A stretch of 64,000 nt of DNA, taken from an uncultured Armatimonadota bacterium. GTDB taxonomy: Bacteria > Armatimonadota > Armatimonadia > Armatimonadales > Armatimonadaceae. Made by a program: the position numbers and the translations under genes. The stretch is taken from the NCBI GenBank assembly GCA_903910385.1, contig CAIVZM010000067.1, positions 1 through 64,000 of the forward strand. The letters are read 5' to 3'. The notes below the pieces were generated by a model. It saw only the letters and a list, made by a program, of their open reading frames with translations. It ran no database searches and had not been told where the DNA came from. Positions 1-64,000 of this stretch are shown here, in pieces. Position 1 is the stretch's first letter; every line of letters starts with the position of its first letter.

Positions 1-27
1 AGTCTGTATTTTATGCAGAGAACGCTC

Positions 28-84
28 ACAACTATATTATACAACTATATTATACAACTATATTGAACAACTATATTATACAAT
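28..84. repeat. 13-bp AT-rich tandem repeat, four units
   Basis: Four consecutive 13-bp units of ACAACTATATTAT occupy 28-40, 41-53, 54-66 and 67-79, followed by a partial ACAAT. The third unit ends in TGA instead of TAT. There are no unique spacers, so this is a simple tandem repeat and not a CRISPR array. It lies next to two hairpins (116-146 and 153-173) and may belong to the same element end. Confidence 0.9.
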
Positions 85-108
85 TTTCCGTGTAACTCAC
101 CTGCAACG

Positions 109-180
109 CGGCTTCGCCGGTAAAGTCCCGCCTCGCGGGACCCGGCTTATATCCCCATTGCTAAAGCAAGGGGTCTTACG
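109..180 (-). mobile_element. Hairpin pair resembling an IS200/IS605 (TnpB) right end; possible remnant
   Basis: Two hairpins are directly visible. One has stem GTCCCGC (125-131) and GCGGGAC (135-141), extended by GCCGG (116-120) with CCGGC (142-146). The other has CCCC-A-TTGC (153-161), loop TAAA and GCAAGGGG (166-173). Read on the minus strand, a GTAAGACCCC lead-in followed by a stem closed on a TTTA loop looks like the 3' ends of tnpB genes and their guide-RNA scaffolds. No tnpA or tnpB reading frame is present up to 289, so if this is such an element it is a solo end or a decayed copy extending past the window edge. The family assignment is inference. Confidence 0.3.
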
Positions 181-288
181 CCGAGAATCGATAAGGGTAC
201 CGGGCATTCGTCCCTGTAGCGATAAACGCTTTCACGGAGACGCCCGGCACCCTGATTCCAAACCTGATTTGAAGCGGGAGATACTTCG

Positions 289-1122
289 TTACGGTCGCAG
301 ATTATTACCGCCGTTACCGCCGCCGCGTCCCCCACGACCTCCACCACCGCCGCCCGGAAACATACCGCCCATTGCCTGGCGCATATTTTGGAAGAACTGT
401 TGTCGTTGTTCCGGTGACATCGATTGCATCAGCGATTGCATTACCTGTCGTTGTTGATCCATAATGGACGCCATCGCCTGTTGTTGCTGTTTCGGATCCA
501 TCGCCAGTAGCGCTTGCGCCTGTTTCTGAGCATAGTCCTTCTTCTGCTCGTCGGTCATATTTCCCCAATCATTGACAGCGGTGATACCGGTTGCGCCCGC
601 TGACCGGTTCTGATTCAGGACGATATAGACCGTTCGTAGATTCAGGGCGGTCGAGACTCCCTCCGCTTTATCGCCGCTTACCTTCTGCCCGAGAACTTCG
701 ATCGTTCCGGGAGGAGTCGGCAATCCGACGCCGCCAAAGAGATGGGCTTGCGCCACTGCATAGTCGGCAACAGCATCCGCATTGAGTGAACGTCCGGCGG
801 GAAGATATAATTTCGCCCAGGTGGTACCGGGCGGTAAGCGCTTGATCAGTGAGGTCAGACCCGCTTCTAACGTCTCTCCGGTCGCTTCCTCTACGGTGGC
901 GGGCAAGGTGACCATCTGTTTACTGGTAGAAGCATCGACCAGAATCGTCGCTCCGGTATCTTTTGCCCATTTTTCGGTGTAGGAAGTTACGGTTCGTTTC
1001 ACCGCTCGCGACGAAGAGGTCGCGGCGGGAGGATCAGCAGGGACTTCTTGCGCCTTCGCTACACCGGCGAAGCTCAGCAACGCAAGGGTGGTCACCATTG
1101 CAGTATTTATTTTCCCAGACAT
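289..1122 (-). CDS. Secreted protein with Gln/Met-rich helix and Gly-rich tail, function unknown
   Basis: This 277-residue protein starts with a Sec signal peptide (cleavage expected after AGVAKA, about residue 24). Residues 40-170 are a mixed alpha/beta segment containing TGATILVDAS and LTSLIKRLPPGTTW, which loosely recalls the STN/secretin N0 fold, but I cannot assign it. Residues about 190-250 form a Q/M-rich amphipathic helix (DPKQQQQ, MSPEQRQQFFQ). The last 25 residues are almost all Gly with a few Arg and Asn. The start is supported by GAGAGGAG about 7 bases upstream of the ATG. The FPGGGGGG tail motif is shared with the Gly-rich protein at 43979-45067. The gene is divergent from the thioredoxin-fold gene, and a terminator-like hairpin lies in its leader. 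Function unknown. Confidence 0.75.
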   Translation of the reverse strand: MSGKINTAMVTTLALLSFAGVAKAQEVPADPPAATSSSRAVKRTVTSYTEKWAKDTGATILVDASTSKQMVTLPATVEEATGETLEAGLTSLIKRLPPGTTWAKLYLPAGRSLNADAVADYAVAQAHLFGGVGLPTPPGTIEVLGQKVSGDKAEGVSTALNLRTVYIVLNQNRSAGATGITAVNDWGNMTDEQKKDYAQKQAQALLAMDPKQQQQAMASIMDQQRQVMQSLMQSMSPEQRQQFFQNMRQAMGGMFPGGGGGGRGGRGGGNGGNNLRP

Positions 1123-1161
1123 TTCAAACTCCTCTCACAAGTCAACTTGATAGCTTATACG

Positions 1162-1186
1162 AAAAAAAGGATCGAAAGTTCGATCC
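1162..1186 (-). promoter_or_regulatory. Intrinsic-terminator-like hairpin in the leader of the 289-1122 gene
   Basis: On the minus strand an 8-bp perfect stem (GGATCGAA/TTCGATCC, 1179-1186 with 1169-1176) with a two-base apex is followed by seven T residues (complement of 1162-1168). It lies 40 bases upstream of the ATG at 1122, and no minus-strand gene precedes it. It could be an attenuator in the leader or the end of a short RNA starting around 1200-1330. No riboswitch class was recognised in the leader. Confidence 0.55.
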
Positions 1187-1299
1187 ATCTCTATTCCTAT
1201 GTTCTCCTGCCAGAGCTCACTTCCTGCCTCCGTTTCACTTTTGCGATATACTGCCGGGGGAGCGATTCCCGAAGAAGGCTCCTTCACGACCCTAACCTT

Positions 1300-1316
1300 A
1301 TTGCATTGAATGCAAT
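1300..1316. promoter_or_regulatory. Perfect 17-bp palindrome, candidate operator
   Basis: ATTGCATTGAATGCAAT is two 8-base arms around a single G. It lies 22 bases upstream of the ATG at 1339, between divergent genes. The regulator is not known. A TATACT box at 1247-1252 could be a -10 element for the plus-strand gene, but no convincing -35 accompanies it. Confidence 0.4.
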
Positions 1317-1338
1317 GTTCGAAGGATATTAAAGAGGA

Positions 1339-3126
1339 ATGGCTGAAATAGAGTGGCGCCCCTGGAACGAGGAGACGTTCGCAGACGCGCAAAGGCAGAG
1401 CAAGCCGATTGTCCTTTCCCTGACTGCCCCCTGGTGCCAGTTTTGCACGCAGATGGATGAGCAGACATACGGTAACGAGGCGATTGCGCAATATATCAAC
1501 GAAAACTTTATCCCCGTCCGCGTGGACACAGACCGACGACCCGAAATCAATTCGCGCTATGGTCAGGGGGGGTGGCCCTCGACCTGTCTGCTGACGCCGG
1601 AAGGCGACGTTCTTTTCGGAGGCACCTTCCTGCCGCCCGACCAGATGGCGCAATTGCTCCCTCAGGTTAAGAATCAGTTCGACCAAAATAAACCGGGCGT
1701 CGCGCAACATGTCGCGCAACTGCGCGAACAACTCAAGCAACAAAACCAGACGCCTCCTCTGGACTCCTCATTGCAAATCACGCATGAACTTGTTCGTGGC
1801 ATCCTGCTGGGCGTCATGCATAACTTCGATTTTGCGTTTGGCGGATTTGGTCACAATGGACAGAAATTCCCTCATCCGGACGCTCTTGAGTTTATTATTG
1901 AGCAATACTCACGGACGGAGCGAGCCGGGGAAGCGAACTCAGATCTGCGTCTTATGATCGAACGTACTCTGCGCGGTCTCGCTGAAGGCGGATTGAATGA
2001 CCCCGCTTCCGGCGGATTTTTCCGCTACGCTCAGACACCAGACTGGCGCGAGCCGCAGGTAGAAAAACTGCTGGAAGACTCGGCGGCGATGGCGCGGGTT
2101 TTCAGCCGCGCGTACCAGCTACTCGATGACGATCAGTGGAAAGCGATAGCCGAAAAGACGCTTCGGTATATGCATGAATCGCTTTACGATAGCGAAACGG
2201 GAACCTGGGGCGGGTCGCAGTATGCAGACGCCGAATACTATGCGCAGCCACTGGGCGAACGCATGGAATGGAATCCGCCTGCGGTTGACGATACCCTGCT
2301 CACGGGTTCTAACGCGCTTGCCGCTCGCGCCTATGTGGCATGGTGGCAGGCGACGGGCGACACCCCGAGCCTGGATATCGCCCAGAAGGCGATAGATTAT
2401 CTGCTGGCGAATATTCTTCAAGCGGATGGCGCCATAGATCATTACCTCCCCACAGAAGATTCCGAAGACTGGCAGGGTCGTTCCCCGGTCGGATTGCTGT
2501 CGGACGCCGCAGATTTCTGCGGAGCCTGTCTCGATCTGTATGAAGCCGGACGTGGCGCAAAGTATCTGGATACCGCCGCAGAAATCGCGGATTGGGCAAA
2601 AAGTCATCTGGAAGACCCCCGTTCCGGCGGTATGTTCGATGCGGTGGTGCGCCCGGATGCGGTCGGCAATCTTCGGATTGCCACCAAGGACGCCCGCGAC
2701 AACTTCGAAATGGCGGATGCACTCCTGCGACTCTACCTTGCGACCGGAGATGACGAATACGCCAAAGCCGCTCAGCGCATCTTACAGGCGTTCATCCCCC
2801 TGTTACCGCAACTCGGATTCTTTGGGGCATCCTTCGCTCTGGCGGCGGAACGCGCCCTGATGCCACCGATCATTATCCATCTGATCGGTTCGCTAAACGA
2901 TACCCGGACGCAGGCGCTCCTGACCGCTGCGAACAAGCCGTATCGCTTCGATAAGTTTATACAGCCGCTCGATCCGTCGCATGAGGACGATGCAGAGCAT
3001 ATCGAAAACCTCGGCTACGCAAAACCCACCGAGCCAATAGCGTATGTCAGCGTCGGCCCCACCGTACAGGAGCCGACCACCGATCCGGTCAAACTCACCA
3101 ACCTTATCCTGACCGCCGGGGTGTGA
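1339..3126 (+). CDS. YyaL/SSP411-type thioredoxin-fold (DUF255) protein
   Basis: This 595-residue protein has an N-terminal thioredoxin-like DUF255 domain (residues about 3-125) with the active-site motif WCQFC at 32-36 and the cis-proline loop GGWPSTCLLTPEG. The rest resembles the (alpha/alpha)6 barrel of the YyaL / spermatogenesis-associated protein 20 family, and total length fits that family. The biochemical role of the family is unsettled; a thiol redox function is implied by CxxC. No signal peptide is visible, so it is probably cytoplasmic. The ATG follows an in-frame stop at 1329-1331. A GAAGGA sequence 12 bases upstream may serve as ribosome binding site, because AAAGAGGA abuts the start too closely. 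A 17-bp palindrome precedes the gene and a bidirectional terminator follows it. Confidence 0.85.
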   Translation: MAEIEWRPWNEETFADAQRQSKPIVLSLTAPWCQFCTQMDEQTYGNEAIAQYINENFIPVRVDTDRRPEINSRYGQGGWPSTCLLTPEGDVLFGGTFLPPDQMAQLLPQVKNQFDQNKPGVAQHVAQLREQLKQQNQTPPLDSSLQITHELVRGILLGVMHNFDFAFGGFGHNGQKFPHPDALEFIIEQYSRTERAGEANSDLRLMIERTLRGLAEGGLNDPASGGFFRYAQTPDWREPQVEKLLEDSAAMARVFSRAYQLLDDDQWKAIAEKTLRYMHESLYDSETGTWGGSQYADAEYYAQPLGERMEWNPPAVDDTLLTGSNALAARAYVAWWQATGDTPSLDIAQKAIDYLLANILQADGAIDHYLPTEDSEDWQGRSPVGLLSDAADFCGACLDLYEAGRGAKYLDTAAEIADWAKSHLEDPRSGGMFDAVVRPDAVGNLRIATKDARDNFEMADALLRLYLATGDDEYAKAAQRILQAFIPLLPQLGFFGASFALAAERALMPPIIIHLIGSLNDTRTQALLTAANKPYRFDKFIQPLDPSHEDDAEHIENLGYAKPTEPIAYVSVGPTVQEPTTDPVKLTNLILTAGV

Positions 3127-3130
3127 CAAT

Positions 3131-3167
3131 AAAAAAAGTCGGGGCGGTCAGCGCCCCGACTTTTTCT
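3131..3167. terminator. Bidirectional Rho-independent terminator
   Basis: A 10-bp stem (3137-3146 with 3152-3161, core GTCGGGGCG/CGCCCCGAC) with a 5-base loop is flanked by an A run on the left and a T run on the right. It sits between the convergent thioredoxin-fold gene and pafA, so it can serve both. Confidence 0.9.
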
Positions 3168-3184
3168 TTGCTACTCTGCGAAGC

Positions 3185-4660
3185 TCAGACCGTCTTTGCG
3201 AACGACTCCACTTCCTTCTCATAGGTATCGAAAGGGTTTTTCAGGTCTAGATGACGGTTTTTCGCCAGATAGACCAGATCCCAGTCAATCACGTAATCAC
3301 GAGACTTCGATGCTAGGAGGCGAGATATCACATGGGCGCGAGCGTGAGCGCGAGTGTTGGACGGAGCTTCGATAGTAGCGCGGGCGATTTCGGCGTCCGT
3401 GGTCAACCGTATCATTTCCCCGTTTTGCTCCAGCGCATGGAAAAGGCTCTGGTTCGGGTTTACGTTGTGATATTCCAGGTCTAAGCTTTGCATGATGGGG
3501 TCTTGCCAGTTGACCCCTTCGCTTTCGATAAAGTCCAGATACATCTTTCGCTTGGCAACCCAGTCCAGCTTGTTTGCCAGTGTCATCGGGTCTTTTTCCA
3601 GAGCGTCCAGAGTCGATTCCCATTCACGAAGAACCCAATCGGTCTGCTCATCGACGCCTGCCAGGCGCTTTTTAGAGGCATACAGATAGATTCGCTGAAG
3701 ATCGATTGCCGAGATAGTGCCGCCTGCCTTACGCTTGACCACCCACTTGAAGGAGGGGTCGCGGGAGACGGAGCGCAACGTTTCCAGCGGATCTCGAATC
3801 TCGACTTCGACGCCGAGCAAGCCTTCTTCTACCAGGGTCAGGACGCATGAGGTCGTACCTACTTTAAGAGCAGTGGCATAATCGCTCATGTTACCCTCGC
3901 CGTACAGTATATGAAGACGGTGCAGGTTGGAGAAGTTATAATACGAGTCCCACTTCGGATTGATAATTGCACGATTGAAGCGCACCCGGGACGAAATCGT
4001 CTTGACGATATGATCCGCCCGCTGGCTTAATTGGAAATTGACCGTCGGGTCGATCTCGACGCCGTAGAAGTTACTGACCCACTGGTAATCCACATCATAA
4101 TCGGAAATGGTCATCACCGAATTTTTCATGGAAGAAAAGTTCAGCCTATGCCCTCCGACGCGACCGACACCCGCAAAAATCTGTCGGGTTACCAGAAACG
4201 GAAGGAGATAGTTAAAAGAAGCCCGGAAAAAGTCCTCGTCCTGCATCTCGACAAGGTAGTTCTCATGGCAACCAAAGGTATGACCGCCGTAGTGGTCGAC
4301 ACTGTTATTGTGAAAGGAGGCGCTATCAGCGAGGCCAAGTTCGTTGAGAAGGCTCTGTACGATCCACTGTCCGGCACGGTAGTAGCGGCAGGCATCCAGA
4401 ATGTCGGTACACTCCGGGGTCGCGTACTCTTCATGATCGCCAACCGCGTCGATATAGAGTCGTCCTCCGTTCAGAAGAAAGCCGCCGCTCCGCGCCGGTT
4501 CAAAAGAATAATCGCGGGCGTGCAGATCGATCAGTCCCCATTTCTTCTGATAGAAGCAGTGGTTCTTGACCTCTTCTACGACGCGCTCCGGCGTCCCCGC
4601 CCGTTCGTCCCTGACGAGACAACCGAACTCCGTCTCGATTCCGAAGATGCGTCGCTCCAT
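3185..4660 (-). CDS. pafA: Pup--protein ligase PafA
   Basis: PafA ligates the C-terminal glutamate of the small modifier Pup to lysines of target proteins, marking them for the bacterial proteasome. The 491-residue protein opens with RRIFGIETEFGCLV, the nucleotide-binding start of the PafA/Dop family. NGGRLYID at 64-71 carries the likely catalytic Asp (D71), followed by HEEYATPE. Overall similarity, including SRVRFNRAIINPKWDSYYNF, favours ligase PafA over deamidase Dop, and I see no Dop-type insertion loop. Length is close to known PafA proteins. Pup, Dop, the proteasome and the Mpa/ARC ATPase are not in the window, so pafA stands alone here. It ends on the bidirectional terminator at 3131-3167. 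Confidence 0.92.
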   Translation of the reverse strand: MERRIFGIETEFGCLVRDERAGTPERVVEEVKNHCFYQKKWGLIDLHARDYSFEPARSGGFLLNGGRLYIDAVGDHEEYATPECTDILDACRYYRAGQWIVQSLLNELGLADSASFHNNSVDHYGGHTFGCHENYLVEMQDEDFFRASFNYLLPFLVTRQIFAGVGRVGGHRLNFSSMKNSVMTISDYDVDYQWVSNFYGVEIDPTVNFQLSQRADHIVKTISSRVRFNRAIINPKWDSYYNFSNLHRLHILYGEGNMSDYATALKVGTTSCVLTLVEEGLLGVEVEIRDPLETLRSVSRDPSFKWVVKRKAGGTISAIDLQRIYLYASKKRLAGVDEQTDWVLREWESTLDALEKDPMTLANKLDWVAKRKMYLDFIESEGVNWQDPIMQSLDLEYHNVNPNQSLFHALEQNGEMIRLTTDAEIARATIEAPSNTRAHARAHVISRLLASKSRDYVIDWDLVYLAKNRHLDLKNPFDTYEKEVESFAKTV

Positions 4661-5070
4661 ACCTGCGTTACCCCTTAATCATCTAAGGCATCACCGTTGA
4701 AGGCGGAACGATGCCATCACAATACTCTATTTTACCCGCAACCCTCATTATTGCCATACAATAAGCGCCTCCCAATGTTGTAACTACGTTTGTACCTACG
4801 ACATCCGCGAAACGAGCTCACGGTACGCAAGAGATCATCGCGCATAAAAGAGACCGGAGGGCGCACGCCCTCCGGTCTCTTACAAAAACGCGCCGTTTCA
4901 GGGAGCGCTACCGATATGATTCCCGCTCCGCCCGTCATCGTCTCCTTGTACGCTCTCTGAATTCCCCGCCCCAGATTGTCAAACCGATTCTGAATGCAAG
5001 TGTCGCGCTCTGGTTCGAGTTTTTACACTATAGGATGGATATCGACCGACGAAAGTCCATCCCGTGTTCC
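4661..5070. other. Intergenic region: pafA leader and a strong terminator, no gene seen
   Basis: This 410-base gap holds the pafA upstream region (4661 to about 4800) and the hairpin at 4846-4881. Short reading frames here have no recognisable motif, signal peptide or convincing ribosome binding site. No promoter matching the sigma-70 consensus at both boxes was found for pafA. Confidence 0.6.
4846..4881 (-). terminator. Long perfect hairpin, terminator of the 5071-8171 lipoprotein group
   Basis: A 16-bp perfect inverted repeat (4848-4863 with 4866-4881; core GACCGGAGGGCG) has a minimal loop. On the minus strand it is followed by TTTT. It lies 190 bases past the stop codon at 5071, so the transcript of the upstream genes would carry a long 3' tail. 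Confidence 0.75.
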
Positions 5071-6102
5071 CTACGGCGTTTGGAACGATACGGGAAGTGT
5101 ATAAAACGCGTTTTTGTAGATATAGCTGATATTGTCGCCATTCGGAGAAAACTGAACATTGAATGGACCCGAATCAGGATCATCACGAATCGTTTCGAGG
5201 TAGCCCAGCGATCTGGTTTCCTGACCCCGGGTGACCCAGAAGCCGGTCTGGTATTTAGCTAATGGACGACTCCCCATATCCAGTAATGCCTGCATAGGAG
5301 ATTGAAATGCCAGTTGCCAGCCTACCAGCCGATGCACCGGGGCGAAGAAGAGTTCCCCACCTTCATTTTTATGGGGGGCTGGGGTCTGTATATGGCTGTA
5401 ATTGACCGGGGCAGGGCCGAAACCGGAAACAAAGAGATGCGCATTATCAAAGGCGGAATCACGACTCTTCCACCCCTGCACCATAAATTGCCCCTGCGGC
5501 GTCATGATGATGGTTCGCAGGTTTGTGGCATCGTCGGTTGCGGGCATCGGATAGGTCAACACCGTTTTACGCGTAGGGGTCTTGAGATTATTCAGGGAAT
5601 AAAACCGGACGCCACCGAGAGTGTCGCTGCGTATCTGTAGCGTCAACCAACCGGAACTATCGGACAGCCACACTGCTAAAGAAGGATCTTCTTCGTTGAT
5701 TACCGCTCGTTTTACCGGATCAAGCAACGAAAAGACAGCCACCGATTTTTTGTCCGTCGAAGTCCAAATCAATCCCGCACCATTGGCGGAGGCGCGAACG
5801 GTTTTCAGGTCGCCCGCCGATTGCTTGAAGAAAGCGTCCACTTCGGGCAGCGGCGTCTCAGACTGCGAAGTGATGGAACGCCGTACAAAAGTCGGTTGGG
5901 AAGGATTCCGGGCGATCAGGATTTCTGTCGGAGACAGCCACCAGTAATAAGGACAATTACCGGGAAAGTCAAAGAGTCGACGACTCTGGGAAACGGGCGC
6001 GACATCCGGACGCAATTGCAGAGCGACCGTATAAATCCCGGCGACAAGCGCCAGCACAGCAGCGCCGATTACCGCTAACCGGAGAGTGAGTACGTTTTTC
6101 AT
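5071..6102 (-). CDS. Membrane-anchored beta-propeller-like protein, function unknown
   Basis: This 343-residue protein has one N-terminal transmembrane helix (residues about 8-28) and an exported domain with repeated short strands and loops such as GGVRFYSLNN and FNVQFSPNGDNISYIY, in the style of TolB/WD40-like propellers. No catalytic motif is visible. It begins 15 bases after the CRTAC1-like lipoprotein gene ends, so the two are very probably cotranscribed. It may sit at the cell surface with its lipoprotein neighbours, but this is only inferred from position. The fold assignment is tentative. Confidence 0.7.
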   Translation of the reverse strand: MKNVLTLRLAVIGAAVLALVAGIYTVALQLRPDVAPVSQSRRLFDFPGNCPYYWWLSPTEILIARNPSQPTFVRRSITSQSETPLPEVDAFFKQSAGDLKTVRASANGAGLIWTSTDKKSVAVFSLLDPVKRAVINEEDPSLAVWLSDSSGWLTLQIRSDTLGGVRFYSLNNLKTPTRKTVLTYPMPATDDATNLRTIIMTPQGQFMVQGWKSRDSAFDNAHLFVSGFGPAPVNYSHIQTPAPHKNEGGELFFAPVHRLVGWQLAFQSPMQALLDMGSRPLAKYQTGFWVTRGQETRSLGYLETIRDDPDSGPFNVQFSPNGDNISYIYKNAFYTLPVSFQTP

Positions 6103-6117
6103 CAGGACAGAATACGC

Positions 6118-7854
6118 TCAGTGTACCGTCTGGTCGCCTTCTTGCAGCGTGACCATACGGTCTACCGTAAGATTTTTAAAAGTATCTATTTTTCCGCTGG
6201 GCCATTTTACCGTCAACGAATCTACTTTCGTATCGTTTCCCAGTCCAAAATGCACGCGCTTATCTGAGGCGGAGAAATAAGACCCGCAAGTCTGGCTGGC
6301 GCGTAAGAAGGTATGCGCCCCTGCCTTCGCCGTCAGCATGGCGCCGTACCCATTGCGATTGGACTGTTTGCCGATCAATTGCACGGTGAGCCAGTGTCCA
6401 TTACGCTCACTTTCATTATGAAGCAGCAGCGGATGACCACTGGAATCCACCACCAGAACGTCCATTTTACCGTCGTTGTCATAATCGCCGGTTGCCAGAC
6501 CGCGACCGATGATCAACTGATTAAAAACAGAAGACGACGGGCTAACATCATCGAAGCCGGGATGAGCGCCACCGGAATTTCGGAACAGTTGAATCGGTTG
6601 CTTGAAATCCTGACCGGGGTTGATATCATGGACCGCCGCCTGCACATGCCCGTTTGCGATAATGATATCCAGCCAACCATCGTTATCGAAATCGAAAAAC
6701 TTACACCCGAACGCGACATACTGTGATCGCATCGGGTCAAAACCGGTCGACATTCCGATGTCACTAAACTGCCCTTCGCCGTTATTGCGGTAAAGGGAAC
6801 GCGGTTCATTGGCGAATGTGGTAACGAAAATATCTAGTCGTCCGTCGTTATCGTAATCGCCGCAGTCTATTCCCATCCCGGCGTGCGAATTGCCGTCTCT
6901 GTCATAGGCGACGCCAGAAAGGACACCGATGTTTTTTGCAGGAGTGGAATTCTTGCTCTGAGACAAATCGAACAGGTCGCCATACATGCGGTCATTTGCC
7001 ACCAGCAGATACGGTGTCCGAGCGTCTTTGAGATTGGCGAAAAAGACGCCTAATCCCTTCCCGTTAGAAGTGTCCAGACCGCGTTCTTTGGTTTCATCGG
7101 TAAAGCGTCCCGTTCCATCGTTTCGGTAAAAGGCGCCTTTTAACGGCGCATAATCTTCTGGCCCACAGGAGACGGAAACGCCTTTACCAGAGGTGCAGAG
7201 TTGCGGTGAGACATCCGGACCAAAGACGACATAGTTCGCGATATACAGATCAAGTTTGCCAGAACCCGGCGATGTCTCAGCAAAAGCGCAGGAAGTTCCC
7301 CACGGTTGTGGCTTCACACCAGATTGCTCGGTGATATCCCGGAAGTTCTTCCCTGCTTCGTTATGCAGGAGTATCCCCGTCTGATAACCGCTGATGTAGA
7401 TATCGTCATAGCCATCCCCATCTATATCCCCCACGGCGCAACCCAAAAATTGCCCCTTCAGAGCGGATAGACCGGTAGTCGCCGTAACATCAATGAATTG
7501 ACCTTTGCCATTGCCCTGATACAGAGCGGGGTGGGTACCGATGAGAAGAATATCGAGATTATTATCGTTGTTGAAATCGAGGAAAGCGCATCCGTTACCT
7601 ATCGTCTGGAGAATGTTCGGAGTTCGTCCTCCCTCAATCTGCCAGACGTAGTTCAAACCGGCTTCTCTTGCCGTATCGCGGAAGTGGACTCCAGGGTATG
7701 GAGCGGGACGATTCAATCGTCGGTTTCCGCCCATAACGATCATTCGGTCTCTGCCCTGCGCTCGTCCCGGAGTGTGAGTTGGACGGCATCCCGAAATGAG
7801 CGCAAGGGCTAAGAGATTCACAACAAGGAAGACTATTCCGCCAGTTTTCCGCAT
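6118..7854 (-). CDS. CRTAC1-like lipoprotein with FG-GAP/VCBS repeats and ASPIC/UnbV domain
   Basis: This 578-residue protein begins with a lipoprotein signal peptide (LISGC lipobox, Cys at about 23). It then carries a run of FG-GAP/VCBS calcium-loop repeats, seen as DFNNDNNLDIL, DIDGDGYDDIY, DYDNDGRLDIF, DFDNDGWLDII and DYDNDGKMDVL, typical of seven-bladed propellers. The C-terminal 80 residues match the ASPIC/UnbV domain (NRNGYGA, then SASDKRVHFGLG and VKWPSGK). Such proteins are common in Planctomycetes and Armatimonadota; the role is unproven, possibly surface binding. It is cotranscribed with the small lipoprotein upstream (17-base gap) and the propeller-like gene downstream. A paralogue lies at 50224-51963. 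Confidence 0.9.
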   Translation of the reverse strand: MRKTGGIVFLVVNLLALALISGCRPTHTPGRAQGRDRMIVMGGNRRLNRPAPYPGVHFRDTAREAGLNYVWQIEGGRTPNILQTIGNGCAFLDFNNDNNLDILLIGTHPALYQGNGKGQFIDVTATTGLSALKGQFLGCAVGDIDGDGYDDIYISGYQTGILLHNEAGKNFRDITEQSGVKPQPWGTSCAFAETSPGSGKLDLYIANYVVFGPDVSPQLCTSGKGVSVSCGPEDYAPLKGAFYRNDGTGRFTDETKERGLDTSNGKGLGVFFANLKDARTPYLLVANDRMYGDLFDLSQSKNSTPAKNIGVLSGVAYDRDGNSHAGMGIDCGDYDNDGRLDIFVTTFANEPRSLYRNNGEGQFSDIGMSTGFDPMRSQYVAFGCKFFDFDNDGWLDIIIANGHVQAAVHDINPGQDFKQPIQLFRNSGGAHPGFDDVSPSSSVFNQLIIGRGLATGDYDNDGKMDVLVVDSSGHPLLLHNESERNGHWLTVQLIGKQSNRNGYGAMLTAKAGAHTFLRASQTCGSYFSASDKRVHFGLGNDTKVDSLTVKWPSGKIDTFKNLTVDRMVTLQEGDQTVH

Positions 7855-7871
7855 AATCGACGCTACCGGAA

Positions 7872-8171
7872 TCAGGGAGTCGCTGCCGGTGCGGGTGCAG
7901 GAGAAGCGCCGGGCATGGGCGGAGGAGGAGTCCCTCCCCGGATCGGCGGGACAGGCATGCCACCACCGAATACCTTACCTTCTTGCCATTGCTTATTGTT
8001 GTAGGGAAACAGATTAGGATAACCGGGTGGCGGTGGAACGGTATCGCCATCACCGACCAGTTTAGGCTTGCTGGAGCAACCCATTAATGAGCTTACCGTT
8101 GCTAAAACAAGAACCAGAACGCCAAAGCGTCTTGAGGAGACAGCCCGGGATCGTCCGTTTTGGTGAAACAT
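7872..8171 (-). CDS. Small proline-rich lipoprotein
   Basis: About 99 residues from the ATG at 8171. A positively charged start (HQNGRSRAVSSRR) and a hydrophobic helix end in LMGC, a good lipobox. The mature part is short and rich in Pro, Gly and Ala (PPPPGYPNLFPYNN, PPPPMPGASPAPAPA). The in-frame ATG at 8225 is rejected because it lies inside the perfect palindrome 8201-8233 that terminates the upstream pseudopilin gene. Small lipoproteins of this kind follow pseudopilin genes in this window twice (compare 53080-53271). Function unknown. Confidence 0.75.
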   Translation of the reverse strand: MFHQNGRSRAVSSRRFGVLVLVLATVSSLMGCSSKPKLVGDGDTVPPPPGYPNLFPYNNKQWQEGKVFGGGMPVPPIRGGTPPPPMPGASPAPAPAATP

Positions 8172-8200
8172 ACTTTTATGGTTTCCCTTTACAAAATCAG

Positions 8201-8233
8201 GTATTCGCGTGGCGGAATCCGCCACGCGAATAC
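8201..8233 (-). terminator. Perfect 16-bp hairpin after the pseudopilin gene
   Basis: The sequence 8201-8216 is the exact reverse complement of 8218-8233 (core GTATTCGCGTGGCGGA). It begins 27 bases past the pseudopilin stop. On the minus strand only CTGATTTT follows, so it may be a weak terminator or an mRNA-stabilising structure separating the abundant pseudopilin message from the lipoprotein genes. Confidence 0.7.
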
Positions 8234-8259
8234 GATGTTTTCCGAGAGGATTCAGAAGA

Positions 8260-9162
8260 CTATTCGGATGCCGCGGTCCAGTACTTCATGGACGTCTGCT
8301 TGAAGTACTTCACATGACCATCGGCGAAGAGGTAGTCCGCGCCGTTGTTGTGCATGCGGTAGACACGGTCGTGGCAGTAGCCGCTGATACCATTACAGTT
8401 CGATCCATCTTCGGTCTTGATATCGAAGACAATCGAGCTGATCGGGGATTGTTTTGCCTGCTTGATGTTCTTACGAGCATCGTAACCGGCGGGCAGGCTA
8501 CCTTCAGCCGGATAAGCCGTGGCTTCCTGTACCAACGGAGAGGTAGAAGATGCATATCCTGCATTGTAGTAGGGACCAAGTCCGATGTTGCCTTCGCCCA
8601 TGATAATGGTTTCAGACGGATGGGACAGTTTCGCCAGCGGAGAGCCATGCGAACCCTGCTCATCTTCCGGGAAGACCGGGTCGTTGTGCATATAGCCCTG
8701 GTTGATGCCATATCCAGTGGTTCCCCAACCGCTCGACCAACCAACACTGATGTCTACCAGAACCGCTTCAACAGACGGGCAGGTAAATACGGCATGGTTA
8801 CCCTTGCTCTTGTCCAGGTTGCGTCCGCCACCGGTCTTAACATACGGGTAGATGAAGTCAGGCCAGTAGCCACCCCAGGGAGTTCCGGTGTAGATACCGG
8901 GAGCGCAACCGGGGACGCTGACATCGCCGACCGTACCCGTTTTGGAGCAGTTCGCCTGGTACATGGGAGGCATGGTCTCGTCATAGTCCTGCGCATACAT
9001 CATGAAAGCGATACCCAGTTGCTTCATGTTGGACTGGCACATGGCCTGACGAGCCTTTTCACGCGCTTGCGCAAATACCGGGAAAAGAATAGCGGCAAGA
9101 ATTGCAATGATAGCGATAACGACGAGCAGCTCAATGAGCGTAAACCCACGAAGACGTTTCAT
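8260..9162 (-). CDS. DUF1559-type pseudopilin (type II secretion-like, prepilin N-terminus)
   Basis: This 300-residue protein starts [15 protein letters not shown], a type IV prepilin peptidase site with Phe at +1 and Glu at +5, followed by the long helix ending in [13 protein letters not shown]. This continuation is a hallmark of large pseudopilin-like families in Armatimonadota and Planctomycetes. The body has the SNMKQLG and YAQDYDE elements and the C-terminal FADGHVKYF motif of the H-X9-DG type. It is predicted to be processed by prepilin peptidase and displayed or assembled in the envelope; its exact role is unknown. GGAAGG lies 6 bases before the ATG, and a near-consensus sigma-70 promoter lies at 9326-9354. 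A paralogue is at 54679-55503. Confidence 0.92.
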
Positions 9163-9325
9163 AACACCTTCCTTCTCCGACGTTCAGATTGTCGGATTGA
9201 CACAGGAATGACGACAGGGACGATACCCTCATCGGCATCAACCATAATTAAACATGCGCTCGAGATCAGGGGGAATTTCAGGAAAGTAACCATCAGTCCG
9301 GAAGCATTCTCGCGCGGTTAAGAAA

Positions 9326-9354
9326 ACTATACCAGAGTAGACCATGATTGTCAA
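9326..9354 (-). promoter_or_regulatory. Near-consensus sigma-70 promoter for the pseudopilin gene
   Basis: On the minus strand TTGACA (complement of 9349-9354) is followed by exactly 17 bases and TATAGT (complement of 9326-9331). Transcription would start near 9319, giving a leader of about 155 bases before the ATG at 9162. It is the best promoter match I found in the window. The rest of the gap 9163-9453 shows no gene. Confidence 0.75.
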
Positions 9355-9453
9355 TAGCGTGATTTGGTAAATGGAATAGGGTCGGATGGTATACGTTTGT
9401 TATATGAACAGGATTTGTCCATCAAACATAAATAGGGTCAATTCGAAATTTTT

Positions 9454-10326
9454 TTAGGCGCGAGGGTGGGCAGCGCGATAGACCTCTCGCAAACGATCAT
9501 CCGCCACATGGGCGTAGATTTGCGTTGTTGTAATCCGAACGTGACCAAGCATCTCCTGAATCGCCCGGATATCGGCGCCGCCGGACAGCAAGTGGGTAGC
9601 GAACGAATGACGCAACCAATGCGGTGAAGGAGATTCGGTCAGACCTGCGCTTCGTGCATATTCCTTTACGGAACGCCATACCTCCGCCCGGTGAACGTGC
9701 GCTCCTCCAGCGCGGCAGGGGAACAGCAGAGCGCGAGCGGATTGGGGTATTCGCACCCGTACCCGGTACGCAGCGACAATCTCCAGCGCCCGTTTCGCTA
9801 CCGGGATGACACGTTCTCTGCCACCTTTGCCCCGAATTTTGAGGACGCCCTCCTTCACCAGAACATCGCCGACTCTCAGAGCGATGACTTCGGAAACACG
9901 TAGCCCGGAAGCATACATCAATTCCAATAAAGCGGCATCGCGGAGTCCCTTCAGGCTTTTCCGGTCAGGCGCAGCCAGCAGACGTTCCATATCTTCGACG
10001 CTCAGTATTCGGGGAAGCTTCTCTGCGCGACGCGCCATCGTCTCTATCCGCGCAACCGGATTTTCCCGTAATATCCCTTCTCCCGCCAGAAATCGGCAGT
10101 AAGAAGAGAGCGCCGCCCGCTTTCGCGCAATTGAGGCGGATGCCAGACCTTCCCGACGCAGGGATATCAGGTATCCTTCGATCCCGTCGGGCGTCAGTCC
10201 CCTGCCAATCTCAGACCACTGACGCAAATCTCGTGCATAGGCGGACAGGGTATGAGCGCTGGCTCCCCGCTCACCGCGAAGATAATCCAGAAACAGGGTG
10301 ATGAGGTCATTATCCGATACAGCCAT
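9454..10326 (-). CDS. xerD: XerC/XerD-type tyrosine recombinase
   Basis: This 290-residue site-specific recombinase has an N-terminal SAM-like core-binding domain (residues about 5-90) and a catalytic domain. The full catalytic set is visible: R143 (SGLRVSE), K167 (RGKGGRER), H236 and R239 (HWLRHSFATH), H262 (LGHVRITTT) and nucleophile Y271. The size and single-copy housekeeping context fit chromosome dimer resolution at dif rather than a phage integrase; no att site or phage gene is nearby. It is the last gene of a minus-strand run with the SGNH hydrolase and mqnA. XerC versus XerD cannot be settled by eye. Confidence 0.9.
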   Translation of the reverse strand: MAVSDNDLITLFLDYLRGERGASAHTLSAYARDLRQWSEIGRGLTPDGIEGYLISLRREGLASASIARKRAALSSYCRFLAGEGILRENPVARIETMARRAEKLPRILSVEDMERLLAAPDRKSLKGLRDAALLELMYASGLRVSEVIALRVGDVLVKEGVLKIRGKGGRERVIPVAKRALEIVAAYRVRVRIPQSARALLFPCRAGGAHVHRAEVWRSVKEYARSAGLTESPSPHWLRHSFATHLLSGGADIRAIQEMLGHVRITTTQIYAHVADDRLREVYRAAHPRA

Positions 10327-10384
10327 GATATCTGACGACGAACGGCAGGTTATATTTCCCTACCAAATTTCAGGTGAATCAACC

Positions 10385-11050
10385 TCAGGGTTGAAAAAAT
10401 CCGATCAAAGCGTTCGCGAAAATCTGATGACCTTCACGGGTCGGATGAGACACACGATTGGAAAGCAGGTCTGCGGGTGATGCGCCCATACGAATCGCTC
10501 CCTGATACACCGCATGCACATCCGCAAGCGCAACATTCGTGGTTCTGGCGACCGCACGTATCGCCCGGATGTATTCCGTCAACGTGCCATCATCTTGTAG
10601 GGCATCGCCCCGTGTGTTCGGCGTAATCAGGATGATATCTGCATCACTCTCCGCCTGTGTGCGTCGGATAATCTCGGTCAGTCGCTCGGAAAAGCCGGGA
10701 ATCCCTTCTTTGCCCTTCCGGGCGTCATTGAGTCCGGCGCATATCGTGACCAATTGCGGTCGGTATTGAAGACAATCACTTTCCAACCGCGATAAAATGC
10801 CCTCCGTACCATCCCCGCCCAGACCGGAATTGATGACGGAAATCATCGCATGCGGGTATAGGGACGCCAGTCGCTGGCGAAAAAGCGACGGATAAGCGGC
10901 ATCCGAATCCAGAACGCCATGTTCCAGCCAGCCCGCCGTCACCGAGTCACCCAGAGCGACATATATCACGCTTCTGGAACCTGCCATTCCCGTCGACTTC
11001 CGGAGAGCGTCCACGGTTCGGGCGACATTGCCGCTTTTAACCTCGTTCAT
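10385..11050 (-). CDS. SGNH/GDSL-family hydrolase
   Basis: The 221-residue protein carries the family blocks in order: GDSVTAGW (block I Ser), NSGLGGDGT (block II Gly), CAGLNDAR (block III Asn) and SHPTREGHQ (block V His). The acidic residue usually three or four positions before the block V His is replaced: the local sequence is NRVSHP, so Asn stands where Asp is often found. A short Ser/Lys-rich stretch precedes the domain and no signal peptide is seen, so it is likely cytoplasmic. It lies between mqnA and xerD on the same strand. The substrate is unknown; esterase or lipase activity is the family norm. Confidence 0.8.
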   Translation of the reverse strand: MNEVKSGNVARTVDALRKSTGMAGSRSVIYVALGDSVTAGWLEHGVLDSDAAYPSLFRQRLASLYPHAMISVINSGLGGDGTEGILSRLESDCLQYRPQLVTICAGLNDARKGKEGIPGFSERLTEIIRRTQAESDADIILITPNTRGDALQDDGTLTEYIRAIRAVARTTNVALADVHAVYQGAIRMGASPADLLSNRVSHPTREGHQIFANALIGFFQP

Positions 11051-11143
11051 TGTTGATTCTTCCTGGAGCGCACTGACCCACCAATTCTGGTAGATTGCGT
11101 TACCAGACGTCCGCTGATCCCAGCGACTGTAAACGCATCATTC

Positions 11144-11177
11144 ATGAGGTTGATACTTTCATGAGGTTGATACTTTC
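11144..11177. repeat. Exact 17-bp tandem duplication across the mqnA stop codon
   Basis: ATGAGGTTGATACTTTC occurs at 11144-11160 and again at 11161-11177 with no gap. The second copy encodes the last residues of MqnA (KVSTS and the stop); the first copy lies just after the stop. The duplication does not change the protein. It parallels the 35-bp duplication at the 3' end of pnuC. Confidence 0.9.
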
Positions 11178-11938
11178 GCGGGCAAATTTGCCTTTTCAGC
11201 GACCTTGTCACCAAAGAGATGCAGAGCAGTCTCCTCACGTTCGCCCATATCATAACGCATGATTTCGGTGAGGTAGTGGCGGGCGCGTTCATAACTTTCG
11301 TCGAGGCGTTCATGCTCGGTTCGGGCAATCAACTCCAGATTCGCCTTTCCCCAATTGCGTGCGATCAGCAGGGATTCCCGAAGAGCCGGCGTCAATGATT
11401 CTGGGCGACCAATCCAGCAGGCATACACAAAGGGCAGACCGGTGAGGCGTTTCCACCCTTCGCCCAGATCCAGAATATGCAGGGACGAGTCATACTCGCG
11501 ATAGCCGTTGTCCCCAATGAGCAGGGCGGCATCTGAATCAGCAAGCATGGAATCCAGATCAGGCATAGCTGAAATATAATTCGGCGTTAGATCATATAGT
11601 TCACGAAGTAGGATTTTCAGCAATGCCACCGAGGTCAGGGAGGAAGCGTCCAGCGAAACCCGACGGATTTCCGTCAGGGGAACACGAGAGAATAGACGTA
11701 CGGACTCTACCGGCCCTTCCGCCACAACCGCAATTCCCGGAACATAAGTCAGACCAGGAGCCCGAAACAGTTCCACCGAGGACACTAATGCGGCAGCGAT
11801 TTCTCCGCTCTCCAGCATACCTGCCAGTTGTGAAGGAACAGCCTCAATAACCGTTACGCCGGAGGCAAGACCGTCAGCCGTATCGGTAAACCACCGCATC
11901 AAAGGTTTTCCATTCAGGTAAGGAACGGAACCGATCAT
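11159..11938 (-). CDS. mqnA: Chorismate dehydratase MqnA (futalosine menaquinone pathway)
   Basis: MqnA dehydrates chorismate to 3-enolpyruvylbenzoate, the first committed step of the futalosine route to menaquinone. The protein has a periplasmic-binding-protein-like fold. It starts MIGSVPYLNGKPL, the typical N-terminus with the conserved YLN, and has SSVELFR, GPVESVRLFS and the GDNGYREY segment. I chose the ATG at 11938 because family members begin there. GTG at 11950 and ATG at 12001 are in frame, but the latter leaves two bases to the divergent pnuC start. Other mqn genes (mqnB-E) are not in the window, but ubiA, ubiX and ubiD homologues lie close by. MqnD shares the fold, but the N-terminal motif fits MqnA. 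Confidence 0.85.
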   Translation of the reverse strand: MIGSVPYLNGKPLMRWFTDTADGLASGVTVIEAVPSQLAGMLESGEIAAALVSSVELFRAPGLTYVPGIAVVAEGPVESVRLFSRVPLTEIRRVSLDASSLTSVALLKILLRELYDLTPNYISAMPDLDSMLADSDAALLIGDNGYREYDSSLHILDLGEGWKRLTGLPFVYACWIGRPESLTPALRESLLIARNWGKANLELIARTEHERLDESYERARHYLTEIMRYDMGEREETALHLFGDKVAEKANLPAKVSTS

Positions 11939-12003
11939 TATTTCTTTCACGCTATTTTCAACCACGCAATAAAGCGATAGTTCCGTAAGGGTAAGATACA
12001 TAT

Positions 12004-12639
12004 ATGCAGACGATTGTTGATTTCGTGAGCGCCATTGTGAAAAGCATGTCGCCTCTGGAGATGTTCGGAGCCGTGACCGGGCTACTGGCGGTGTATCTTA
12101 CTGTCCGAAACAACATCTGGAACTGGTTCTGGGGAACCCTGTCCGTCATCGCGTATGGCTGGATCTTCTGGGAAGCGAAATTATATTCGAATATGGGTCT
12201 CCAGTTACTTTACTTCCTGCCGATGCAGGCGTATGGCTGGTGGTCCTGGAAATATGGCGGCAACGCCGCACAGGAAGAGCTTACCATTTCGCGCCTTCCG
12301 GTGTCCGGTTGGATAATCGGCCTTGCTTTCTCCGCCGCCTTCGCTCTCGGATGGGGACGCGCCATGGCGGGAATCGGCGCTTCCCTGCCCTATGCGGACG
12401 CTCTTGTCACCGGCCTCTCGCTGGTCGGGCAGTATCTCCAGGCGCGTCGTATGGTAGAAAACTGGCATTTCTGGGTGATGGTCAATATCGTATCGACGTT
12501 TTACCTTTTCCCCATGCAGAAACTCTATGTCACTACCGGACTGTATGGAATTTTCCTGATTCTTGCCGTCATGGGCCTGGTGGAATGGCGCAAAATCTGG
12601 CTAAATCAGCAAGCGGCGCTCACGGATTCATCTGGCTAA
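12004..12639 (+). CDS. pnuC: PnuC-family vitamin/nucleoside transporter with a shortened C-terminus
   Basis: This 211-residue membrane protein has about six to seven hydrophobic helices and PnuC landmarks: NNIWNWFWG, the QAYGWWSWKYG helix and ENWHFWVMVNIVS. Members facilitate uptake of nicotinamide riboside or, in subfamilies, thiamine or riboflavin; the substrate is not decided by sequence or neighbours. The end is abnormal. A 35-bp exact tandem duplication (12595-12664) shifts the frame, giving stop TAA at 12637-12639 inside the second copy. Without it, the frame would run 12 residues past ALTDS to a stop at 12704, overlapping ubiA. The membrane part is intact, so the protein is probably functional. 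It is divergent from mqnA. Confidence 0.82.
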   Translation: MQTIVDFVSAIVKSMSPLEMFGAVTGLLAVYLTVRNNIWNWFWGTLSVIAYGWIFWEAKLYSNMGLQLLYFLPMQAYGWWSWKYGGNAAQEELTISRLPVSGWIIGLAFSAAFALGWGRAMAGIGASLPYADALVTGLSLVGQYLQARRMVENWHFWVMVNIVSTFYLFPMQKLYVTTGLYGIFLILAVMGLVEWRKIWLNQQAALTDSSG

Positions 12640-12664
12640 ATCAGCAAGCGGCGCTCACGGATTC
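12595..12664. repeat. Exact 35-bp tandem duplication at the pnuC 3' end
   Basis: The 35 bases 12595-12629 are repeated exactly at 12630-12664, beginning ATCTGGCTAAATCAGC. Because 35 is not a multiple of three, the second copy is read in another frame and supplies a premature stop. The original frame resumes in the second copy and continues to 12704. Confidence 0.95.
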
Positions 12665-12674
12665 AGCGGAAGCC

Positions 12675-13559
12675 TCAACGAAACCAGATACCAAGAGCCG
12701 TTGAAGCCAGAATCACCAGAGATACCGCGATATTCAGGTTGAAAAATGCCACGTTCAAACGGCGTAAATCGTCGGGGCGAATGAGAATATGCTCCGCCAG
12801 AATCAGAACCGCCGCCACAGCGACGCCAACATAATAGCAAACTCCCAATCCTTCGATCATTCCTAACGCGATGAGGCAGAGAATCATCAACGCATGAAAG
12901 GCGCGGGCAATCCATAGGGCATTCGTCGCCCCATAGCGGGTGGGTAGTGAATACAGACCTGCCTGACGGTCAAAATCGACATCCTGCAATGCGTAAATCG
13001 TATCGAAGCCGATTAGCCAGCAGACGACCGCAGCGCCCAGCGCCAGAGGAGCCAATTCCAGATCGCCGCGCACAGCGATCCAGGCTCCTACCGGAGCGAC
13101 TGCCAGCGCCAGTCCCAGAAACGCATGCGACCATGCCGTAAACCGCTTGGTGTACGAATAAAAAAAGACAATCGCCAGCGCCAGCGGCGAAAGAATGAGT
13201 GTCAGTTGATTCAGTTCAAAGGCGGCAAGTAGAAAAATGCCGGTGGCGGCAATGGTAAAGCCCAGAACGAACGGAACCGATACCAGACCGGCAGGAATCG
13301 CCCGTTGCGCGGTACGCGGGTTCTTTGCATCGAAATTACGGTCGATCAGGCGATTGAACGCCATCGCCGCCGAGCGGGCGCCGACCATGGCTACCAGAAT
13401 CCAGAAGCATTGCCATAGCGTCGGTAAGCCATTCGCCGCCAGAATCGCGCCGGTAAAGGCGAAGGGCAGGGCGAAAAGCGTATGTTCGATTTTGATCATT
13501 TCCAGCACGACACGCAATTTTTGTAACGGCGTCTGTGCGGAAGCGGATGGAGAATTCAT
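12675..13559 (-). CDS. UbiA-family prenyltransferase, probable menaquinone branch
   Basis: A 294-residue membrane prenyltransferase with about eight to nine hydrophobic helices. The two Asp-rich motifs that bind the prenyl diphosphate Mg ions are present: NRLIDRNFD and, later, ALQDVDFDRQ followed by GLYSLP. The start is set at ATG 13559, which overlaps the ubiX stop as ATGA; the ATG at 13574 lies further inside ubiX. With UbiX and UbiD neighbours and mqnA nearby, it is likely the MqnP-type enzyme that prenylates a 1,4-dihydroxy-6-naphthoate-derived ring. A 4-hydroxybenzoate octaprenyltransferase role is the alternative. Its 3' end overlaps the ancestral tail of pnuC. Confidence 0.88.
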   Translation of the reverse strand: MNSPSASAQTPLQKLRVVLEMIKIEHTLFALPFAFTGAILAANGLPTLWQCFWILVAMVGARSAAMAFNRLIDRNFDAKNPRTAQRAIPAGLVSVPFVLGFTIAATGIFLLAAFELNQLTLILSPLALAIVFFYSYTKRFTAWSHAFLGLALAVAPVGAWIAVRGDLELAPLALGAAVVCWLIGFDTIYALQDVDFDRQAGLYSLPTRYGATNALWIARAFHALMILCLIALGMIEGLGVCYYVGVAVAAVLILAEHILIRPDDLRRLNVAFFNLNIAVSLVILASTALGIWFR

Positions 13560-14206
13560 GGTTCGTGTCGCCATTCCCCTGCCAAATCCTGTTCTACGCC
13601 CAGCGTCTGTAGCGTCCGGGCGACAATAAAATCTACCACTTGCTCTACCGTCTGAGGGCGGTCATAAAATCCCGGCGAAGCGGGAAGGATGGTCGCGCCC
13701 GCTTCGGTCAGGGCGGTCAAATTTCGTAAATGTATCAAATTCAGCGGCGTTTCTCGCACGACCAGAACCAGTTTGCGCCGCTCTTTGAGGCAAACATCAG
13801 CGGCGCGGGTTGTCAAATCGTTCGAGATACCCGATGCAATTCTCCCGACCGTTCCCATAGAGCAGGGAATGATGACCATTCCGGCATGCCGAAAGGAACC
13901 GGACGCAGGCGGCGTAAAGTAGTCGGTTGCCTGACAGAAACGAATCTGCGGGGCGTCGAATCCCAGCAGTTCCTTTGCCGTTGGCGTCTCTGACAGATCG
14001 ATATCCATTTCCTGCCGGAGCACATCCGGGGCGTTCCCCGACAGAATCAGGTAAATCTCATCGAAGTAACGCACGGCGGCGCGCAGGAAACGGACTCCGT
14101 AAATCGCGCCGCTTGCGCCGCCAATTCCCACTACCAGCCGCCGATTCGGGTCTGTCTTTACTATTTTTTCTTTCGCGCCCACCGTCGCCGGGTCAACCAC
14201 AGTCAA
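13556..14206 (-). CDS. ubiX: UbiX-family flavin prenyltransferase
   Basis: UbiX prenylates reduced FMN to prenyl-FMN, the cofactor of UbiD decarboxylases; the partner ubiD is encoded 0.7 kb upstream in the same run. The 216-residue flavoprotein shows GIGGASGAIYG, IPCSMGTVGRIASGISNDL (the SMGT phosphate-binding loop) and VVRETPLN. It has an N-terminal extension of about 20 residues before the Rossmann-like start. The gene overlaps the nudix gene by 14 bases at its 5' end and the ubiA start by 4 bases, so translation is probably coupled. Confidence 0.93.
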   Translation of the reverse strand: MTVVDPATVGAKEKIVKTDPNRRLVVGIGGASGAIYGVRFLRAAVRYFDEIYLILSGNAPDVLRQEMDIDLSETPTAKELLGFDAPQIRFCQATDYFTPPASGSFRHAGMVIIPCSMGTVGRIASGISNDLTTRAADVCLKERRKLVLVVRETPLNLIHLRNLTALTEAGATILPASPGFYDRPQTVEQVVDFIVARTLQTLGVEQDLAGEWRHEP

Positions 14207-14828
14207 CCTCCCGCCGACAGGCGATAGCGACTTCCAGCACCCGGCATTCCAGCGGTCCCAGTAATCCTTGCGCTTCGCTGAGGGTGACGATACGACGACC
14301 GATTACCCCATCGGCGGGATCATTATGGGGTTCGTCGGAGAGTTCCGACACCTGTGCGGCGACCCATGCGATGTAGGAAGGATGCACCCGGTAAACACGA
14401 CCGGGAACCCTGTTGAGAAATTCGATCCGTGTGACAGCGACCATCTGATGCACCGGAGCCAGCACGGCGCGGGCTTCTTCCCATACTTCGCGCCGCAACG
14501 CCTCATCCAGCGTTTCTCCGCCTTCCAGACGCCCGCCGGGGAAAGTCCAGGTGCGATCCTTGTTCTCTACCAGCAGGACACGCTCCGGATCGGTGAAACC
14601 AACGGCGTGGATAGAACGAATATGCTCCTCGGACTCCGCCAGAGACGGCGAACCAGTAATCAGGCGGACGCGTTGCTTCTCGCCCCAGGTTGCATCGGTG
14701 GAGCTCCAGGCTCCATGAGGCAATCCGTTGCGTCTCGCTCTGATTTTTCGCGTCGTTCCGGTCGCCATATCCTTTTGATTATAGCCGACAATCACCGGAA
14801 TCGTTTCCCCGTCTTTCTCGCCGGGCAA
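14193..14828 (-). CDS. Nudix hydrolase
   Basis: The 211-residue protein contains a nearly canonical nudix box, GGRLEGGETLDEALRREVWEE followed by ARAVL, in which the final conserved Gly is Ala. The catalytic REVWEE core is intact, so Mg-dependent hydrolysis of a nucleoside-diphosphate-linked substrate is expected. Residues about 1-60 are a basic extension without recognisable motif. The gene lies between ubiD and ubiX in a tightly packed run and overlaps ubiX by 14 bases. The substrate is unknown; a link to prenyl-diphosphate or flavin metabolism is only suggested by position. Confidence 0.85.
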   Translation of the reverse strand: MPGEKDGETIPVIVGYNQKDMATGTTRKIRARRNGLPHGAWSSTDATWGEKQRVRLITGSPSLAESEEHIRSIHAVGFTDPERVLLVENKDRTWTFPGGRLEGGETLDEALRREVWEEARAVLAPVHQMVAVTRIEFLNRVPGRVYRVHPSYIAWVAAQVSELSDEPHNDPADGVIGRRIVTLSEAQGLLGPLECRVLEVAIACRREVDCG

Positions 14829-14907
14829 GATTTACCTGCCCCTTGTCCTATGCCTGCACTATACCGGCCTCCTGGCAAAAGCGTCCTGTCGCGTTTCACC
14901 TTTTCGG

Positions 14908-16359
14908 TCAAAGCCCCAATTTTGGCCATAATTCGTCCACTCGCTTTTTGATATCCGCGTCCATCGTAATGACGGGCGGCCAGGGACGGGTGAAGCCTTC
15001 TTCCGGCATTTTCCGGGTGGCGTCGATTCCCATCTTGGAGCCGAACCCCATGGCGCGGGATGCATGATCCAGAACATCCATCGGCCCCTTGATAAAGGTG
15101 GTATCTCGTTCCGGGTCGATATTGTTGGCGGTTACCCACAGTACCTCGCTCAGATCATGGATATTCACCCAATCATCGACCACGATAATGATCTTGGTAA
15201 ACATCAACTGACCGAGCCCCCAGATGGCGCTCATCACTTTCTGGGCGTGTCCCGGGTAGCGTTTTTTGATCTTTACAATCGCCATGTTATGAAAGACGCC
15301 TTCCACCGGCAGGTTGTAATCTAAAATCTCCGGAACGAACAGCCGCACCAGTGGCAGGAACAATCGCTCGGTCGCTTTGCCCAGCCACCCATCTTCCATC
15401 GGGGGACGACCAACAATCGTCGCCGGATAAATGGGGTTTTTGCGGTGCGTTATCGCGGTCACGCGGAAGACAGGATACTCATCCTCCAGCGTATAAAATC
15501 CGGTATGGTCGCCAAATGGCCCTTCCGTTCGCCTTTCGCCCGCCGGTACAACACCTTCAATCACAATATCCGCATCCGCCGGGACTTCGACATCCACGGT
15601 CTTGCACCGGATAAGTTCGACCGGCTTCTTGCGTAAAAATCCCGCGAACGCCATTTCATCGAGGAAATCTGGCAGGGGCGCGGTCGCGGAGTAGGTATAG
15701 GCGGGATCACCTCCCAGCACAATAGCGACCGGGATATCCCTACCCTGCCGTTCATATTCGGCATAATGACGCGACCCTACCTTATGGCGTTGCCAGTGCA
15801 TCCCTGCCGTATAGTCATCATAAATCTGGACACGGTACATTCCCACATTACGCTTACCGTGGACATCTTTGGTAAAGACCAGCGGAAGAGTAATAAAGCG
15901 CCCGCCGTCTTCCGGCCAGCAATGGAGAACGGGAAGTTCCGAAAGTCGTGCATCCTTCCCCGTCTTTACCACATCCTGACAGGGAGCGGAGCCGGAGATG
16001 ATCTTCGGCGCCGTATTGCGCCCGATAACGGCAAGTCCGGGCAAGAGGGTCGCTTTTCCCAGCAGTCCGGGAGGCATATTCGCCGGCAGAGACACCAGCT
16101 TTTCGATTTCGCAGGCGATCTCTTCGTAATCCTCTACTCCGAGCGCCAGGCTCATCCGCTTCTTCGTGGCAAACAGACCGATAGCAAGCGGAATCGCGCT
16201 TCCTTTAGGATTTTCAAAAAGCAAGGCGGGGCCGCCCGCCTTTACCACCCTATCGGCAATTTCGGTAATTTCGAGTACCGGGTCGACAGGTTCCCGAATG
16301 CGGCGCAGTTCGCCCATCCGTTCCAACCGTTCGATAAATTGCCCCATTCCGTTGTACGC
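14908..16359 (-). CDS. UbiD-family prenyl-FMN decarboxylase, probable menaquinone branch
   Basis: A 483-residue UbiD-type decarboxylase needing prenyl-FMN from UbiX. The family core is present: VIEGVVPAGERRTEGPFGDHTG contains the Glu-Arg-Glu catalytic network, and NPIYPATIVGRPPMED is highly conserved. ATG 16359 (MAYNGMGQFIERLERMGEL) is preferred to ATG 16374, because family members begin with this DF-x-LE-type helix. In the futalosine pathway a UbiD homologue (MqnL) removes the carboxylate of the prenylated naphthoate, and the mqnA/ubiA/ubiX context favours that role over ubiquinone synthesis or aromatic acid catabolism. Confidence 0.9.
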   Translation of the reverse strand, partial: AYNGMGQFIERLERMGELRRIREPVDPVLEITEIADRVVKAGGPALLFENPKGSAIPLAIGLFATKKRMSLALGVEDYEEIACEIEKLVSLPANMPPGLLGKATLLPGLAVIGRNTAPKIISGSAPCQDVVKTGKDARLSELPVLHCWPEDGGRFITLPLVFTKDVHGKRNVGMYRVQIYDDYTAGMHWQRHKVGSRHYAEYERQGRDIPVAIVLGGDPAYTYSATAPLPDFLDEMAFAGFLRKKPVELIRCKTVDVEVPADADIVIEGVVPAGERRTEGPFGDHTGFYTLEDEYPVFRVTAITHRKNPIYPATIVGRPPMEDGWLGKATERLFLPLVRLFVPEILDYNLPVEGVFHNMAIVKIKKRYPGHAQKVMSAIWGLGQLMFTKIIIVVDDWVNIHDLSEVLWVTANNIDPERDTTFIKGPMDVLDHASRAMGFGSKMGIDATRKMPEEGFTRPWPPVITMDADIKKRVDELWPKLGL

Positions 16360-16456
16360 CATCAGAAAATCCATCCGGTGTTGACTCCGTGCATAATTTC
16401 ACAAAGTCAGACTCACTCTATTTCTACAAACAATCGCCTGCCAATCCGGTTCCGTC

Positions 16457-17683
16457 TTATCTGGTTTTTTCATTACCGGAAGCTTTCTCTGGAACCGGAG
16501 TTTCTTTCAGGTTTGCATCGAAGAAAGCGCGGATATATCCCGCTGTGATAGCGATCTGACAGCGACCGTCAAGGCGCACAATATTCAGAGAACGCAATAC
16601 GCGCATAATGAGCGGGCTTTTCAGCATCGCCCCGTTGTCGCTGAATCCAAAATGGTTTGCGCCTTGAATCTCGATCTCTCCCCTACGGTCAGGCGGTAAT
16701 CGGTCATAAATAGCGCGAATATTCTCCTTTATCTGGCGCGTTTGTGTATCTGACTCGCCGGAGTGATCGCTCAGGAGAAAAAGAAACGGTTGACGAATGC
16801 CCGTTTGCACTACAGTTCCTACCGGAGACCCGTCCACATCCACTCCCGCTTTGCAACGAGAATCATCATGGCAAAATTGCAAGGCAGATGCGCCGCCCAG
16901 AGAATGACCGAAAACGCCAACGCGTTGCAAATCCAGTTTTCCCTGAAATCTTCCCGAAGGATCGGAAGCGTTCAGGCGTTCGAGTTGATGGAGCGCAAAA
17001 TCCATATCGGCGCTCCATTCCTGAACCAGTTTAAGGACAAGACGATCCTGCTCCACTCCGCTGAACAGATCAGCATCATTCCGGGGCGATCTTTCTAATA
17101 CCGTTCCGTCGGGTAAAACAACGATTCTGCTTCGGTAGGGCGCATCGAATCCTACGACTACATAGCCGTGACTGGCGAGGTCTTCGGCAAGAGATGTGTA
17201 ATCGGTTGTCAGGGCGGCAAGACCCGCTCGCATCAATGTCACGGGATAGGAGCGTTGACGCGGCGATATGGCAGCGTCCTGCAGGCTATGGGGGCGCACT
17301 CGTGATAAATTCCTCGTTAGGAACTGCGTCAATAGCAACCCGTCGTGACGTTCGAGAGCCGTTCTCCAGGACGAAGGAAGGTATTCGGCGACGATAGAGT
17401 CGGACTGTCGGGGCGAGGCGGGATACCATATCCAGGCAAATATCCTTCGTCGGCCGCCCTGTTGCGTCGCCAAAGAATCTGTCTTTATCTGATCACTCCA
17501 GAGGTAGGTAGTTCGTCCTACCGTAAACGAACCGGTTGGCGTTGGCAGTACAGTTTCTCGGTTATGATCCAGCCAGAGAAGTCCCAACAAGACGAAAACA
17601 ATCATGACTCCTGAACACGCAAAAATAATAGTTGCTTTCCTCAGACGTCTGAACAGAGACATTTTCGCCTTTACTGTACTCAT
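16457..17683 (-). CDS. Membrane-anchored alpha/beta hydrolase, PAF-acetylhydrolase-like
   Basis: The 408-residue protein has an N-terminal transmembrane anchor (about residues 17-38) and an alpha/beta hydrolase domain similar to plasma/type II platelet-activating-factor acetylhydrolases. The nucleophile elbow is GHSLGGAS, the Asp probably lies in GVDVDGSP, and the His in [17 protein letters not shown] and [14 protein letters not shown] are typical of the family. A secreted or membrane-bound esterase is expected; the substrate is unknown. It lies just upstream of ubiD on the same strand and could share its transcript. I do not see a functional link to quinone synthesis. Confidence 0.8.
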
Positions 17684-17904
17684 CTCTTTCTAATTTCCCA
17701 CGAATCGCTCTGATAGGCAATGCTTATCCTAACCGAATCAGCAAATTCTTCCCTCATGCAGCTGACAGGTCACCAGTATCTGCAGAATCAGACCCACCAG
17801 TCAAACGGAGGAATGCCCCGCTTTGTACAGGCAGGAACCGGACAGGGCGAGCGACGAATCATAACGGCGAGAACGCTTACCCTCTCAATGGAGAAACAAC
17901 GATT

Positions 17905-19707
17905 ATGACAATAAATCCTCCCAAGAACCGATTGCACGGCGGGCTGCCGAAAATTGGGATTCGCCCCACGATCGATGGACGCTATGGCGGCGTCCGCGAG
18001 TCGCTGGAAGATATTACGATGAATCTGGCGAAGACGACCGCCGCGCTTATCACCGCAAATATCCAGCATGCCTGCGGACTTCCCGTGGAGTGCGTGATTG
18101 CGGATACGTGCATTGGCGGAGCGGCGGAAGCGGCGGACTGCGCTGAGAAATTTCGTCGGGAAGGCGTTGGCGTCGCCATTACGGTGACGCCCTGCTGGTG
18201 CTACGGTTCGGAAACCATGGCGCTGGAAGGCGATATTCCAACTGCTGTCTGGGGCTTCAATGGAACGGAGCGTCCCGGCGCGGTCTACCTCGCGGCGGTG
18301 TTGGCGGGGCATAACCAGAAGGGCATTCCGGCGTTCGGCATCTACGGGCGCGATGTGCAGGATGCCGGAGACACGTCGATCCCGGACGATGTCGCCGCCA
18401 AAATCCTTCAGTTCGCCCGCGCCGGACTTGCCGTAGCCACCATGCGCGGAACTTCCTATCTGGCGATGGGCGGGGTCTCCATGGGAATCGCCGGTTCGGT
18501 CGTAGACCCATCGTTCTTCGAGGATTTTCTGGGGATGCGCTCCGAGGCGGTGGATATGACCGAGTTCGTGCGCCGCATGGACAAAGAAATTTATGACAGG
18601 GACGAATATACTCGTGCTCTGATATGGGTGAAGGAAAACTGCCCGGAAGGCAAGGATTGGAACGCCCCCGAAAATGTCCGATCGCGCGAGAGTAAGGACA
18701 AAGAATGGGAAGACTGCGTCAAGATGGCGCTAATCGCCCGTGATCTGATGATCGGCAATCCTAAACTGGCGGAAATGGGCTACAAAGAGGAAGCCCGTGG
18801 TCATAATGCGCTGGCAGGCGGCTTTCAGGGGCAGCGGCAATGGACCGACCACTTCCCGAACGGCGACTTTCTGGAAGCGATTCTCACGTCTTCCTTCGAC
18901 TGGGACGGCATCCGCCAACCCTACATGGTCGCTACCGAGAATGACGCTTTGAACGGCGCCTCCATGCTCTTCGGGCATCTGCTGACCGGCGGGACAGCGC
19001 AGCTTTTCGCCGATGTTCGCACCTACTGGTCGCCGGACGCCGTGCGTCGCGTCACCGGTTATACGCTGGAAGGCGCGGCGGCGGGCGGCATTCTGCACTT
19101 GATCAATTCCGGCCCCGCCGCTCTGGACTGGACCGGACAGCAGGAAATCAACGGTAAGCCCGCCCTGAAGCCGTTCAACCATATCACTCCGGAAGAAGCG
19201 CAAGCCTGTCTGAAAGCTACCGAGTGGGGAGCCTCTATCGGCGAGTATTTCCCCGGCGGCGGTTGGTCTACCGACTTCACGACACGTGGCGGAATGCCCG
19301 TGACTATGTTCCGCGTCAATCTGGTCAAGCATCTGGGGCCGGTTCTACAAATTGCGGAAGGTGTCACCGTGGAACTGCCGGAGCGTGTCCATCAAATTCT
19401 CGATGAGCGCACCAACCCGTCCTGGCCCACCACCTGGTTTGTCCCGAATGTCACGGGCGTTGGCGCGTTCACGGACGCCTACTCCGTCATGCTGAACTGG
19501 GGCGCGAATCACGGAGCCATCTCCTACGGTCACATCGGCGGCGACCTCATCACCCTCGCCTCTCTCTTGCGTATCCCCGTCGAATTCCACAACGTCCCCG
19601 CCTCCCGAATCTTCCGCCCTTCCGCATGGATCAGATTCGGCTCCGGCATGGACGAAGTTGGCGCGGATTATCGGGCGTGCGCGGCATACGGGCCGTTGTA
19701 TGGGTGA
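17905..19707 (+). CDS. fucI: L-fucose isomerase
   Basis: FucI converts L-fucose to L-fuculose and also D-arabinose to D-ribulose, using Mn. The 600-residue length equals the family norm. Recognisable stretches include [20 protein letters not shown] at the N-terminus, [28 protein letters not shown] and the C-terminal domain ending in [15 protein letters not shown] and [15 protein letters not shown] 17905 has GGAGA 10 bases upstream. No fuculokinase, aldolase or transporter lies beside it, so the gene stands alone and the rest of the pathway must lie elsewhere. A GC-rich hairpin follows. Confidence 0.95.
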
Positions 19708-19717
19708 TTGGGGTGGA

Positions 19718-19759
19718 TTTGCCCCCCTAACCCCCCATTAATGGGGGGAGGGGGGCAAA
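19718..19759. terminator. Large GC-rich palindrome after fucI (terminator or REP-like)
   Basis: Centred on ATTAAT, the sequence carries CCCCCC/GGGGGG arms doubled on each side (GCCCCCC TAA CCCCCC ATTAAT GGGGGG A GGGGGGC), flanked by TTT and AAA. The long symmetric form is more like a dispersed REP-type palindrome than an ordinary terminator, but it would stop or stabilise both the fucI message and the opposing transcript. Confidence 0.7.
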
Positions 19760-20048
19760 ACCCTCTGGCGTCGCGGGGACGGCGGCGGAGAGGATTTCTT
19801 CGAAGGTGAGGACGGCGAGAGGCACGGCGTGGGCGGAGGGGATCAAAGATTTGCCGGAGGCGGAATCGTTGAAAACTTCTCTGATTTGCGGTCGCACTCG
19901 GAGGCGGGCGGCGCGTTGCGGGAAAGGTTAGCCCAAGCGCGGTCAAGGGCGCGTTCGTCCTCTTCCGTCAGTACAGGAGGGCGCTCCACGGGTTTCTTGG
20001 CTTCGATTTCGGTAAACGCCGCATTAGTTCCTCGTGCCGCTTACTCAT
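19727..20048 (-). pseudogene. Frameshifted small gene downstream of the ribbon-helix-helix gene
   Basis: An ATG at 20048 overlaps the upstream stop as ATGA and opens MSKRHEELMRR. Sensible coding then appears in a second frame (FTEIEAKKPVERPPV, LTEEDERALDRAWANLSR) and then in a third (QIREVFNDSASGKSLIP, LAVLTFEEILSAAVPATPEG), which ends inside the palindrome at 19727. Each piece is stop-free and has protein-like composition only in its own frame. Two single-base indels would restore one chain of about 105 residues. The ATGA overlap suggests a former partner of the upstream gene, as in toxin-antitoxin or two-gene modules. I recognise no domain. Sequencing error is an alternative to decay. Confidence 0.45.
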
Positions 20049-20482
20049 ATAACAACCACCTGATTCTCGTCAAGGTAATCCGCTAACAATTGGCTCATCG
20101 GTGAGTTAGACGATAAGTCGAATTCGCCCCGAACTTGATAGCCGTTCGCCTTCCACCACACCGCGCCGCCGGGGCGCTGCATCAGCGTATTGGTGTCGAT
20201 CACGCCCACAAAGCCGTCCGATTCCTCTGCGTTATCCTCGTTCAGAAGAAGCGCGGCGCGATGGGGAAGGTCAGATTCGGCTAAGCGGGCGTCTTCTTCG
20301 GCGAACGAGGCGGCATGGGAGCGGATCGCCTCGCTGTCCCAGACAGGTTTGGGTCGTTTGGCGCGAAGGGCGCGGCGCAATAACCGCACTGCCATTTCAT
20401 TGGCGGGAACGCCTTCCCCGGCGGAAAGTCGGGTCAGTTGGTCGTTGGTGCGCTCGTCAACGGTGAGAGTAAGGGTAGGCAT
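20045..20482 (-). CDS. Ribbon-helix-helix-like protein, antitoxin-like N-terminus
   Basis: About 145 residues from the ATG at 20482, supported by AAGGA 6-7 bases upstream; the in-frame start at 20524 runs into the preceding intergenic space without a ribosome binding site. Residues 1-40 (MPTLTLTVDERTNDQLTRLS, then ANEMAVRLLRRAL) look like a ribbon-helix-helix DNA-binding domain of the antitoxin type. The C-terminal part (GFVGVIDTNTLMQRPGGAVWW, QVRGEFDLSSNSPMSQLLADY) is unrecognised. The next gene overlapped its stop by ATGA but is frameshifted. A DNA-binding autoregulator or antitoxin is the likeliest reading, with moderate confidence. Confidence 0.65.
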   Translation of the reverse strand: MPTLTLTVDERTNDQLTRLSAGEGVPANEMAVRLLRRALRAKRPKPVWDSEAIRSHAASFAEEDARLAESDLPHRAALLLNEDNAEESDGFVGVIDTNTLMQRPGGAVWWKANGYQVRGEFDLSSNSPMSQLLADYLDENQVVVI

Positions 20483-20563
20483 GGATTTTCCTTGTCGTAT
20501 TGTACCGCTTCGGCTTCCTGACACTCGGTGAGGACGCCCATGAGTGGAGCCTGGAGCGTGGTT

Positions 20564-21883
20564 TTATTGTCGCTCGTCCGGGAGTCGCCAGAGCAGGACG
20601 CGAGATTCAAAAACAGGACCGAAAGGAGTAATACTCTGGACGCTAGCAAAGGTACGACCATCCGACGCGAAGGTGCAACGACGGATCACCGTTCGATGGG
20701 GTAGCCGCAACATCTTATTGCAGCCGAGAGACTTGATGCCTTCTTCGTCAACAGGCGTCAGATTCAGGAAGCGACCTCTTGCCCTTGCAACGATGGAACC
20801 GCCAGCCAGAAGCGCATCGGTGGTTTCACCGGTATGTTGCGTCGGCAAATCGATATGATCCAGTTCTGCTACCATTTCACCAGAAGCGACATCAAAAATG
20901 TTCGTTCGCGCTACTCGCTTCGTCGCTTTCGTATAATAATTGGAAAAACCCCATTGAGACATACTCAGGGAGAGACGGTTACCTTCAGGCGAAAAGGCGG
21001 CGACAAGATCATCGCAATTTGAGGTTTTCTCCTGCGGGAGAAGGAATCGTTGGCGCAATTCCCCTGTAGTCACATCCCACAATTGTCCCTCACCGGGGAT
21101 TCCAACAAGCAAAAAACGCCCGTCTGGAGAGAATAAGAGAGCCGTAATTTTCGATTTTTCGTGAGAGCTACTATTGCTTCTCTTCGATGAATCAATCACA
21201 TTTTGTGGTAAGTAAGGCGTTATTTCTCGTACAAGAAAACGTTTCGCAGTTGGGTCTTGTTTCTTCATTTCTTCGATTCCTTTAGCCAAATCGTTAATTA
21301 CCTGGCGAACTTTTTGGCGTTCCGCATCGCCATCGGCAGTAAAATCGTAGCAGTTTCGTCTTCCATCCCCGGAAGTAATCAGGGAATGCTCCGCTTTGAC
21401 TACCTCTGTGGCGAGGATAGTGAATAATGGGACATCATGGTCGGGCTTATCGGTAAAACCTTCGCCATACACGCTGTTCAGATAGGGATATCCGCTTCGA
21501 AAGGCTTGCTTCTTTTGATCGTCTTCCCAATCCAACAATTGATCTTTGAAAACGCGATGCGCAGGGGCAGTAGACCGAATCGCGTTTTTCACATGCTGAA
21601 AGAGTTGAGGGACACGTAACCTTCCATGCTGTTTGTATGACACCAGATGGCGGCATTTCTCGGATGCAGGCTTGCCACAATAGGGACAGTGGGCGGTATT
21701 ACAGCAGACATGCTTGTCGCGTTTTTGATACCATTGTGACTGTTTTGTATCGTCATCTTTCAAGGGACGGTTGCAAACGCTACACTTGAAGGTAGCCAGC
21801 GCGCGGAAGGCGTTCTCAATATCCTCATCGGAGATTTCCTGCGCGGTCGTCTTAGATACGGATGATTTTTGATTTTCTTTCAT
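20564..21883 (-). CDS. Cysteine-rich zinc-binding N-terminus fused to WD40-like propeller, unknown
   Basis: This 439-residue protein has no signal peptide. Residues 34-79 hold a Cys/His cluster: CSVC (34-37), C60, C61, CPYC (66-69), C77 and H79, which can make two zinc-ribbon/treble-clef-like sites. Residues about 80-235 are charged and helical. The C-terminal 200 residues carry WD40-like strands (ITALLFSPDGRFLLVG, GEGQLWDVTTGELRQRFLLP, DLVAAFSPEGNRLSLS, TNIFDVASGEMVAELD), too few for a full seven-blade propeller. It follows the VWA and MoxR genes on the same strand and shares an inverted-repeat element with the MoxR gene upstream. The role is unknown; a cytoplasmic recognition or adaptor protein is possible. 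Confidence 0.75.
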   Translation of the reverse strand: MKENQKSSVSKTTAQEISDEDIENAFRALATFKCSVCNRPLKDDDTKQSQWYQKRDKHVCCNTAHCPYCGKPASEKCRHLVSYKQHGRLRVPQLFQHVKNAIRSTAPAHRVFKDQLLDWEDDQKKQAFRSGYPYLNSVYGEGFTDKPDHDVPLFTILATEVVKAEHSLITSGDGRRNCYDFTADGDAERQKVRQVINDLAKGIEEMKKQDPTAKRFLVREITPYLPQNVIDSSKRSNSSSHEKSKITALLFSPDGRFLLVGIPGEGQLWDVTTGELRQRFLLPQEKTSNCDDLVAAFSPEGNRLSLSMSQWGFSNYYTKATKRVARTNIFDVASGEMVAELDHIDLPTQHTGETTDALLAGGSIVARARGRFLNLTPVDEEGIKSLGCNKMLRLPHRTVIRRCTFASDGRTFASVQSITPFGPVFESRVLLWRLPDERQ

Positions 21884-21919
21884 TTGTGGTTCCTCGACAC
21901 AATTACTGCAATCATCGCA

Positions 21920-21938
21920 TACACTTTAATCAGTGTAA
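21920..21938 (-). promoter_or_regulatory. Inverted-repeat element upstream of the Zn-WD40 gene (copy A)
   Basis: Minus-strand sequence TTACACTGATTAAAGTGTA contains arms TACACT/AGTGTA around six bases. It ends 36 bases before the ATG at 21883. A 19-base copy differing at four positions lies upstream of the MoxR gene (24574-24592). A common transcription factor site is inferred. Confidence 0.5.
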
Positions 21939-21976
21939 TCATTCCGGAAAAGCAATCTTTGCCTTTCTGGATATAT

Positions 21977-23302
21977 CTATCCCTGATCCGGCGTCATTCG
22001 TACAGTCCGCGCCCAGGATGGGGTTGGGGGGCAAGCATGATTTCCGTTTGAAGACGTGATCAGGATAATGACCCGATCAACGCCTGACGGCGGCGACTCC
22101 GGCCAGGGAGTATAGCCATCGGTGATAACGACCATGATATCTGGGATTGGACGAAGGCTCTCACTCGCACGAAGCGCCACCCCCATATCCGTCCCACCTC
22201 CCCCCTTGAGCAGAGGGCGGATCTGACGCGGATCAAAAACCCGCTTGCAGGCATGAACCGATGCATCTACCGTAAATACCGTGACTCCGTCACAGAGTCC
22301 CTGCGCTTTGAGAATGCCCGCCGTCTCACTGACCGCCTGTGTCAGATCTTCCTCCCTCATACTTCCGCTGGTGTCGATCGCTACCGCCACCTTTGCTACC
22401 GGTTGGACAAGACCGGGAACGACAAAATCGGGCAACGACGCCTGACGGCGCCCCGGCTTGCTATAGCGATAGTTGGTGCGTCCGCTGGTTTCCGCTAACG
22501 CACGACGAACGGAGGCTGCCAGTTCCTGACGCCAGTTTACCGTCGGCGGTTTTAGTATTTTGTCCGCCCAACGCTCCCAACCACCAGGGATTGAACCGCG
22601 CCCCTGCTTTTTCATCTGCTGATGAATCTCCTGAGCGACAGTGCGATGTATCAGGATCGCTTCGCCATCCGGTAATCCCTTGATTCCGGCAGCGTTTGCG
22701 GTTTTTTCAAACGCCTCCGTGTGTCCATGAGCGCACGATCCGCAATTCCCCTCCCCTACTCCCGTTTCGGAAGTTTTCGGCTCATCCCCCGCTTTACAAT
22801 GCGTTTTCTGTAAATGCAGATAATACTCTTCGGCAGTCAGTTTATCAGGGCATTCGATGGTCGCTGGCAGGACAGGATTACCCGGCAGAGGCTGCCCTTC
22901 TGCAATGAGATCATCATTGATTTCCGCATCCGCCGCCAGATTCCAGAGAAAGGCGGAATGTTCATCCCCGTTGACTTCAGCGGGAGCGCGCCCGGCATGG
23001 TCACGGAGCAGATGGCAGACCTCATGATAAAGAACGGCGGACGTTTCCGGTACGCTCCAGTGATAGGCAACCTGATCGGGATTGTAGTAAAGACGCCAGC
23101 GGGAGTCCACCGCCATTGTCTCCACTTCTTCGGTCGGTATCCGATGCATCGCCCAGAACGCGGCGGTCAGGTAGGGAAATTCCAGAGAGAGTTTCAAAAG
23201 AGCGCCGGACAATTGCGTTTCCGCAATGGTATTTCGCGTCGCTACGGACTGTTGATTTTTATACCCGAGGGTTTGTGTCTTTGGAAGAGTGGTTGGCATC
23301 AT
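21977..23302 (-). CDS. Metallopeptidase-like HExxH plus VWA domain protein (DUF2201-type), MoxR partner
   Basis: The 441-residue protein has an N-terminal putative metallopeptidase region with HEVCHLLRDH (H93, E94, H97) and a later NLAADAEIND helix that could supply the third ligand. Its C-terminal half is a von Willebrand A domain with a complete MIDAS: D310-x-S312-x-S314 (DTSGS), T371 (GGGGTD) and D395 (ITDGY). A Cys/His-rich linker (CGSCAHGH, 187-194) lies between. Proteins of this architecture are regularly encoded beside MoxR AAA+ ATPases, as here (20-base gap). AGGAG precedes the ATG. The MoxR-VWA pair is expected to remodel or activate a target protein; whether the HExxH site is a protease is unproven. 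Confidence 0.85.
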   Translation of the reverse strand: MMPTTLPKTQTLGYKNQQSVATRNTIAETQLSGALLKLSLEFPYLTAAFWAMHRIPTEEVETMAVDSRWRLYYNPDQVAYHWSVPETSAVLYHEVCHLLRDHAGRAPAEVNGDEHSAFLWNLAADAEINDDLIAEGQPLPGNPVLPATIECPDKLTAEEYYLHLQKTHCKAGDEPKTSETGVGEGNCGSCAHGHTEAFEKTANAAGIKGLPDGEAILIHRTVAQEIHQQMKKQGRGSIPGGWERWADKILKPPTVNWRQELAASVRRALAETSGRTNYRYSKPGRRQASLPDFVVPGLVQPVAKVAVAIDTSGSMREEDLTQAVSETAGILKAQGLCDGVTVFTVDASVHACKRVFDPRQIRPLLKGGGGTDMGVALRASESLRPIPDIMVVITDGYTPWPESPPSGVDRVIILITSSNGNHACPPTPSWARTVRMTPDQG

Positions 23303-23322
23303 TAATCTCCTGAATCAGCTTT

Positions 23323-24546
23323 CTAAGCGCCGATCATCCCAGCAGAGCGAAGAACCGGAAGAAAATAGGACAGTTCCTGACGGGGTAGTAGTAAATCTTC
23401 ACGGTCGCCACGGGCGCTCGCCAGCGATCGCGCCGCCGCCGCTGCAATATCCGCGCCACCTGCTTCCGCCGCTCTGGAAAGGATTTCCCAGGCAGCTTTC
23501 CAACGTCCAGCAGTTAATCCCGCGCCGATGGCGCGTTGGACAACGGCGGACAAAATCGCATAGGCTTGATCGGCTCTCTCCGGGTGAACATAAGATTTTG
23601 GGTTGGCAAGCAACCCCTCCGGATCCGGAAGATCAAGTTCGCGAACCCACTGACAAAACTCCAATGCGGCGCCTTCCCCCACACAGCCGGAAAGTAATGG
23701 GAGAATTCGCGAGATTGAACCTTTCGCGCCGCCCATAATGCGACTCGCATAGTCCCACGAACGTGGCGAAGGCCACGCGCCTCCACGTCGAGATTCCTCC
23801 GCCGGGAGAGCGAGCAGAAGTTGCGGTCGGGCGCGAAGGAAGGACGCTACCAGAGAGCGAGCTTCCGCCCAAGCGGCAGCCGACACGCCATTGCCCTGAA
23901 ACGAAAGGGTCGGAGGAGTTCCCCAGTAGCCGGGAAAAGATTCCACCCAATCCGTCGGAGAAAGAGCGAAGGTATGGTGCAGGAAACGGTTTGCCAATGG
24001 TGGCGCAAGATCCCAACCGCCAGCTGCCATTTCCGGCGGGTTTGCGGCGGCGAGGATGGTCACTTTTTCAGGATCCATTTCCAGATCGCCGAAAGCCCGG
24101 TCGACAACCGCACGCAACAGCGCCGCCTGGACAGCAGGAGGTGCAGTTGTCAGTTCGTCCAGAAAGATCACCCCACCGTCCCGAGCCGCCTCCTGAGCGA
24201 ATCGCGGCGGGGCGAATGTGACGCTCGCTTCGCCATCGTTCCCTTTACCGACGATGGGCAGCCCTCCGAAGTCGGCGGGTTCTCGAAGGGAAGCGATGAC
24301 AGTCCAGCAGGGGAGCTTTCGACGTTTCGCCCAGGCGGTCACCGCCGCGCTCTTACCGACTCCTGGAGGACCCCAGAGCAGGAGAGGGACTCGCGCATAC
24401 GTCGCGCTATCCAGAATATGGTCCAGAGGATGCCCTGTGGGCGCTCCTTCCGCTGTTGACGATGATTTCGCGGATCGCGTTCGCGGCGTTGTAGAAACGG
24501 CGGATCGCTTCGCCCCCTGTTGTCCAATGACTGTTCCAATTGACAT
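23323..24546 (-). CDS. MoxR-family AAA+ ATPase
   Basis: About 407 residues from ATG 24546, chosen over GTG 24555 because GAGG lies just upstream of the ATG. A Ser/Thr/Arg-rich leader of about 35 residues precedes the AAA+ core. Walker A is GPPGVGKS (59-66), Walker B is GVIFLDEL with D130/E131, sensor 1 is ILAAANPPE, and an arginine-finger region follows (LANRFLHHTF). The C-terminal 180 residues form a helical lid and extension. MoxR ATPases act as chaperone-like machines with VWA partners; the partner is the next gene downstream. A 19-bp inverted-repeat element lies 27 bases upstream of the start. Confidence 0.88.
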   Translation of the reverse strand: MSIGTVIGQQGAKRSAVSTTPRTRSAKSSSTAEGAPTGHPLDHILDSATYARVPLLLWGPPGVGKSAAVTAWAKRRKLPCWTVIASLREPADFGGLPIVGKGNDGEASVTFAPPRFAQEAARDGGVIFLDELTTAPPAVQAALLRAVVDRAFGDLEMDPEKVTILAAANPPEMAAGGWDLAPPLANRFLHHTFALSPTDWVESFPGYWGTPPTLSFQGNGVSAAAWAEARSLVASFLRARPQLLLALPAEESRRGGAWPSPRSWDYASRIMGGAKGSISRILPLLSGCVGEGAALEFCQWVRELDLPDPEGLLANPKSYVHPERADQAYAILSAVVQRAIGAGLTAGRWKAAWEILSRAAEAGGADIAAAAARSLASARGDREDLLLPRQELSYFLPVLRSAGMIGA

Positions 24547-24573
24547 ATTCCTCACCTCAGCGCCTTTCTTGAA

Positions 24574-24592
24574 TTCACTTTCACCAGTGTAA
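24574..24592 (-). promoter_or_regulatory. Inverted-repeat element upstream of the MoxR gene (copy B)
   Basis: Minus-strand TTACACTGGTGAAAGTGAA matches copy A (21920-21938) at 15 of 19 positions, including CACT-N6-AGTG. A weaker relative, ATATACTGGAGTCAGTGAA, lies directly before the start at 25337 and may be partly a ribosome binding site. Confidence 0.5.
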
Positions 24593-24659
24593 ACAAATCG
24601 ATTTTTTTAGCCGCCCGAGAGCAGCTACAGCAATATTGTCCTATATTGTAATTCTGGAT

Positions 24660-25337
24660 TCACCAGACTGGAGCGAAAACTTTCTGTCTGCCGCCGCCTT
24701 CTACAGACTCCGAGTCCAGCGCCGCCAGCGCTCCAGCTTCCGCGAGCCGGGTCAATCGGTTACTGGCGGCGGCGATGGAGAGTCGGGCGGCAGGCAACTG
24801 TTCTATTAATTCTCGTGCGGTCAATTTACCCAATCGCCGTGCCACCTGATACGTCTCACGCATCTCCGGACCGACATCACCAAGAAGGATCGGACTTTCT
24901 GTTTGTGACACTACGCTTGCCTGAGCGGAACCGGAAAGCCAGACAGGCACAAAGATTTCACGGATTTCCAACAGCGTCTTGAGATTGGCTTCCAGTTCTT
25001 CGCCCACATTCTCAAGGACGAAAAAACGTTCGGGAAACTCACGTGCGGCACGGCGACGCGCCAGGCGAACTAGAGATTCGTCGCCGAACGACACATCCAT
25101 AATCCGCACCAGGCCGCAATCGACCGGGAGTATGCTACGGGGCGGCATCGCCTCCATCGCGGCAATCAAAACGGGCAAAAGCCGCTTCCCTTCGCTCCTG
25201 CCGACCAGAATCAATGGCGATTCCAGAGGGGCATTCCCGCCAGTAATGATTGTCGAACGCCTATCCACTGCATCAAAGTCCTGTGTCAAAACTAGTGGGG
25301 AGTCACGGTTCAGGTAGGTTGAGATAGTATCGGTCAT
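24660..25337 (-). CDS. STAS-like plus winged-helix regulator-like protein
   Basis: About 225 residues from ATG 25337; an in-frame TTG at 25382 and GTG at 25346 are alternatives. Residues about 40-135 (SPLILVGRSEGKRL, SILPVDCGLVRIMDVSFGDE, ERFFVLENVGEELEANLKTL) have the strand-helix pattern of STAS-like DUF4325-type domains. The C-terminal 55 residues (LGKLTARELIEQLPAARLSI, ASNRLTRLAEAGALAAL) look like a winged helix-turn-helix ending in a basic wing (GGGRQKVF). It starts 58 bases after the STAS-GHKL gene stops. A DNA-binding output of a partner switch is a plausible reading; the domain calls are by eye. Confidence 0.65.
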   Translation of the reverse strand: MTDTISTYLNRDSPLVLTQDFDAVDRRSTIITGGNAPLESPLILVGRSEGKRLLPVLIAAMEAMPPRSILPVDCGLVRIMDVSFGDESLVRLARRRAAREFPERFFVLENVGEELEANLKTLLEIREIFVPVWLSGSAQASVVSQTESPILLGDVGPEMRETYQVARRLGKLTARELIEQLPAARLSIAAASNRLTRLAEAGALAALDSESVEGGGRQKVFAPVW

Positions 25338-25395
25338 CGCTTTCACTGACTCCAGTATATTCGATTTATGAGAGATTGTCAAATGGACATGATTA

Positions 25396-26394
25396 TCAGG
25401 TAGGAGGAGGAATACGTTTCCGCAACGTCAGGCAAATCATGACGCCGGGAATGCCAGATGAGGAAGCATAGGCGTTGGTATCGATGCCTCCGGATTCGTT
25501 CGCCTTGATGCGAATCCGGGCTGCGCCGGAGCGCATATGTAGCGTCGCCCGATAACGCGGAATTTTATCGACGATGCTCCATAATCCCAGTCCTCGATCC
25601 GCATCGCTGACGCCGGAGACGCCGCGTTTGAGCGCCTCGCTTATCGCCTGTGCATCCGTTCCCTGCGCCAGCGCCGGATAGGCTCGGGAAAGACTGGAAC
25701 GGATTCCTATGCCATCGTCGCCGATGCCTATCATGACGAATGGTTCCTGCTTCGGCTTCCTGATTACCTGAGCGGCGACCAGTCCGAGAGCGTCCGAACC
25801 AGCATGGTCGATAATATTGTGGCAAGCCTCCGATAGGATCATGCTCAGATTAGCGACATCGCTATTGTCATACTCGAGGTGACGGTGTAACAATCGGGCG
25901 ACCTGCCCGGATACTCGCCCGACCGCTCCGGCGACATCTGCGCTGCTGTTCAGCGTAGTGAGGGTCAGCAATGTCTCCGATTGAAGTTTTTGCTCCTCCG
26001 TCGGTGGCGTCGGCGGCTTCGCCCAATCGCAGGCTATCGCTTCCCGATCGAAATAATCATACGCCCCCATCCACTTGAGCCAGTAATGAATTCGGACACG
26101 TGCGCTCTCCGGCGGGGGCGGGATAACGCGCAAGGAACCGCCCTCACTCCCGCCAGACCGATTCCGATTCCGCTGAATCCCACGTAGAGCGGCGAGGAGC
26201 CAGACCATGCCCGAAGGAGTGGCATACGTGACATCGGAAAGATCCACAGTCAGTGGCGAAGGGTCATTCTGCGCCGCCGATAAGGCATCCATGAGGGCAT
26301 CCATCTCATGGCTATGCAATGTTTTTTTGGTCAGCGTTCCCGCATTCACTAGAGAAGCAGATGACAAAGATTCCGCCATTGGATCAACATTCAT
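25396..26394 (-). CDS. STAS domain fused to GHKL ATPase (anti-sigma/partner-switch type)
   Basis: The 332-residue protein combines two usually separate partners. Residues about 20-125 form a STAS-like domain in which DLSDVTYATPSGMVWLL corresponds to the antagonist phosphorylation loop, with S61 as candidate phospho-acceptor. Residues about 140-325 are a GHKL (histidine-kinase-like) ATPase: N box SEACHNIIDHAG (E189, N193), G1 box GIGDDGIGI (D226) and G2 box RGLGLW. RsbW/SpoIIAB-type kinases phosphorylate such STAS loops, so self- or trans-phosphorylation is possible. AAGG is 7 bases before the ATG. It begins a run with the winged-helix, MoxR and VWA genes and lies 66 bases after the cytochrome gene. 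Confidence 0.8.
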   Translation of the reverse strand: MNVDPMAESLSSASLVNAGTLTKKTLHSHEMDALMDALSAAQNDPSPLTVDLSDVTYATPSGMVWLLAALRGIQRNRNRSGGSEGGSLRVIPPPPESARVRIHYWLKWMGAYDYFDREAIACDWAKPPTPPTEEQKLQSETLLTLTTLNSSADVAGAVGRVSGQVARLLHRHLEYDNSDVANLSMILSEACHNIIDHAGSDALGLVAAQVIRKPKQEPFVMIGIGDDGIGIRSSLSRAYPALAQGTDAQAISEALKRGVSGVSDADRGLGLWSIVDKIPRYRATLHMRSGAARIRIKANESGGIDTNAYASSSGIPGVMICLTLRKRIPPPT

Positions 26395-26460
26395 GAGGGA
26401 ACCTTAAGAAATACACGGAAAAGCGTTATCCGACACGATTCCGCCAAAATTTCCGTCCTC

Positions 26461-27918
26461 TTACTTACTCACCGTGCTGCGCCCCGGTTCGGCGCGGAAT
26501 GTCGCAAGCGGAGCGCCGGTCACAGAATTCCAGATGTATACGACGCCATCATACGAGCCGACAGCCACACGCTTCGAGACAGGATCATAGTCGATAGAGT
26601 AGAGCCACTCACTCCCCGCTTTGTAGCTCCGGATTTCTGCGAGCGATGCGACGTCGAACTGCTTCACAACGCCATCGGCGGAGGCGGCGAAGACCTGCCC
26701 GTCTCGTACCGTCAGCGCAAACGTCTCACGGGTGAATCCGGTGGGAATATAGCGCGTTTTGCCTTCTTTAGCGAACCGTTCTTCCATATCACCGGCATCA
26801 CCGCTTTCCGCTTTTGCCTGAGTAGGGTCCCAGATTTGGACCCATTTCCCTCCGCCCGCACTATAGGCAAGGGGAGAATCAGAAGCGAATTGCACCGCAT
26901 ATACCGGGGCTTGCCCCTGATACTTGCCAATCTGCCGACTGTGACCGTTGTAGGTGGTATATAGCGCTCCAGTAGCAGCTTCGTAGACTTTGACCGTCAT
27001 ATCACGGCTTGCGCTTGCCACGAACTGTCCGTCGGCGCTGAAACTGACCGAGGTCACCCAGTCGGAATGCACTCTGCTCGCCCATCGCGTTTCGCCGGTG
27101 CGGGCGTCATAGACCCGCACACTGCCATCGGCGGCTCCTGCGACAATACGATCGCCCTCCGTATTGAATGCCGCCGACAGAGCTATATCAGGGAAGGTAT
27201 CGAGGACGCCCGCTCTGTTTCCCGTCGAGAGGTCGATGCGAGAAAGCTCGCCGTATTCACCGGGAACGCCACCCGCGACCAGCATGCTTTTGCCGTCCTT
27301 ACTGTAGGCAATTGCCTGAATGCGTTGTGGCAGTCGCTGAAAACGACGACGTAACGCGCCAGTTCGACAATTCCAGAGGGTCACTTCATTGTAGCCGCCG
27401 ATAGCGACCTCCTCACCGCCGGGAGCGAACGCCAGAGCCATTATCGGGGTCGCGACACGGTAGACCGTCGGAGCTAGTGGATGTTCACGCGGTCCCATCA
27501 GACTTTTGAGCGAAGCGGCAGGGTCTTTACCATCGAATTTCGCGCCCTCTGCAATCCATCGCCGGACCAGACTAACTTGCACAGCAGAAAGCGCGTCGTC
27601 GCTTTTTGGCATTCGCAACGATTCCACTTTCGAGATGATGCGCTGGTACAGTTCCGACTCTTCAGGCTTAGCGGGCTTGATGATTGCGGCGCCGGAAGCC
27701 CCATTTTTCATCAGATACTGAAAGGTGTGCGCCCGGTAGCCACCCAGATTCGCTTTATCCCCATGGCAACCGACGCATCGTTTCAGCAGAATTGGCGCGA
27801 TTTCACGCACGAAACTGACCTCGCTACGGGCGGGAGACGCCAGCGTCGCGCACCATAGCGTCACAATCGTCACAACCATCATAGCGGATCTGACACGGAC
27901 GGCGAAATTTTCTGTCAT
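26461..27918 (-). CDS. PSCyt1 cytochrome domain plus WD40 propeller
   Basis: An exported protein of about 485 residues with a signal peptide (VVTIVTLWCATLASPARS), a planctomycete cytochrome-c-like domain with heme motif CVGCH and LRMPKSDD, then at least six WD40-like repeats (IMALAFAPGGEEVAIGG, VTSVSFSADGQFVASASRD, SIDYDPVSKRVAVGSYDG). Cytochrome plus propeller suggests a periplasmic electron-transfer or substrate-sensing role; no enzyme activity is established. ATG 27918 is chosen; a TTG at 27936 would overlap the upstream stop as TTGA and is equally plausible for coupled translation. It is the third gene of the DUF1501-DUF1549/1553 group. A paralogue without signal peptide is at 61400-62734. 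Confidence 0.87.
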   Translation of the reverse strand: MTENFAVRVRSAMMVVTIVTLWCATLASPARSEVSFVREIAPILLKRCVGCHGDKANLGGYRAHTFQYLMKNGASGAAIIKPAKPEESELYQRIISKVESLRMPKSDDALSAVQVSLVRRWIAEGAKFDGKDPAASLKSLMGPREHPLAPTVYRVATPIMALAFAPGGEEVAIGGYNEVTLWNCRTGALRRRFQRLPQRIQAIAYSKDGKSMLVAGGVPGEYGELSRIDLSTGNRAGVLDTFPDIALSAAFNTEGDRIVAGAADGSVRVYDARTGETRWASRVHSDWVTSVSFSADGQFVASASRDMTVKVYEAATGALYTTYNGHSRQIGKYQGQAPVYAVQFASDSPLAYSAGGGKWVQIWDPTQAKAESGDAGDMEERFAKEGKTRYIPTGFTRETFALTVRDGQVFAASADGVVKQFDVASLAEIRSYKAGSEWLYSIDYDPVSKRVAVGSYDGVVYIWNSVTGAPLATFRAEPGRSTVSK

Positions 27919-27932
27919 AGCGAAATACGCTT

Positions 27933-30677
27933 TCAATGCTGAAATAAAAACTCCGGCGAATTGATGATACTCCAGGCAAGATCAATGCGCCTTTCCGAAC
28001 TTCCCTTGACCGACGCTTCGGCGCTTTGCAGATAAGACAACGCCGCTGAAGATTCCTGAGAAGTCGGGAACCGACAAAACCCCGACAGATACAACTCCTC
28101 CACCATGCGCTTGTCATCGAAAGTTGCATAGCGGGAGACCGCATCCTGCGTCATTTTGCTCACGGTTCCGCCATTCAGCAGTTCCAACGCCTGCAATAAA
28201 GTGGGCGCATTTTGCCGTTCGCAGGTACATGCCGTCTGACGCGCCGGTTGTCCGAATGTCGAAGTGAATCGTGACTCCTCGGGATAGGGTCGTTGTGTCG
28301 CGTACTGCATTCGGTTTGCGAGCCCATCTTGTTTTTTCACTAGCGACACATAGTCGGCGTCTCCGTTCAGATACAGGTTGTACAGCGTTTTTCGGTGTCG
28401 CTCTGTCCGCTTACCGGCGGGAATAGAGAGAACTTCCTGCTCCAGAAGATCATGTAGTTCTGCGGCGTCTTTGGGCGACCGTTGCACGGTGGGAATATTG
28501 CTGAGTTCCGTTATCCGCTCGGTCAGTTTTGTCCGTTCTTCCTGCGATTTAGGTTTGGCGGACGAAATCGCTTTTTCTTTTTCCGCCAACCATCCGGCGT
28601 AGTTTGCATCACGGGAGGCGATACGCGCGTCTATTTCTTTCTGGATTCGTTCCAGTTCCGGGTTGAGGGTGGAAGGCGGACCGAGAACGCGGGTGGCGAC
28701 TCCAATCGCGTCCTGAATCTGCTCCGCCGTCAACAGTCGGACTCTGGCATGGGAAAACAATGAGTCGTCGGTCTGGTTGAACCGATTCGTTTTGGAAGAA
28801 CGCTGATAGGTCTGACTGTTACAGATCAGTCGGAGGATACGCTTACGGTCGTATCCGCTTTTGACAAATTCGTTCGCCAGCATGTTCAGCAAGGGATCGT
28901 TTGACGGAGGGTTGGAAGAACGGAAATCATCCACCGGTTCTACAATGCCCCGCCCCATCAGAGCCGCCCACATACGATTTACCGCTACCCGTGCAAAATA
29001 GGGATTTGCAGGGTTCGTCAGCCATTGTGAGAACCCGATCCGTCGGTCTGCGGTCACAGGTTGGCGGATATCCTTCGCTCCCCAGGGAGCCATGACTTCT
29101 TTCGTGGTCGGAAGCAGCGATTCGCCCTGACCTGCCAGTTTGATTTCGCCACGATTTTCACCAATTCGTGCAAAGACGGCTGCGATACTGTAATAGTCGC
29201 GTTGCGTCCAGTTCTCGAAGGGATGATTATGACATTTGGCGCATTCGACACGAGTTCCCATGAAAATCTGCGATGTCATTTCCGTTCGTTCTTCCATAGA
29301 AGGAATCGCCAGAAAATAGTTCGCCGCAGGGGTTTCCGTGGTGTCTCCGGTAGCGGTAAGAATATCCCGTACGAAAGCGTCATAGGGGCGATTTTTCCGG
29401 AAGGAGTCGACAATCCAGTTGGCGAATCCCTCCGCCCTACCGTCCCGGAGTCGCCCCGGTGTGATTCGCATCAGGTCACCGAGTTTCATCGCCTGGAACC
29501 GGGCGTATTCCTCTGTCTCCAGTAGATAGTCCACCAATCGGGCGCGTTTATTCGGGGAGCGATCCTGTAAGAACTGACGCGTATTTTCCGGCGATGGCAA
29601 CATACCGGTCAAATCCAGCGAGACACGGCGCAAAAACTCCTCATCTCGACAGGTCTCGGAAGGGAGATATTGTAATTGCTTCAGCTTTGCATTTACCAGA
29701 GTATCGACAGCATTGTTTTCCGCCGGGCTTTTCCACACGAAGCCGGGTACATTCTCGACTACCGTAAAATGCAGGGACTGGAGTTTGTCCAGATAGCGGA
29801 CGCTGATCGCCGCCTGCCCACGACTGCGACCCGTTACCAGACCATCCATATCTACGGCAACCACATTCGCGGAGGAAGTGTCATACGTTGCGATTGCTGT
29901 AATATCACGCACGGAACCGTCTGAATAGTATGCGAGAACGCTCAACTGTTGCTTGATTCTCGGCTCTTGCAAAACGCGATTTTCGCCGGGCGTCAGAACG
30001 ATTTTCGTGCATTCCACCTTGGGTAGATCGACGCTCGCGCCATCATAGATCCATTGTTTCAGAATTTTGTAGGAGGCGTCCGTCTTGCGCAGTCGCTTTC
30101 CGCCGACATGGGGAATTTCCAGCAACGGTTTCTTCAGCATCAGGCTCTCAGCGGGATCCATCACATTGACCCGGCGGTTGAATCCATCCCGCGTCAGCGA
30201 TATTCGATCAATATTCGGGTCATAACCGAAGAGGGAAAGAGAAAATCCACCTTTGCCATGCGGCGAACCGTGACAGGAACCCGTCGCGCATCCTTGCTTG
30301 GTCAACGTCGCCAGCGTTTCGAACTTGAAACGAACCGGGTCCGGCTTTTTGAAGTTCGCGACAGTGACCGGAATCTTTGCGGTCTTCCCCTCCGCGCTTA
30401 CCTCCACGATGGTAGCGCCATCGCCGGTCGGGATAATGCGACCGTCTTTGACTGTCGCCACCTTCGGATTGTCCACCCGATAGGTCGCGTTCCGGGTCAG
30501 GTCGTAGGGACCCTGCGGAGATTCGCCGGTCACCACCAGTTGCCGGTAGGAACGCTGACTATCGAGCTTGATTTCGCGGGGCGAAACATTCAACGGTTTT
30601 GCGACAGGAGCCGCCTCCAGCATTCCCTGACAGAGGGTAAGCGTAACGATTCCCCAAATGAAATGACAAAAACGCAT
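27933..30677 (-). CDS. DUF1549/DUF1553 protein with Ig-like and cytochrome-like domains
   Basis: A secreted 914-residue protein: signal peptide, a BIG2-like Ig domain (about 35-108), a cytochrome-like segment with CATGSCHG, where the heme motif is C-x4-CH instead of C-x2-CH, followed by GKGGFSLSLFGYDP, a second BIG2-like domain (about 225-305), DUF1549 (about 320-530, with DEEFLRRVSLDLTG and CAKCHNHPFENW) and DUF1553 (about 565-905). A charged helical insertion lies inside DUF1553 (about 680-760). Such proteins are abundant in Planctomycetes next to DUF1501 genes and have been linked to polysaccharide breakdown by co-occurrence, but the activity is unknown. Cotranscribed with DUF1501 upstream (38-base gap). 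Confidence 0.9.
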   Translation of the reverse strand: MRFCHFIWGIVTLTLCQGMLEAAPVAKPLNVSPREIKLDSQRSYRQLVVTGESPQGPYDLTRNATYRVDNPKVATVKDGRIIPTGDGATIVEVSAEGKTAKIPVTVANFKKPDPVRFKFETLATLTKQGCATGSCHGSPHGKGGFSLSLFGYDPNIDRISLTRDGFNRRVNVMDPAESLMLKKPLLEIPHVGGKRLRKTDASYKILKQWIYDGASVDLPKVECTKIVLTPGENRVLQEPRIKQQLSVLAYYSDGSVRDITAIATYDTSSANVVAVDMDGLVTGRSRGQAAISVRYLDKLQSLHFTVVENVPGFVWKSPAENNAVDTLVNAKLKQLQYLPSETCRDEEFLRRVSLDLTGMLPSPENTRQFLQDRSPNKRARLVDYLLETEEYARFQAMKLGDLMRITPGRLRDGRAEGFANWIVDSFRKNRPYDAFVRDILTATGDTTETPAANYFLAIPSMEERTEMTSQIFMGTRVECAKCHNHPFENWTQRDYYSIAAVFARIGENRGEIKLAGQGESLLPTTKEVMAPWGAKDIRQPVTADRRIGFSQWLTNPANPYFARVAVNRMWAALMGRGIVEPVDDFRSSNPPSNDPLLNMLANEFVKSGYDRKRILRLICNSQTYQRSSKTNRFNQTDDSLFSHARVRLLTAEQIQDAIGVATRVLGPPSTLNPELERIQKEIDARIASRDANYAGWLAEKEKAISSAKPKSQEERTKLTERITELSNIPTVQRSPKDAAELHDLLEQEVLSIPAGKRTERHRKTLYNLYLNGDADYVSLVKKQDGLANRMQYATQRPYPEESRFTSTFGQPARQTACTCERQNAPTLLQALELLNGGTVSKMTQDAVSRYATFDDKRMVEELYLSGFCRFPTSQESSAALSYLQSAEASVKGSSERRIDLAWSIINSPEFLFQH

Positions 30678-30715
30678 AATCTACTCCAACCCATATTCCT
30701 AACGGTAGGCAGGTT

Positions 30716-32134
30716 TCAGAACAGTTCGGGAATCGGTTTACCCTTGGCAGCGATATACATGGGACGACCGGAAGGCGTTGAAAGCGGCTTACTTCGGTCG
30801 ATTCCCAGTTTCTCATAAATCGTTGCGGCGTAGTCCTCGATGGTGTACGCCATCGAACTGGTGATATAGCCACCGTCGCGATCCGTACTGCCAACCACCT
30901 GCCCCCCCGGAACGCCAGCCCCTGCAAAGGCGAAGCTGAACGCGTTCGTCCAGTGGTCCCTGCCCTGCCGCTCATTGATTTTGGGCGTGCGTCCGAATTC
31001 CGTCACGAAGCACACCAGCGTGTCCGCCAGCAGACCACGTTGATCCATATCTTCCAGCAAGGCGGAAAACGCCTGATCGGTAGAGCCCATCATAGGCCAG
31101 GTTCCAATACCGTAACGACCGGCGCCGGCGCCACCGTTGGGGATATTGGTATGGCTGGTGGAATAGATAGCATCATGATGATCCCAGTTCATGTTGTTGC
31201 CGCCCGCGAAGGTGGTCGCCATACCGTCGCGGAAGGAATGCTCCGGTTCACGGACATCGACCGTGACGAAGCGCACTCCAGACTCGATCAGTTTACGCGC
31301 CAGCAGATAGCATTGCCCGCGATGCCCCATACCATACTTTTCCCGTACCCCATCGGGTTCTGTATGGATATCGAACGACTTTCGAGTCAGCGGATTGGTC
31401 AACATGTCCGATGCCTGATTCATCAGCGAACTCATCGCCTGAACGTCTCTTGATTGCCCGGCATTGACATAACCGATATTCAGAGAACTGAGTAAATCCC
31501 GGCGATCTTTGAAGCGTCGTTCGTCGATCCCGGTAGCGAGGCTTAGATTGGGAACGGTCCAGCGGGGGTCCGCAGGGCTGCCGCCGGTCTTGAAAACGGT
31601 ATAACCCGGAGGCAGGAACCCGACGGTAGAATTGTATGCCTGCTCACTGGTTCCCGGAAGCAAAATATTGGAAGGCAGGTATAACGCGCTCGTTCCTATC
31701 TTGCTGGCGATCACCGAACTGATATCTGGCATCTCTATCGGTCCGCCGGGAGCCTCACCGGAGAAGATGTACTGCGAACCCTTCGGGTGCGAATTACCGA
31801 TTCCCGGCGTCGGTTGAATCATGCACCGCACCACCGTGAGTTTATGGGCGTATTTCGCCGTCTTGCTCAGGAGTTCCGTAAAGTAGATTCCATCCGCCGA
31901 TGTCTTGATGGTCTTGAAGGGGCTTCGGTGTTCTAAAGGCGCATCGGGCTTCGGGTCGAACGTATCGATATGCGAGAGTCCGCCCTGTTCAAAGATGACC
32001 AGAACGCGCTTAGCCTGCGCTTTCCCCCGCACTACCGGTTCTCCGGCAAAAGCGTCCCGTCCCGTTAGCGCCGAGAGCGCTCCGCCGAGTCCGATTCCGA
32101 TAAAATTCCGACGCGTAATAGAAAGACTTTTCAT
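30716..32134 (-). CDS. DUF1501 (sulfatase-like) protein with Tat signal
   Basis: The 472-residue protein begins with a twin-arginine signal (TRRNFIGIGLGGALSAL, AFAG), so it is exported folded, often with a cofactor or metal. The DUF1501 core shows VIFEQGGLSHIDTFDPKPDA, HPKGSQYIFSGEAPG, FVTVDVREPEHSFRDG, NMNWDHHDA and CFVTEFGRTPKINERQGRDHW, resembling alkaline-phosphatase-superfamily metal sites. The activity is not established. It is first in a three-gene group with DUF1549/1553 and PSCyt1-WD40. The leader holds a 7-bp CGGGGCG/CGCCCCG hairpin. A paralogue lies at 62765-64000. Confidence 0.9.
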   Translation of the reverse strand: MKSLSITRRNFIGIGLGGALSALTGRDAFAGEPVVRGKAQAKRVLVIFEQGGLSHIDTFDPKPDAPLEHRSPFKTIKTSADGIYFTELLSKTAKYAHKLTVVRCMIQPTPGIGNSHPKGSQYIFSGEAPGGPIEMPDISSVIASKIGTSALYLPSNILLPGTSEQAYNSTVGFLPPGYTVFKTGGSPADPRWTVPNLSLATGIDERRFKDRRDLLSSLNIGYVNAGQSRDVQAMSSLMNQASDMLTNPLTRKSFDIHTEPDGVREKYGMGHRGQCYLLARKLIESGVRFVTVDVREPEHSFRDGMATTFAGGNNMNWDHHDAIYSTSHTNIPNGGAGAGRYGIGTWPMMGSTDQAFSALLEDMDQRGLLADTLVCFVTEFGRTPKINERQGRDHWTNAFSFAFAGAGVPGGQVVGSTDRDGGYITSSMAYTIEDYAATIYEKLGIDRSKPLSTPSGRPMYIAAKGKPIPELF

Positions 32135-32360
32135 GAACGGTTCTCTTTTGCACTCTCATCCTGCGGGGCGTAACTGGTCTCTCGGAGCGGTGCGCCCCGT
32201 TATCATCTCATTAATTCGACATTGTACCCGAATTCTCCCTTCCTAACGGGCGAGGGAGTATTTGAAGGTATCATTCTCATATGATTAAGGATGTTTCTAC
32301 GCCGTCGAAAAAGCGTCACTGTGTGGTTTCCAATTCTCTGGCAGTCTGGAAAATGCACCT

Positions 32361-33128
32361 GTGAGAGGACGTCGCTGGACAGAGGATGAGCTCATCATGG
32401 CTTTAGCCCTCTATCGCGCCCTTCCATTTGGACGCATGGATATGAGGAACGCCGAAGTTATCGCTTTAGCTCAGGCCCTTGGTCGCACGCCAGCATCCGT
32501 CGCCCTGAAACTGGTCAATTTCGCCTCTTTCGACCCTGATCTTCAAGAAAGGGGGATCAAGGGCATGGCAAATAGCGGTAGAGGCGACCGCCTTACATGG
32601 GACGTTTATGCAAACGACCTTGATAAGTTAGCGTCGGAAAGTGAGCGTATCCTCGCTTCCTGGGAAAGTGAAGCCCCGCAGTTGGCTGCACAAGACCAGG
32701 AAACATTGCCGATTCCGGAGGGTCGAGAACGCGAAGCCGTTGTCCGTATACGAATCGGACAGAATATTTTTCGTGACAGCGTTTTGCGAGCGTATGATTT
32801 CCGTTGCTGTATCAGCGGTCTGGCGGTCAAAGAATTGTTAAACGCCAGCCATATCATCCCCTGGAGCGTGAATCCCATGGAGCGATTAAACCCACGTAAT
32901 GGTCTGTGCCTGAACGCAACCTTGGATCGAGCTTTCGACCGAGGACTGATTACCGTCATGACCGACGGCAGAGTGCGCGTCAGCGCTGACTTGACGACGG
33001 TTCCAGAGTCGCCCGCTTTACGCGAATCGATACTGCGATACGATGGTGAAAAGATAACGCCTTCCGCCCGGTTCGCTCCAGAGGTCAGATTCCTGAGTTA
33101 TCACAACAGTGAGAGATTTCGCGGGTAG
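32361..33128 (+). CDS. HNH endonuclease (restriction-like, HNH_2 type)
   Basis: The 255-residue protein has a GTG start (no better ATG in frame upstream). Residues 1-75 (RRWTEDELIMALALYRALPF, ALGRTPASVALKLVNFAS) are a helical DNA-binding region common in solitary HNH proteins. The nuclease domain at about 120-235 contains RCCISGL, ASHIIPWSV (H164), NPRNGLCLN (N180) and LDRAFDRGLI, the pattern of HNH_2 predicted restriction endonucleases. No methyltransferase lies beside it, so it may be a solitary defence nuclease (type IV-like) or a DNA-processing enzyme. It is divergent from the DUF1501 group. Confidence 0.85.
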   Translation: MRGRRWTEDELIMALALYRALPFGRMDMRNAEVIALAQALGRTPASVALKLVNFASFDPDLQERGIKGMANSGRGDRLTWDVYANDLDKLASESERILASWESEAPQLAAQDQETLPIPEGREREAVVRIRIGQNIFRDSVLRAYDFRCCISGLAVKELLNASHIIPWSVNPMERLNPRNGLCLNATLDRAFDRGLITVMTDGRVRVSADLTTVPESPALRESILRYDGEKITPSARFAPEVRFLSYHNSERFRG

Positions 33129-33340
33129 TCTCATTGAAATCATCCGAACTCATCTCGTTGCGAATCATTTTTTGGCTATCTACCGCCCCGGGAACGGGGT
33201 TGAAGAGACATTCAATCGCGATTTCACCTTAGAGTCTCACTTTTATACCTGCTTTCCCCTTGATACTCTCCTGTTCTATCGGTTATCATTTGGTCAAAAT
33301 GGTTTGGTGCGGTTCTGACAAAAGTAGAAGGGTCGGTGTG

Positions 33341-34744
33341 ATGGTATTAGATCAATATCTCTTTGACGATGAGAAAATGCGCGATTTTATCGTGAACGGA
33401 TACTGCGTGCTCCGGGTCGATTTCCCGGACGAGTTTCATCAGGGTATTTTCGAGAAAACAAAGAAGATTCTGGCGGAGGAAGGCAATCCAGGCAACAACA
33501 TCCTCCCACGCATTCCCGAAGCGCAGAAAGTCTTCGACCATCCGGTCGTTCAGGGAGCGTTGACCAGCATTCTGGGGCCGAACCATGTGATGCATGTCCA
33601 TCGTTTCGCGCATAGCAATGAGCCGGGTGGGAACGGCGGCGGATGGCACAAGGACAGCTACTGGGGACACAGCCGGGTGCGCGACCATCATCCTCGCTGG
33701 GTCATGGCGATGTACTACCCACAGGAGACGCCGGTCGAAATCGGTCCGACCGGAACGATTCCCGGTAGCCAGTACTTTGAATCGCGGGTAGCGACCTTAC
33801 CGCTGGGCGAGGATGCGAAGTATGATCCGGACGGCATCGGTCTTCCCGGCGCCGGAGAAGCTGGCACGGTGATCCTGATCCATTTCGACCTCTGGCATCG
33901 GGCGTTCCCGAATCACACAGACAAAGAACGCTATATGTTCAAGTTCCAGTTCACACGACTGGAAGAGCCAACGGCGCCACAGTGGAACCGAACATCGACT
34001 GAAATCCCCCTCAACGATCTGGCGAACCATCCACGTAGTCCTATCTGGAACCAGATGTGGAGTTGGCTTTCCGCCGATTCATCCTGGCGGACGACAGGCG
34101 ATCCGGATGCTTTGAAAAGCGCGATTCGCGATGAGTCAGAGGAAGTCCGTTTACCAGCGGCGTATACCCTCGGCGGTCTTGGCGAAGCGGGCAAATCTGT
34201 CCTGGTAGAAGCGTTACATGATGAACGCGAAGAAGTGAAGCGGGCGGCGTGCTATGGTCTCGCCGCAATGGGCGTCTCAGCGATACCGACTCTTGTGGAC
34301 GCGCTGAAATCTTCCGACGAACGGATTCGCGGATATGCCGTGTACGCCCTCGGCGATATGGGTTCGCGGGCGGCGGAAGTCGTCCCATCACTTGTCACCC
34401 TGATCGATGATTCGTCTGAGTTTGTCCGGCGCACACTGGCGGATGCGCTCGGGCAGATTCATGCGCACCCCGCGCTATCGGTTCCGGCGCTGACGCGTCT
34501 CCTGACGGATTCTGATGGTCAGACACGCTTTAACTCCGCTTATGGTCTGGCAAAGTTCAATGATGGCGCCACTCCCGCTATACCGACGCTTGCAAAAGCT
34601 CTGGAAGACGAGAACCGTTATGTCCGGGGCCATGCGACTATCGCTCTGGAACAGATCGGATCGCCGGAAGCGTTGCGGACTCTGCTTCATCATTATCAGA
34701 CAACCCGCTGGTGCGCCCTTACCACCCCGGCGAGTTCGTTCTAA
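33341..34744 (+). CDS. Phytanoyl-CoA dioxygenase-like domain fused to HEAT repeats
   Basis: About 467 residues from ATG 33341. Residues 10-215 are an Fe(II)/2-oxoglutarate oxygenase of the PhyH type: metal ligands H103 and D105 (GWHKDSYWGH) and H186 (DLWHRAFPNH), with R197 (KERYMFKF) for 2-oxoglutarate. Residues about 250-455 are six or so HEAT/PBS-lyase-type repeats (VRLPAAYTLGGLGEAGKSVL, VKRAACYGLAAMGVSAIPTL, RGYAVYALGDMGSRAAEVVP). PhyH-HEAT fusions suggest that the helical solenoid recruits a partner or substrate for hydroxylation. The substrate is unknown. The longer open frame from 33260 lacks family similarity. A terminator follows. Confidence 0.85.
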   Translation: MVLDQYLFDDEKMRDFIVNGYCVLRVDFPDEFHQGIFEKTKKILAEEGNPGNNILPRIPEAQKVFDHPVVQGALTSILGPNHVMHVHRFAHSNEPGGNGGGWHKDSYWGHSRVRDHHPRWVMAMYYPQETPVEIGPTGTIPGSQYFESRVATLPLGEDAKYDPDGIGLPGAGEAGTVILIHFDLWHRAFPNHTDKERYMFKFQFTRLEEPTAPQWNRTSTEIPLNDLANHPRSPIWNQMWSWLSADSSWRTTGDPDALKSAIRDESEEVRLPAAYTLGGLGEAGKSVLVEALHDEREEVKRAACYGLAAMGVSAIPTLVDALKSSDERIRGYAVYALGDMGSRAAEVVPSLVTLIDDSSEFVRRTLADALGQIHAHPALSVPALTRLLTDSDGQTRFNSAYGLAKFNDGATPAIPTLAKALEDENRYVRGHATIALEQIGSPEALRTLLHHYQTTRWCALTTPASSF

Positions 34745-34766
34745 TCCTGCGTGATTCCGTCTAAAT

Positions 34767-34807
34767 GAGGGTCGGCTTATGCGTTAAAAACGCGGAGGCT
34801 GACCCTT
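34767..34807 (+). terminator. Rho-independent terminator after the PhyH-HEAT gene
   Basis: GGGTCGGC pairs with GCTGACCC (one G-U), with an inner GCGTT/AACGC stem, followed by TTTT. The remaining gap up to 35042 is AT-rich and probably holds the promoter of the next gene; nothing else was seen in it. Confidence 0.75.
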
Positions 34808-35042
34808 TTCGCTTTCACAACGCCAACACACTGATTGACGGGATAGGCGGCAGGAACATCATGATGCGATGAGCGAATTATGGATACCGGCTAATTGACC
34901 GGTGATCGTCGACCAATCATAGCTACGGGCGACTTAGAAATGTTATTTATTATTACACTGTCATTATAACAACGAAGTAAAATTTATTTTTGATTACGCC
35001 GAAACAACATCAGAAAATTATTATCACGGAACGAAGTTTATA

Positions 35043-36698
35043 TTGAACGAGCAAAATTATATAATAAAAGATATCATGCCCGCTTTCCTGTTGCACTATG
35101 CGACGGATAAAGCTCTCATTGAACGCGGATTTGCAGGCAATTTGCCCTCGGTGGCGAAGCGCGCACGGTTAGCCGCGTTTGATTTGGAATGGATCGAAGC
35201 CCTGTCGCGTCTGGAAGGTGATAGCCGGTTAACGACATCGGCAGACCGATTGGACGCTTTTTTGTTTCGTCATAAATTGCGTCAGGAGGAAATTTTCCGG
35301 CGACGGGAAGCGGAAAAGTTCGAGGAAATGATTCCCCTGCTCCCCTTTGCAACAGACCTGATAACGCTGACCGAAGATCGAAGACGCAGGCGGGACTCGA
35401 ATCCCAAAGAGGCGGCATCTCGTCTGACAGTGGCATCGAAAACGATAGCGAGTTTGATGCGTAATCTCACACAAGCGCAGGTGCGATCCACTGTCGCAAA
35501 CCGTGCTTCTGAAACAGTGACCGCCCTTTCAGCTTCGGTAAAGGAGTGGCGCGATTTTTATCACAGCTATGATCCGGTCTTTACCTGGTGGACAGAAATC
35601 CCTTACCAGAAATTGGAAAGCGATTTAGCGCAATATGCGGAATTTCTCCGGCACGATATAGCGGGCGCGGAAAATAAGGATATTATTATCGGCGATCCGC
35701 TGGGCCGTGACGCCCTTGTTGAAGAAATCAAATTGCATCTCGTTCCTTACTCCCCGGAAGAATTACTGGCGATCGGCGAACGAGAACAGGCATGGTGTCA
35801 CGAGGAACTGATAAAAGCGTCCCGAGAGATGGGATACGGCGACGATTGGCGGGCGGCGCTGGAAAAAGTCAAGGAAGGTTATGTCGATCCTGGTGAACAA
35901 CCCCGTCTGGTACGTGAATTGGCGGAAGAAGCGATCCGCTATGTCCGGCATAACGATCTGGTGACGGTTTCTCCTCTGTGTGAGGAGTCTTGGCGCGTCG
36001 CTATGATGGGCGCGGAGGAGCAGAAAGTATCTCCGTTTTTCCTGGGCGGAGAAGTTATCAAAGTATCTTTCCCCACTCAGGAAATGTCACATGACTTCAA
36101 GTTGATGAGTCTCCGTGGCAACAATCGTAATTTTGCGCGAGCGACGGTGCAACATGAATTGATTCCCGGTCACCACTTACAGATGTTTTCAGAAATGCGT
36201 CACCGCCCGTATCGCCGAATGTTCAATACGCCCTTCTGGGTCGAAGGATGGACGCTGCACTGGGAAATGTTGCTCTGGGAACTCGGATTCGGAGTAACGC
36301 CGGAAGATAAAATCGGTATGTTGTTCTGGCGTTTACATCGTTGCGCCCGTGTCGTCTTTTCGCTGGGTTTTCATCTGGGGACGATGACCGCAGAGGAATG
36401 CGTTCGCCTGCTGGTCGAGGATGTCGGACATGAACCGGAAAACGCCGCTGCTGAAGTGCGTCGCTCCTTCGGTGGTCGGTATAGCGCTCTGTACCAATGC
36501 GCCTACCTGATTGGCGGTTTGCAGGTGCATCAGTTATATCAGGAAGTGGTGGAAAGCGGCGCTATGACTCCCTGCGAGTTCAATGATGCTTTCCTCCGTG
36601 AAAACCAGATGCCTATCGCCGTACTGAGAAATCATTTCCTCAAAAACGAAGCTTTCGATAATATTGCGGGCGTCGGGTCGGATCAGTCAACGCAGTGA
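35043..36698 (+). CDS. DUF885-family metallopeptidase-like protein
   Basis: A 551-residue protein of the DUF885 family. The zinc site is HELIPGHHLQ (H371, E372, H377/H378), and E401 in FWVEGWTLHWE is the probable third ligand. The family resembles gluzincin-like peptidases (thermostable carboxypeptidase-like fold), generally of unknown substrate. No signal peptide is seen, so it is predicted cytoplasmic, unlike many members. The start is TTG at 35043; ATG at 35076 (MPAFLLHYATDKAL) is a possible alternative and loses only 11 unconserved residues. A hairpin terminator follows, before the convergent sucD. Confidence 0.82.
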   Translation: MNEQNYIIKDIMPAFLLHYATDKALIERGFAGNLPSVAKRARLAAFDLEWIEALSRLEGDSRLTTSADRLDAFLFRHKLRQEEIFRRREAEKFEEMIPLLPFATDLITLTEDRRRRRDSNPKEAASRLTVASKTIASLMRNLTQAQVRSTVANRASETVTALSASVKEWRDFYHSYDPVFTWWTEIPYQKLESDLAQYAEFLRHDIAGAENKDIIIGDPLGRDALVEEIKLHLVPYSPEELLAIGEREQAWCHEELIKASREMGYGDDWRAALEKVKEGYVDPGEQPRLVRELAEEAIRYVRHNDLVTVSPLCEESWRVAMMGAEEQKVSPFFLGGEVIKVSFPTQEMSHDFKLMSLRGNNRNFARATVQHELIPGHHLQMFSEMRHRPYRRMFNTPFWVEGWTLHWEMLLWELGFGVTPEDKIGMLFWRLHRCARVVFSLGFHLGTMTAEECVRLLVEDVGHEPENAAAEVRRSFGGRYSALYQCAYLIGGLQVHQLYQEVVESGAMTPCEFNDAFLRENQMPIAVLRNHFLKNEAFDNIAGVGSDQSTQ

Positions 36699-36717
36699 TG
36701 AAAAGACGCCTGTAAAA

Positions 36718-36750
36718 ACTGCGAGCGCATCGTGGAGATGCGCTCGCAGT
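36718..36750. terminator. 14-bp hairpin between convergent DUF885 and sucD genes
   Basis: ACTGCGAGCGCATC (36718-36731) pairs exactly with 36737-36750 around the loop GTGGA. T runs are poor on both sides (AAAA precedes it on the left, serving the minus strand), so it is a likely bidirectional terminator of moderate strength. Confidence 0.7.
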
Positions 36751-36770
36751 AGATCCGGGTAAGACGTCGG

Positions 36771-37655
36771 TTAAGCGACGATCTTGTTGAGGGCGGCCTT
36801 TACCAGCGCGGGAATATCCGCTGTGGTATCTGCGACAGTTGCGCCAGCGGCGGTCAGAGCGTCCACCTTGCCCTGTGCGGAACCGGAGGAACCCGAAACA
36901 ATGGCTCCGGCATGTCCCATTCGCTTTCCCGGAGGCGCGGAGCGTCCCCCGATAAAGCCGACGACGGGCTTACTCATCGTCTTGATGAATTCCGCCCCCG
37001 CTTCTTCATCCGACCCGCCGATTTCGCCGACCATGACGACGACTTTAGTCTCCGGGTCCGCTTCAAATTCCTTGAGGACATCAACAAAGCGCATTCCCAG
37101 AACCGGGTCGCCGCCGATACCGACAGCAGTGGTCTGACCAATACCGGCACGGGTCAGCGAGTCGACAATCTCGTAGGTCAATGTCCCGGAACGGGACACT
37201 ATACCGACAGGCCCCGTCAGGAAAATATCCTGCGGGATAATGCCGATCTTCGCCTTACCGGCCGAGAGTAACCCCGGACAGTTGGAACCGATAAAGCGTG
37301 AGACTCCGTTTGTTTTCAGGTAGCGCATGGCAGGAATCATATCCTGCACCGGAATGCCATCGGTGATACAGACAATCAACGGCAGACCTGCCGCCGCACC
37401 TTCCAGAATCGAATCTGCGGCGAATTTCGGCGGGACAGAGATGAACTGGGCGTTCGCATCCGTCGCTGCGACCGCTTCAGCGACAGTATCGAAAATCGGG
37501 ACGCCACGTTCGGTGGTCTGTCCGCCTTTACCGGGAACGACGCCTGCGACGACCTGCGTCCCGTAGTCCATCATCTGTCCGGTATGAAAGGAGCCTTCGC
37601 GTCCGGTAATACCGGAAACGACAACTCTGGTGGATTGGTCAATCAATATACTCAT
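36771..37655 (-). CDS. sucD: Succinate--CoA ligase, alpha subunit
   Basis: SucD carries the CoA-binding and phosphohistidine halves of succinyl-CoA synthetase, the substrate-level phosphorylation step of the TCA cycle. The 294-residue length is normal. The CoA-binding Rossmann part has [13 protein letters not shown] and [30 protein letters not shown] and [10 protein letters not shown] are conserved; the phosphorylated His lies in [12 protein letters not shown]. It lies downstream of sucC, separated by a small DUF4177 gene. Confidence 0.97.
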
Positions 37656-37698
37656 CGGATGTTTTTAATAACGGAGCCGGAAGGCGGCTACCGATTTA

Positions 37699-37920
37699 TT
37701 ATGCCTTTTCTCGCTTCAGATAGTAGGTCACAACCTCTTCGACATACTCTTCGCCTTCGCTGTCTTCGTCATCTTCGCTCTCACCGCTATCCATGAAGGT
37801 TACTTCGGACACATGGACACTGACTAGTTCCCAGCCATCGGCTCCCAGATCGTTCAGGGAGGTTTCATCATCTTCGTCCGACTCTGTCGAGGTGACAATT
37901 TTGTATTCAAAGATTTTCAT
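37699..37920 (-). CDS. Small acidic DUF4177-type protein between sucC and sucD
   Basis: About 73 residues from ATG 37920. MKIFEYKIVTS at the start and the core LNDLGADGWELVSV are the DUF4177 signature, but an acidic insertion of about 20 residues (SGESEDDEDSEGEEY) separates the two halves before VVTYYLKREKA. The family has no known function. Its position between sucC (51-base gap) and sucD (43-base gap) implies cotranscription. Confidence 0.75.
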   Translation of the reverse strand: MKIFEYKIVTSTESDEDDETSLNDLGADGWELVSVHVSEVTFMDSGESEDDEDSEGEEYVEEVVTYYLKREKA

Positions 37921-37971
37921 TGTTCGTACCAATCTATCCGTCGTTTTTTACAGTTTTCATGCAAATTCAGG

Positions 37972-39132
37972 TTAATCGTTTCCCACAAGCGAAACGATTT
38001 TTTGCGCCGCTTCCTGCATGGTGGCGGCGGGGAGCAAATCGGTGTTGGCGAGAAGTTTCAAGCCTTCTTCCGCATTGGTTCCGGCAAGACGCACAACCAG
38101 AGGAACCTGAATATTCAGCGTTTCCGTCGCTTCGATAATGCCTTTAGCAACTTCATCGCCACGGGTAATGCCGCCAAAAATATTAATCAGAATCCCCTTG
38201 ACTTTGGGGTCGGAGAGGATCAACTCCAGAGCGTTCCGTACCAGCGCCGCCTGTGCGCCGCCGCCGATGTCCAGAAAGTCCGCCGCCTCACCGCCGGCGC
38301 GTTTAACTTCGTCCATCGTCGCCATGACGAGTCCGGCTCCGTTACCAATAATGCCGATGTTTCCGTCCAGATGGACATAGTTGTTGATGCCCCGGCGTTT
38401 CGCATCCTTCTCAAACTCATCCATTTCTTCGGAATCGCCCACCAGAGCGGCGAAATCAGGATGGCGGAAGAGAGCGTTATCGTCGATAGTCATCTTACAG
38501 TCACCCGCAATGAAGGTTCCGTCCTCGGTCACGATCAGCGGGTTGATTTCGGCAAGATTGGCATCGCTCTCCACATACGCTTTGTACAGCGATTTCAGGA
38601 ATGGGGTGATTTTCGACAGTTCCGCCACCGGAATCCCGCCCTGCGCCGCGACACGGCGCAACTGGAAGTCCCGAACGCCCAGAGCGGGGTCTACGGGCAA
38701 TCGACCAATCGCCTCCGGATGGGAATGCGCGACTTCTTCGATATCCATGCCACCCTGCGACGAGACAATGAAGACATTGGTCTGGCTGTCACGATCCGTG
38801 ACGATCCCCAGATAATATTCTCGCGCAATGGGCAGCGCCTCTTCCACATAGAGGCGACCAATGGTCAGTTCCGCTTTCGCCTGCTCGAAGTAAATATCTT
38901 TGCCGAGGATGGAGGCGGCGAACTCACTCGCCGCTTCCGGGGTGGATGTCACTTTGACAGCGCCCGCTTTACCGCGACCGCCCGCGAGCACCTGCGCCTT
39001 GACGACAGACTTGCCGCCCAGTTCCGCCGCCGCTACCCGAACTTCTTCCGCTGTGGTCGCAACCTTGCCCCGGGGAATGGCAACGCCGTACCTCGCTAAT
39101 ATTTCCTTCGCCTGGTATTCTTGTAACTTCAT
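37972..39132 (-). CDS. sucC: Succinate--CoA ligase, beta subunit
   Basis: SucC provides the ATP-grasp domain and nucleotide specificity of succinyl-CoA synthetase. From ATG 39132 it is 386 residues and begins MKLQEYQAKEILARYGVAIP, the standard N-terminus; the longer open frame to 39183 is not family-like. KAQVLAGGRGKAGAVK, LAEINPLIV and NIFGGITRGDEVAKG are diagnostic. It heads the run sucC, DUF4177, sucD. Confidence 0.97.
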   Translation of the reverse strand: MKLQEYQAKEILARYGVAIPRGKVATTAEEVRVAAAELGGKSVVKAQVLAGGRGKAGAVKVTSTPEAASEFAASILGKDIYFEQAKAELTIGRLYVEEALPIAREYYLGIVTDRDSQTNVFIVSSQGGMDIEEVAHSHPEAIGRLPVDPALGVRDFQLRRVAAQGGIPVAELSKITPFLKSLYKAYVESDANLAEINPLIVTEDGTFIAGDCKMTIDDNALFRHPDFAALVGDSEEMDEFEKDAKRRGINNYVHLDGNIGIIGNGAGLVMATMDEVKRAGGEAADFLDIGGGAQAALVRNALELILSDPKVKGILINIFGGITRGDEVAKGIIEATETLNIQVPLVVRLAGTNAEEGLKLLANTDLLPAATMQEAAQKIVSLVGND

Positions 39133-39355
39133 TTTCGTCTGTTCGTTGTATCCGCTTTTTCCGCGCCAACCCACCTCTAACATGGGTCGGCATTAACGCC
39201 AGATGTATTGTAGCAAATGCCGGGAGACAAAACAAGCCGCAGAGCTTTGCATTACGTCTTCCTCCGAGAATACATCCTTCCATTACTGCATTTTCCGATA
39301 AAAGTCGTGAGGATTTTTCCACTAATTGCCGATTACTTTTGTAAACCTTTTGGGG

Positions 39356-39408
39356 TATAGTTTTTCTGCTACCAGAATATGCGTCAGAAGAATGACGCAT
39401 TCGTTTTT
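39356..39408 (+). promoter_or_regulatory. Candidate promoter and leader terminator-like hairpin before the PEP-CTERM gene
   Basis: TATAGT at 39356-39361, with a poor -35 (TTACTT, 17-base spacing), is followed by ATGCGTCA (39379-39386), loop GAAGAA, TGACGCAT (39393-39400) and TCGTTTTT. The hairpin plus T run would stop transcription about 27 bases before the ATG at 39435, so it may act as an attenuator in the leader. No ligand-binding fold is recognisable in so short a leader. Confidence 0.45.
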
Positions 39409-39434
39409 CTATCTTTAGAAAGAGAGCTTAATTC

Positions 39435-40424
39435 ATGAGACTTCACAGACGCAAGAATGCAGGCGCGTCACTGGCAGTCGCGACAATTGCATTGTTGCTG
39501 AGCGTACCGCAATCCGCACTGGCAGGCGACAAGACTCTGCTTGTTCTGGGTGATTCCTACGCATACGGGTTCACGACCGATCAGGATGCGATTGCTATTG
39601 GCCCCACATTTGGCAATCAGGGATATGTCAAACCCTTTGCTGATTATCTGGGGAGCGTTAATGGCGGCGTCCGCCCTGACCTCGTCAATCTGGCGATTCC
39701 GGGCGAATCTTCCACTTCCTTCAAAACAGGCGTCAGCGCGGCGAATTATCCGGATACATACCCCTACACCTCATCGTTGCAGGAAGCTCCTTCACGGTTT
39801 CCGTTACTCAATCTCAACTATGCGCCTTCCGCTGCCCCCAATTATGTAACGACACCTCAGAAAGATGTGGCGCTCGGCGCTATTGCCACCGCTCATGCGT
39901 CCAATAAAAAAGTCGAGAATATTGTCTTACAAATTGGCGGGAACGATATTCTGGGACTGTTAAATCAATCCGCTTTTCTGACGCTTCCCCCCCTACAACA
40001 GCAAAATCTGTTTACGGCGCAGTTTGCGGCGTTGCAGAGTAACTATGTGAATATCCTTGGAACCGTTCGCGCCGCCGCCCCGGAAGCGCGTATCTTCACA
40101 GTCGGATATGCCAATTCGTTTCGACAAACGCCCAATCTTGGCGAACTGACGGAAACCTTGACGCTCAATGCTAACGCCATCATTTCCGGAGTTTCACAGA
40201 ATTTTGGCGCGACATATGTTGACATTTATACCCCGTTCAAAAATCATGAACTGGAATTGACCTATGAAGCTCAGGGCAACCCGCACCCGAATGCTACGGG
40301 CTACAGCGTCATCGCTGGTCAATTGCAGATAGCGGCATCCGCCCCGGAACCAGCAACGATTGCGCTTTGCATTCTCGCCCTGCCGGTTGCGGCGTTCGCT
40401 GTGCGTCGACGCATCACTCGGTAA
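39435..40424 (+). CDS. Secreted SGNH hydrolase with PEP-CTERM anchor
   Basis: A 329-residue exported protein: signal peptide ending SALAG (about residue 30), SGNH hydrolase blocks GDSYAYGF (I), NLAIPGESST (II), IGGNDILG (III) and NPHPNATGY (V). The C-terminus is PEPATIALCILALPVAAFAV followed by RRR, a PEP-CTERM sorting signal processed by an exosortase, so the enzyme is attached to or released through the envelope matrix. The putative acidic partner of the catalytic His is not obvious (sequence QGNPHP). Substrate unknown, perhaps acyl or acetyl groups on surface polysaccharide. Isolated between sucC and rpoD. Confidence 0.88.
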   Translation: MRLHRRKNAGASLAVATIALLLSVPQSALAGDKTLLVLGDSYAYGFTTDQDAIAIGPTFGNQGYVKPFADYLGSVNGGVRPDLVNLAIPGESSTSFKTGVSAANYPDTYPYTSSLQEAPSRFPLLNLNYAPSAAPNYVTTPQKDVALGAIATAHASNKKVENIVLQIGGNDILGLLNQSAFLTLPPLQQQNLFTAQFAALQSNYVNILGTVRAAAPEARIFTVGYANSFRQTPNLGELTETLTLNANAIISGVSQNFGATYVDIYTPFKNHELELTYEAQGNPHPNATGYSVIAGQLQIAASAPEPATIALCILALPVAAFAVRRRITR

Positions 40425-40441
40425 CCACTCTGAATAAAATG

Positions 40442-40480
40442 AAAAACTCCCGCCGGACTTTGCTCGGGCGGGAGTTTTCT
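40442..40480. terminator. Bidirectional Rho-independent terminator
   Basis: AAAACTCCCGCC (40443-40454) pairs with GGCGGGAGTTTT (40467-40478), giving a 12-bp stem with A and T tracts. It serves the PEP-CTERM gene and the convergent rpoD. Confidence 0.9.
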
Positions 40481-40507
40481 TTCTACGAATAGCGGTCAAT
40501 CAGAAAT

Positions 40508-41731
40508 CTACGATTCCAGATACTCCCGCAGATACTGGGAGCGGTCTGGACAACGTAATTTCTTCAAAGCTTTCGCTTCGATTTGACGGATACGTTCGCG
40601 CGTGACCCGGAAATGGCGTCCTACTTCTTCCAGCGTATGCGGCAGTCCGTCACCTTCGAGTCCGTATCGCATTTTCACGACATCGCGTTCACGGTCTGTT
40701 AGCAGGTTGAGGACAGCATTGATTCGTTCGCGGAGTACGGATTGCGCGGCGGCGTCCGATGGAGCGCGGCCATCATCGTCCGGCACGAAATCGGAAAGAT
40801 GGGAGTCCTCTTCCTCGCCGACAGGCATTTCGAGGGAGAGCGGCTCGGGTGCGATCCGCATAATCTCACTGACACGCTCGACAGTCGTCCCCATTTCCTT
40901 TGCCAGTTCTTCCAGCGTGGGTTCTCGCCCCAATTCTTGGAGGAGTTGACTGGAAAGTTTGATCAGGCGGTTAATGGTCTCGACCATGTGAACCGGAATA
41001 CGGATTGTGCGTCCCTGATCGGCGATAGCGCGGGTGATTGCCTGCCGAATCCACCAGGTGGCGTAAGTGGAGAATTTGAACCCCTTGCGGTAGTCATATT
41101 TTTCCACTGCCCGGAGAAGTCCGATATTCCCTTCCTGAATCAAATCAGAGAAAGAAATCCCACGTCCGCTGTAACGCTTGGCTATAGAGACGACTAATCG
41201 TAGATTCGCCTGCGTGAGAATGACTTTCGCCTCTTCATCGTTTCGCTCAATGCGTCGCGCAAGACGGATTTCCTGATCCTGCGTGAGCAGTGGCGTCTTA
41301 CCGATTTCACGCAACCACATTCGGACGGAATCATCGAGAGGGATATTGTCTGGTACGGCGGCATCTTCAGGATCGGGCTTTTCCTCGGCGTCTGCATCGT
41401 TTTCCACCGTATCCGCGGAATCGCGCAAAACGAAGGTAAGCGAGTCATCATTCGTCGCCCCAATTAAAGGAGCGGGATCAACAGGAAAAAAGAGCGTGGC
41501 TTCCAGGGCGTTCATGGGGTCATTGGTGCGAAGATCAGAATAATCGGCCTCATTTCGAAAGCCGTTTCCGCTTCGCGCCGGATACTTGGGAGTAGGACGA
41601 AGGTTGGTAGCGTGTCCGTTGTCGTTTGCGCCGTGTCCGTTTGTCCGAGTCCCTTCGCTCAATATGAGCGTACCCTTACCATGCTTTATGCCCTCCAGGT
41701 TATTTATCACGGGAGCCTCATCCATCTGCAT
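40508..41731 (-). CDS. rpoD: RNA polymerase housekeeping sigma-70 factor
   Basis: The 407-residue protein has an unconserved acidic N-terminus of about 135 residues, region 1.2 ([17 protein letters not shown]), region 2 ([51 protein letters not shown]), region 3 and region 4 with the promoter -35 helix ([20 protein letters not shown]) and the group 1-like end [10 protein letters not shown]. Completeness and the adjacent dnaG mark it as the primary sigma factor. It follows dnaG by 100 bases on the same strand, as in the classical dnaG-rpoD operon. Confidence 0.95.
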
Positions 41732-41831
41732 TATTGGGGTGTTCCTACCGACGCATCCACGTATAACGTCTGTCCTTCGTCTCGTGCATCGGGCGATAAC
41801 GGCGGTAGTGCGTTTTCTTCAGTCTGAGGGA

Positions 41832-43811
41832 TCATGCGTCTTCGGCATCCGAATCAACGTGTTTCCCCCGCAGCGCCTTCAAATTCCGCATATACTCTCG
41901 CAATTGTTCGTCGTCCATAGCGGCGTATCCTTCTTTTTGCCGCGTTATTTCCCGACGGATTTCGGCATTTTTCTCGCGCAGACCACGTTCCTGTAATTCA
42001 AGGGTGGCATCAGTGATGGCTTCCTCGCTTAACGTCGGACCATTTTCCTCGAAAAGGACTTGCTCGGCGTAGCGGATCAATTCGCTGTCCGACAGCTGGG
42101 AAAGAGCCTCTCGCGGCGCAATTTTACCCGACAGCAGAGGCCAGAGCGCTTCCATCAACTGCGCTGTCAGGGCATTGGTGAAGACCATTGCGTTCTCCTG
42201 GCCGCCGATACGCCGCATCGCTTTGGCGGACCATTCCGTAGAAAGCAAAGCCCGCAACAACGTCCGCTCCGCCCGTTCATCCGCGGATTCGGTTTTAATC
42301 GCACGAAAAGGCGCAATCGGACGCTCCGACCCGCGAGGGTTATAGTAAGAGCCGTTTACCGGCCCACCCCGACGCTGGGCAGGGATGTAATGGGTGGGTT
42401 CCGTATTCGGAGGCGGTGCATCGAAGTCCGTGAAGGTGTCACCGCTACCGGCGGACGACCGAGCGGTCGCCGCAGTTATCTTCTTCTTTTCCTCGTCTAC
42501 CGTCTGACGGACGGATTCCTCCGCATGGATACTATTCGTACCGAATGAGGGATGAAATCGAGCGATGCGCCGGATCAGAAGGTCCCGTTCCAGAGGCGAA
42601 GGAACAGAAGCGATAATCTCCGCTGCCTCTTTAAGATAAGCGATGCTTCCGGAGTCACTCCCGAGATCAAACTGCGCTTCCAGAGACTTCAAACGAAATT
42701 CCGGAACGGTCAGAGCATCATCGATAGCTTTTCGAAACCCCGCCGCGTTTCCGCTACGGATCAGCGAATCAGGGTCTTCCCCCGGCGGCAAGGAAAGAAT
42801 CCTCAGACTCAGATCCGAAGCGGCGCTGGTGATAGTCTCCGCCGCCCTCAATGCCGCGCTCAGTCCCGCCTTATCCGCATCGAACGAAAGAACGACAGTC
42901 TTATTTTCTCCCGCGTAACGGCGTAAGAGTCGGGCATGGTCTCCGGTCAGCGATGTGCCGCACGTTGCGACTACGTTGGCTATTCCCGCCTGATGGGCGG
43001 CGATAGCGTCCATGTATCCCTCGACTACTACCGTGACGCCTTTCTCTCCAATGGCTTTTCGGGCACGATTCAATGCATACAGCGTCTTGCTTTTAACATA
43101 GACCGGCGTTTCGGGAGAGTTCAGATATTTTGGCGCATCCGGCTTTTCGACGATCAACCGTCCTCCGAAACCGACGACGCGTTCCTGCGTATCGATGATA
43201 GGGAAGATCAATCGCCCGCGGAATCGATCCATGTAAGTTCCGTCACCGCGTCGGGACGGAATGATCAGACCTGCCTTGACCGCGTCATCAGGATTCACCT
43301 TGCGTTTCAGCAGGTAGTTGGCTAACTGTTCCCAGTCATCGGGAGCGTACCCGACACCAAATTCTTCCAGAGTTTCATGCGTCAGACCACGGGCGACTGC
43401 ATATTCCTGCGGAAGTCGGAAGCGTTTATAAGAATCGCGGAAGAACTGTAATGCGGCCGCATTGACATTGTAGAGACGGTCACGCTCGCTTCGGAGCCGT
43501 TGGGCTTCGATGGCGTCGCCTTTTCCCGTGAGGGTGATTCCGGCGCGTTCCGCAAGACGTTCCGCCGCTTCGATAAAAGTCAGGCTTTCCGCTTTTTCCA
43601 GAAATTTAAAGACATCGCCGCCTTCCTGACAGGCGCCGAAGCAACGCCAGCGAGATGTTTCCGGGTCAACGGTGAATGAGGGGGTTTTTTCTTGATGAAA
43701 CGGACAGAGACCCTTATACCGGCTTCCCGCTTGCTTCAGGGAAGTATAGGAAGAAATGAGTTCTACAATATCCGTCCGGGTGCGAATCAATTCCTTCTCA
43801 GCATCGTCCAT
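41832..43811 (-). CDS. dnaG: DNA primase
   Basis: DnaG makes RNA primers at the replication fork. The 659-residue protein has the N-terminal zinc domain, TOPRIM core (VVVEGYMDAIAAHQAG, VVLSFDADKAG, DPDSLIRS) and a C-terminal DnaB-interaction region preceded by a long low-complexity linker (about 425-505). The zinc motif is CPFH, then CFGAC: the last pair is C-x3-C, one residue longer than the usual C-x2-C. It is cotranscribed with rpoD. Confidence 0.96.
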   Translation of the reverse strand: MDDAEKELIRTRTDIVELISSYTSLKQAGSRYKGLCPFHQEKTPSFTVDPETSRWRCFGACQEGGDVFKFLEKAESLTFIEAAERLAERAGITLTGKGDAIEAQRLRSERDRLYNVNAAALQFFRDSYKRFRLPQEYAVARGLTHETLEEFGVGYAPDDWEQLANYLLKRKVNPDDAVKAGLIIPSRRGDGTYMDRFRGRLIFPIIDTQERVVGFGGRLIVEKPDAPKYLNSPETPVYVKSKTLYALNRARKAIGEKGVTVVVEGYMDAIAAHQAGIANVVATCGTSLTGDHARLLRRYAGENKTVVLSFDADKAGLSAALRAAETITSAASDLSLRILSLPPGEDPDSLIRSGNAAGFRKAIDDALTVPEFRLKSLEAQFDLGSDSGSIAYLKEAAEIIASVPSPLERDLLIRRIARFHPSFGTNSIHAEESVRQTVDEEKKKITAATARSSAGSGDTFTDFDAPPPNTEPTHYIPAQRRGGPVNGSYYNPRGSERPIAPFRAIKTESADERAERTLLRALLSTEWSAKAMRRIGGQENAMVFTNALTAQLMEALWPLLSGKIAPREALSQLSDSELIRYAEQVLFEENGPTLSEEAITDATLELQERGLREKNAEIRREITRQKEGYAAMDDEQLREYMRNLKALRGKHVDSDAEDA

Positions 43812-43897
43812 GACACATTGTACCCGTTTACTCCTATGTTTCCTGTCCCGAAAACCATTACTTCCTCCAATCCGCTTGCGATGAACTAAAGAGCATG

Positions 43898-43938
43898 AAA
43901 AAAAACGGAGGGTAGCGCATTTTATGCGCCACCCTCCG
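43898..43938 (-). terminator. Rho-independent terminator of the Gly-rich protein gene
   Basis: CGGAGGGT (43906-43913) pairs with ACCCTCCG (43931-43938) and GCGCAT with ATGCGC inside, with one A-C mismatch. On the minus strand it is followed by eight T residues. It separates the Gly-rich protein gene from dnaG. Confidence 0.88.
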
Positions 43939-43978
43939 CTTCTCTGATTTTGAATAAACGCTGTCCGATAGAGAATAT

Positions 43979-45067
43979 TTACTCCACTGTCGCGATGGTG
44001 ATAGCAATCACCTTGTTGCCCGAGTCCAACGGGTTGGTGGCGCTACGCTCATTGAGGAACTGCAGGGAAAGATGAGCTTTGTTCCGATAGGAAGTTACCA
44101 GAATCCTGCCAACCTGCTGATGGTCTTCCGGATAACCATATGCTTTAAGCACTGTGCGATAGGTGGAGCCGAGACCAACGCCACGTTTGGTGTAGATATC
44201 GCCGCCGCTATAGCCAGAAACGCGAATTTGAGAAACGTTTCCATTAGGACCGATCAGGAATTCATAGGCGACCTGATTATTATTGAACTTGCGATAGTAG
44301 ATCCAGGTCACTTCCTGCTGAATGGTTCCCGGGGAAACGGTCTGACCGAATGCTCCCCCACCACCGCCGCCACCGGGGAAGCCGCCGCCGCCGAAGCGTC
44401 CGCCACCGCCGCCACCCGGAAAGCCACCACCGCCGCCACCCGGAAAGCCACCACCGCCGCCACCCGGAAAGCCACCACCGCCGCCACCCGGAAAGCCACC
44501 ACCGCCGCCACCCGGAAAGCCGCCACCGCCGCCACCCGGAAAGCCGCCACCGCCGCCACCCGGAAAGCCGCCACCGCCGCCGCCACCTTCATCATCGCCA
44601 CGGCCGGCAGCGCCGCCAAAGCGTCCGCCGCCACCACCGCCACCCGGAAAGCCGCCGCCGCCACCCGGAAAGCCACCGCCGCCGCCGCCCGGAAAGCCGC
44701 CGCCGCCGCCACCGAAAGGACTGCTACTGCTGGGAGCGCCGCCGCCAAAGGGAGCGCCACCGCCAAACGGCGCGCCGCCACGACCACCACCCAGACCGGG
44801 AAGGCCGCCACTCTGCTGACCGCCCGCGGCGCCGCTATTGGCAGCCGCCGCAGCCGCAGCGTTGGGCGCGCCTCGAACGCCAATTTCGCCGATGATGACT
44901 TCGTTCGGGTTACCAAATTTGGCAAGCACCGCCGAAGCCGGGCTATTCAGGCGGACGCCTGCAAGAACCCGCTCATAATTCTGCGCCGACGCCGGCTGCG
45001 CCAGCGCGACAAAGGCCGCCAGCGCCGCCGTAACGCCCAACGCCCGATTCGTAACGCTTTGTATCAT
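43979..45067 (-). CDS. Secreted glycine-rich repeat protein
   Basis: A 362-residue exported protein: signal peptide ending QPASAQ (about residue 29), a conserved-looking segment (YERVLAGVRLNSPASAVLAK, FGNPNEVIIGEIG), then about 190 residues dominated by Gly with seven exact FPGGGGGG octapeptides and related units, and a folded C-terminal domain (YEFLIGPNGNVSQIRVSGYS, YTKRGVGLGSTYRTVLKAYG). The end domains resemble each other's theme of a periodic lipoprotein-free outer module, but no family is recognised. The Gly tract may be a flexible or matrix-forming spacer. The tail of the 289-1122 product uses the same FPGGGGGG unit. Confidence 0.8.
   Translation of the reverse strand: MIQSVTNRALGVTAALAAFVALAQPASAQNYERVLAGVRLNSPASAVLAKFGNPNEVIIGEIGVRGAPNAAAAAAANSGAAGGQQSGGLPGLGGGRGGAPFGGGAPFGGGAPSSSSPFGGGGGGFPGGGGGGFPGGGGGFPGGGGGGGRFGGAAGRGDDEGGGGGGGFPGGGGGGFPGGGGGGFPGGGGGGFPGGGGGGFPGGGGGGFPGGGGGGFPGGGGGGRFGGGGFPGGGGGGGAFGQTVSPGTIQQEVTWIYYRKFNNNQVAYEFLIGPNGNVSQIRVSGYSGGDIYTKRGVGLGSTYRTVLKAYGYPEDHQQVGRILVTSYRNKAHLSLQFLNERSATNPLDSGNKVIAITIATVE
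44402..44577. repeat. Seven tandem 24-bp units encoding FPGGGGGG
   Basis: CGGAAAG recurs every 24 bases seven times. Units differ only at third positions (CCACCACC versus CCGCCACC), which group on the left and right halves, as expected for expansion by slippage or unequal exchange of blocks. Length is likely to vary between strains. Confidence 0.92.
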
Positions 45068-45319
45068 CGCACAAAAATCCTCTCTCTATCGGCCCGCTTC
45101 TCGGAAATTCCGAACGACGCCTTGTCCTCTGTTGCGGCATTTTCACCGTCGCCGCTTCAATTTCCTGCCTACCTTAGGTTTATTCCACCCATTTTTTCAC
45201 AAAGAGATTCCCACCTATGGTACGATAGGAATCGTCAGTATCACACTACCTTATTTATTGTTTCGACAGTCGGCGCCAGATGCATCGATTCTGTCCCCCA
45301 GATTCTGGTTCTCTACGCA

Positions 45320-47995
45320 ATGCTCGCCCCGGAAATCAATCTCCGCCTCGCTCAACTGAGCCAGGAAAAAGACTTGACCGCGTTCGTTCTCGAACAGCGG
45401 CAATTACTTCGTGACCGGTGGACGCCTGAGTATGGCGGACGTTACTGGATGCAGGATCATGCCGCCCTGCTGGATGCCGTTTTACGTCGTCTCTTCGCCC
45501 TCAGCCTGGAACGAACCCACCGCCCCGATAACGAAGGCATTACCCTGATCGCTACCGGCGGCTATGGACAACGAACATTAGCGCCAGGCTCCGATCTCGA
45601 TGTCACTATTATAGCCGCCCGTGATGAAGACCCGCCCGCTTTACGCGCTCTTTTCTCCTTGGTCATGGACGTACTTCTCTCCGGCGTCAAAATGAAAGTC
45701 GGGTACGCCTACCGCACGTTCGCCGATATCGAAGGCGGGACTCTGGATCATCAGACCCAGAGCGCACTACTGGACGCCCGCCCTATTGCCGGAGATCTGA
45801 CGTTGTTCGCCCGTTTCGACCGTCTCTTTCACGAACATCTTCAAATGGCGGACTTTTTGTTTCATAAAGAAGCGGAACGCCATCTCCGACGGGAAAAGCC
45901 CGGCGCATCCATTTATGCAACCGAACCGGATGTAAAAAATGGCGTCGGCGGATTGCGCGACCTTCAGACAGCCGGGTGGATGGGCAGAGTCCGGTTCAAA
46001 CGCCCCGGCGAAGCCTTATGGCGCGACATGGTGCATCGGCGTGCATTGACACGGGAAGACTTGCGCCGCCTGCAAGATGCCAGAGAAACCCTGCTGACCG
46101 TCCGTTGCGCGTTGCATCTCGCTGCGGGCGAGCAACGCGACTCCCTGACCCGCTACCGACAGGAACAGGTGGCGGCGCATCTGGGTCTGAAAAACTCTTA
46201 CGGCGACCCGGATATCGAGACGCTGATGCGTCGTTACTACACCGCTGTAGCGGATATCGACCGTATTAGCGGTAAGGTCGTATCCCGTTGTCTGGATACG
46301 CCTATTCCTCTGGGGCGCGACACCGGACTGTCCGCCGCTCGCCGCCGTGTGGCGATTACGAACCCGGCACTGGCGGCGGCGGACTCTCTCTGGCCAATTC
46401 GCGCTCTGGATTACGCGCAAACGTATACCTTACGTCTCGAACCCGCTACCGAGGAAGCGATGCAGGAGTTTGCGGCAGGCGATAACTGGTCTGATGATGA
46501 ATCGAAGGCGATGGCGGGTCTGGGATTTCTACAAATCCTGTTGCGTCCCGGCGATACCGTCGGGACCTTGCGCAGGTTGCATCGTAACGGCCTTCTGGAA
46601 AAAATCCTTCCCGAATTCGCCTTCACGATGAACCTTGCGCCTTACGATCCCTCGCATATCTACACCATTGGCGAACATTCCCTGTACGTGTTAGGAAATA
46701 TCATCGCGTTACGCGATGGAATCGCCGATGAGGAATCGCGCCGGGCTTCGCATCAAAGCATTCTGCGGGCTCTTGACTCCCCGCTACCCCTGTATCTTGC
46801 GGCGCTTTTGCATGATATCGGTAAGCAGTGGTCACAGGATAAGGCTGGCAATCGACAGCCGCATGAAATCACCGGAGCGGAACAGGTCACGGAAATCTGT
46901 CGGAGGCTGGGTTGCGCTCCTGAGACGACGGCGAATGTCGAGTTTCTGGTGCGTCATCATCTGCTCCTGGCGCAAACCTCACGCTTGCGCGACCTCGGTC
47001 AACCGGCGACGATTCGTGAGGTAGCTCGTATCGTAGGAGATGTGGAACGGCTTCGTATGCTGTACCTGTTGACCTATGCCGATACCAAAGCGGTCGGTCC
47101 CGGAATCCTGACCGACATGAACGCGCGTCTCCTGCATGAGTTATTCGCTCGCACGGAAGGTTACTTGCTGTACGGCGAAGGTGATGACGCTGCCGATGCG
47201 GAATCAGAGCGACTCAACACTGTTCGCGCCCGATTACAAAGGCAATTGGGCCGCGAACCGGCAGTCAACGAAGCGGCGGCCCCGGAGGATATTCGCACTC
47301 ATATTGAAGCGATGCCCGCCTCCTACCTGCTGAATACGCCGCTGGAAAAGATGGCGCAACATCTCAACATGGTCGCTCGCCTCCGCGCAGGAGAGACGGA
47401 AGTGATCGAGATGCACACGATGCCGGACTCTTCCACCACAGAGATCACCGTCGTCACGCACGATGACCCGGAACCCGGTCTGCTGGCGAAACTGACTGGA
47501 GCGTTGCTGGTCTGTGATGTTGACCTGTACTCCATTCAGGTCTTTACCCGACCGGCGTTTTTCGAGGATGGCGACCCTCACCCAATTGCCATCGATACGC
47601 TCTGGACGACCTTCCATGACCGACCGCTCAGCCGGGAAAAACGCCTGTCCGTCGAGGAATCCATCCGAATCGTTCTGCGCGGGGAAGCGACTATACCCGA
47701 ATTACTGGAAAAGCGTCGCAAACCCTTCTCCCCACGACAGCCTGTCACCCATCTCCATGTGGACGACACCGTTTCCACAGAATATACGCTTCTGGAAGTG
47801 GACGCCCCGGATACGCTCGGTCTGGTCTATCGCTTCGCCGCTCTGATCGGGGGAATCGGATGGAATATTCTCGCCGCACGTTGTACCGTCTGGGGCGGTC
47901 ATGTCCGTTGCGCGTTCTACATTACCGATAGCGAAGGGGAAGCATTGCCTGCTGAGATAGTCGTCGCCCGTTTGAACGCCTCTTTTGTTGAATAA
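45320..47995 (+). CDS. glnD: Protein-PII uridylyltransferase/uridylyl-removing enzyme GlnD
   Basis: GlnD senses glutamine and adds or removes UMP on the PII protein. From ATG 45320 the protein is 891 residues, the family norm. Domains: nucleotidyltransferase with GGYGQRTLAPGSDLDVTII, GlnD-type helical region (GVGGLRDLQTAGW), HD domain (LYLAALLHDIGKQWSQ and VRHHLL), then two ACT domains (VTHDDPEPGLLAKLTGALLV and TLLEVDAPDTLGLVYRFAAL). The open frame extends upstream to 44072, but that part is antisense to the Gly-rich gene and is spurious. No clear ribosome binding site precedes this ATG. glnB and glnA are not in the window. Confidence 0.94.
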   Translation: MLAPEINLRLAQLSQEKDLTAFVLEQRQLLRDRWTPEYGGRYWMQDHAALLDAVLRRLFALSLERTHRPDNEGITLIATGGYGQRTLAPGSDLDVTIIAARDEDPPALRALFSLVMDVLLSGVKMKVGYAYRTFADIEGGTLDHQTQSALLDARPIAGDLTLFARFDRLFHEHLQMADFLFHKEAERHLRREKPGASIYATEPDVKNGVGGLRDLQTAGWMGRVRFKRPGEALWRDMVHRRALTREDLRRLQDARETLLTVRCALHLAAGEQRDSLTRYRQEQVAAHLGLKNSYGDPDIETLMRRYYTAVADIDRISGKVVSRCLDTPIPLGRDTGLSAARRRVAITNPALAAADSLWPIRALDYAQTYTLRLEPATEEAMQEFAAGDNWSDDESKAMAGLGFLQILLRPGDTVGTLRRLHRNGLLEKILPEFAFTMNLAPYDPSHIYTIGEHSLYVLGNIIALRDGIADEESRRASHQSILRALDSPLPLYLAALLHDIGKQWSQDKAGNRQPHEITGAEQVTEICRRLGCAPETTANVEFLVRHHLLLAQTSRLRDLGQPATIREVARIVGDVERLRMLYLLTYADTKAVGPGILTDMNARLLHELFARTEGYLLYGEGDDAADAESERLNTVRARLQRQLGREPAVNEAAAPEDIRTHIEAMPASYLLNTPLEKMAQHLNMVARLRAGETEVIEMHTMPDSSTTEITVVTHDDPEPGLLAKLTGALLVCDVDLYSIQVFTRPAFFEDGDPHPIAIDTLWTTFHDRPLSREKRLSVEESIRIVLRGEATIPELLEKRRKPFSPRQPVTHLHVDDTVSTEYTLLEVDAPDTLGLVYRFAALIGGIGWNILAARCTVWGGHVRCAFYITDSEGEALPAEIVVARLNASFVE

Positions 47996-48395
47996 ATCAA
48001 CAATAAATCTCCTCAGTTTTTGGAATAACCCATTGGTTTACCAGACTTATATCTCCACGCCGGGAGCCTGCGATCTGGGATGGAACCGTGCGGAAAAGCT
48101 GGGCAAAACTCTCAAAGAAGCGGGTATTATAAAACCACCGGCGGAGCGGGAAGCCAGAGATAGAGCGCTTGCGCTGACCAGTCTGGCGCTCATTTCGTGA
48201 GATTGTTCATAATGCGATCAAGACGGCAAAAAAGTGACTTTGATCGTCGGGGACGATGATCCCCGATTTCCGCCAGATTTCGATCCGACCCTTTCCTCAT
48301 ACGCAGGCATGGAATTAGTGCAACATTTGACCCGGTGGGATCTGCGTGGTGAAATCACCGTCGGATCACGCGCCCTGAAGGCAGGGCGCAGGTGA
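47985..48395 (+). pseudogene. Decayed sensor histidine kinase C-terminus (GHKL ATPase fragment)
   Basis: After glnD, one frame reads AERLGK-like helical sequence (NRAEKLGKTLKEAG) up to RALALTSLALIS and a stop at 48198. The next bases in another frame give EIVHNAIK, an N box; the first frame then resumes with GKKVTLIVGDDDP, PDFDPTLSSYAGMELVQHL and TRWDLRGEITVGS, the end of a HisKA_2-type kinase. One extra T near 48198 and one missing base before 48223 would restore SEIVHNAIKHGKKV exactly. The N-terminal sensor and H box are missing, so it is a truncated remnant even without the frameshifts. Confidence 0.6.
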
Positions 48396-48438
48396 CGATA
48401 ACATTACTACTGCCGGTCGTAACTCAGGAGGAATGGAA

Positions 48439-50193
48439 GTGACAAACCACGAAATCGCCGTTCGCTTTCAGCGTATTGCGGATGCCATGGAAGTTCAGGG
48501 GGAGAATCAGTTCAAGATCCGCGCTTACCGGAAAGCGGTAGACACGATAGATGAACTGGGCGAACCGCTGGCGGATATCGAAGCGCGGGGCGGACTTTCG
48601 GAAATTTCCGGTTTCGGCGAAGCGATTATCGGAAAAACCAGAGATTTTCTTACCAGAGGCTCAACCAAACTCTATGAGGAAATGACTCAGGCAGTTCCGC
48701 AGGCCGTTCTTGAAATGGCGGCGATTCCAGGTATCGGTCCAAAGACCGTGAAAGCGCTCTGGCAGTCTCTCGGCATCACTTCCGTTACCGAACTGGAAAC
48801 GGCGGCGAAGGAGCAAAGAATCCGTAGCGTCACCGGATTCGGCGCGGCGAAGGAACAGAGCATTCTGGAAGCGATTGAACGTGGAAGGCGTCTATCGGAG
48901 CGTCTTCCCCTGTTTATCGCGCTACCGTATGCGGAACGATTGGCGAATGACCTTGCCCATCTTCCCGGCGTAACAAAAGCGGAAGCGGCAGGCTCACTAC
49001 GGCGCAGAAAAGATACTGTCGGCGATCTGGATTTTGTCGTCGCTACCACAGACCCCGCCGCAACGGAAGCCGCAATTCCACAATTGCCTCAACTAACGGA
49101 AATTCTGGAATCCGGCCACTCTAAAATCGTAGCGTTGTGCAACTTGAATCTTCGCGTGGATATACGTCTGGGCAAACCGGAGGATTTCGGCGCGTTGCTC
49201 CATCACTTTTCTTCCGGTCAGGCGCATAATATCCAGCTTCGGGATTTCGCCGAATCACATGGCAAAAAAATCAACGAGTACGGCGTTTTCGTAACCGAAA
49301 GCGGCGTTGAGGAAAGTATCATCGACGGTAACGCCGATGAATCCGCGATCTATGCCGCGCTTGGGCTGCCCTATATCCCGGTGGAATTGCGCGAAGGGCG
49401 CGACGAAATTGCGATGGCGGCGCGAGGAGCGCTTCCCCAATTAATAGAGGAATCCGACTTTCGCGGTCAGCTACATGAGCATACGACCTGGTCAGATGGA
49501 TCCGCGAGCATATGGGAGATGGCTGAGGCGGCGATTGCGCGTGGATACGAATATCTGGCGATTACCGACCACTCGCCCCTCGTGAAGGTCGCTAATGGTC
49601 TGGATCGTGACCGCCTTCTGGCGCAACAGGAAGAAATCGCTCAGGTGCGTGATGCCCTTGCGGCGAAATACGGCGATTCCTTTACATTACTGAGCGGAGT
49701 AGAGGTCGATATCCTTGCCGATGGTTCTCTGGACGGCGACGAAGATATTCTCTCACGATTAGATATCGTTGTGGCTTCCATTCATATGCGCTATCGAGAA
49801 GAGGAAGCGGCGATGACAAAACGTATCCTGAGCGCCATAGAAAATCCCCATGTCGATATCATCGGCCACCCGACCGGGCGCTTACTGGGTCGCAGGGAGC
49901 CTTTCCCCGTCGATATGGATGCCATCATTGATGCCGCCGCCCGCACCGGAACTGTTATGGAAATCAATGCATCGCCCGACCGGATGGATATCAATGATAT
50001 TTACGCACGTCGCGCTTGTGAACGAGGCGTTAAGATTACTGTCAATGCGGATGCGCACTCGATCAAGGGATTATCCCTGCTTCGCTGGGGGCTTTATACG
50101 GCGCGTCGCGCCGGTTTGACTCCGGAGGATGTTATCAATACCTACCGTCTTCCGCGTCTGCTCGCTATATTGAAGGATGGCGCAAGGAACTGA
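48439..50193 (+). CDS. polX: DNA polymerase/3'-5' exonuclease PolX
   Basis: A 584-residue family X repair polymerase fused to a PHP nuclease. The N-terminal 8-kDa and fingers part has helix-hairpin-helix motifs (IPGIGPKTVKALW, VTGFGAAKEQSI). The palm has AGSLRRRKDTVGDLDFVV with the two catalytic Asp residues. The PHP domain begins with GQLHEHTTWSDG and has LAITDHS, SGVEVDIL and NADAHSIKG. GTG 48439 is chosen over ATG 48433: AGGAGG at 48426-48431 is one base from the ATG but seven from the GTG, and the resulting MTNHEIAVRFQRIADAME is the normal family start. Likely role: base-excision or gap repair. Confidence 0.93.
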   Translation: MTNHEIAVRFQRIADAMEVQGENQFKIRAYRKAVDTIDELGEPLADIEARGGLSEISGFGEAIIGKTRDFLTRGSTKLYEEMTQAVPQAVLEMAAIPGIGPKTVKALWQSLGITSVTELETAAKEQRIRSVTGFGAAKEQSILEAIERGRRLSERLPLFIALPYAERLANDLAHLPGVTKAEAAGSLRRRKDTVGDLDFVVATTDPAATEAAIPQLPQLTEILESGHSKIVALCNLNLRVDIRLGKPEDFGALLHHFSSGQAHNIQLRDFAESHGKKINEYGVFVTESGVEESIIDGNADESAIYAALGLPYIPVELREGRDEIAMAARGALPQLIEESDFRGQLHEHTTWSDGSASIWEMAEAAIARGYEYLAITDHSPLVKVANGLDRDRLLAQQEEIAQVRDALAAKYGDSFTLLSGVEVDILADGSLDGDEDILSRLDIVVASIHMRYREEEAAMTKRILSAIENPHVDIIGHPTGRLLGRREPFPVDMDAIIDAAARTGTVMEINASPDRMDINDIYARRACERGVKITVNADAHSIKGLSLLRWGLYTARRAGLTPEDVINTYRLPRLLAILKDGARN

Positions 50194-50223
50194 AACGCAA
50201 CCGAGAAGCGAAAAATAATATTC

Positions 50224-51963
50224 TCAATGAGGAGAAGTCGGAGTCCGTTTCCCCGTCACTCCCGCGCCTTCGGTAATCGTGTAAATGGTATCCGTCGCCA
50301 GGTTGGTCAAAGTATCTTTTGTCCCGCTCGGCCATTGCACTTCCACCTTTTCGATCACAGTCGCTTTATTCAAGCCAAAGTAGACGCGACGGTCGCTGGC
50401 GGAAAGGTAGCTTGATCCGGCGCGGACAATGTCTGTTTGCGTCACTCCTCCCGACGTCAAAAGGAATCGTGTATGCCTACCCTCACGGTTTGATCGGGTT
50501 CCCACGGTTATGAAACTGACCCAGTGGTTGCCATTATGTAACTCGTTATGGAACAGTTCGGGAGAACCATTCTGATTGCTGACCAGAGCATCTACGCGCC
50601 CGTCATTGTCAAAATCGCCGATAGCAAGCCCTCGTCCGAGGGTAGGCTTCATCATATCTCCCATTTCCGCCGGGTTGGTCACTTCAACGAAGCGTCCCGT
50701 TCCTTCGTTACGGAAAAGTTGCTTGCGTTGCTTATAGGTGATTCCCTCCCATTGTTTTTCCACATGAACCTTGATATGCCCATTGACAACCAGCAGGTCG
50801 AGCCAACCGTCCGCATCGTAATCGAGGAACTCCGTTCCAAAGGCAAGGAATTTCATGTGCGGCAGGGCGAGACCGGAAGGGTAGCTTTTATCCTCAAAAG
50901 TTCCTCCGCCCAGATTTCTGAACAGCATATTCGGCTTGTCGGAGAAGTTGGAGACAAACAGACCGGGGTGACCGGAGCGGTCATAGTCACCAATAGCGAT
51001 ACCCATTCCCGCCATTACCTGACCTGCGGCGTCATAACCAACCCCGGCGGATAAGGCGGTGTCCGTGAAAGTTCCGTCGCCGTTATTGCGCCAGAGCATG
51101 CTGGAAGCCTGATCGTTCGCGACGAAGATATCCTGCTTACCATCTCCATCGAAATCTACAAAGGCGACAGCTAAACCCCAGCCATGTTCGGACAGAATCC
51201 CCGACTTCTGGCTGACATCGCGGAAGCGGTTCCCGTCGTTATGCAGCAACAGATGGTAATCAGGTGGATATATGGTCGGTGAGCAGTAATCCAGACCGAA
51301 GTTTTCCCGGCAAGGAATATTGGTTTTCCAACTCCAGGGACCATAGCGACAGACATAAAGGTCTAACCTGCCATCATTATCATAGTCGCCGAACGCCGCA
51401 CTGGTGAAGTAGCCATGCAGATTATCCATGCCCATCTTCCGTGTAACGTCCGTAAACTTCCCGGCGCCCTTCTCGTTGTGAAACAGGGTCAGACGGTCGT
51501 AGGCGGTAACTAAAATATCAGGATAGCCATCGTTATCGAAGTCGCCGATGGTGACTCCCTGGCCGTAGCCTATGTCGGCGTCCAGACCGCTTCCGGTCGT
51601 AATTTCACGGAAGGTTCCGTCGCCATTATTTTTGTAGAGGGCGCAGGTCGGACGGTTTTTCACCGTCTCGAAGGGGTCAGACGGACCGGATTGAACCAGA
51701 AAAATATCTAGCCATCCGTCGCCATCGAAATCCAGAAAGGCGCAACCCGGCGGAGTGTTCTCGATATAGTAGAATTTGCCGGTCGCGCCGGATGTATGAG
51801 TGAAACGAATACCTGCTTTCGTCGCCACATCGGTGAAAAGAGCGGTCGACGAGACTCCCTCAGGAAGGGGGAAGCGTTGCGTGACGGTCGATGGAGCGTT
51901 GTGGCGAGCGCATCCTGATAAGACCAGAACAGCAAGAAGAGCAAAGGCGACGACGCTTTTCAA
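50224..51963 (-). CDS. CRTAC1-like lipoprotein with FG-GAP/VCBS repeats and ASPIC/UnbV domain (second copy)
   Basis: A 579-residue paralogue of the 6118-7854 product. Signal peptide with lipobox VLSGC (Cys 18), then FG-GAP loops DFDGDGWLDIF, DFDNDGYPDIL, DYDNDGRLDLY, DFDGDGKQDIF, DYDADGWLDLL and DFDNDGRVDAL, and the ASPIC/UnbV end (NREGRHTRFLL, SASDRRVYFGL, VQWPSGTKDTL). The conserved NR-x-G loop has RH in place of the usual G-A pair seen in the first copy. The start is TTG overlapping the TPR gene's stop as TTGA, so translation is probably coupled. Function unproven; outer-surface binding is the usual guess. Confidence 0.9.
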   Translation of the reverse strand: MKSVVAFALLAVLVLSGCARHNAPSTVTQRFPLPEGVSSTALFTDVATKAGIRFTHTSGATGKFYYIENTPPGCAFLDFDGDGWLDIFLVQSGPSDPFETVKNRPTCALYKNNGDGTFREITTGSGLDADIGYGQGVTIGDFDNDGYPDILVTAYDRLTLFHNEKGAGKFTDVTRKMGMDNLHGYFTSAAFGDYDNDGRLDLYVCRYGPWSWKTNIPCRENFGLDYCSPTIYPPDYHLLLHNDGNRFRDVSQKSGILSEHGWGLAVAFVDFDGDGKQDIFVANDQASSMLWRNNGDGTFTDTALSAGVGYDAAGQVMAGMGIAIGDYDRSGHPGLFVSNFSDKPNMLFRNLGGGTFEDKSYPSGLALPHMKFLAFGTEFLDYDADGWLDLLVVNGHIKVHVEKQWEGITYKQRKQLFRNEGTGRFVEVTNPAEMGDMMKPTLGRGLAIGDFDNDGRVDALVSNQNGSPELFHNELHNGNHWVSFITVGTRSNREGRHTRFLLTSGGVTQTDIVRAGSSYLSASDRRVYFGLNKATVIEKVEVQWPSGTKDTLTNLATDTIYTITEGAGVTGKRTPTSPH

Positions 51964-53066
51964 TGGGCGTTCCCCGATGATTCAGCAATCGAAATCAGAC
52001 GGCGCGCCAGGGCGCGAGCGCGGACGTCACCGGGTCGCAGGGCAAGTGCGCGACGCAGATAAAGGGACGCCTTCTCAAAATCGCCCTTTTCTATCAGGGT
52101 AGTCGCTGCCTGCAATTGAAGATCGAAATCCTGCGGAAAGGCATCGGCGCGCGTGGTCTGAGATACAGCGCGTTGCTCTAACGCTTTGCGTTGACGGAAT
52201 TCCGCCTCATACTTTGCCGCGCCTGCCTGGTCGCCGAGAGCGCGATGGACACGGGCAAGCTCGAAAAGCGGTTCCATGCTCTGAGGCAATAGTTCCTGCG
52301 ATTTTTCCAGCGGCGCTTTCGCTTCACTGGTCTGATTACGGCGCAAATAGATCCGCCCCAGATAGAGATAAGCCCAGCCCAGTTTCGGATTACGTTGCAC
52401 AGACTCGTTCAAATCCGCTTCGGCGGCGGCGAGGGAAGCGGTGTCCGTCGCTTCAAAGAAACGCGCTTTTCCGCGCAGATAGTAAGGAAGGGCTTTCGCA
52501 GCGTTTCCACCGTCGCTTTTTTCCGGATGAGACAGGAGAATATCGAGGTGTTCCCGGGCTTCCGCGTAGAAATGGGCGTTCAGCAACTCCTGCGCGAGAG
52601 CAAGGCGCAGAGCGTCATCCTGACCGCGTAATTCGACCAGTCGGCGCATCAGGGTGAAACGTTCCTTCTGGTCGTTCGGGTCGGTCAGCGCATTCGAGGC
52701 GATAGTGAGGGCGATGACATCGTTTGGATCGCGTTGCAGATCCGCCCGCGCCGCCGCGAGAAAAGACTGCCGGTCAGGAGAACGGAGGACGCATGTTCCC
52801 AGCATATTCAGGATATCGGGAGTTTCGGGGCGCAATCGCGCCAGTTCGCGCAGAGGAGCGACTGCACCACTGAAATTTGAGGCTGCCAGTTGCTGTTGCG
52901 CCTCCGATTCCGCCTGCGCCGCCGCTTCCTCGTTCTGTGGCGTACGCCCGACTTTATCGCCGGGCGTACAGCCACTGAAACAAATCCCTAGCGACAACGA
53001 CCAGAGTATCGTCACCAATGGTAAAAAGGTGTGAAAGCGGTGAACTACGAAAGCTCGTAACAGCAT
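51960..53066 (-). CDS. TPR-repeat lipoprotein
   Basis: About 368 residues from ATG 53066. The longer open frame to 53255 would run through the upstream lipoprotein gene in another frame and is rejected. A signal peptide (FHTFLPLVTILWSLSLGICF) ends at lipobox FSGC. The remainder is built of TPR-like helical pairs, for example AVAPLRELARLRPETPDILN, LGWAYLYLGRIYLRRNQTSE, MEPLFELARVHRALGDQAGA and FEKASLYLRRALALRPGDVR. It likely scaffolds protein contacts in the envelope. It starts 13 bases after the small lipoprotein gene and overlaps the CRTAC1-like gene by 4 bases. Confidence 0.85.
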   Translation of the reverse strand: MLLRAFVVHRFHTFLPLVTILWSLSLGICFSGCTPGDKVGRTPQNEEAAAQAESEAQQQLAASNFSGAVAPLRELARLRPETPDILNMLGTCVLRSPDRQSFLAAARADLQRDPNDVIALTIASNALTDPNDQKERFTLMRRLVELRGQDDALRLALAQELLNAHFYAEAREHLDILLSHPEKSDGGNAAKALPYYLRGKARFFEATDTASLAAAEADLNESVQRNPKLGWAYLYLGRIYLRRNQTSEAKAPLEKSQELLPQSMEPLFELARVHRALGDQAGAAKYEAEFRQRKALEQRAVSQTTRADAFPQDFDLQLQAATTLIEKGDFEKASLYLRRALALRPGDVRARALARRLISIAESSGNAH

Positions 53067-53079
53067 AAGCAAGGGGATT

Positions 53080-53271
53080 TTACTGCCCCGGTCCCGTGCG
53101 GGGCGCCAGATACCGGTCTTTTGCGGCGTCCGCGCCAGGTGCGGCGTTTGCCGGAGCGGCAGCGGTCGCCGTCGGTGAAGGAGAAGCTCCCGGCTCTGAC
53201 GCAGAACATCCGGCAAGCGCCAGTAACACCATAAGGCAAGAAATCGCCAGAGCAAAGGTTAATGGTTTCAT
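53080..53271 (-). CDS. Small Ala/Pro-rich lipoprotein
   Basis: A 63-residue protein: MKPLTFALAISCLMVLLALA with lipobox LAGC (Cys 22), then a low-complexity mature part (GASPSPTATAAAPANAAPGA) ending DRYLAPRTGPGQ. It parallels the small Pro-rich lipoprotein at 7872-8171 in size, type and neighbourhood (pseudopilin upstream, CRTAC1-like lipoprotein downstream). Function unknown. Confidence 0.72.
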   Translation of the reverse strand: MKPLTFALAISCLMVLLALAGCSASEPGASPSPTATAAAPANAAPGADAAKDRYLAPRTGPGQ

Positions 53272-53340
53272 TTGTATATTTATCCTTAGATGATGATCAA
53301 TTATTGTTCCCTACCATCAAGGGAAGAGCAGTTTCCCGCC

Positions 53341-54588
53341 TTATTTACGTAAACCAGCGGCTTTGAGTCCTCGTTGAGCGACCGGATGCCCCTGCATCAA
53401 CTTCCATATCAGACCGGAGCGAGCGTTTTCAATCGCCAGAAGCATCATACCAAGATCAAGTCCCAGAACGTCGCTGTCATACCAGTTTTTGTCGACATTG
53501 AACGCGTTGGCGAATCCGTACCGTCCCCAGATTTTGCTTTTATAGTCTTTATATAAGGCGACAACCGTTCGACGCGCAATATCGGGAACGAAAAGGATTC
53601 CCGCCAGCGCTGCAGTTGGCGCGACTGTCCCTCGGTTTTTACCATCGACAGGCTCATCCGCGCCATACCCATTGCCATCGCCCGGTTTGTCCGGCGGTTG
53701 GTCACAGGCGGTAATTCCCCAGATCAGGTCACTGTACGTCTTGAACTTCCCGGCATTCCGAGCGCAATACCGATGATTTGCGCGATGCGTATTCTCAAAG
53801 TTCTTCCACCAATCGCGCCCCAATCGATCTTTTTGACCACGTAAATCAAAATAGGCGGGCGTCATCTGGACAAAGAACAGAGGGCCGGGCCTACCCAGAA
53901 TCGGGAAACCTTCCAGTATCGTTTCTCCGACCTCCCATTTGTCCCAGACACTTGGTGGCAGGGAGTAGCGGGGAGCGCCCATCGCCAGAAGATAGAGATA
54001 GGACGCTTCATCGTAGCGAGACCATCGTCCGTCCAGAAAACCCGATTCTGGTTTCCATCCCATCGACAAAAGCGTGTCTTCAGGGTCTCCCAGCTTGCGA
54101 TTTTGCATCCATCGCCAATCGACACGTTCGAAGATGGCATCCGCCAGACGTGCGGCTTCTCCCCCGAAGTAGCGTCCCGCAACCAGAACGCCCTTGATCA
54201 AAAGAGCGGTATCGATAGAGGAAAGTTCGCAGTTCCAGACGCGTTTCCCGTCACGCCAGTCGACAAAGTGATAATGGAAACCGTGCTCGACCGGCAGTTT
54301 ATCGTGGATAAACCGCAGAGTGAGCAGGGCTCGATTTTCGGCGTCCTTTCGGGGAAGCCATTTACGCTCCGTCCCAATACAAAGCGCGGCAAGCGCGTAC
54401 CCGGTAGCGGCGATTGAAGCGACCGTGTATTCGTCCTTGATATTGCCCGGATTCTTCGCACGATCTTTGGTCAGACCGGTTGCCGGGTGCGACTCATTGT
54501 AGAAAAAGGCGACGGCGCGATGCGCGATGTTATCCAGTAGCGCATCAGGCGTCGTATCTGCAGGTTCCGGTGCGGTGATTCTTTGCAT
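53341..54588 (-). CDS. Glucoamylase-like (PF10091/GH144-type) protein
   Basis: The 415-residue protein matches the glycoamylase-like family, which includes beta-1,2-glucanases of GH144: AVAFFYNESHPATGLTKDRA at the start, TVASIAATGYALAALCIG, HYHFVDW, SSIDTALLIKGVLVAGRYFG, WGWTACD-like WGITACD and APTAALAGILF. The fold is an (alpha/alpha)6 barrel. Known members act on beta-1,2-glucan and are usually exported; here no signal peptide is seen before the domain, so it may be cytoplasmic or start wrongly annotated in its original form. It lies between the pseudopilin gene (terminated at 54594-54630) and the small lipoprotein gene. Confidence 0.85.
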   Translation of the reverse strand: MQRITAPEPADTTPDALLDNIAHRAVAFFYNESHPATGLTKDRAKNPGNIKDEYTVASIAATGYALAALCIGTERKWLPRKDAENRALLTLRFIHDKLPVEHGFHYHFVDWRDGKRVWNCELSSIDTALLIKGVLVAGRYFGGEAARLADAIFERVDWRWMQNRKLGDPEDTLLSMGWKPESGFLDGRWSRYDEASYLYLLAMGAPRYSLPPSVWDKWEVGETILEGFPILGRPGPLFFVQMTPAYFDLRGQKDRLGRDWWKNFENTHRANHRYCARNAGKFKTYSDLIWGITACDQPPDKPGDGNGYGADEPVDGKNRGTVAPTAALAGILFVPDIARRTVVALYKDYKSKIWGRYGFANAFNVDKNWYDSDVLGLDLGMMLLAIENARSGLIWKLMQGHPVAQRGLKAAGLRK

Positions 54589-54593
54589 GATTG

Positions 54594-54630
54594 AGAAAAC
54601 CCTCCCATCATTGTCTGACGGGAGGGTTCT
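54594..54630 (-). terminator. Rho-independent terminator of the second pseudopilin gene
   Basis: AACCCTCCC (54598-54606) pairs with GGGAGGGTT (54620-54628), loop of 13 bases, followed by TTTTCTC on the minus strand. It lies 50 bases past the pseudopilin stop and 5 bases before the start of the GH144-like gene. Confidence 0.85.
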
Positions 54631-54678
54631 TATCCTTCTCAGACGATCAGGCTTGACCGACTGAACTCCGGAGCGGAT

Positions 54679-55503
54679 TTAGTTTTCGCCCGGGTAATTC
54701 GCCAGGTCAAACTTCAGGTTGGAAATCCAGCCCCAGCCAGCGGCATCCATTTCCTTCTGGTTGTAGCGCCATGCGTTCAGACCGTCGGTTCTTTCTTCGA
54801 AAGTGGCTCGAAGGCTGGTATACTTGGCATGACCGTCCATGTAGACGATGTTGCTCTTCTTCTTGTTGTGACCGCTGTTCCACGAAGACGGGCCAGACGT
54901 AATGGTTCCGCCATCGAAGTCTCCCTTACAGTCCGGGCCATTTGCCGGTTCGCAATAGCGGAAGTAGGGGCCGGTATCCGCCCAGCGGTAGCTGGTTTCA
55001 ATGACAACGATCGATTCCGCCGAGGCGGGAATTCCGGCAATTGCCTGAGGATAGCTACAACCGTGTCCTGCATTCGCGCAGATACCCGCATCCGGCAGCC
55101 ACATGGAATAGCCGCCCGGGAACCAGCCATCAACGTTCGCGGTCCCGTTCCATGACAGACCGCCCTTTTGTGCGGTCGGGTTGCTGGGGCACTTGAAAAC
55201 CTGCTGATTCTTGATGTAGGGATAGATCATATCCCTCCAGCTCTGCTGGAAACCATTTTTGAATTCACCACTGGCAACATCGCCATTGCCATAGCGCATC
55301 GGGAAATACTCATCGTAGTCCTGCGTGTACATCATGAGGCTGGTACCGATTTGCTTCATGTTGGACAAACAAGAAATCTGACGGGCTTTTTCACGGGCTT
55401 GCGCGAAAACGGGAAATAGAATCGCAGCAAGTATAGCGATAATCGCTATAACGACGAGTAATTCAATCAGTGTAAAGGCTTTTTGAGCCGACTTGCGGAA
55501 CAT
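54679..55503 (-). CDS. DUF1559-type pseudopilin (second copy)
   Basis: About 274 residues from ATG 55503, which has AGGCAGGA upstream; the longer frame to 55569 overlaps lacI and has no prepilin-like start. [18 protein letters not shown] is a prepilin peptidase site with Glu +5, and the helix ends [16 protein letters not shown], nearly identical to the copy at 8260-9162. The body has SNMKQIG, YTQDYDEYFP and VYMDGHAKY in place of the first copy's DGHVKY motif. It begins 23 bases after the lacI stop, so it may be cotranscribed with, and controlled by, that regulator. Confidence 0.9.
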   Translation of the reverse strand: MFRKSAQKAFTLIELLVVIAIIAILAAILFPVFAQAREKARQISCLSNMKQIGTSLMMYTQDYDEYFPMRYGNGDVASGEFKNGFQQSWRDMIYPYIKNQQVFKCPSNPTAQKGGLSWNGTANVDGWFPGGYSMWLPDAGICANAGHGCSYPQAIAGIPASAESIVVIETSYRWADTGPYFRYCEPANGPDCKGDFDGGTITSGPSSWNSGHNKKKSNIVYMDGHAKYTSLRATFEERTDGLNAWRYNQKEMDAAGWGWISNLKFDLANYPGEN

Positions 55504-55526
55504 CACTGTGTCCTGCCTTTCAATTT

Positions 55527-56582
55527 TTATGTAGTTAAAGAAACGGACGACGAATGCAACGGCGCACAAGATTCGCGAATAATTAACTCCGGAGGGAGTA
55601 ATTTTTGCGTCTCCAGAACGCCCGCATCGCGGATTCGCGCTACGAGTAACTGCAACGCACGCTCCGCGATCGCGTAAATCGGCTGACGGACCGTGGTCAG
55701 GCGCGGAACGCTCCGCTCTCCCAACGTCTCACTGCCATCAAAACCGATAATCGAAACATCTTCAGGAACCCGCAGGTTCAACTTATCACGGAGGAAAGCG
55801 ATCGCTTCCACCGCGACATCATCGCTCCAGACGAATAACGCCGTCGGCGCATTCTTCGCCTTCAACATTTTTTCCAATGGCGCGAAGTCTGCGCCGGCAA
55901 AACCGATCTCAGCGCTCCATTGCGGGTTCGGTTCGATATTTTGCTCCAGCAGAACATCAGCAAAACCTTTATAGCGGTCACGGACAGCGGATGACGCCGC
56001 CGAGCCGCCAATAAACCCGATACAACGGTGGCCCAGCGAAATAAGGTATTCCGTCGCCAACCGCCCCCCGGTTACATTGTCACAATCGACAAAGTACGCC
56101 CCCGGTTCCTCGGAACGAGAGAAAAGGCTCACCCAAGGAAAATTGCGCGTTTGCAATTCTCCGATCAAAGGGTCGCCGAGGTTTCGGAGAACCAGAATTC
56201 CATCCGCCCGACCATCTGTCAGCGCTTGCACTTCCTGCAAGGAGTCCGGAATCGTCTTGGTATGCAACAACAAATCATACCCGAGTGCGTTCGCAGCATC
56301 CAGCACGCCATGCATCATTTCAAGAACAAAACTTGACCCTCCGGAAAACACCGAGGGAAATTGCATCACCAGAGTAACCGTATCCGTGCAACGGCGGGCA
56401 AGAGCGCGGGCAACGGCATTAGGTTGATATCCCAGATCACGCGCTACGGCCATCACTCGTTGTCGCGTCGCATCACTGATCCGCACTCCGGTTTCTCGTC
56501 CATTGAGAACATAAGAGACTGTGACTTTGGAAACCCCGGTACGATTGGCTATATCCTGTAATGTAACGCCTTGTTGTCGCAT
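55527..56582 (-). CDS. LacI-family transcriptional regulator
   Basis: The 351-residue protein has an N-terminal LacI helix-turn-helix and hinge helix (VTLQDIANRTGVSKVTVSYV, LGYQPNAVARALA) and a periplasmic-binding-protein-like sugar-binding core (ADGILVLRNLGDPLIGEL, GHRCIGFIGG, PTALFVWSDDVAVEAIAFL, DVSIIGFDGSETLGER). Regulators of this class respond to sugars or related ligands; the ligand is unknown. A perfect 9-bp inverted repeat at 56652-56677, 70 bases upstream of its start, is a good autoregulatory operator. The downstream pseudopilin and the divergent DUF1549/1553 gene are candidate targets. Confidence 0.92.
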   Translation of the reverse strand: MRQQGVTLQDIANRTGVSKVTVSYVLNGRETGVRISDATRQRVMAVARDLGYQPNAVARALARRCTDTVTLVMQFPSVFSGGSSFVLEMMHGVLDAANALGYDLLLHTKTIPDSLQEVQALTDGRADGILVLRNLGDPLIGELQTRNFPWVSLFSRSEEPGAYFVDCDNVTGGRLATEYLISLGHRCIGFIGGSAASSAVRDRYKGFADVLLEQNIEPNPQWSAEIGFAGADFAPLEKMLKAKNAPTALFVWSDDVAVEAIAFLRDKLNLRVPEDVSIIGFDGSETLGERSVPRLTTVRQPIYAIAERALQLLVARIRDAGVLETQKLLPPELIIRESCAPLHSSSVSLTT

Positions 56583-56936
56583 TGCGTAATTGGTAACTTC
56601 TTTGTTGCGTTTTCAGTAGCGACCGAACCGTTTGAAGGACGGCGCTTTTGCTTAACCGATAAGCATTAATCGGTTAATGCCACAACACTCCTTATTATCC
56701 GACGAATATATTGACCTGTCAAGAGCGACTTTCGAGCGCTACGACGAACTGACACCACTCTTCAACACTACATTATCCACTTAAAACGGAATGTAACGAT
56801 CATAATAATGTTCCCCAGAACATAAAGTCTTTATAAAACATCATCGGGATAATCGGACTAAATTCGGATACAATAAGGAACTAAGTTTCTAACAGGCGCG
56901 GTCAGTTCCCTGAACCGCGTACTGGAAAGCGTCATA
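56583..56936. other. Divergent intergenic region with a LacI-type operator, no gene seen
   Basis: This 354-base AT-rich gap separates lacI from the DUF1549/1553 gene. It contains the inverted repeat at 56652-56677. GATACAATAAGG near 56866-56877 resembles a -10 box for the plus-strand gene, but I see no convincing -35. TTGACC at 56711 lacks a matching -10. Confidence 0.55.
56652..56677. promoter_or_regulatory. Inverted repeat, probable LacI-family operator
   Basis: TTAACCGAT (56652-56660) and ATCGGTTAA (56669-56677) are exact reverse complements separated by AAGCATTA. The CG-centred half-sites and position upstream of a lacI gene fit an autoregulatory operator, though the 8-base spacer is longer than in classical LacI operators. 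Confidence 0.6.
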
Positions 56937-59366
56937 ATGAACCTTGTTCATTGTCGAACCCTGCTCCCGGTCGCTCTCCTCCTTGCGTTGGCGCAAATCG
57001 CCCCCGCAGACAATCCGCGCGCCCCTCTCGCTCTCACGGGCGCAAAGCGTGAGATTGTCCTTGAGAGCCCCTATGCTTCAGAGCGCGTACTGATCGAACA
57101 GCATAACGGCTCAAATGTGCGTGATGTCAGTGGCGGCGCCTCCCTGACCATCACGGATGCGACAATCGCATCCGTGACGGATGGTATCGTCCGCCCGCTT
57201 CGCGATGGCAAAACGATCCTGACGGCGAAGTTTAAAGACGGTTCGATCCAGATTCCGGTGACGGTACAGGGTATAGCGGGCGCAAAACCGCCGCGATTCA
57301 CCACCGAAGTGATTCCAGTTCTAACGAAACTCGGATGTAATATGGGAGCCTGTCACGGGGCGGCATCCGGAAAAGGCGGATTCAAACTCTCTTTGCAGGG
57401 ATATGACCCCGAAGCGGACTACGATGCTATCACCCGTGCAGCGGGAGCACGACGCGTCTCCCCGGCGCAACCGGAAAACAGCCTGATCTTACGCAAGCCC
57501 ACAGCGGCGGTCAGCCACCGGGGCGGCAAACTGCTGGAGGTCAACTCACCGTCGTATCGTGTGATCGCCGACTGGATCAAAGGCGGAATGCCGGCGCCCC
57601 AGGCGACCGAACCCGGTCTCGTTTCTCTGGAAGCGTCTCCCGCCGTTCGTACTGTCGCACCGGGAGGGAAACAGCGCATCCGTGTTGTCGCCAGATTCAC
57701 GGATGGTTCACGCCGTGATGTCACTCAGGAATCGTTATTCAGCGGCAGTGACGGAGCTATTATCAATGTATCTTCGGATGGCGAAGCGACTGTCACTGGA
57801 AAAGGCGAAGCCGCCGTCCTGGTGCGCTACCGTGATCTGGTGACGACTGCTTCTCTCGTCTCTCCCTTTGCTCTGCCCACTCCCGCTCCCAAAACCGCCA
57901 CAACGCCCACTGATCTGCTGATAAATCAGAAGCTCGCAGCGCTAGGTCTGGAGGCATCCCCGCGTTGCTCGGACTCGGATTTCCTTCGACGCGTTTCACT
58001 GGATGTCATCGGCGTCTTACCGTCTCCGGAGGAAACCCGCGCCTTTCTCGCCAATACCGATCCGAGAAAGCGGGTACGTTTGGTCGAGAGTTTGCTCGCC
58101 CGTCCGGAGTATGTCGATTACTGGACTCTACAATGGGGCGATATCCTTCGCAGTTCCCGTAACGCCCTCGGTGACCGGGGACTGGTCGCCTATAACCAGT
58201 GGATTCGACGGAGCGTAGCGGAAAATAAGCCTTGGGATCGTTTCGCCCGTGAATTGATACTGGCGCAGGGCAGTCTGTACGAAGATGGCGCCGCCAACTA
58301 CTTCCGCGCTGCCGCGACTCCAGAGACTCTGGCGGAGACGACCGCGCAGGTTTTCATGGGCGTCCGAATGCAATGCGCTCGTTGCCATAACCATCCCTAT
58401 GAGCGATGGAAACAGACACAGTACTACCAGTTAGCGGCATTCTTTGCCCGTGTGCGCACCAAACCGGGCGAGGCGGAAGATGAGAAAATCGTTTATGCGG
58501 TCAACGCCGGCGATGTAAGCCATCCCAAAACCAAAAAAGTCCTGACACCGACCGCTCTGGATGCCCCTCCCCTATCCGCAACTTATGACGGGGATCGCCG
58601 CAAGGCGCTGGCGGACTGGCTTACCAATTCGAAAAACCCCTTCTTCGCTCGTATTCTGGTCAATCGTATCTGGAAACACTTTATGGGTCAGGGGTTGGTC
58701 GAGCCCGTGGACGATATGCGCGTCACGAACCCGCCAACCAACCCGGCGCTACTGGATTACCTGGCAAAGGATTTTGTCAGCAATGGATACGATATTCAGC
58801 GGTTGATCCGGTCTATCGTCTCGACGGACGCTTATCAACGCGCGGCGTTCGCTACGCCGCGAAACGCCGCAGACACGCGCTACTATTCCCGGTTTTTCTT
58901 CAAGCGTCTGGCAGCGGAACCGTTACTGGATGCGGTCGGCGCAGCGACGGGCGTACCGGAAAAATTCGCCGGTTACCCGGCGAGCATGCGGGCGACCGAA
59001 CTGCCGGATACGACGACGGATTCCTACTTCCTCGACCTGTTTGGTCGTCCCGCCCGAAATATCGTCTGCCAGTGTGAGCGTATAGATGCCCCGAACCTCG
59101 GACAGACGCTGCACTTTATCAATGGGAAGGGCGTCAATGTACGTTTAGCATCGAAGGACGGTCGTATCGCCCGGATGATCGCCGCCAAAACGCCCGACAT
59201 CAAAATCATCGAAGAGCTATACCTCGCCACCCTCTCCCGTTATCCTACAGAAGACGAGACGATGGAAACCCTGATGTTCCTGAGTCAATCGAAAGACCGT
59301 CAAAAGGGAGCGGAAGATGTCCTGTGGGCGTTGCTCAATTCCAAGGAGTTCCTGTTCAATCACTGA
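56937..59366 (+). CDS. DUF1549/DUF1553 protein with Ig-like and cytochrome-like domains (second copy)
   Basis: A secreted 809-residue paralogue of the 27933-30677 product: signal peptide (LLPVALLLALAQIAPADN), BIG2-like domain (about 30-112), cytochrome-like segment CNMGACHGAASGKGGFKLSL with the same C-x4-CH spacing, second BIG2-like domain (about 225-305), DUF1549 (CSDSDFLRRVSLDVIGVLP, CARCHNHPYERW) and DUF1553 (about 540-800). It lacks the long charged insertion found in DUF1553 of the first copy. It is divergent from lacI and convergent with the PPC-domain gene. Confidence 0.9.
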   Translation: MNLVHCRTLLPVALLLALAQIAPADNPRAPLALTGAKREIVLESPYASERVLIEQHNGSNVRDVSGGASLTITDATIASVTDGIVRPLRDGKTILTAKFKDGSIQIPVTVQGIAGAKPPRFTTEVIPVLTKLGCNMGACHGAASGKGGFKLSLQGYDPEADYDAITRAAGARRVSPAQPENSLILRKPTAAVSHRGGKLLEVNSPSYRVIADWIKGGMPAPQATEPGLVSLEASPAVRTVAPGGKQRIRVVARFTDGSRRDVTQESLFSGSDGAIINVSSDGEATVTGKGEAAVLVRYRDLVTTASLVSPFALPTPAPKTATTPTDLLINQKLAALGLEASPRCSDSDFLRRVSLDVIGVLPSPEETRAFLANTDPRKRVRLVESLLARPEYVDYWTLQWGDILRSSRNALGDRGLVAYNQWIRRSVAENKPWDRFARELILAQGSLYEDGAANYFRAAATPETLAETTAQVFMGVRMQCARCHNHPYERWKQTQYYQLAAFFARVRTKPGEAEDEKIVYAVNAGDVSHPKTKKVLTPTALDAPPLSATYDGDRRKALADWLTNSKNPFFARILVNRIWKHFMGQGLVEPVDDMRVTNPPTNPALLDYLAKDFVSNGYDIQRLIRSIVSTDAYQRAAFATPRNAADTRYYSRFFFKRLAAEPLLDAVGAATGVPEKFAGYPASMRATELPDTTTDSYFLDLFGRPARNIVCQCERIDAPNLGQTLHFINGKGVNVRLASKDGRIARMIAAKTPDIKIIEELYLATLSRYPTEDETMETLMFLSQSKDRQKGAEDVLWALLNSKEFLFNH

Positions 59367-59369
59367 TGC

Positions 59370-59396
59370 AAAGAGGCGTAGGCAGAGCGCCTCTTT
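59370..59396. terminator. Bidirectional terminator hairpin
   Basis: AAAGAGGCG (59370-59378) pairs with CGCCTCTTT (59388-59396). It overlaps the last bases of the convergent PPC-domain gene and begins just past the stop at 59366. Confidence 0.75.
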
Positions 59397-61395
59397 ATTT
59401 CGCTATAGTCAGATTGACTGGTAGGGCGACGTGATCGGTAAAGCGTAGTTCATCCACGATACAACGCGCGACGATGGTCAATGTCGCGCTTCCCGGTTGC
59501 GCGGCAGTTTCCGCCTTCAGAACTACTGTAGTCTCGTTTTTGTTTTCTGGTATTTCCGCGCCGGTGACTGTGATATTCGCCGGAAGTCCCTGAATGAGAA
59601 TCGGGATTTTCGCCGCATAGCCCGCTTTGCGCTCGACGGTTATCTTGCACTCGACGGTCTTACCAATCACCAGCGCCATCGCTTCCGTTGCAGTCCGGAT
59701 GATGACATCAGACGGCCCGGTGACTGTGGCGAAGGGGAACCGAACCGGGCGCGTCGTTTCTTCGATTCGGTCATCCCTCTTGACATAAGTCCTCAAATTA
59801 CTCTGCGCGAAGCGCGTCTCGTTTCTTCCGCCTAACGTTGCAGTTCCGCTGATTCGTAAGGGCGATGTCACGGGAACGCTCCCGGCATCCGCCGTTATCA
59901 GAAGTGTGACGGCGTTCTGCCCCTTTGCGATTACCGGTTTCCCGATCACTCGCATGCCCGCCGGAAGTCCATTGATCGACAGAGTAATATCACCATCGAA
60001 ACCATTCTGGCGTTCGGTGGCGATCACCAGTTGCGTACGGTCTCCGGGCGCAACCGCAGGGCAGTCCGGATAAAACCGCAACGTAAAATCAGGCACTGAC
60101 GGAGCGATTCGAAGCCGATAGCCCGGCGATGTATCGGGACGCTTGCGTAAATCACTAACTCGCGCAATATAATCGCCCGTTTCTGGCACGGTAAAACTCA
60201 GCGCCGGGTCTTTTCCTCGAGCATCATCATTGGCGACCAGTTCTTTACCCTTGATGTCCATTACGCTCAAGACAGGATCAAGCGACGACCCGAGACGCGC
60301 CGAGAGAACTTCCAGAGAGAATACCTGCCCTTTGGAAGCGGAAAAACGAAAGCAGTCCACATCCGGTCGTGTCGAATAGGCGGAAAAAATACGTCCGTTG
60401 ACTGTTACCGGCGGTGTGACTCGTCCGGCGTTTTCCGGCGTATCGTTCGGTTCCACTTCGATATATTCGGGGTAGTTTCCGATATCCAGCAGTCGGTTAC
60501 CGACATCAGGAAGCGGAAGGGATTGGATCAACGGTTCGGATGGTAGCGTGACAAGACGCTCGGAAGGCGGCGGCAGATTGGTTCCCGTTAAAGCGACACG
60601 GATAATCTGTCCTGCTCGACCGCCCATCGGAAAAATATCGCTGATTGCCGGAATCCGCCCGGCAGTCAGGCGATAGAAAAATCCCGCGCCGCCCTGATAG
60701 CGCAAATCGCGAACGTATAAAAAATAATCGCCGGTCTGTGGCGCCGTGAATGTCAGGGTGGCATCCGGTTGATTGAGCGCCGCTGCGAAAGCGCGTTCTT
60801 TTCCCATAACGTCCAGCAAGCGTATCACCGGAGTCATGGCGGAGCCGATACTTCCCGCCGCAACGGAAAAAACCATCGTTTCGCCACGCTGGATCGTCAC
60901 TTTGTAGATATCAACATCCTCTGCGGAATCACTGCGTCCATTCACCGTCGTTGGAAAAGTCAATGGTTGCGCCTGTTCGCGGAGGTTGTTCGGCTCTTTC
61001 TCCGGATTTTCGGGCCACTCTCCGACCACAAAATAGCCGAGTTCCGAAGGGCCGAAGGGAGTCATGACCCGAAAAGGATAACGCCCCGGCGTAGCGTCCG
61101 CCGACACTTTGAACTTCACGACGATTTTGCCGTCCGGGTTCTTTGCATTGGCGGGGGGGGCTTCGGGAGCGATGGACTCAACCATCAGTGCGGGATTCTC
61201 TGCGACCAACGCCGTCCCGAAGCCGAGGTTAACCCCGGTCAGAGTCACCACAGTCGTTACGCCGCGTTGTCCACCCGGAGGGATAACCTGAGAAATCTGC
61301 GGACGCAATGTCTGCGCCTGCGCGATTCCTGATGCGAAGAAGGCGAAGGTGGATAATGCGCCGAGCGTCGCCAGTAGCCGGTGATATTTCCTCAA
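59395..61395 (-). CDS. Secreted protein with pre-peptidase C-terminal (PPC)-like domains
   Basis: About 666 residues from TTG 61395, four bases after the upstream stop at 61400; this start gives MRKYHRLLATLGALSTFAFF and a clear signal peptide ending AQAQ. The longer frame to 61572 is antisense-like shadow of the upstream gene. Repeated PPC-type beta-sandwiches are marked by EKEPNNLREQAQPL, TGDYFLYVRDLRYQGG, EVEPNDTPENAGRV and TGDYIARVSDLRKR, with IPT/TIG-like strands at the start (ISQVIPPGGQRGVTTVVTL) and further Ig-like domains at the end. Such proteins accompany DUF1501/DUF1549 genes in Planctomycetes. The role is unknown; carbohydrate or matrix binding is likely. Confidence 0.82.
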   Translation of the reverse strand: MRKYHRLLATLGALSTFAFFASGIAQAQTLRPQISQVIPPGGQRGVTTVVTLTGVNLGFGTALVAENPALMVESIAPEAPPANAKNPDGKIVVKFKVSADATPGRYPFRVMTPFGPSELGYFVVGEWPENPEKEPNNLREQAQPLTFPTTVNGRSDSAEDVDIYKVTIQRGETMVFSVAAGSIGSAMTPVIRLLDVMGKERAFAAALNQPDATLTFTAPQTGDYFLYVRDLRYQGGAGFFYRLTAGRIPAISDIFPMGGRAGQIIRVALTGTNLPPPSERLVTLPSEPLIQSLPLPDVGNRLLDIGNYPEYIEVEPNDTPENAGRVTPPVTVNGRIFSAYSTRPDVDCFRFSASKGQVFSLEVLSARLGSSLDPVLSVMDIKGKELVANDDARGKDPALSFTVPETGDYIARVSDLRKRPDTSPGYRLRIAPSVPDFTLRFYPDCPAVAPGDRTQLVIATERQNGFDGDITLSINGLPAGMRVIGKPVIAKGQNAVTLLITADAGSVPVTSPLRISGTATLGGRNETRFAQSNLRTYVKRDDRIEETTRPVRFPFATVTGPSDVIIRTATEAMALVIGKTVECKITVERKAGYAAKIPILIQGLPANITVTGAEIPENKNETTVVLKAETAAQPGSATLTIVARCIVDELRFTDHVALPVNLTIAK

Positions 61396-61399
61396 CGTA

Positions 61400-62734
61400 T
61401 CATCGTTCCGGGCGCAGGGTCGAGAACGCCCCTTCCAGTTTTCGCGTTTCGATATTCCACAGGTACACCTGACCGTTCCATGTTCCAGCGGCGAGACGCT
61501 TACCATCCGGGCTGAAGCGCACGGCATAGACCCAGTCCTTCGCATCCGTGAAGGTAGCCAGATTAGACCCATCGCCGATTTTCCACAGTTTGACGGTATT
61601 GTCGGCGGAACCAGTCACCGCAAATTGTCCATCCTGAGACACCGCGACACAGAGAACGGGTTTTTCATGTCCGCCCAGAGTCCTTGAGGAACTGGCGTTG
61701 TCGGCGGCGACATTCCATACTTTCGCTACTCTATCAGCGCCGGCGCTGAGCAAGGAATTATCACTATTGAAGGCGAGGGCGGTCACGGGTTCCTCATGCG
61801 CTCCGATGGTGTATAGGCGTTTCCAGGTTACGGTATCCCATATTTTGAAGCTTTTGTCCGCTCCACACGACGCCATATACTTTCCATCGGCACGAAACGC
61901 AAGACCGAGGACGGAATCGGCGTGGTCACGCAACGTTTGTAACGGCTTGCCTGAAGCGGCATCCCATATCTGCACCGACTTATCGGCGCTGGCGGCGGCA
62001 AGAAGCTTGCCATCCGGGGAAAACGCCACTGCATTGACGGCATCGGTCTGACTCGCCAGCGTCTTGCCCGCACGCCGTGCAACCACGTTCCACAGCCGGG
62101 CATCGCCGAACGCTCCACTGGTTCCGCCGCCCGCCGCCAGCCATTTTCCATCCGGTGAAAACGCCACCGAGCGAACGGAGTCCGTATGCCCTCCCCAAAC
62201 CGAGGTTATCTGACGGGTCACCGGGTCACAGAGCAGGACTTTCTGATAGGTTCCGACGGCAAGCATATTGCCATCCGGGCTGAAGGCAAGCGATTGCACC
62301 GGGGCGGCGATATTGAGGAGTTTACCCACCGGACGCACCGAAGCAATCGCGGACGACAGCGATGCCGTGACGGCAGCGCTCTTCGAGGATATGCTTCCGG
62401 CCTTACCGGGCGTCGATTTCAGGGGGATGGGAAGGTCGTCCTTAGCTCCGGCATCCGCCCAGCGACGGATCACATCCACATCACTGGCTTTCAGGGAGCC
62501 GGTGGGCGGCATCTGCGGTTTGACCGTACCTGCCATCATCTGCACCAGACGACTGGAACCGCTCTTTCCCGGTGCAATCGCCGCACCGCTCTTTCCGCCT
62601 TTCATCAAGTCCGCGTAGGAAGCAAGGGAAATTCCTCCAGCGGGGGACGGCGCGGCATGACACCCGAGACAGGCGGTACGCAAAATCGGCAGGACTTCAC
62701 GTTGGAACGACGGCGGCGGCGTTGCGTATGGCAT
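61400..62734 (-). CDS. PSCyt1 cytochrome domain plus WD40 propeller, no export signal (second copy)
   Basis: The 444-residue protein starts MPYATPPPSFQREVLPILRT directly at the cytochrome domain, with heme motif CLGCH (about 22-26) and KPQMPPTG. Seven WD40 repeats follow (VQSLAFSPDGNMLAVGTYQK, VRSVAFSPDGKWLAAGGG, VNAVAFSPDGKLLAAASADK, VLGLAFRADGKYMASCGADK and others). Unlike the copy at 26461-27918 it has no signal peptide, and in-frame sequence upstream ends at the DUF1501 stop with no other start, so heme attachment in the periplasm is unexplained. It lies between DUF1501 (30-base gap) and the PPC gene (coupled by TTG). Confidence 0.87.
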   Translation of the reverse strand: MPYATPPPSFQREVLPILRTACLGCHAAPSPAGGISLASYADLMKGGKSGAAIAPGKSGSSRLVQMMAGTVKPQMPPTGSLKASDVDVIRRWADAGAKDDLPIPLKSTPGKAGSISSKSAAVTASLSSAIASVRPVGKLLNIAAPVQSLAFSPDGNMLAVGTYQKVLLCDPVTRQITSVWGGHTDSVRSVAFSPDGKWLAAGGGTSGAFGDARLWNVVARRAGKTLASQTDAVNAVAFSPDGKLLAAASADKSVQIWDAASGKPLQTLRDHADSVLGLAFRADGKYMASCGADKSFKIWDTVTWKRLYTIGAHEEPVTALAFNSDNSLLSAGADRVAKVWNVAADNASSSRTLGGHEKPVLCVAVSQDGQFAVTGSADNTVKLWKIGDGSNLATFTDAKDWVYAVRFSPDGKRLAAGTWNGQVYLWNIETRKLEGAFSTLRPER

Positions 62735-62764
62735 AGCGTAACGATCTATCGCAAGCGAATCGTA

Positions 62765-64000
62765 TCAGACCAGTTCACGAATCGGTTCATGACCAGCGTA
62801 AAGATAGTTAGGTCTCCCCGTAATATCGGGTACCGGCGTATTGACGATATCGATGCCCAGATTATGATACAGCGTCACGAAGACATCTTTATAATCAACC
62901 GGGCGCTCGTCCGGCTCTTCGCCGAAGCGGTTGGTCGAACCGATGACCTGACCGTGCCGCATACCGCCGCCCGCCAGCAGAGCGAACGACGCCCGTGGCC
63001 AGTGTTCCCGCCCGCCATCTTTATTGATACGCGGAGAACGTCCAAATTCGCCCCAGACCACGACGGACACATCCTTGTCCATTCCCCGATCGTGGATGTC
63101 CTGTACCAGAGAACTGACAGCGGCATCGAACATGGGAAGATAAGATTTCAGTTGACCGAAGTTGTCGTTATGGTAATCCCAGCGTCCATAGCCGATGGTG
63201 ACGCACCGGGCGCCCGCTTCCACCAGACGACGCGCCGCCAGAAATTGGTCATTGATCAACGGCAGTCCATCGTCCACCGGTTCCATGCGTCCCTTACCGT
63301 AGCGGGCGCGCACTTTGGGGTCTTCACGGGTGACATCCAGAGCGTGCACCAGTTTACTGGACGTCAGGATATCGAATGCGCGTTGATTCAGGGCATCGAT
63401 TCCCTGCAAAGAATCCGCGCCGCGACGGAATCGATCCAGACTTTTGAGTAACTGGCGGCGATTAGCCAGCCGGTCAAGGCTGATATCGGAAAGCGTCATA
63501 TCGGAGATGATGTCGCCCTGCGGACGGAGCGCTGCGTGCGCCAGACCGAGGAATCCGGTATCGCCGGGATCCGCCCATTCCATATGACCCGCCTTGCCCT
63601 GCAGACCGATGAAGGGCGGTACCGTCCTGTCAGCAGGACCTTCGAGGCGCGATAGAACGGAACCGAGACAGGGAGCATGGTTCTGATTGCTTTCCGCAAC
63701 GGAATAGCCGCTCATGCAGATGTGGGAATCGTGCTCATCACGGGTTCCGGTCATGGAACGGATGATGGTGAACTTGTCCATCATCGCCGCGATTTTGGGC
63801 ATATGCTCGCAGATTTCGATACCGGGGACTTTGGTCTTGATCGGTTTGAATTCACCACGAATTTCAGAGGGCGCATCCATCTTTAGATCGAACATATCCT
63901 GATGGGAGGGACCTCCCGGCAGGTAGATCATAATGACCGCTTTTTGGGATCGCCCGACGCCCGCTCTGGCTTCCGCCGCCAGCATTTGCGGCAGGGTAAG
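62765..64000 (-). CDS. DUF1501 protein, 5' end cut by window edge (second copy)
   Basis: At least 411 residues; the frame stays open to base 64000 (LTLPQ precedes the first ATG at 63985), so the Tat signal and true start lie outside the window. DUF1501 core: MIYLPGGPSHQDMFDLKMDA, DEHDSHICMSGYS, GARCVTIGYGRWDYHNDNFG, VVVWGEFGRSPRINKDGGREHW and GGMRHGQVIGSTNRFGE. It heads the run DUF1501, PSCyt1-WD40, PPC protein. The activity of the family is not established. Confidence 0.9.
   Translation of the reverse strand, partial: LTLPQMLAAEARAGVGRSQKAVIMIYLPGGPSHQDMFDLKMDAPSEIRGEFKPIKTKVPGIEICEHMPKIAAMMDKFTIIRSMTGTRDEHDSHICMSGYSVAESNQNHAPCLGSVLSRLEGPADRTVPPFIGLQGKAGHMEWADPGDTGFLGLAHAALRPQGDIISDMTLSDISLDRLANRRQLLKSLDRFRRGADSLQGIDALNQRAFDILTSSKLVHALDVTREDPKVRARYGKGRMEPVDDGLPLINDQFLAARRLVEAGARCVTIGYGRWDYHNDNFGQLKSYLPMFDAAVSSLVQDIHDRGMDKDVSVVVWGEFGRSPRINKDGGREHWPRASFALLAGGGMRHGQVIGSTNRFGEEPDERPVDYKDVFVTLYHNLGIDIVNTPVPDITGRPNYLYAGHEPIRELV

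Follow-up and report, generated by a model that had tools for sequence, protein, structure and literature searches.

In the CapK/CapS switch, which responds to DNA damage, ssDNA activates CapK, a kinase of HTH-STAS-GHKL architecture; CapK phosphorylates the STAS-wHTH repressor CapS, and an adjacent immune operon is thereby derepressed (Chambers et al., EMBO J 2026, PMC13373217). To date the switch is known from CBASS, Bub, Bil, Thoeris IV and similar operons, and 348 of the 443 capKS pairs surveyed precede known or predicted immune operons; removing the HTH from CapK made no difference in that study (PMC13373217). MoxR-vWA systems form a second group of relevance here, for which the mechanism usually inferred is that the MIDAS site captures a peptide and that ATP drives remodelling (PMC7159879). 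Jumbo phages have a pair consisting of MoxR and a metallopeptidase-vWA protein, for which a role in virion assembly has been proposed (PMC7824862), and N4-like phages count genes 24 and 25 among their core genes (PMC4193335).

Here we analyse a locus in the window (the whole stretch of 64,000 nucleotides from an uncultured Armatimonadota bacterium) where genes related to these two groups stand together with a gene for a protein carrying a Zn-cysteine module and WD40-like repeats (Zn-WD40). The original prediction, made from the DNA letters, had called this composition undescribed, which is correct in part: the STAS half follows the CapK/CapS design (PMC13373217) and the MoxR/metallopeptidase-vWA half is found in jumbo phages (PMC7824862), so that the parts are known, whereas the combination of a CapKS-type switch with that pair, the three-site operator and the Zn-WD40 partner are new in the literature searched.

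Results

A five-gene unit shared by two genera

The six open reading frames originally predicted were recovered at the same coordinates, all on the minus strand, and five of them form the unit (20564-26394, minus strand; Table 1). G009, a genome from another genus of the family, carries STAS-GHKL, STAS-wHTH, MoxR, VWA and Zn-WD40 genes in an order identical to that of the window (L030, 7238-12860), with protein identities of 63, 64, 77, 64 and 45%, respectively, and between flanks unlike those of the window: the upstream neighbour is FGE-sulfatase-like, the downstream one YspA-like. The full unit was found in 2 of 291 genomes, both belonging to one family. The sixth predicted member, a gene for an RHH protein (20045-20482), does not belong to the unit: it is missing after the Zn-WD40 gene in G009, as judged within the ~1.4 kb by which that contig extends past this gene, and it has no significant operator; its broken (frameshifted) neighbour also falls outside the conserved unit. 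The RHH frame gave no Pfam match and no match to a PIN or RHH family, and no intact PIN frame was found in the region around it. On these grounds we rejected both an RHH/PIN member of the unit and a VapBC-type toxin-antitoxin system composed of an RHH antitoxin and an intact PIN toxin.

Table 1. Genes and predicted operators of the five-gene unit in the window.
Feature	Coordinates	Strand	Basis
CapK/VapK-type kinase, STAS and GHKL in one chain, 332 aa, without N-terminal HTH	25396..26394	-	Pfam, hhalign, conserved residues
Predicted operator 1, TATACTGGAGTCAGTGAA, before capS, overlapping the -10 TATACT of the near-consensus promoter TTGACA-17-TATACT	25342..25359	-	
CapS-type repressor, STAS and winged HTH, 225 aa, putative phospho-acceptor Ser83	24660..25337	-	PDB match, hhalign
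Predicted operator 2, TACACTGGTGAAAGTGAA, before moxR	24574..24591	-	
MoxR-clade AAA+ ATPase, 407 aa; GPPGVGKS, FLDEL, NRF	23323..24546	-	Pfam AAA_5 1.9e-9; phrog_1297 2e-52
Metallopeptidase-vWA co-chaperone, 441 aa; HEVCH and complete MIDAS	21977..23302	-	DUF2201_N 3.9e-40, DUF2201 2e-16; phrog_1314 2.3e-47
Predicted operator 3, TACACTGATTAAAGTGTA, arms perfectly palindromic, before Zn-WD40 gene	21920..21937	-	
Zn-cysteine module CxxC...CCx4CPYCGx6CxHL and WD40-like repeats, 439 aa	20564..21883	-	one weak WD40 match 3.2e-4

We compared this arrangement with 70 loci from many phyla that were collected with a MoxR profile. The MoxR-DUF2201 pair was kept in 64 of these 70 cellular loci, whereas STAS and Zn-WD40 genes were present in none of them over the stretch examined around each, which indicates that MoxR and vWA form an ancient module of their own. 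Neither CapS-type nor Zn-WD40 genes were found in six genomes with related MoxR genes, an empty result that weighs little. The neighbourhood anticipated by the original prediction thus holds for two genera and does not extend to the other loci of the MoxR pair; the unit of five genes was assembled locally and is known from two genomes. Pfam matches among 43 neighbour proteins of the MoxR pair included HEAT (3), LRR (2) and LRV (2); the notion that partners of this pair are generally repeat proteins is supported only in part.

A predicted CapK/CapS-type switch

The fusion of STAS and GHKL domains in one chain was borne out by Pfam matches to STAS_2 and HATPase_c_2, both sub-threshold, and by alignment (hhalign) to a CapK profile over 249 columns spanning both domains (probability 97.7, E 2.1e-12). 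The reference proteins were those of E. roggenkampii (WP_001567866.1/WP_001567865.1) and a Vibrio relative. Residues N193, H197, D226, G228, G230 and the RGLGL motif are common to the kinase and CapK; among these, N193 aligns with the catalytic asparagine N218 of CapK, and the ATP-lid glycines G228/G230 are kept. The STAS domain begins ~25 residues from the N-terminus, and an N-terminal HTH as in CapK is absent. The aromatic residue that stacks on ssDNA (W68 in CapK, F54 in VapK) aligns beside Leu26 of the kinase, in a weak part of the alignment, and is not evident in the kinase, so that the same trigger as for CapK is not established. Because of these two differences we name the pair CapK/CapS-type and not CapK/CapS proper. 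The kinase matches phrog_3364 (unknown function, 1.8e-22) and gave one weak match among viral contigs; tblastn against plasmids and phages returned no match.

The next gene had been read as encoding a STAS-like/winged-helix protein. Both domains stand, to which can now be added that the solved relative detectable is CapS: while no Pfam family matched, the best PDB matches of the protein profile were 9z71 (E 0.0068) and 9z72/9z73 (0.016), which are named as CapS structures (PMC13373217). Direct alignment with CapS spans STAS and wHTH (hhalign probability 95.2, E 2.9e-8) and places S83 opposite S54 of the E. roggenkampii protein. On these profile alignments, the predicted products of 25396-26394 and 24660-25337 are homologues of CapK and CapS. 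Neither the STAS-wHTH protein nor the Zn-WD40 protein was found in the viral contigs searched. We looked for both genes in 291 genomes of the phylum: 8 had a strong kinase match, 12 had a repressor match, and 7 had both. A repressor was thus present in 7/8 genomes with a kinase and in 5/283 of the others (Fisher p ~2e-10, kinship ignored). In three of the seven shared genomes the two genes are unlinked and co-occur nonetheless, which argues that their association is more than linkage.

Predicted operators at three promoters

Comparison of intergenic regions revealed an inverted repeat that overlaps the -10 element before the repressor gene and before the gene that follows it. In both genomes with the full unit, capS, moxR and the Zn-WD40 gene are each preceded by a conserved predicted operator, TWYACT-N6-AGTGWA. 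When the 64-kb window was scanned with TWYACT-N6-AGTGAA allowing at most one mismatch, matches fell in three places only, which are these three promoters (five hits over both strands as compared to 0.45 expected); this search is partly circular, two of the three window sites having helped to define the motif, and the site before the Zn-WD40 gene was left out of motif building. A pattern taken from other genomes only, TWCACT-N6-AGTGAA, returned the same three sites and no others when one mismatch was allowed. Exact matches to TAYACT-N6-AGTGWA occurred in four places of the 4.47-Mb genome, three of them being the capS, moxR and Zn-WD40 promoters. The fourth (C82:8587-8604), within an ORF close to the end of a contig, is probably a chance match and was not considered further. 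The operator was absent before the kinase gene, before the VWA gene and before lone paralogues of the Zn-WD40 gene.

The operator could be traced with the repressor: 9/10 genomes carry it upstream of their repressor homologues (p about 0.003-0.007 each). In the remaining one, G014, a variant half-site (TCACA-N6-TGTG, a pattern fitted post hoc) precedes both the repressor gene and the operon behind it. The published system likewise has operators ahead of capS and ahead of the operon downstream of it, but their half-site differs (PMC13373217), so that the CapK/CapS design predicts the layout seen here, one extra site apart. The operator before the Zn-WD40 gene places this gene in the regulon. 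We conclude that regulation by a kinase-repressor switch acting through three predicted operators is well supported by these motif and homology comparisons.

The output genes

The MoxR protein, 77.5% identical to its G009 copy, and the VWA protein match phrog_1297 and phrog_1314, respectively, along most of their length. The VWA protein consists of an N-terminal putative metallopeptidase domain (DUF2201_N) followed by a vWA domain (DUF2201). The HEVCH motif and full MIDAS ascribed to it are indeed there, at positions 93-97 for HEVCH and at DTSGS 310-314, T371 and D395 for the MIDAS; among 24 relatives, H93, H97, H102, N121, D125, D310, S312, S314 and T371 are invariant and D395 nearly so. An AlphaFold2 model of fair confidence, built with the 24 relatives (pLDDT 82.6, pTM 0.62), has a vWA fold; its Foldseek matches in the PDB are mainly vWA/MIDAS proteins (Ro60, MDN1, NorD), and its best viral match, itself a predicted structure, is full-length (TM 0.73/0.80). 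Relatives of the VWA protein were also detected by tblastn in N4-like phages, for example the 'N4 gp25-like protein' of LUZ7. The two genes therefore encode a known and widespread chaperone pair, MoxR and metallopeptidase-vWA, which also occurs in N4-like and jumbo phages. The putative zinc-peptidase domain on the vWA chain suggests that captured proteins may be cut. Outside the family, the closest MoxR proteins come from Chloroflexi MAGs (58-70% identity, the 70% over 122 residues, versus 39-49% within the own phylum), which suggests that moxR may have been acquired by horizontal transfer.

The Zn-WD40 protein is one of a small family whose members share the Zn module and vary in their propeller-like C-terminus. 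The Cys/His residues of the motif are kept in the G009 orthologue, and the motif is also kept in the lone paralogues L169, L170 and L171; lone paralogues occur in G007 (two) and, away from the unit, in the window's own genome. A single-sequence structure model of the protein (pLDDT 36.7) was unusable.

The phylum contains two other tightly linked CapKS-type pairs, and both stand before defence-type genes. In G014 the pair precedes genes for a cNMP-binding cyclase, a Pycsar cyclase (2.7e-115), an E1-E2 fusion (3.5e-132) and a JAB protease (5.5e-41), and in G086 an operon that ends in a Mokosh-like helicase-nuclease (1e-35). An immune purpose of the operon in the window is probable.

Discussion

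We consider it likely that the unit is a stress-inducible, probably anti-phage, operon governed by a CapK/CapS-type switch. In the resting cell a repressor dimer would sit on the three operators, which overlap or abut the promoters, and would silence moxR-vwa and the Zn-WD40 gene along with the gene that encodes the repressor. A signal, which in the case of CapK is ssDNA from damage or phage, would activate the STAS-GHKL kinase, which in turn would phosphorylate Ser83 of the repressor; the repressor would be released and the output proteins produced. Among these, the MoxR ring would join the metallopeptidase-vWA protein in an ATP-driven remodelling-and-cleaving pair, which the Zn-WD40 protein may serve as a recognition adaptor or effector. 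The original suggestion of a signal-gated protein-remodelling or defence system thus gains a defined gate, the CapK/CapS-type switch with its three predicted operators, while an immune output is what we infer. A more specific version, in which the switch leads to MoxR/metallopeptidase-vWA in an undescribed immune pathway, a new Zn-WD40 family picks the target and the whole is a defensive cellular counterpart of N4 gp24/gp25, is a tentative proposal that we place somewhat short of likely.

The output of a real switch could also be a housekeeping or stress-repair chaperone-protease concerned with the assembly or turnover of large complexes, as in RavA-ViaA and CoxD/E, and not with phages. Characterised MoxR-vWA pairs work in complex assembly (PMC7159879), the phage copies of the pair were proposed to act in virion assembly and not in immunity (PMC7824862), the output genes, the pair included, matched no specific PADLOC defence model, with weak generic AAA matches only, and the CapKS authors allow that some outputs may be general stress responses (PMC13373217). 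The very patchy distribution of the unit, the Chloroflexi-like MoxR with the transfer that it suggests, and the defence-type genes behind the other linked CapKS-type pairs of the phylum argue the other way, and we regard this alternative as rather unlikely.

Chance or ordinary operon drift might have brought the CapKS and MoxR-vWA pairs next to each other and to an unrelated Zn-WD40 gene, which would fit the separate occurrence of each part: STAS pairs without MoxR exist (L031, L139), MoxR occurs without STAS genes in the 70 loci, and the Zn-WD40 protein has lone paralogues. The five-gene order is, however, conserved amid different flanks, and the same operator recurs at three transcription units in both genomes and is absent from the lone paralogues; the grouping is therefore beyond chance, and this explanation, largely refuted by the operators, is very improbable. 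Membership of the published beta-propeller ternary conflict systems (bpMoxR) is hardly tenable, since, despite the joint presence of MoxR, vWA and a WD40-like protein and a bpMoxR Pfam match of MoxR, that match reaches 23.5 bits against a 27-bit cut-off, the P-loop reads GPPGVGKS and not GxxxTAKS (PMC7159879), and the window vWA protein has an N-terminal metallopeptidase and no C-terminal propeller. The iSTAND, VMAP and FtsH ternary systems were rejected, as none of the five genes had such a Pfam match.

The stress-inducible operon that we favour links the CapK/CapS switch to the MoxR/metallopeptidase-vWA pair, which belongs to the core set of N4-like phages and whose function has yet to be assigned by experiment. 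If this reading is true, the pair would be a stress-induced effector, offering a direct handle on a long-unassigned chaperone-protease, and the CapKS logic would extend to Armatimonadota with a concrete operator sequence.

Among the systems described, VapKSC (PMC13373217) shares with the window a STAS-GHKL kinase without HTH. VapS, however, has a short C-terminal region in place of a wHTH and inhibits a PIN nuclease, whereas the partner in the window carries a wHTH and comes with operators, and the region around it yielded no intact PIN gene. The MoxR-vWA ternary conflict systems (PMC7159879) have in common with the locus a MoxR and vWA core with a third, variable component; none of their four published third components (VMAP, iSTAND, FtsH, beta-propeller) was found here, and the window differs further by the N-terminal metallopeptidase on the vWA protein and by an external CapKS-type transcription switch. 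The jumbo phage (PMC7824862) and N4 gp24/gp25 (PMC4193335; phrog_1297/phrog_1314) pairs likewise have adjoining MoxR AAA+ and vWA genes, the latter with an N-terminal metallopeptidase, but the pair in the window is cellular, is placed under a predicted kinase-repressor switch and has a Zn-WD40 gene linked to it. In layout the locus resembles CapK and CapS, where a STAS-GHKL gene is also directly followed by a STAS-wHTH gene with an operon downstream, the serine and the catalytic asparagine are conserved, and palindromic operators precede capS and the downstream operon. The window kinase differs from CapK in its missing N-terminal HTH, and the ssDNA-stacking aromatic is not evident in it; the operators differ in their half-site (CACT/AGTG with 6-bp spacing, as compared to TTAA for CapK/CapS) and in the presence of a third one. 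Unlike the CapKS-associated operons listed to date, the output placed under the switch is a MoxR ATPase, a metallopeptidase-vWA protein and a Zn-WD40 protein.

Neighbours and relatives of the unit

The PSCyt1 and PSCyt2/PSD1 genes adjoining the five-gene unit in the window showed no conservation with the unit in G009, the second genus of the family to carry it, and the RHH-like ORF and broken frame, for which no family match was found, are probably a decayed toxin-antitoxin remnant. At the three loci where Zn-WD40 paralogues stand alone, neither operators nor MoxR were found; these paralogues form a small, so far undescribed zinc and propeller-like family within the window's bacterial family.

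Among phages, the metallopeptidase-vWA family (phrog_1314, N4 gp25 type) is widely labelled 'HNH endonuclease' in the phages collection; this label appears to be an annotation error that has propagated. The STAS-GHKL kinase (25396-26394) was matched over nearly its full length by phrog_3364 (1.8e-22), a functionally uncharacterised family of phage proteins, and by this sequence match CapK/VapK-like kinases may be carried by phages.

Loci outside the window and neighbours of the unit (L, locus; G, genome; G000, genome of the window)
Locus	Coordinates	Feature
L172	8778-9437	CapS-like protein
L173	2214-2882	CapS-like protein
L178	2716-3384	CapS-like protein
L031 (G014:C1:4180000-4198000)	2576-9043	CapKS-type pair, then cNMP-binding cyclase, Pycsar cyclase, E1-E2 fusion, JAB protease
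L031	1725-2432 and 3-353	Second Pycsar cyclase and PCTIR-type TIR gene, alongside CapKS-Pycsar locus
L139 (G086:C179)	1392-13111	CapKS-type pair, then several unknown genes, then Cas4-like nuclease + SF1 helicase
Window	26461-30677	PSCyt1 + WD40 protein; PSCyt2/PSD1 (DUF1549/DUF1553) protein with Ig-like domains
Window	19668-20524	RHH-like ORF, then broken frame
L171 (G000:C63)	8788-10026	Lone Zn-WD40 paralogue
L169 (G007)	4134-5597	Lone Zn-WD40 paralogue
L170 (G007)	4199-5368	Lone Zn-WD40 paralogue

Possible variants of CapKS control

The CapS-like genes from three genomes of the window's family have perfect operators, their products lack the phospho-acceptor serine (DVAV replaces DxSF) and no kinase was detected for them; they are possibly unphosphorylated repressors. 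In G086, two operators (2477-2494 and 3157-3174) accompany the CapKS-type pair, and the Cas4-like nuclease and SF1 helicase protein (1392 aa) is Mokosh-like. The G014 locus apparently places a Pycsar cyclase and CBASS type II-like ancillary genes under CapKS control, and Pycsar is absent from the CapKS-associated operons listed in PMC13373217.
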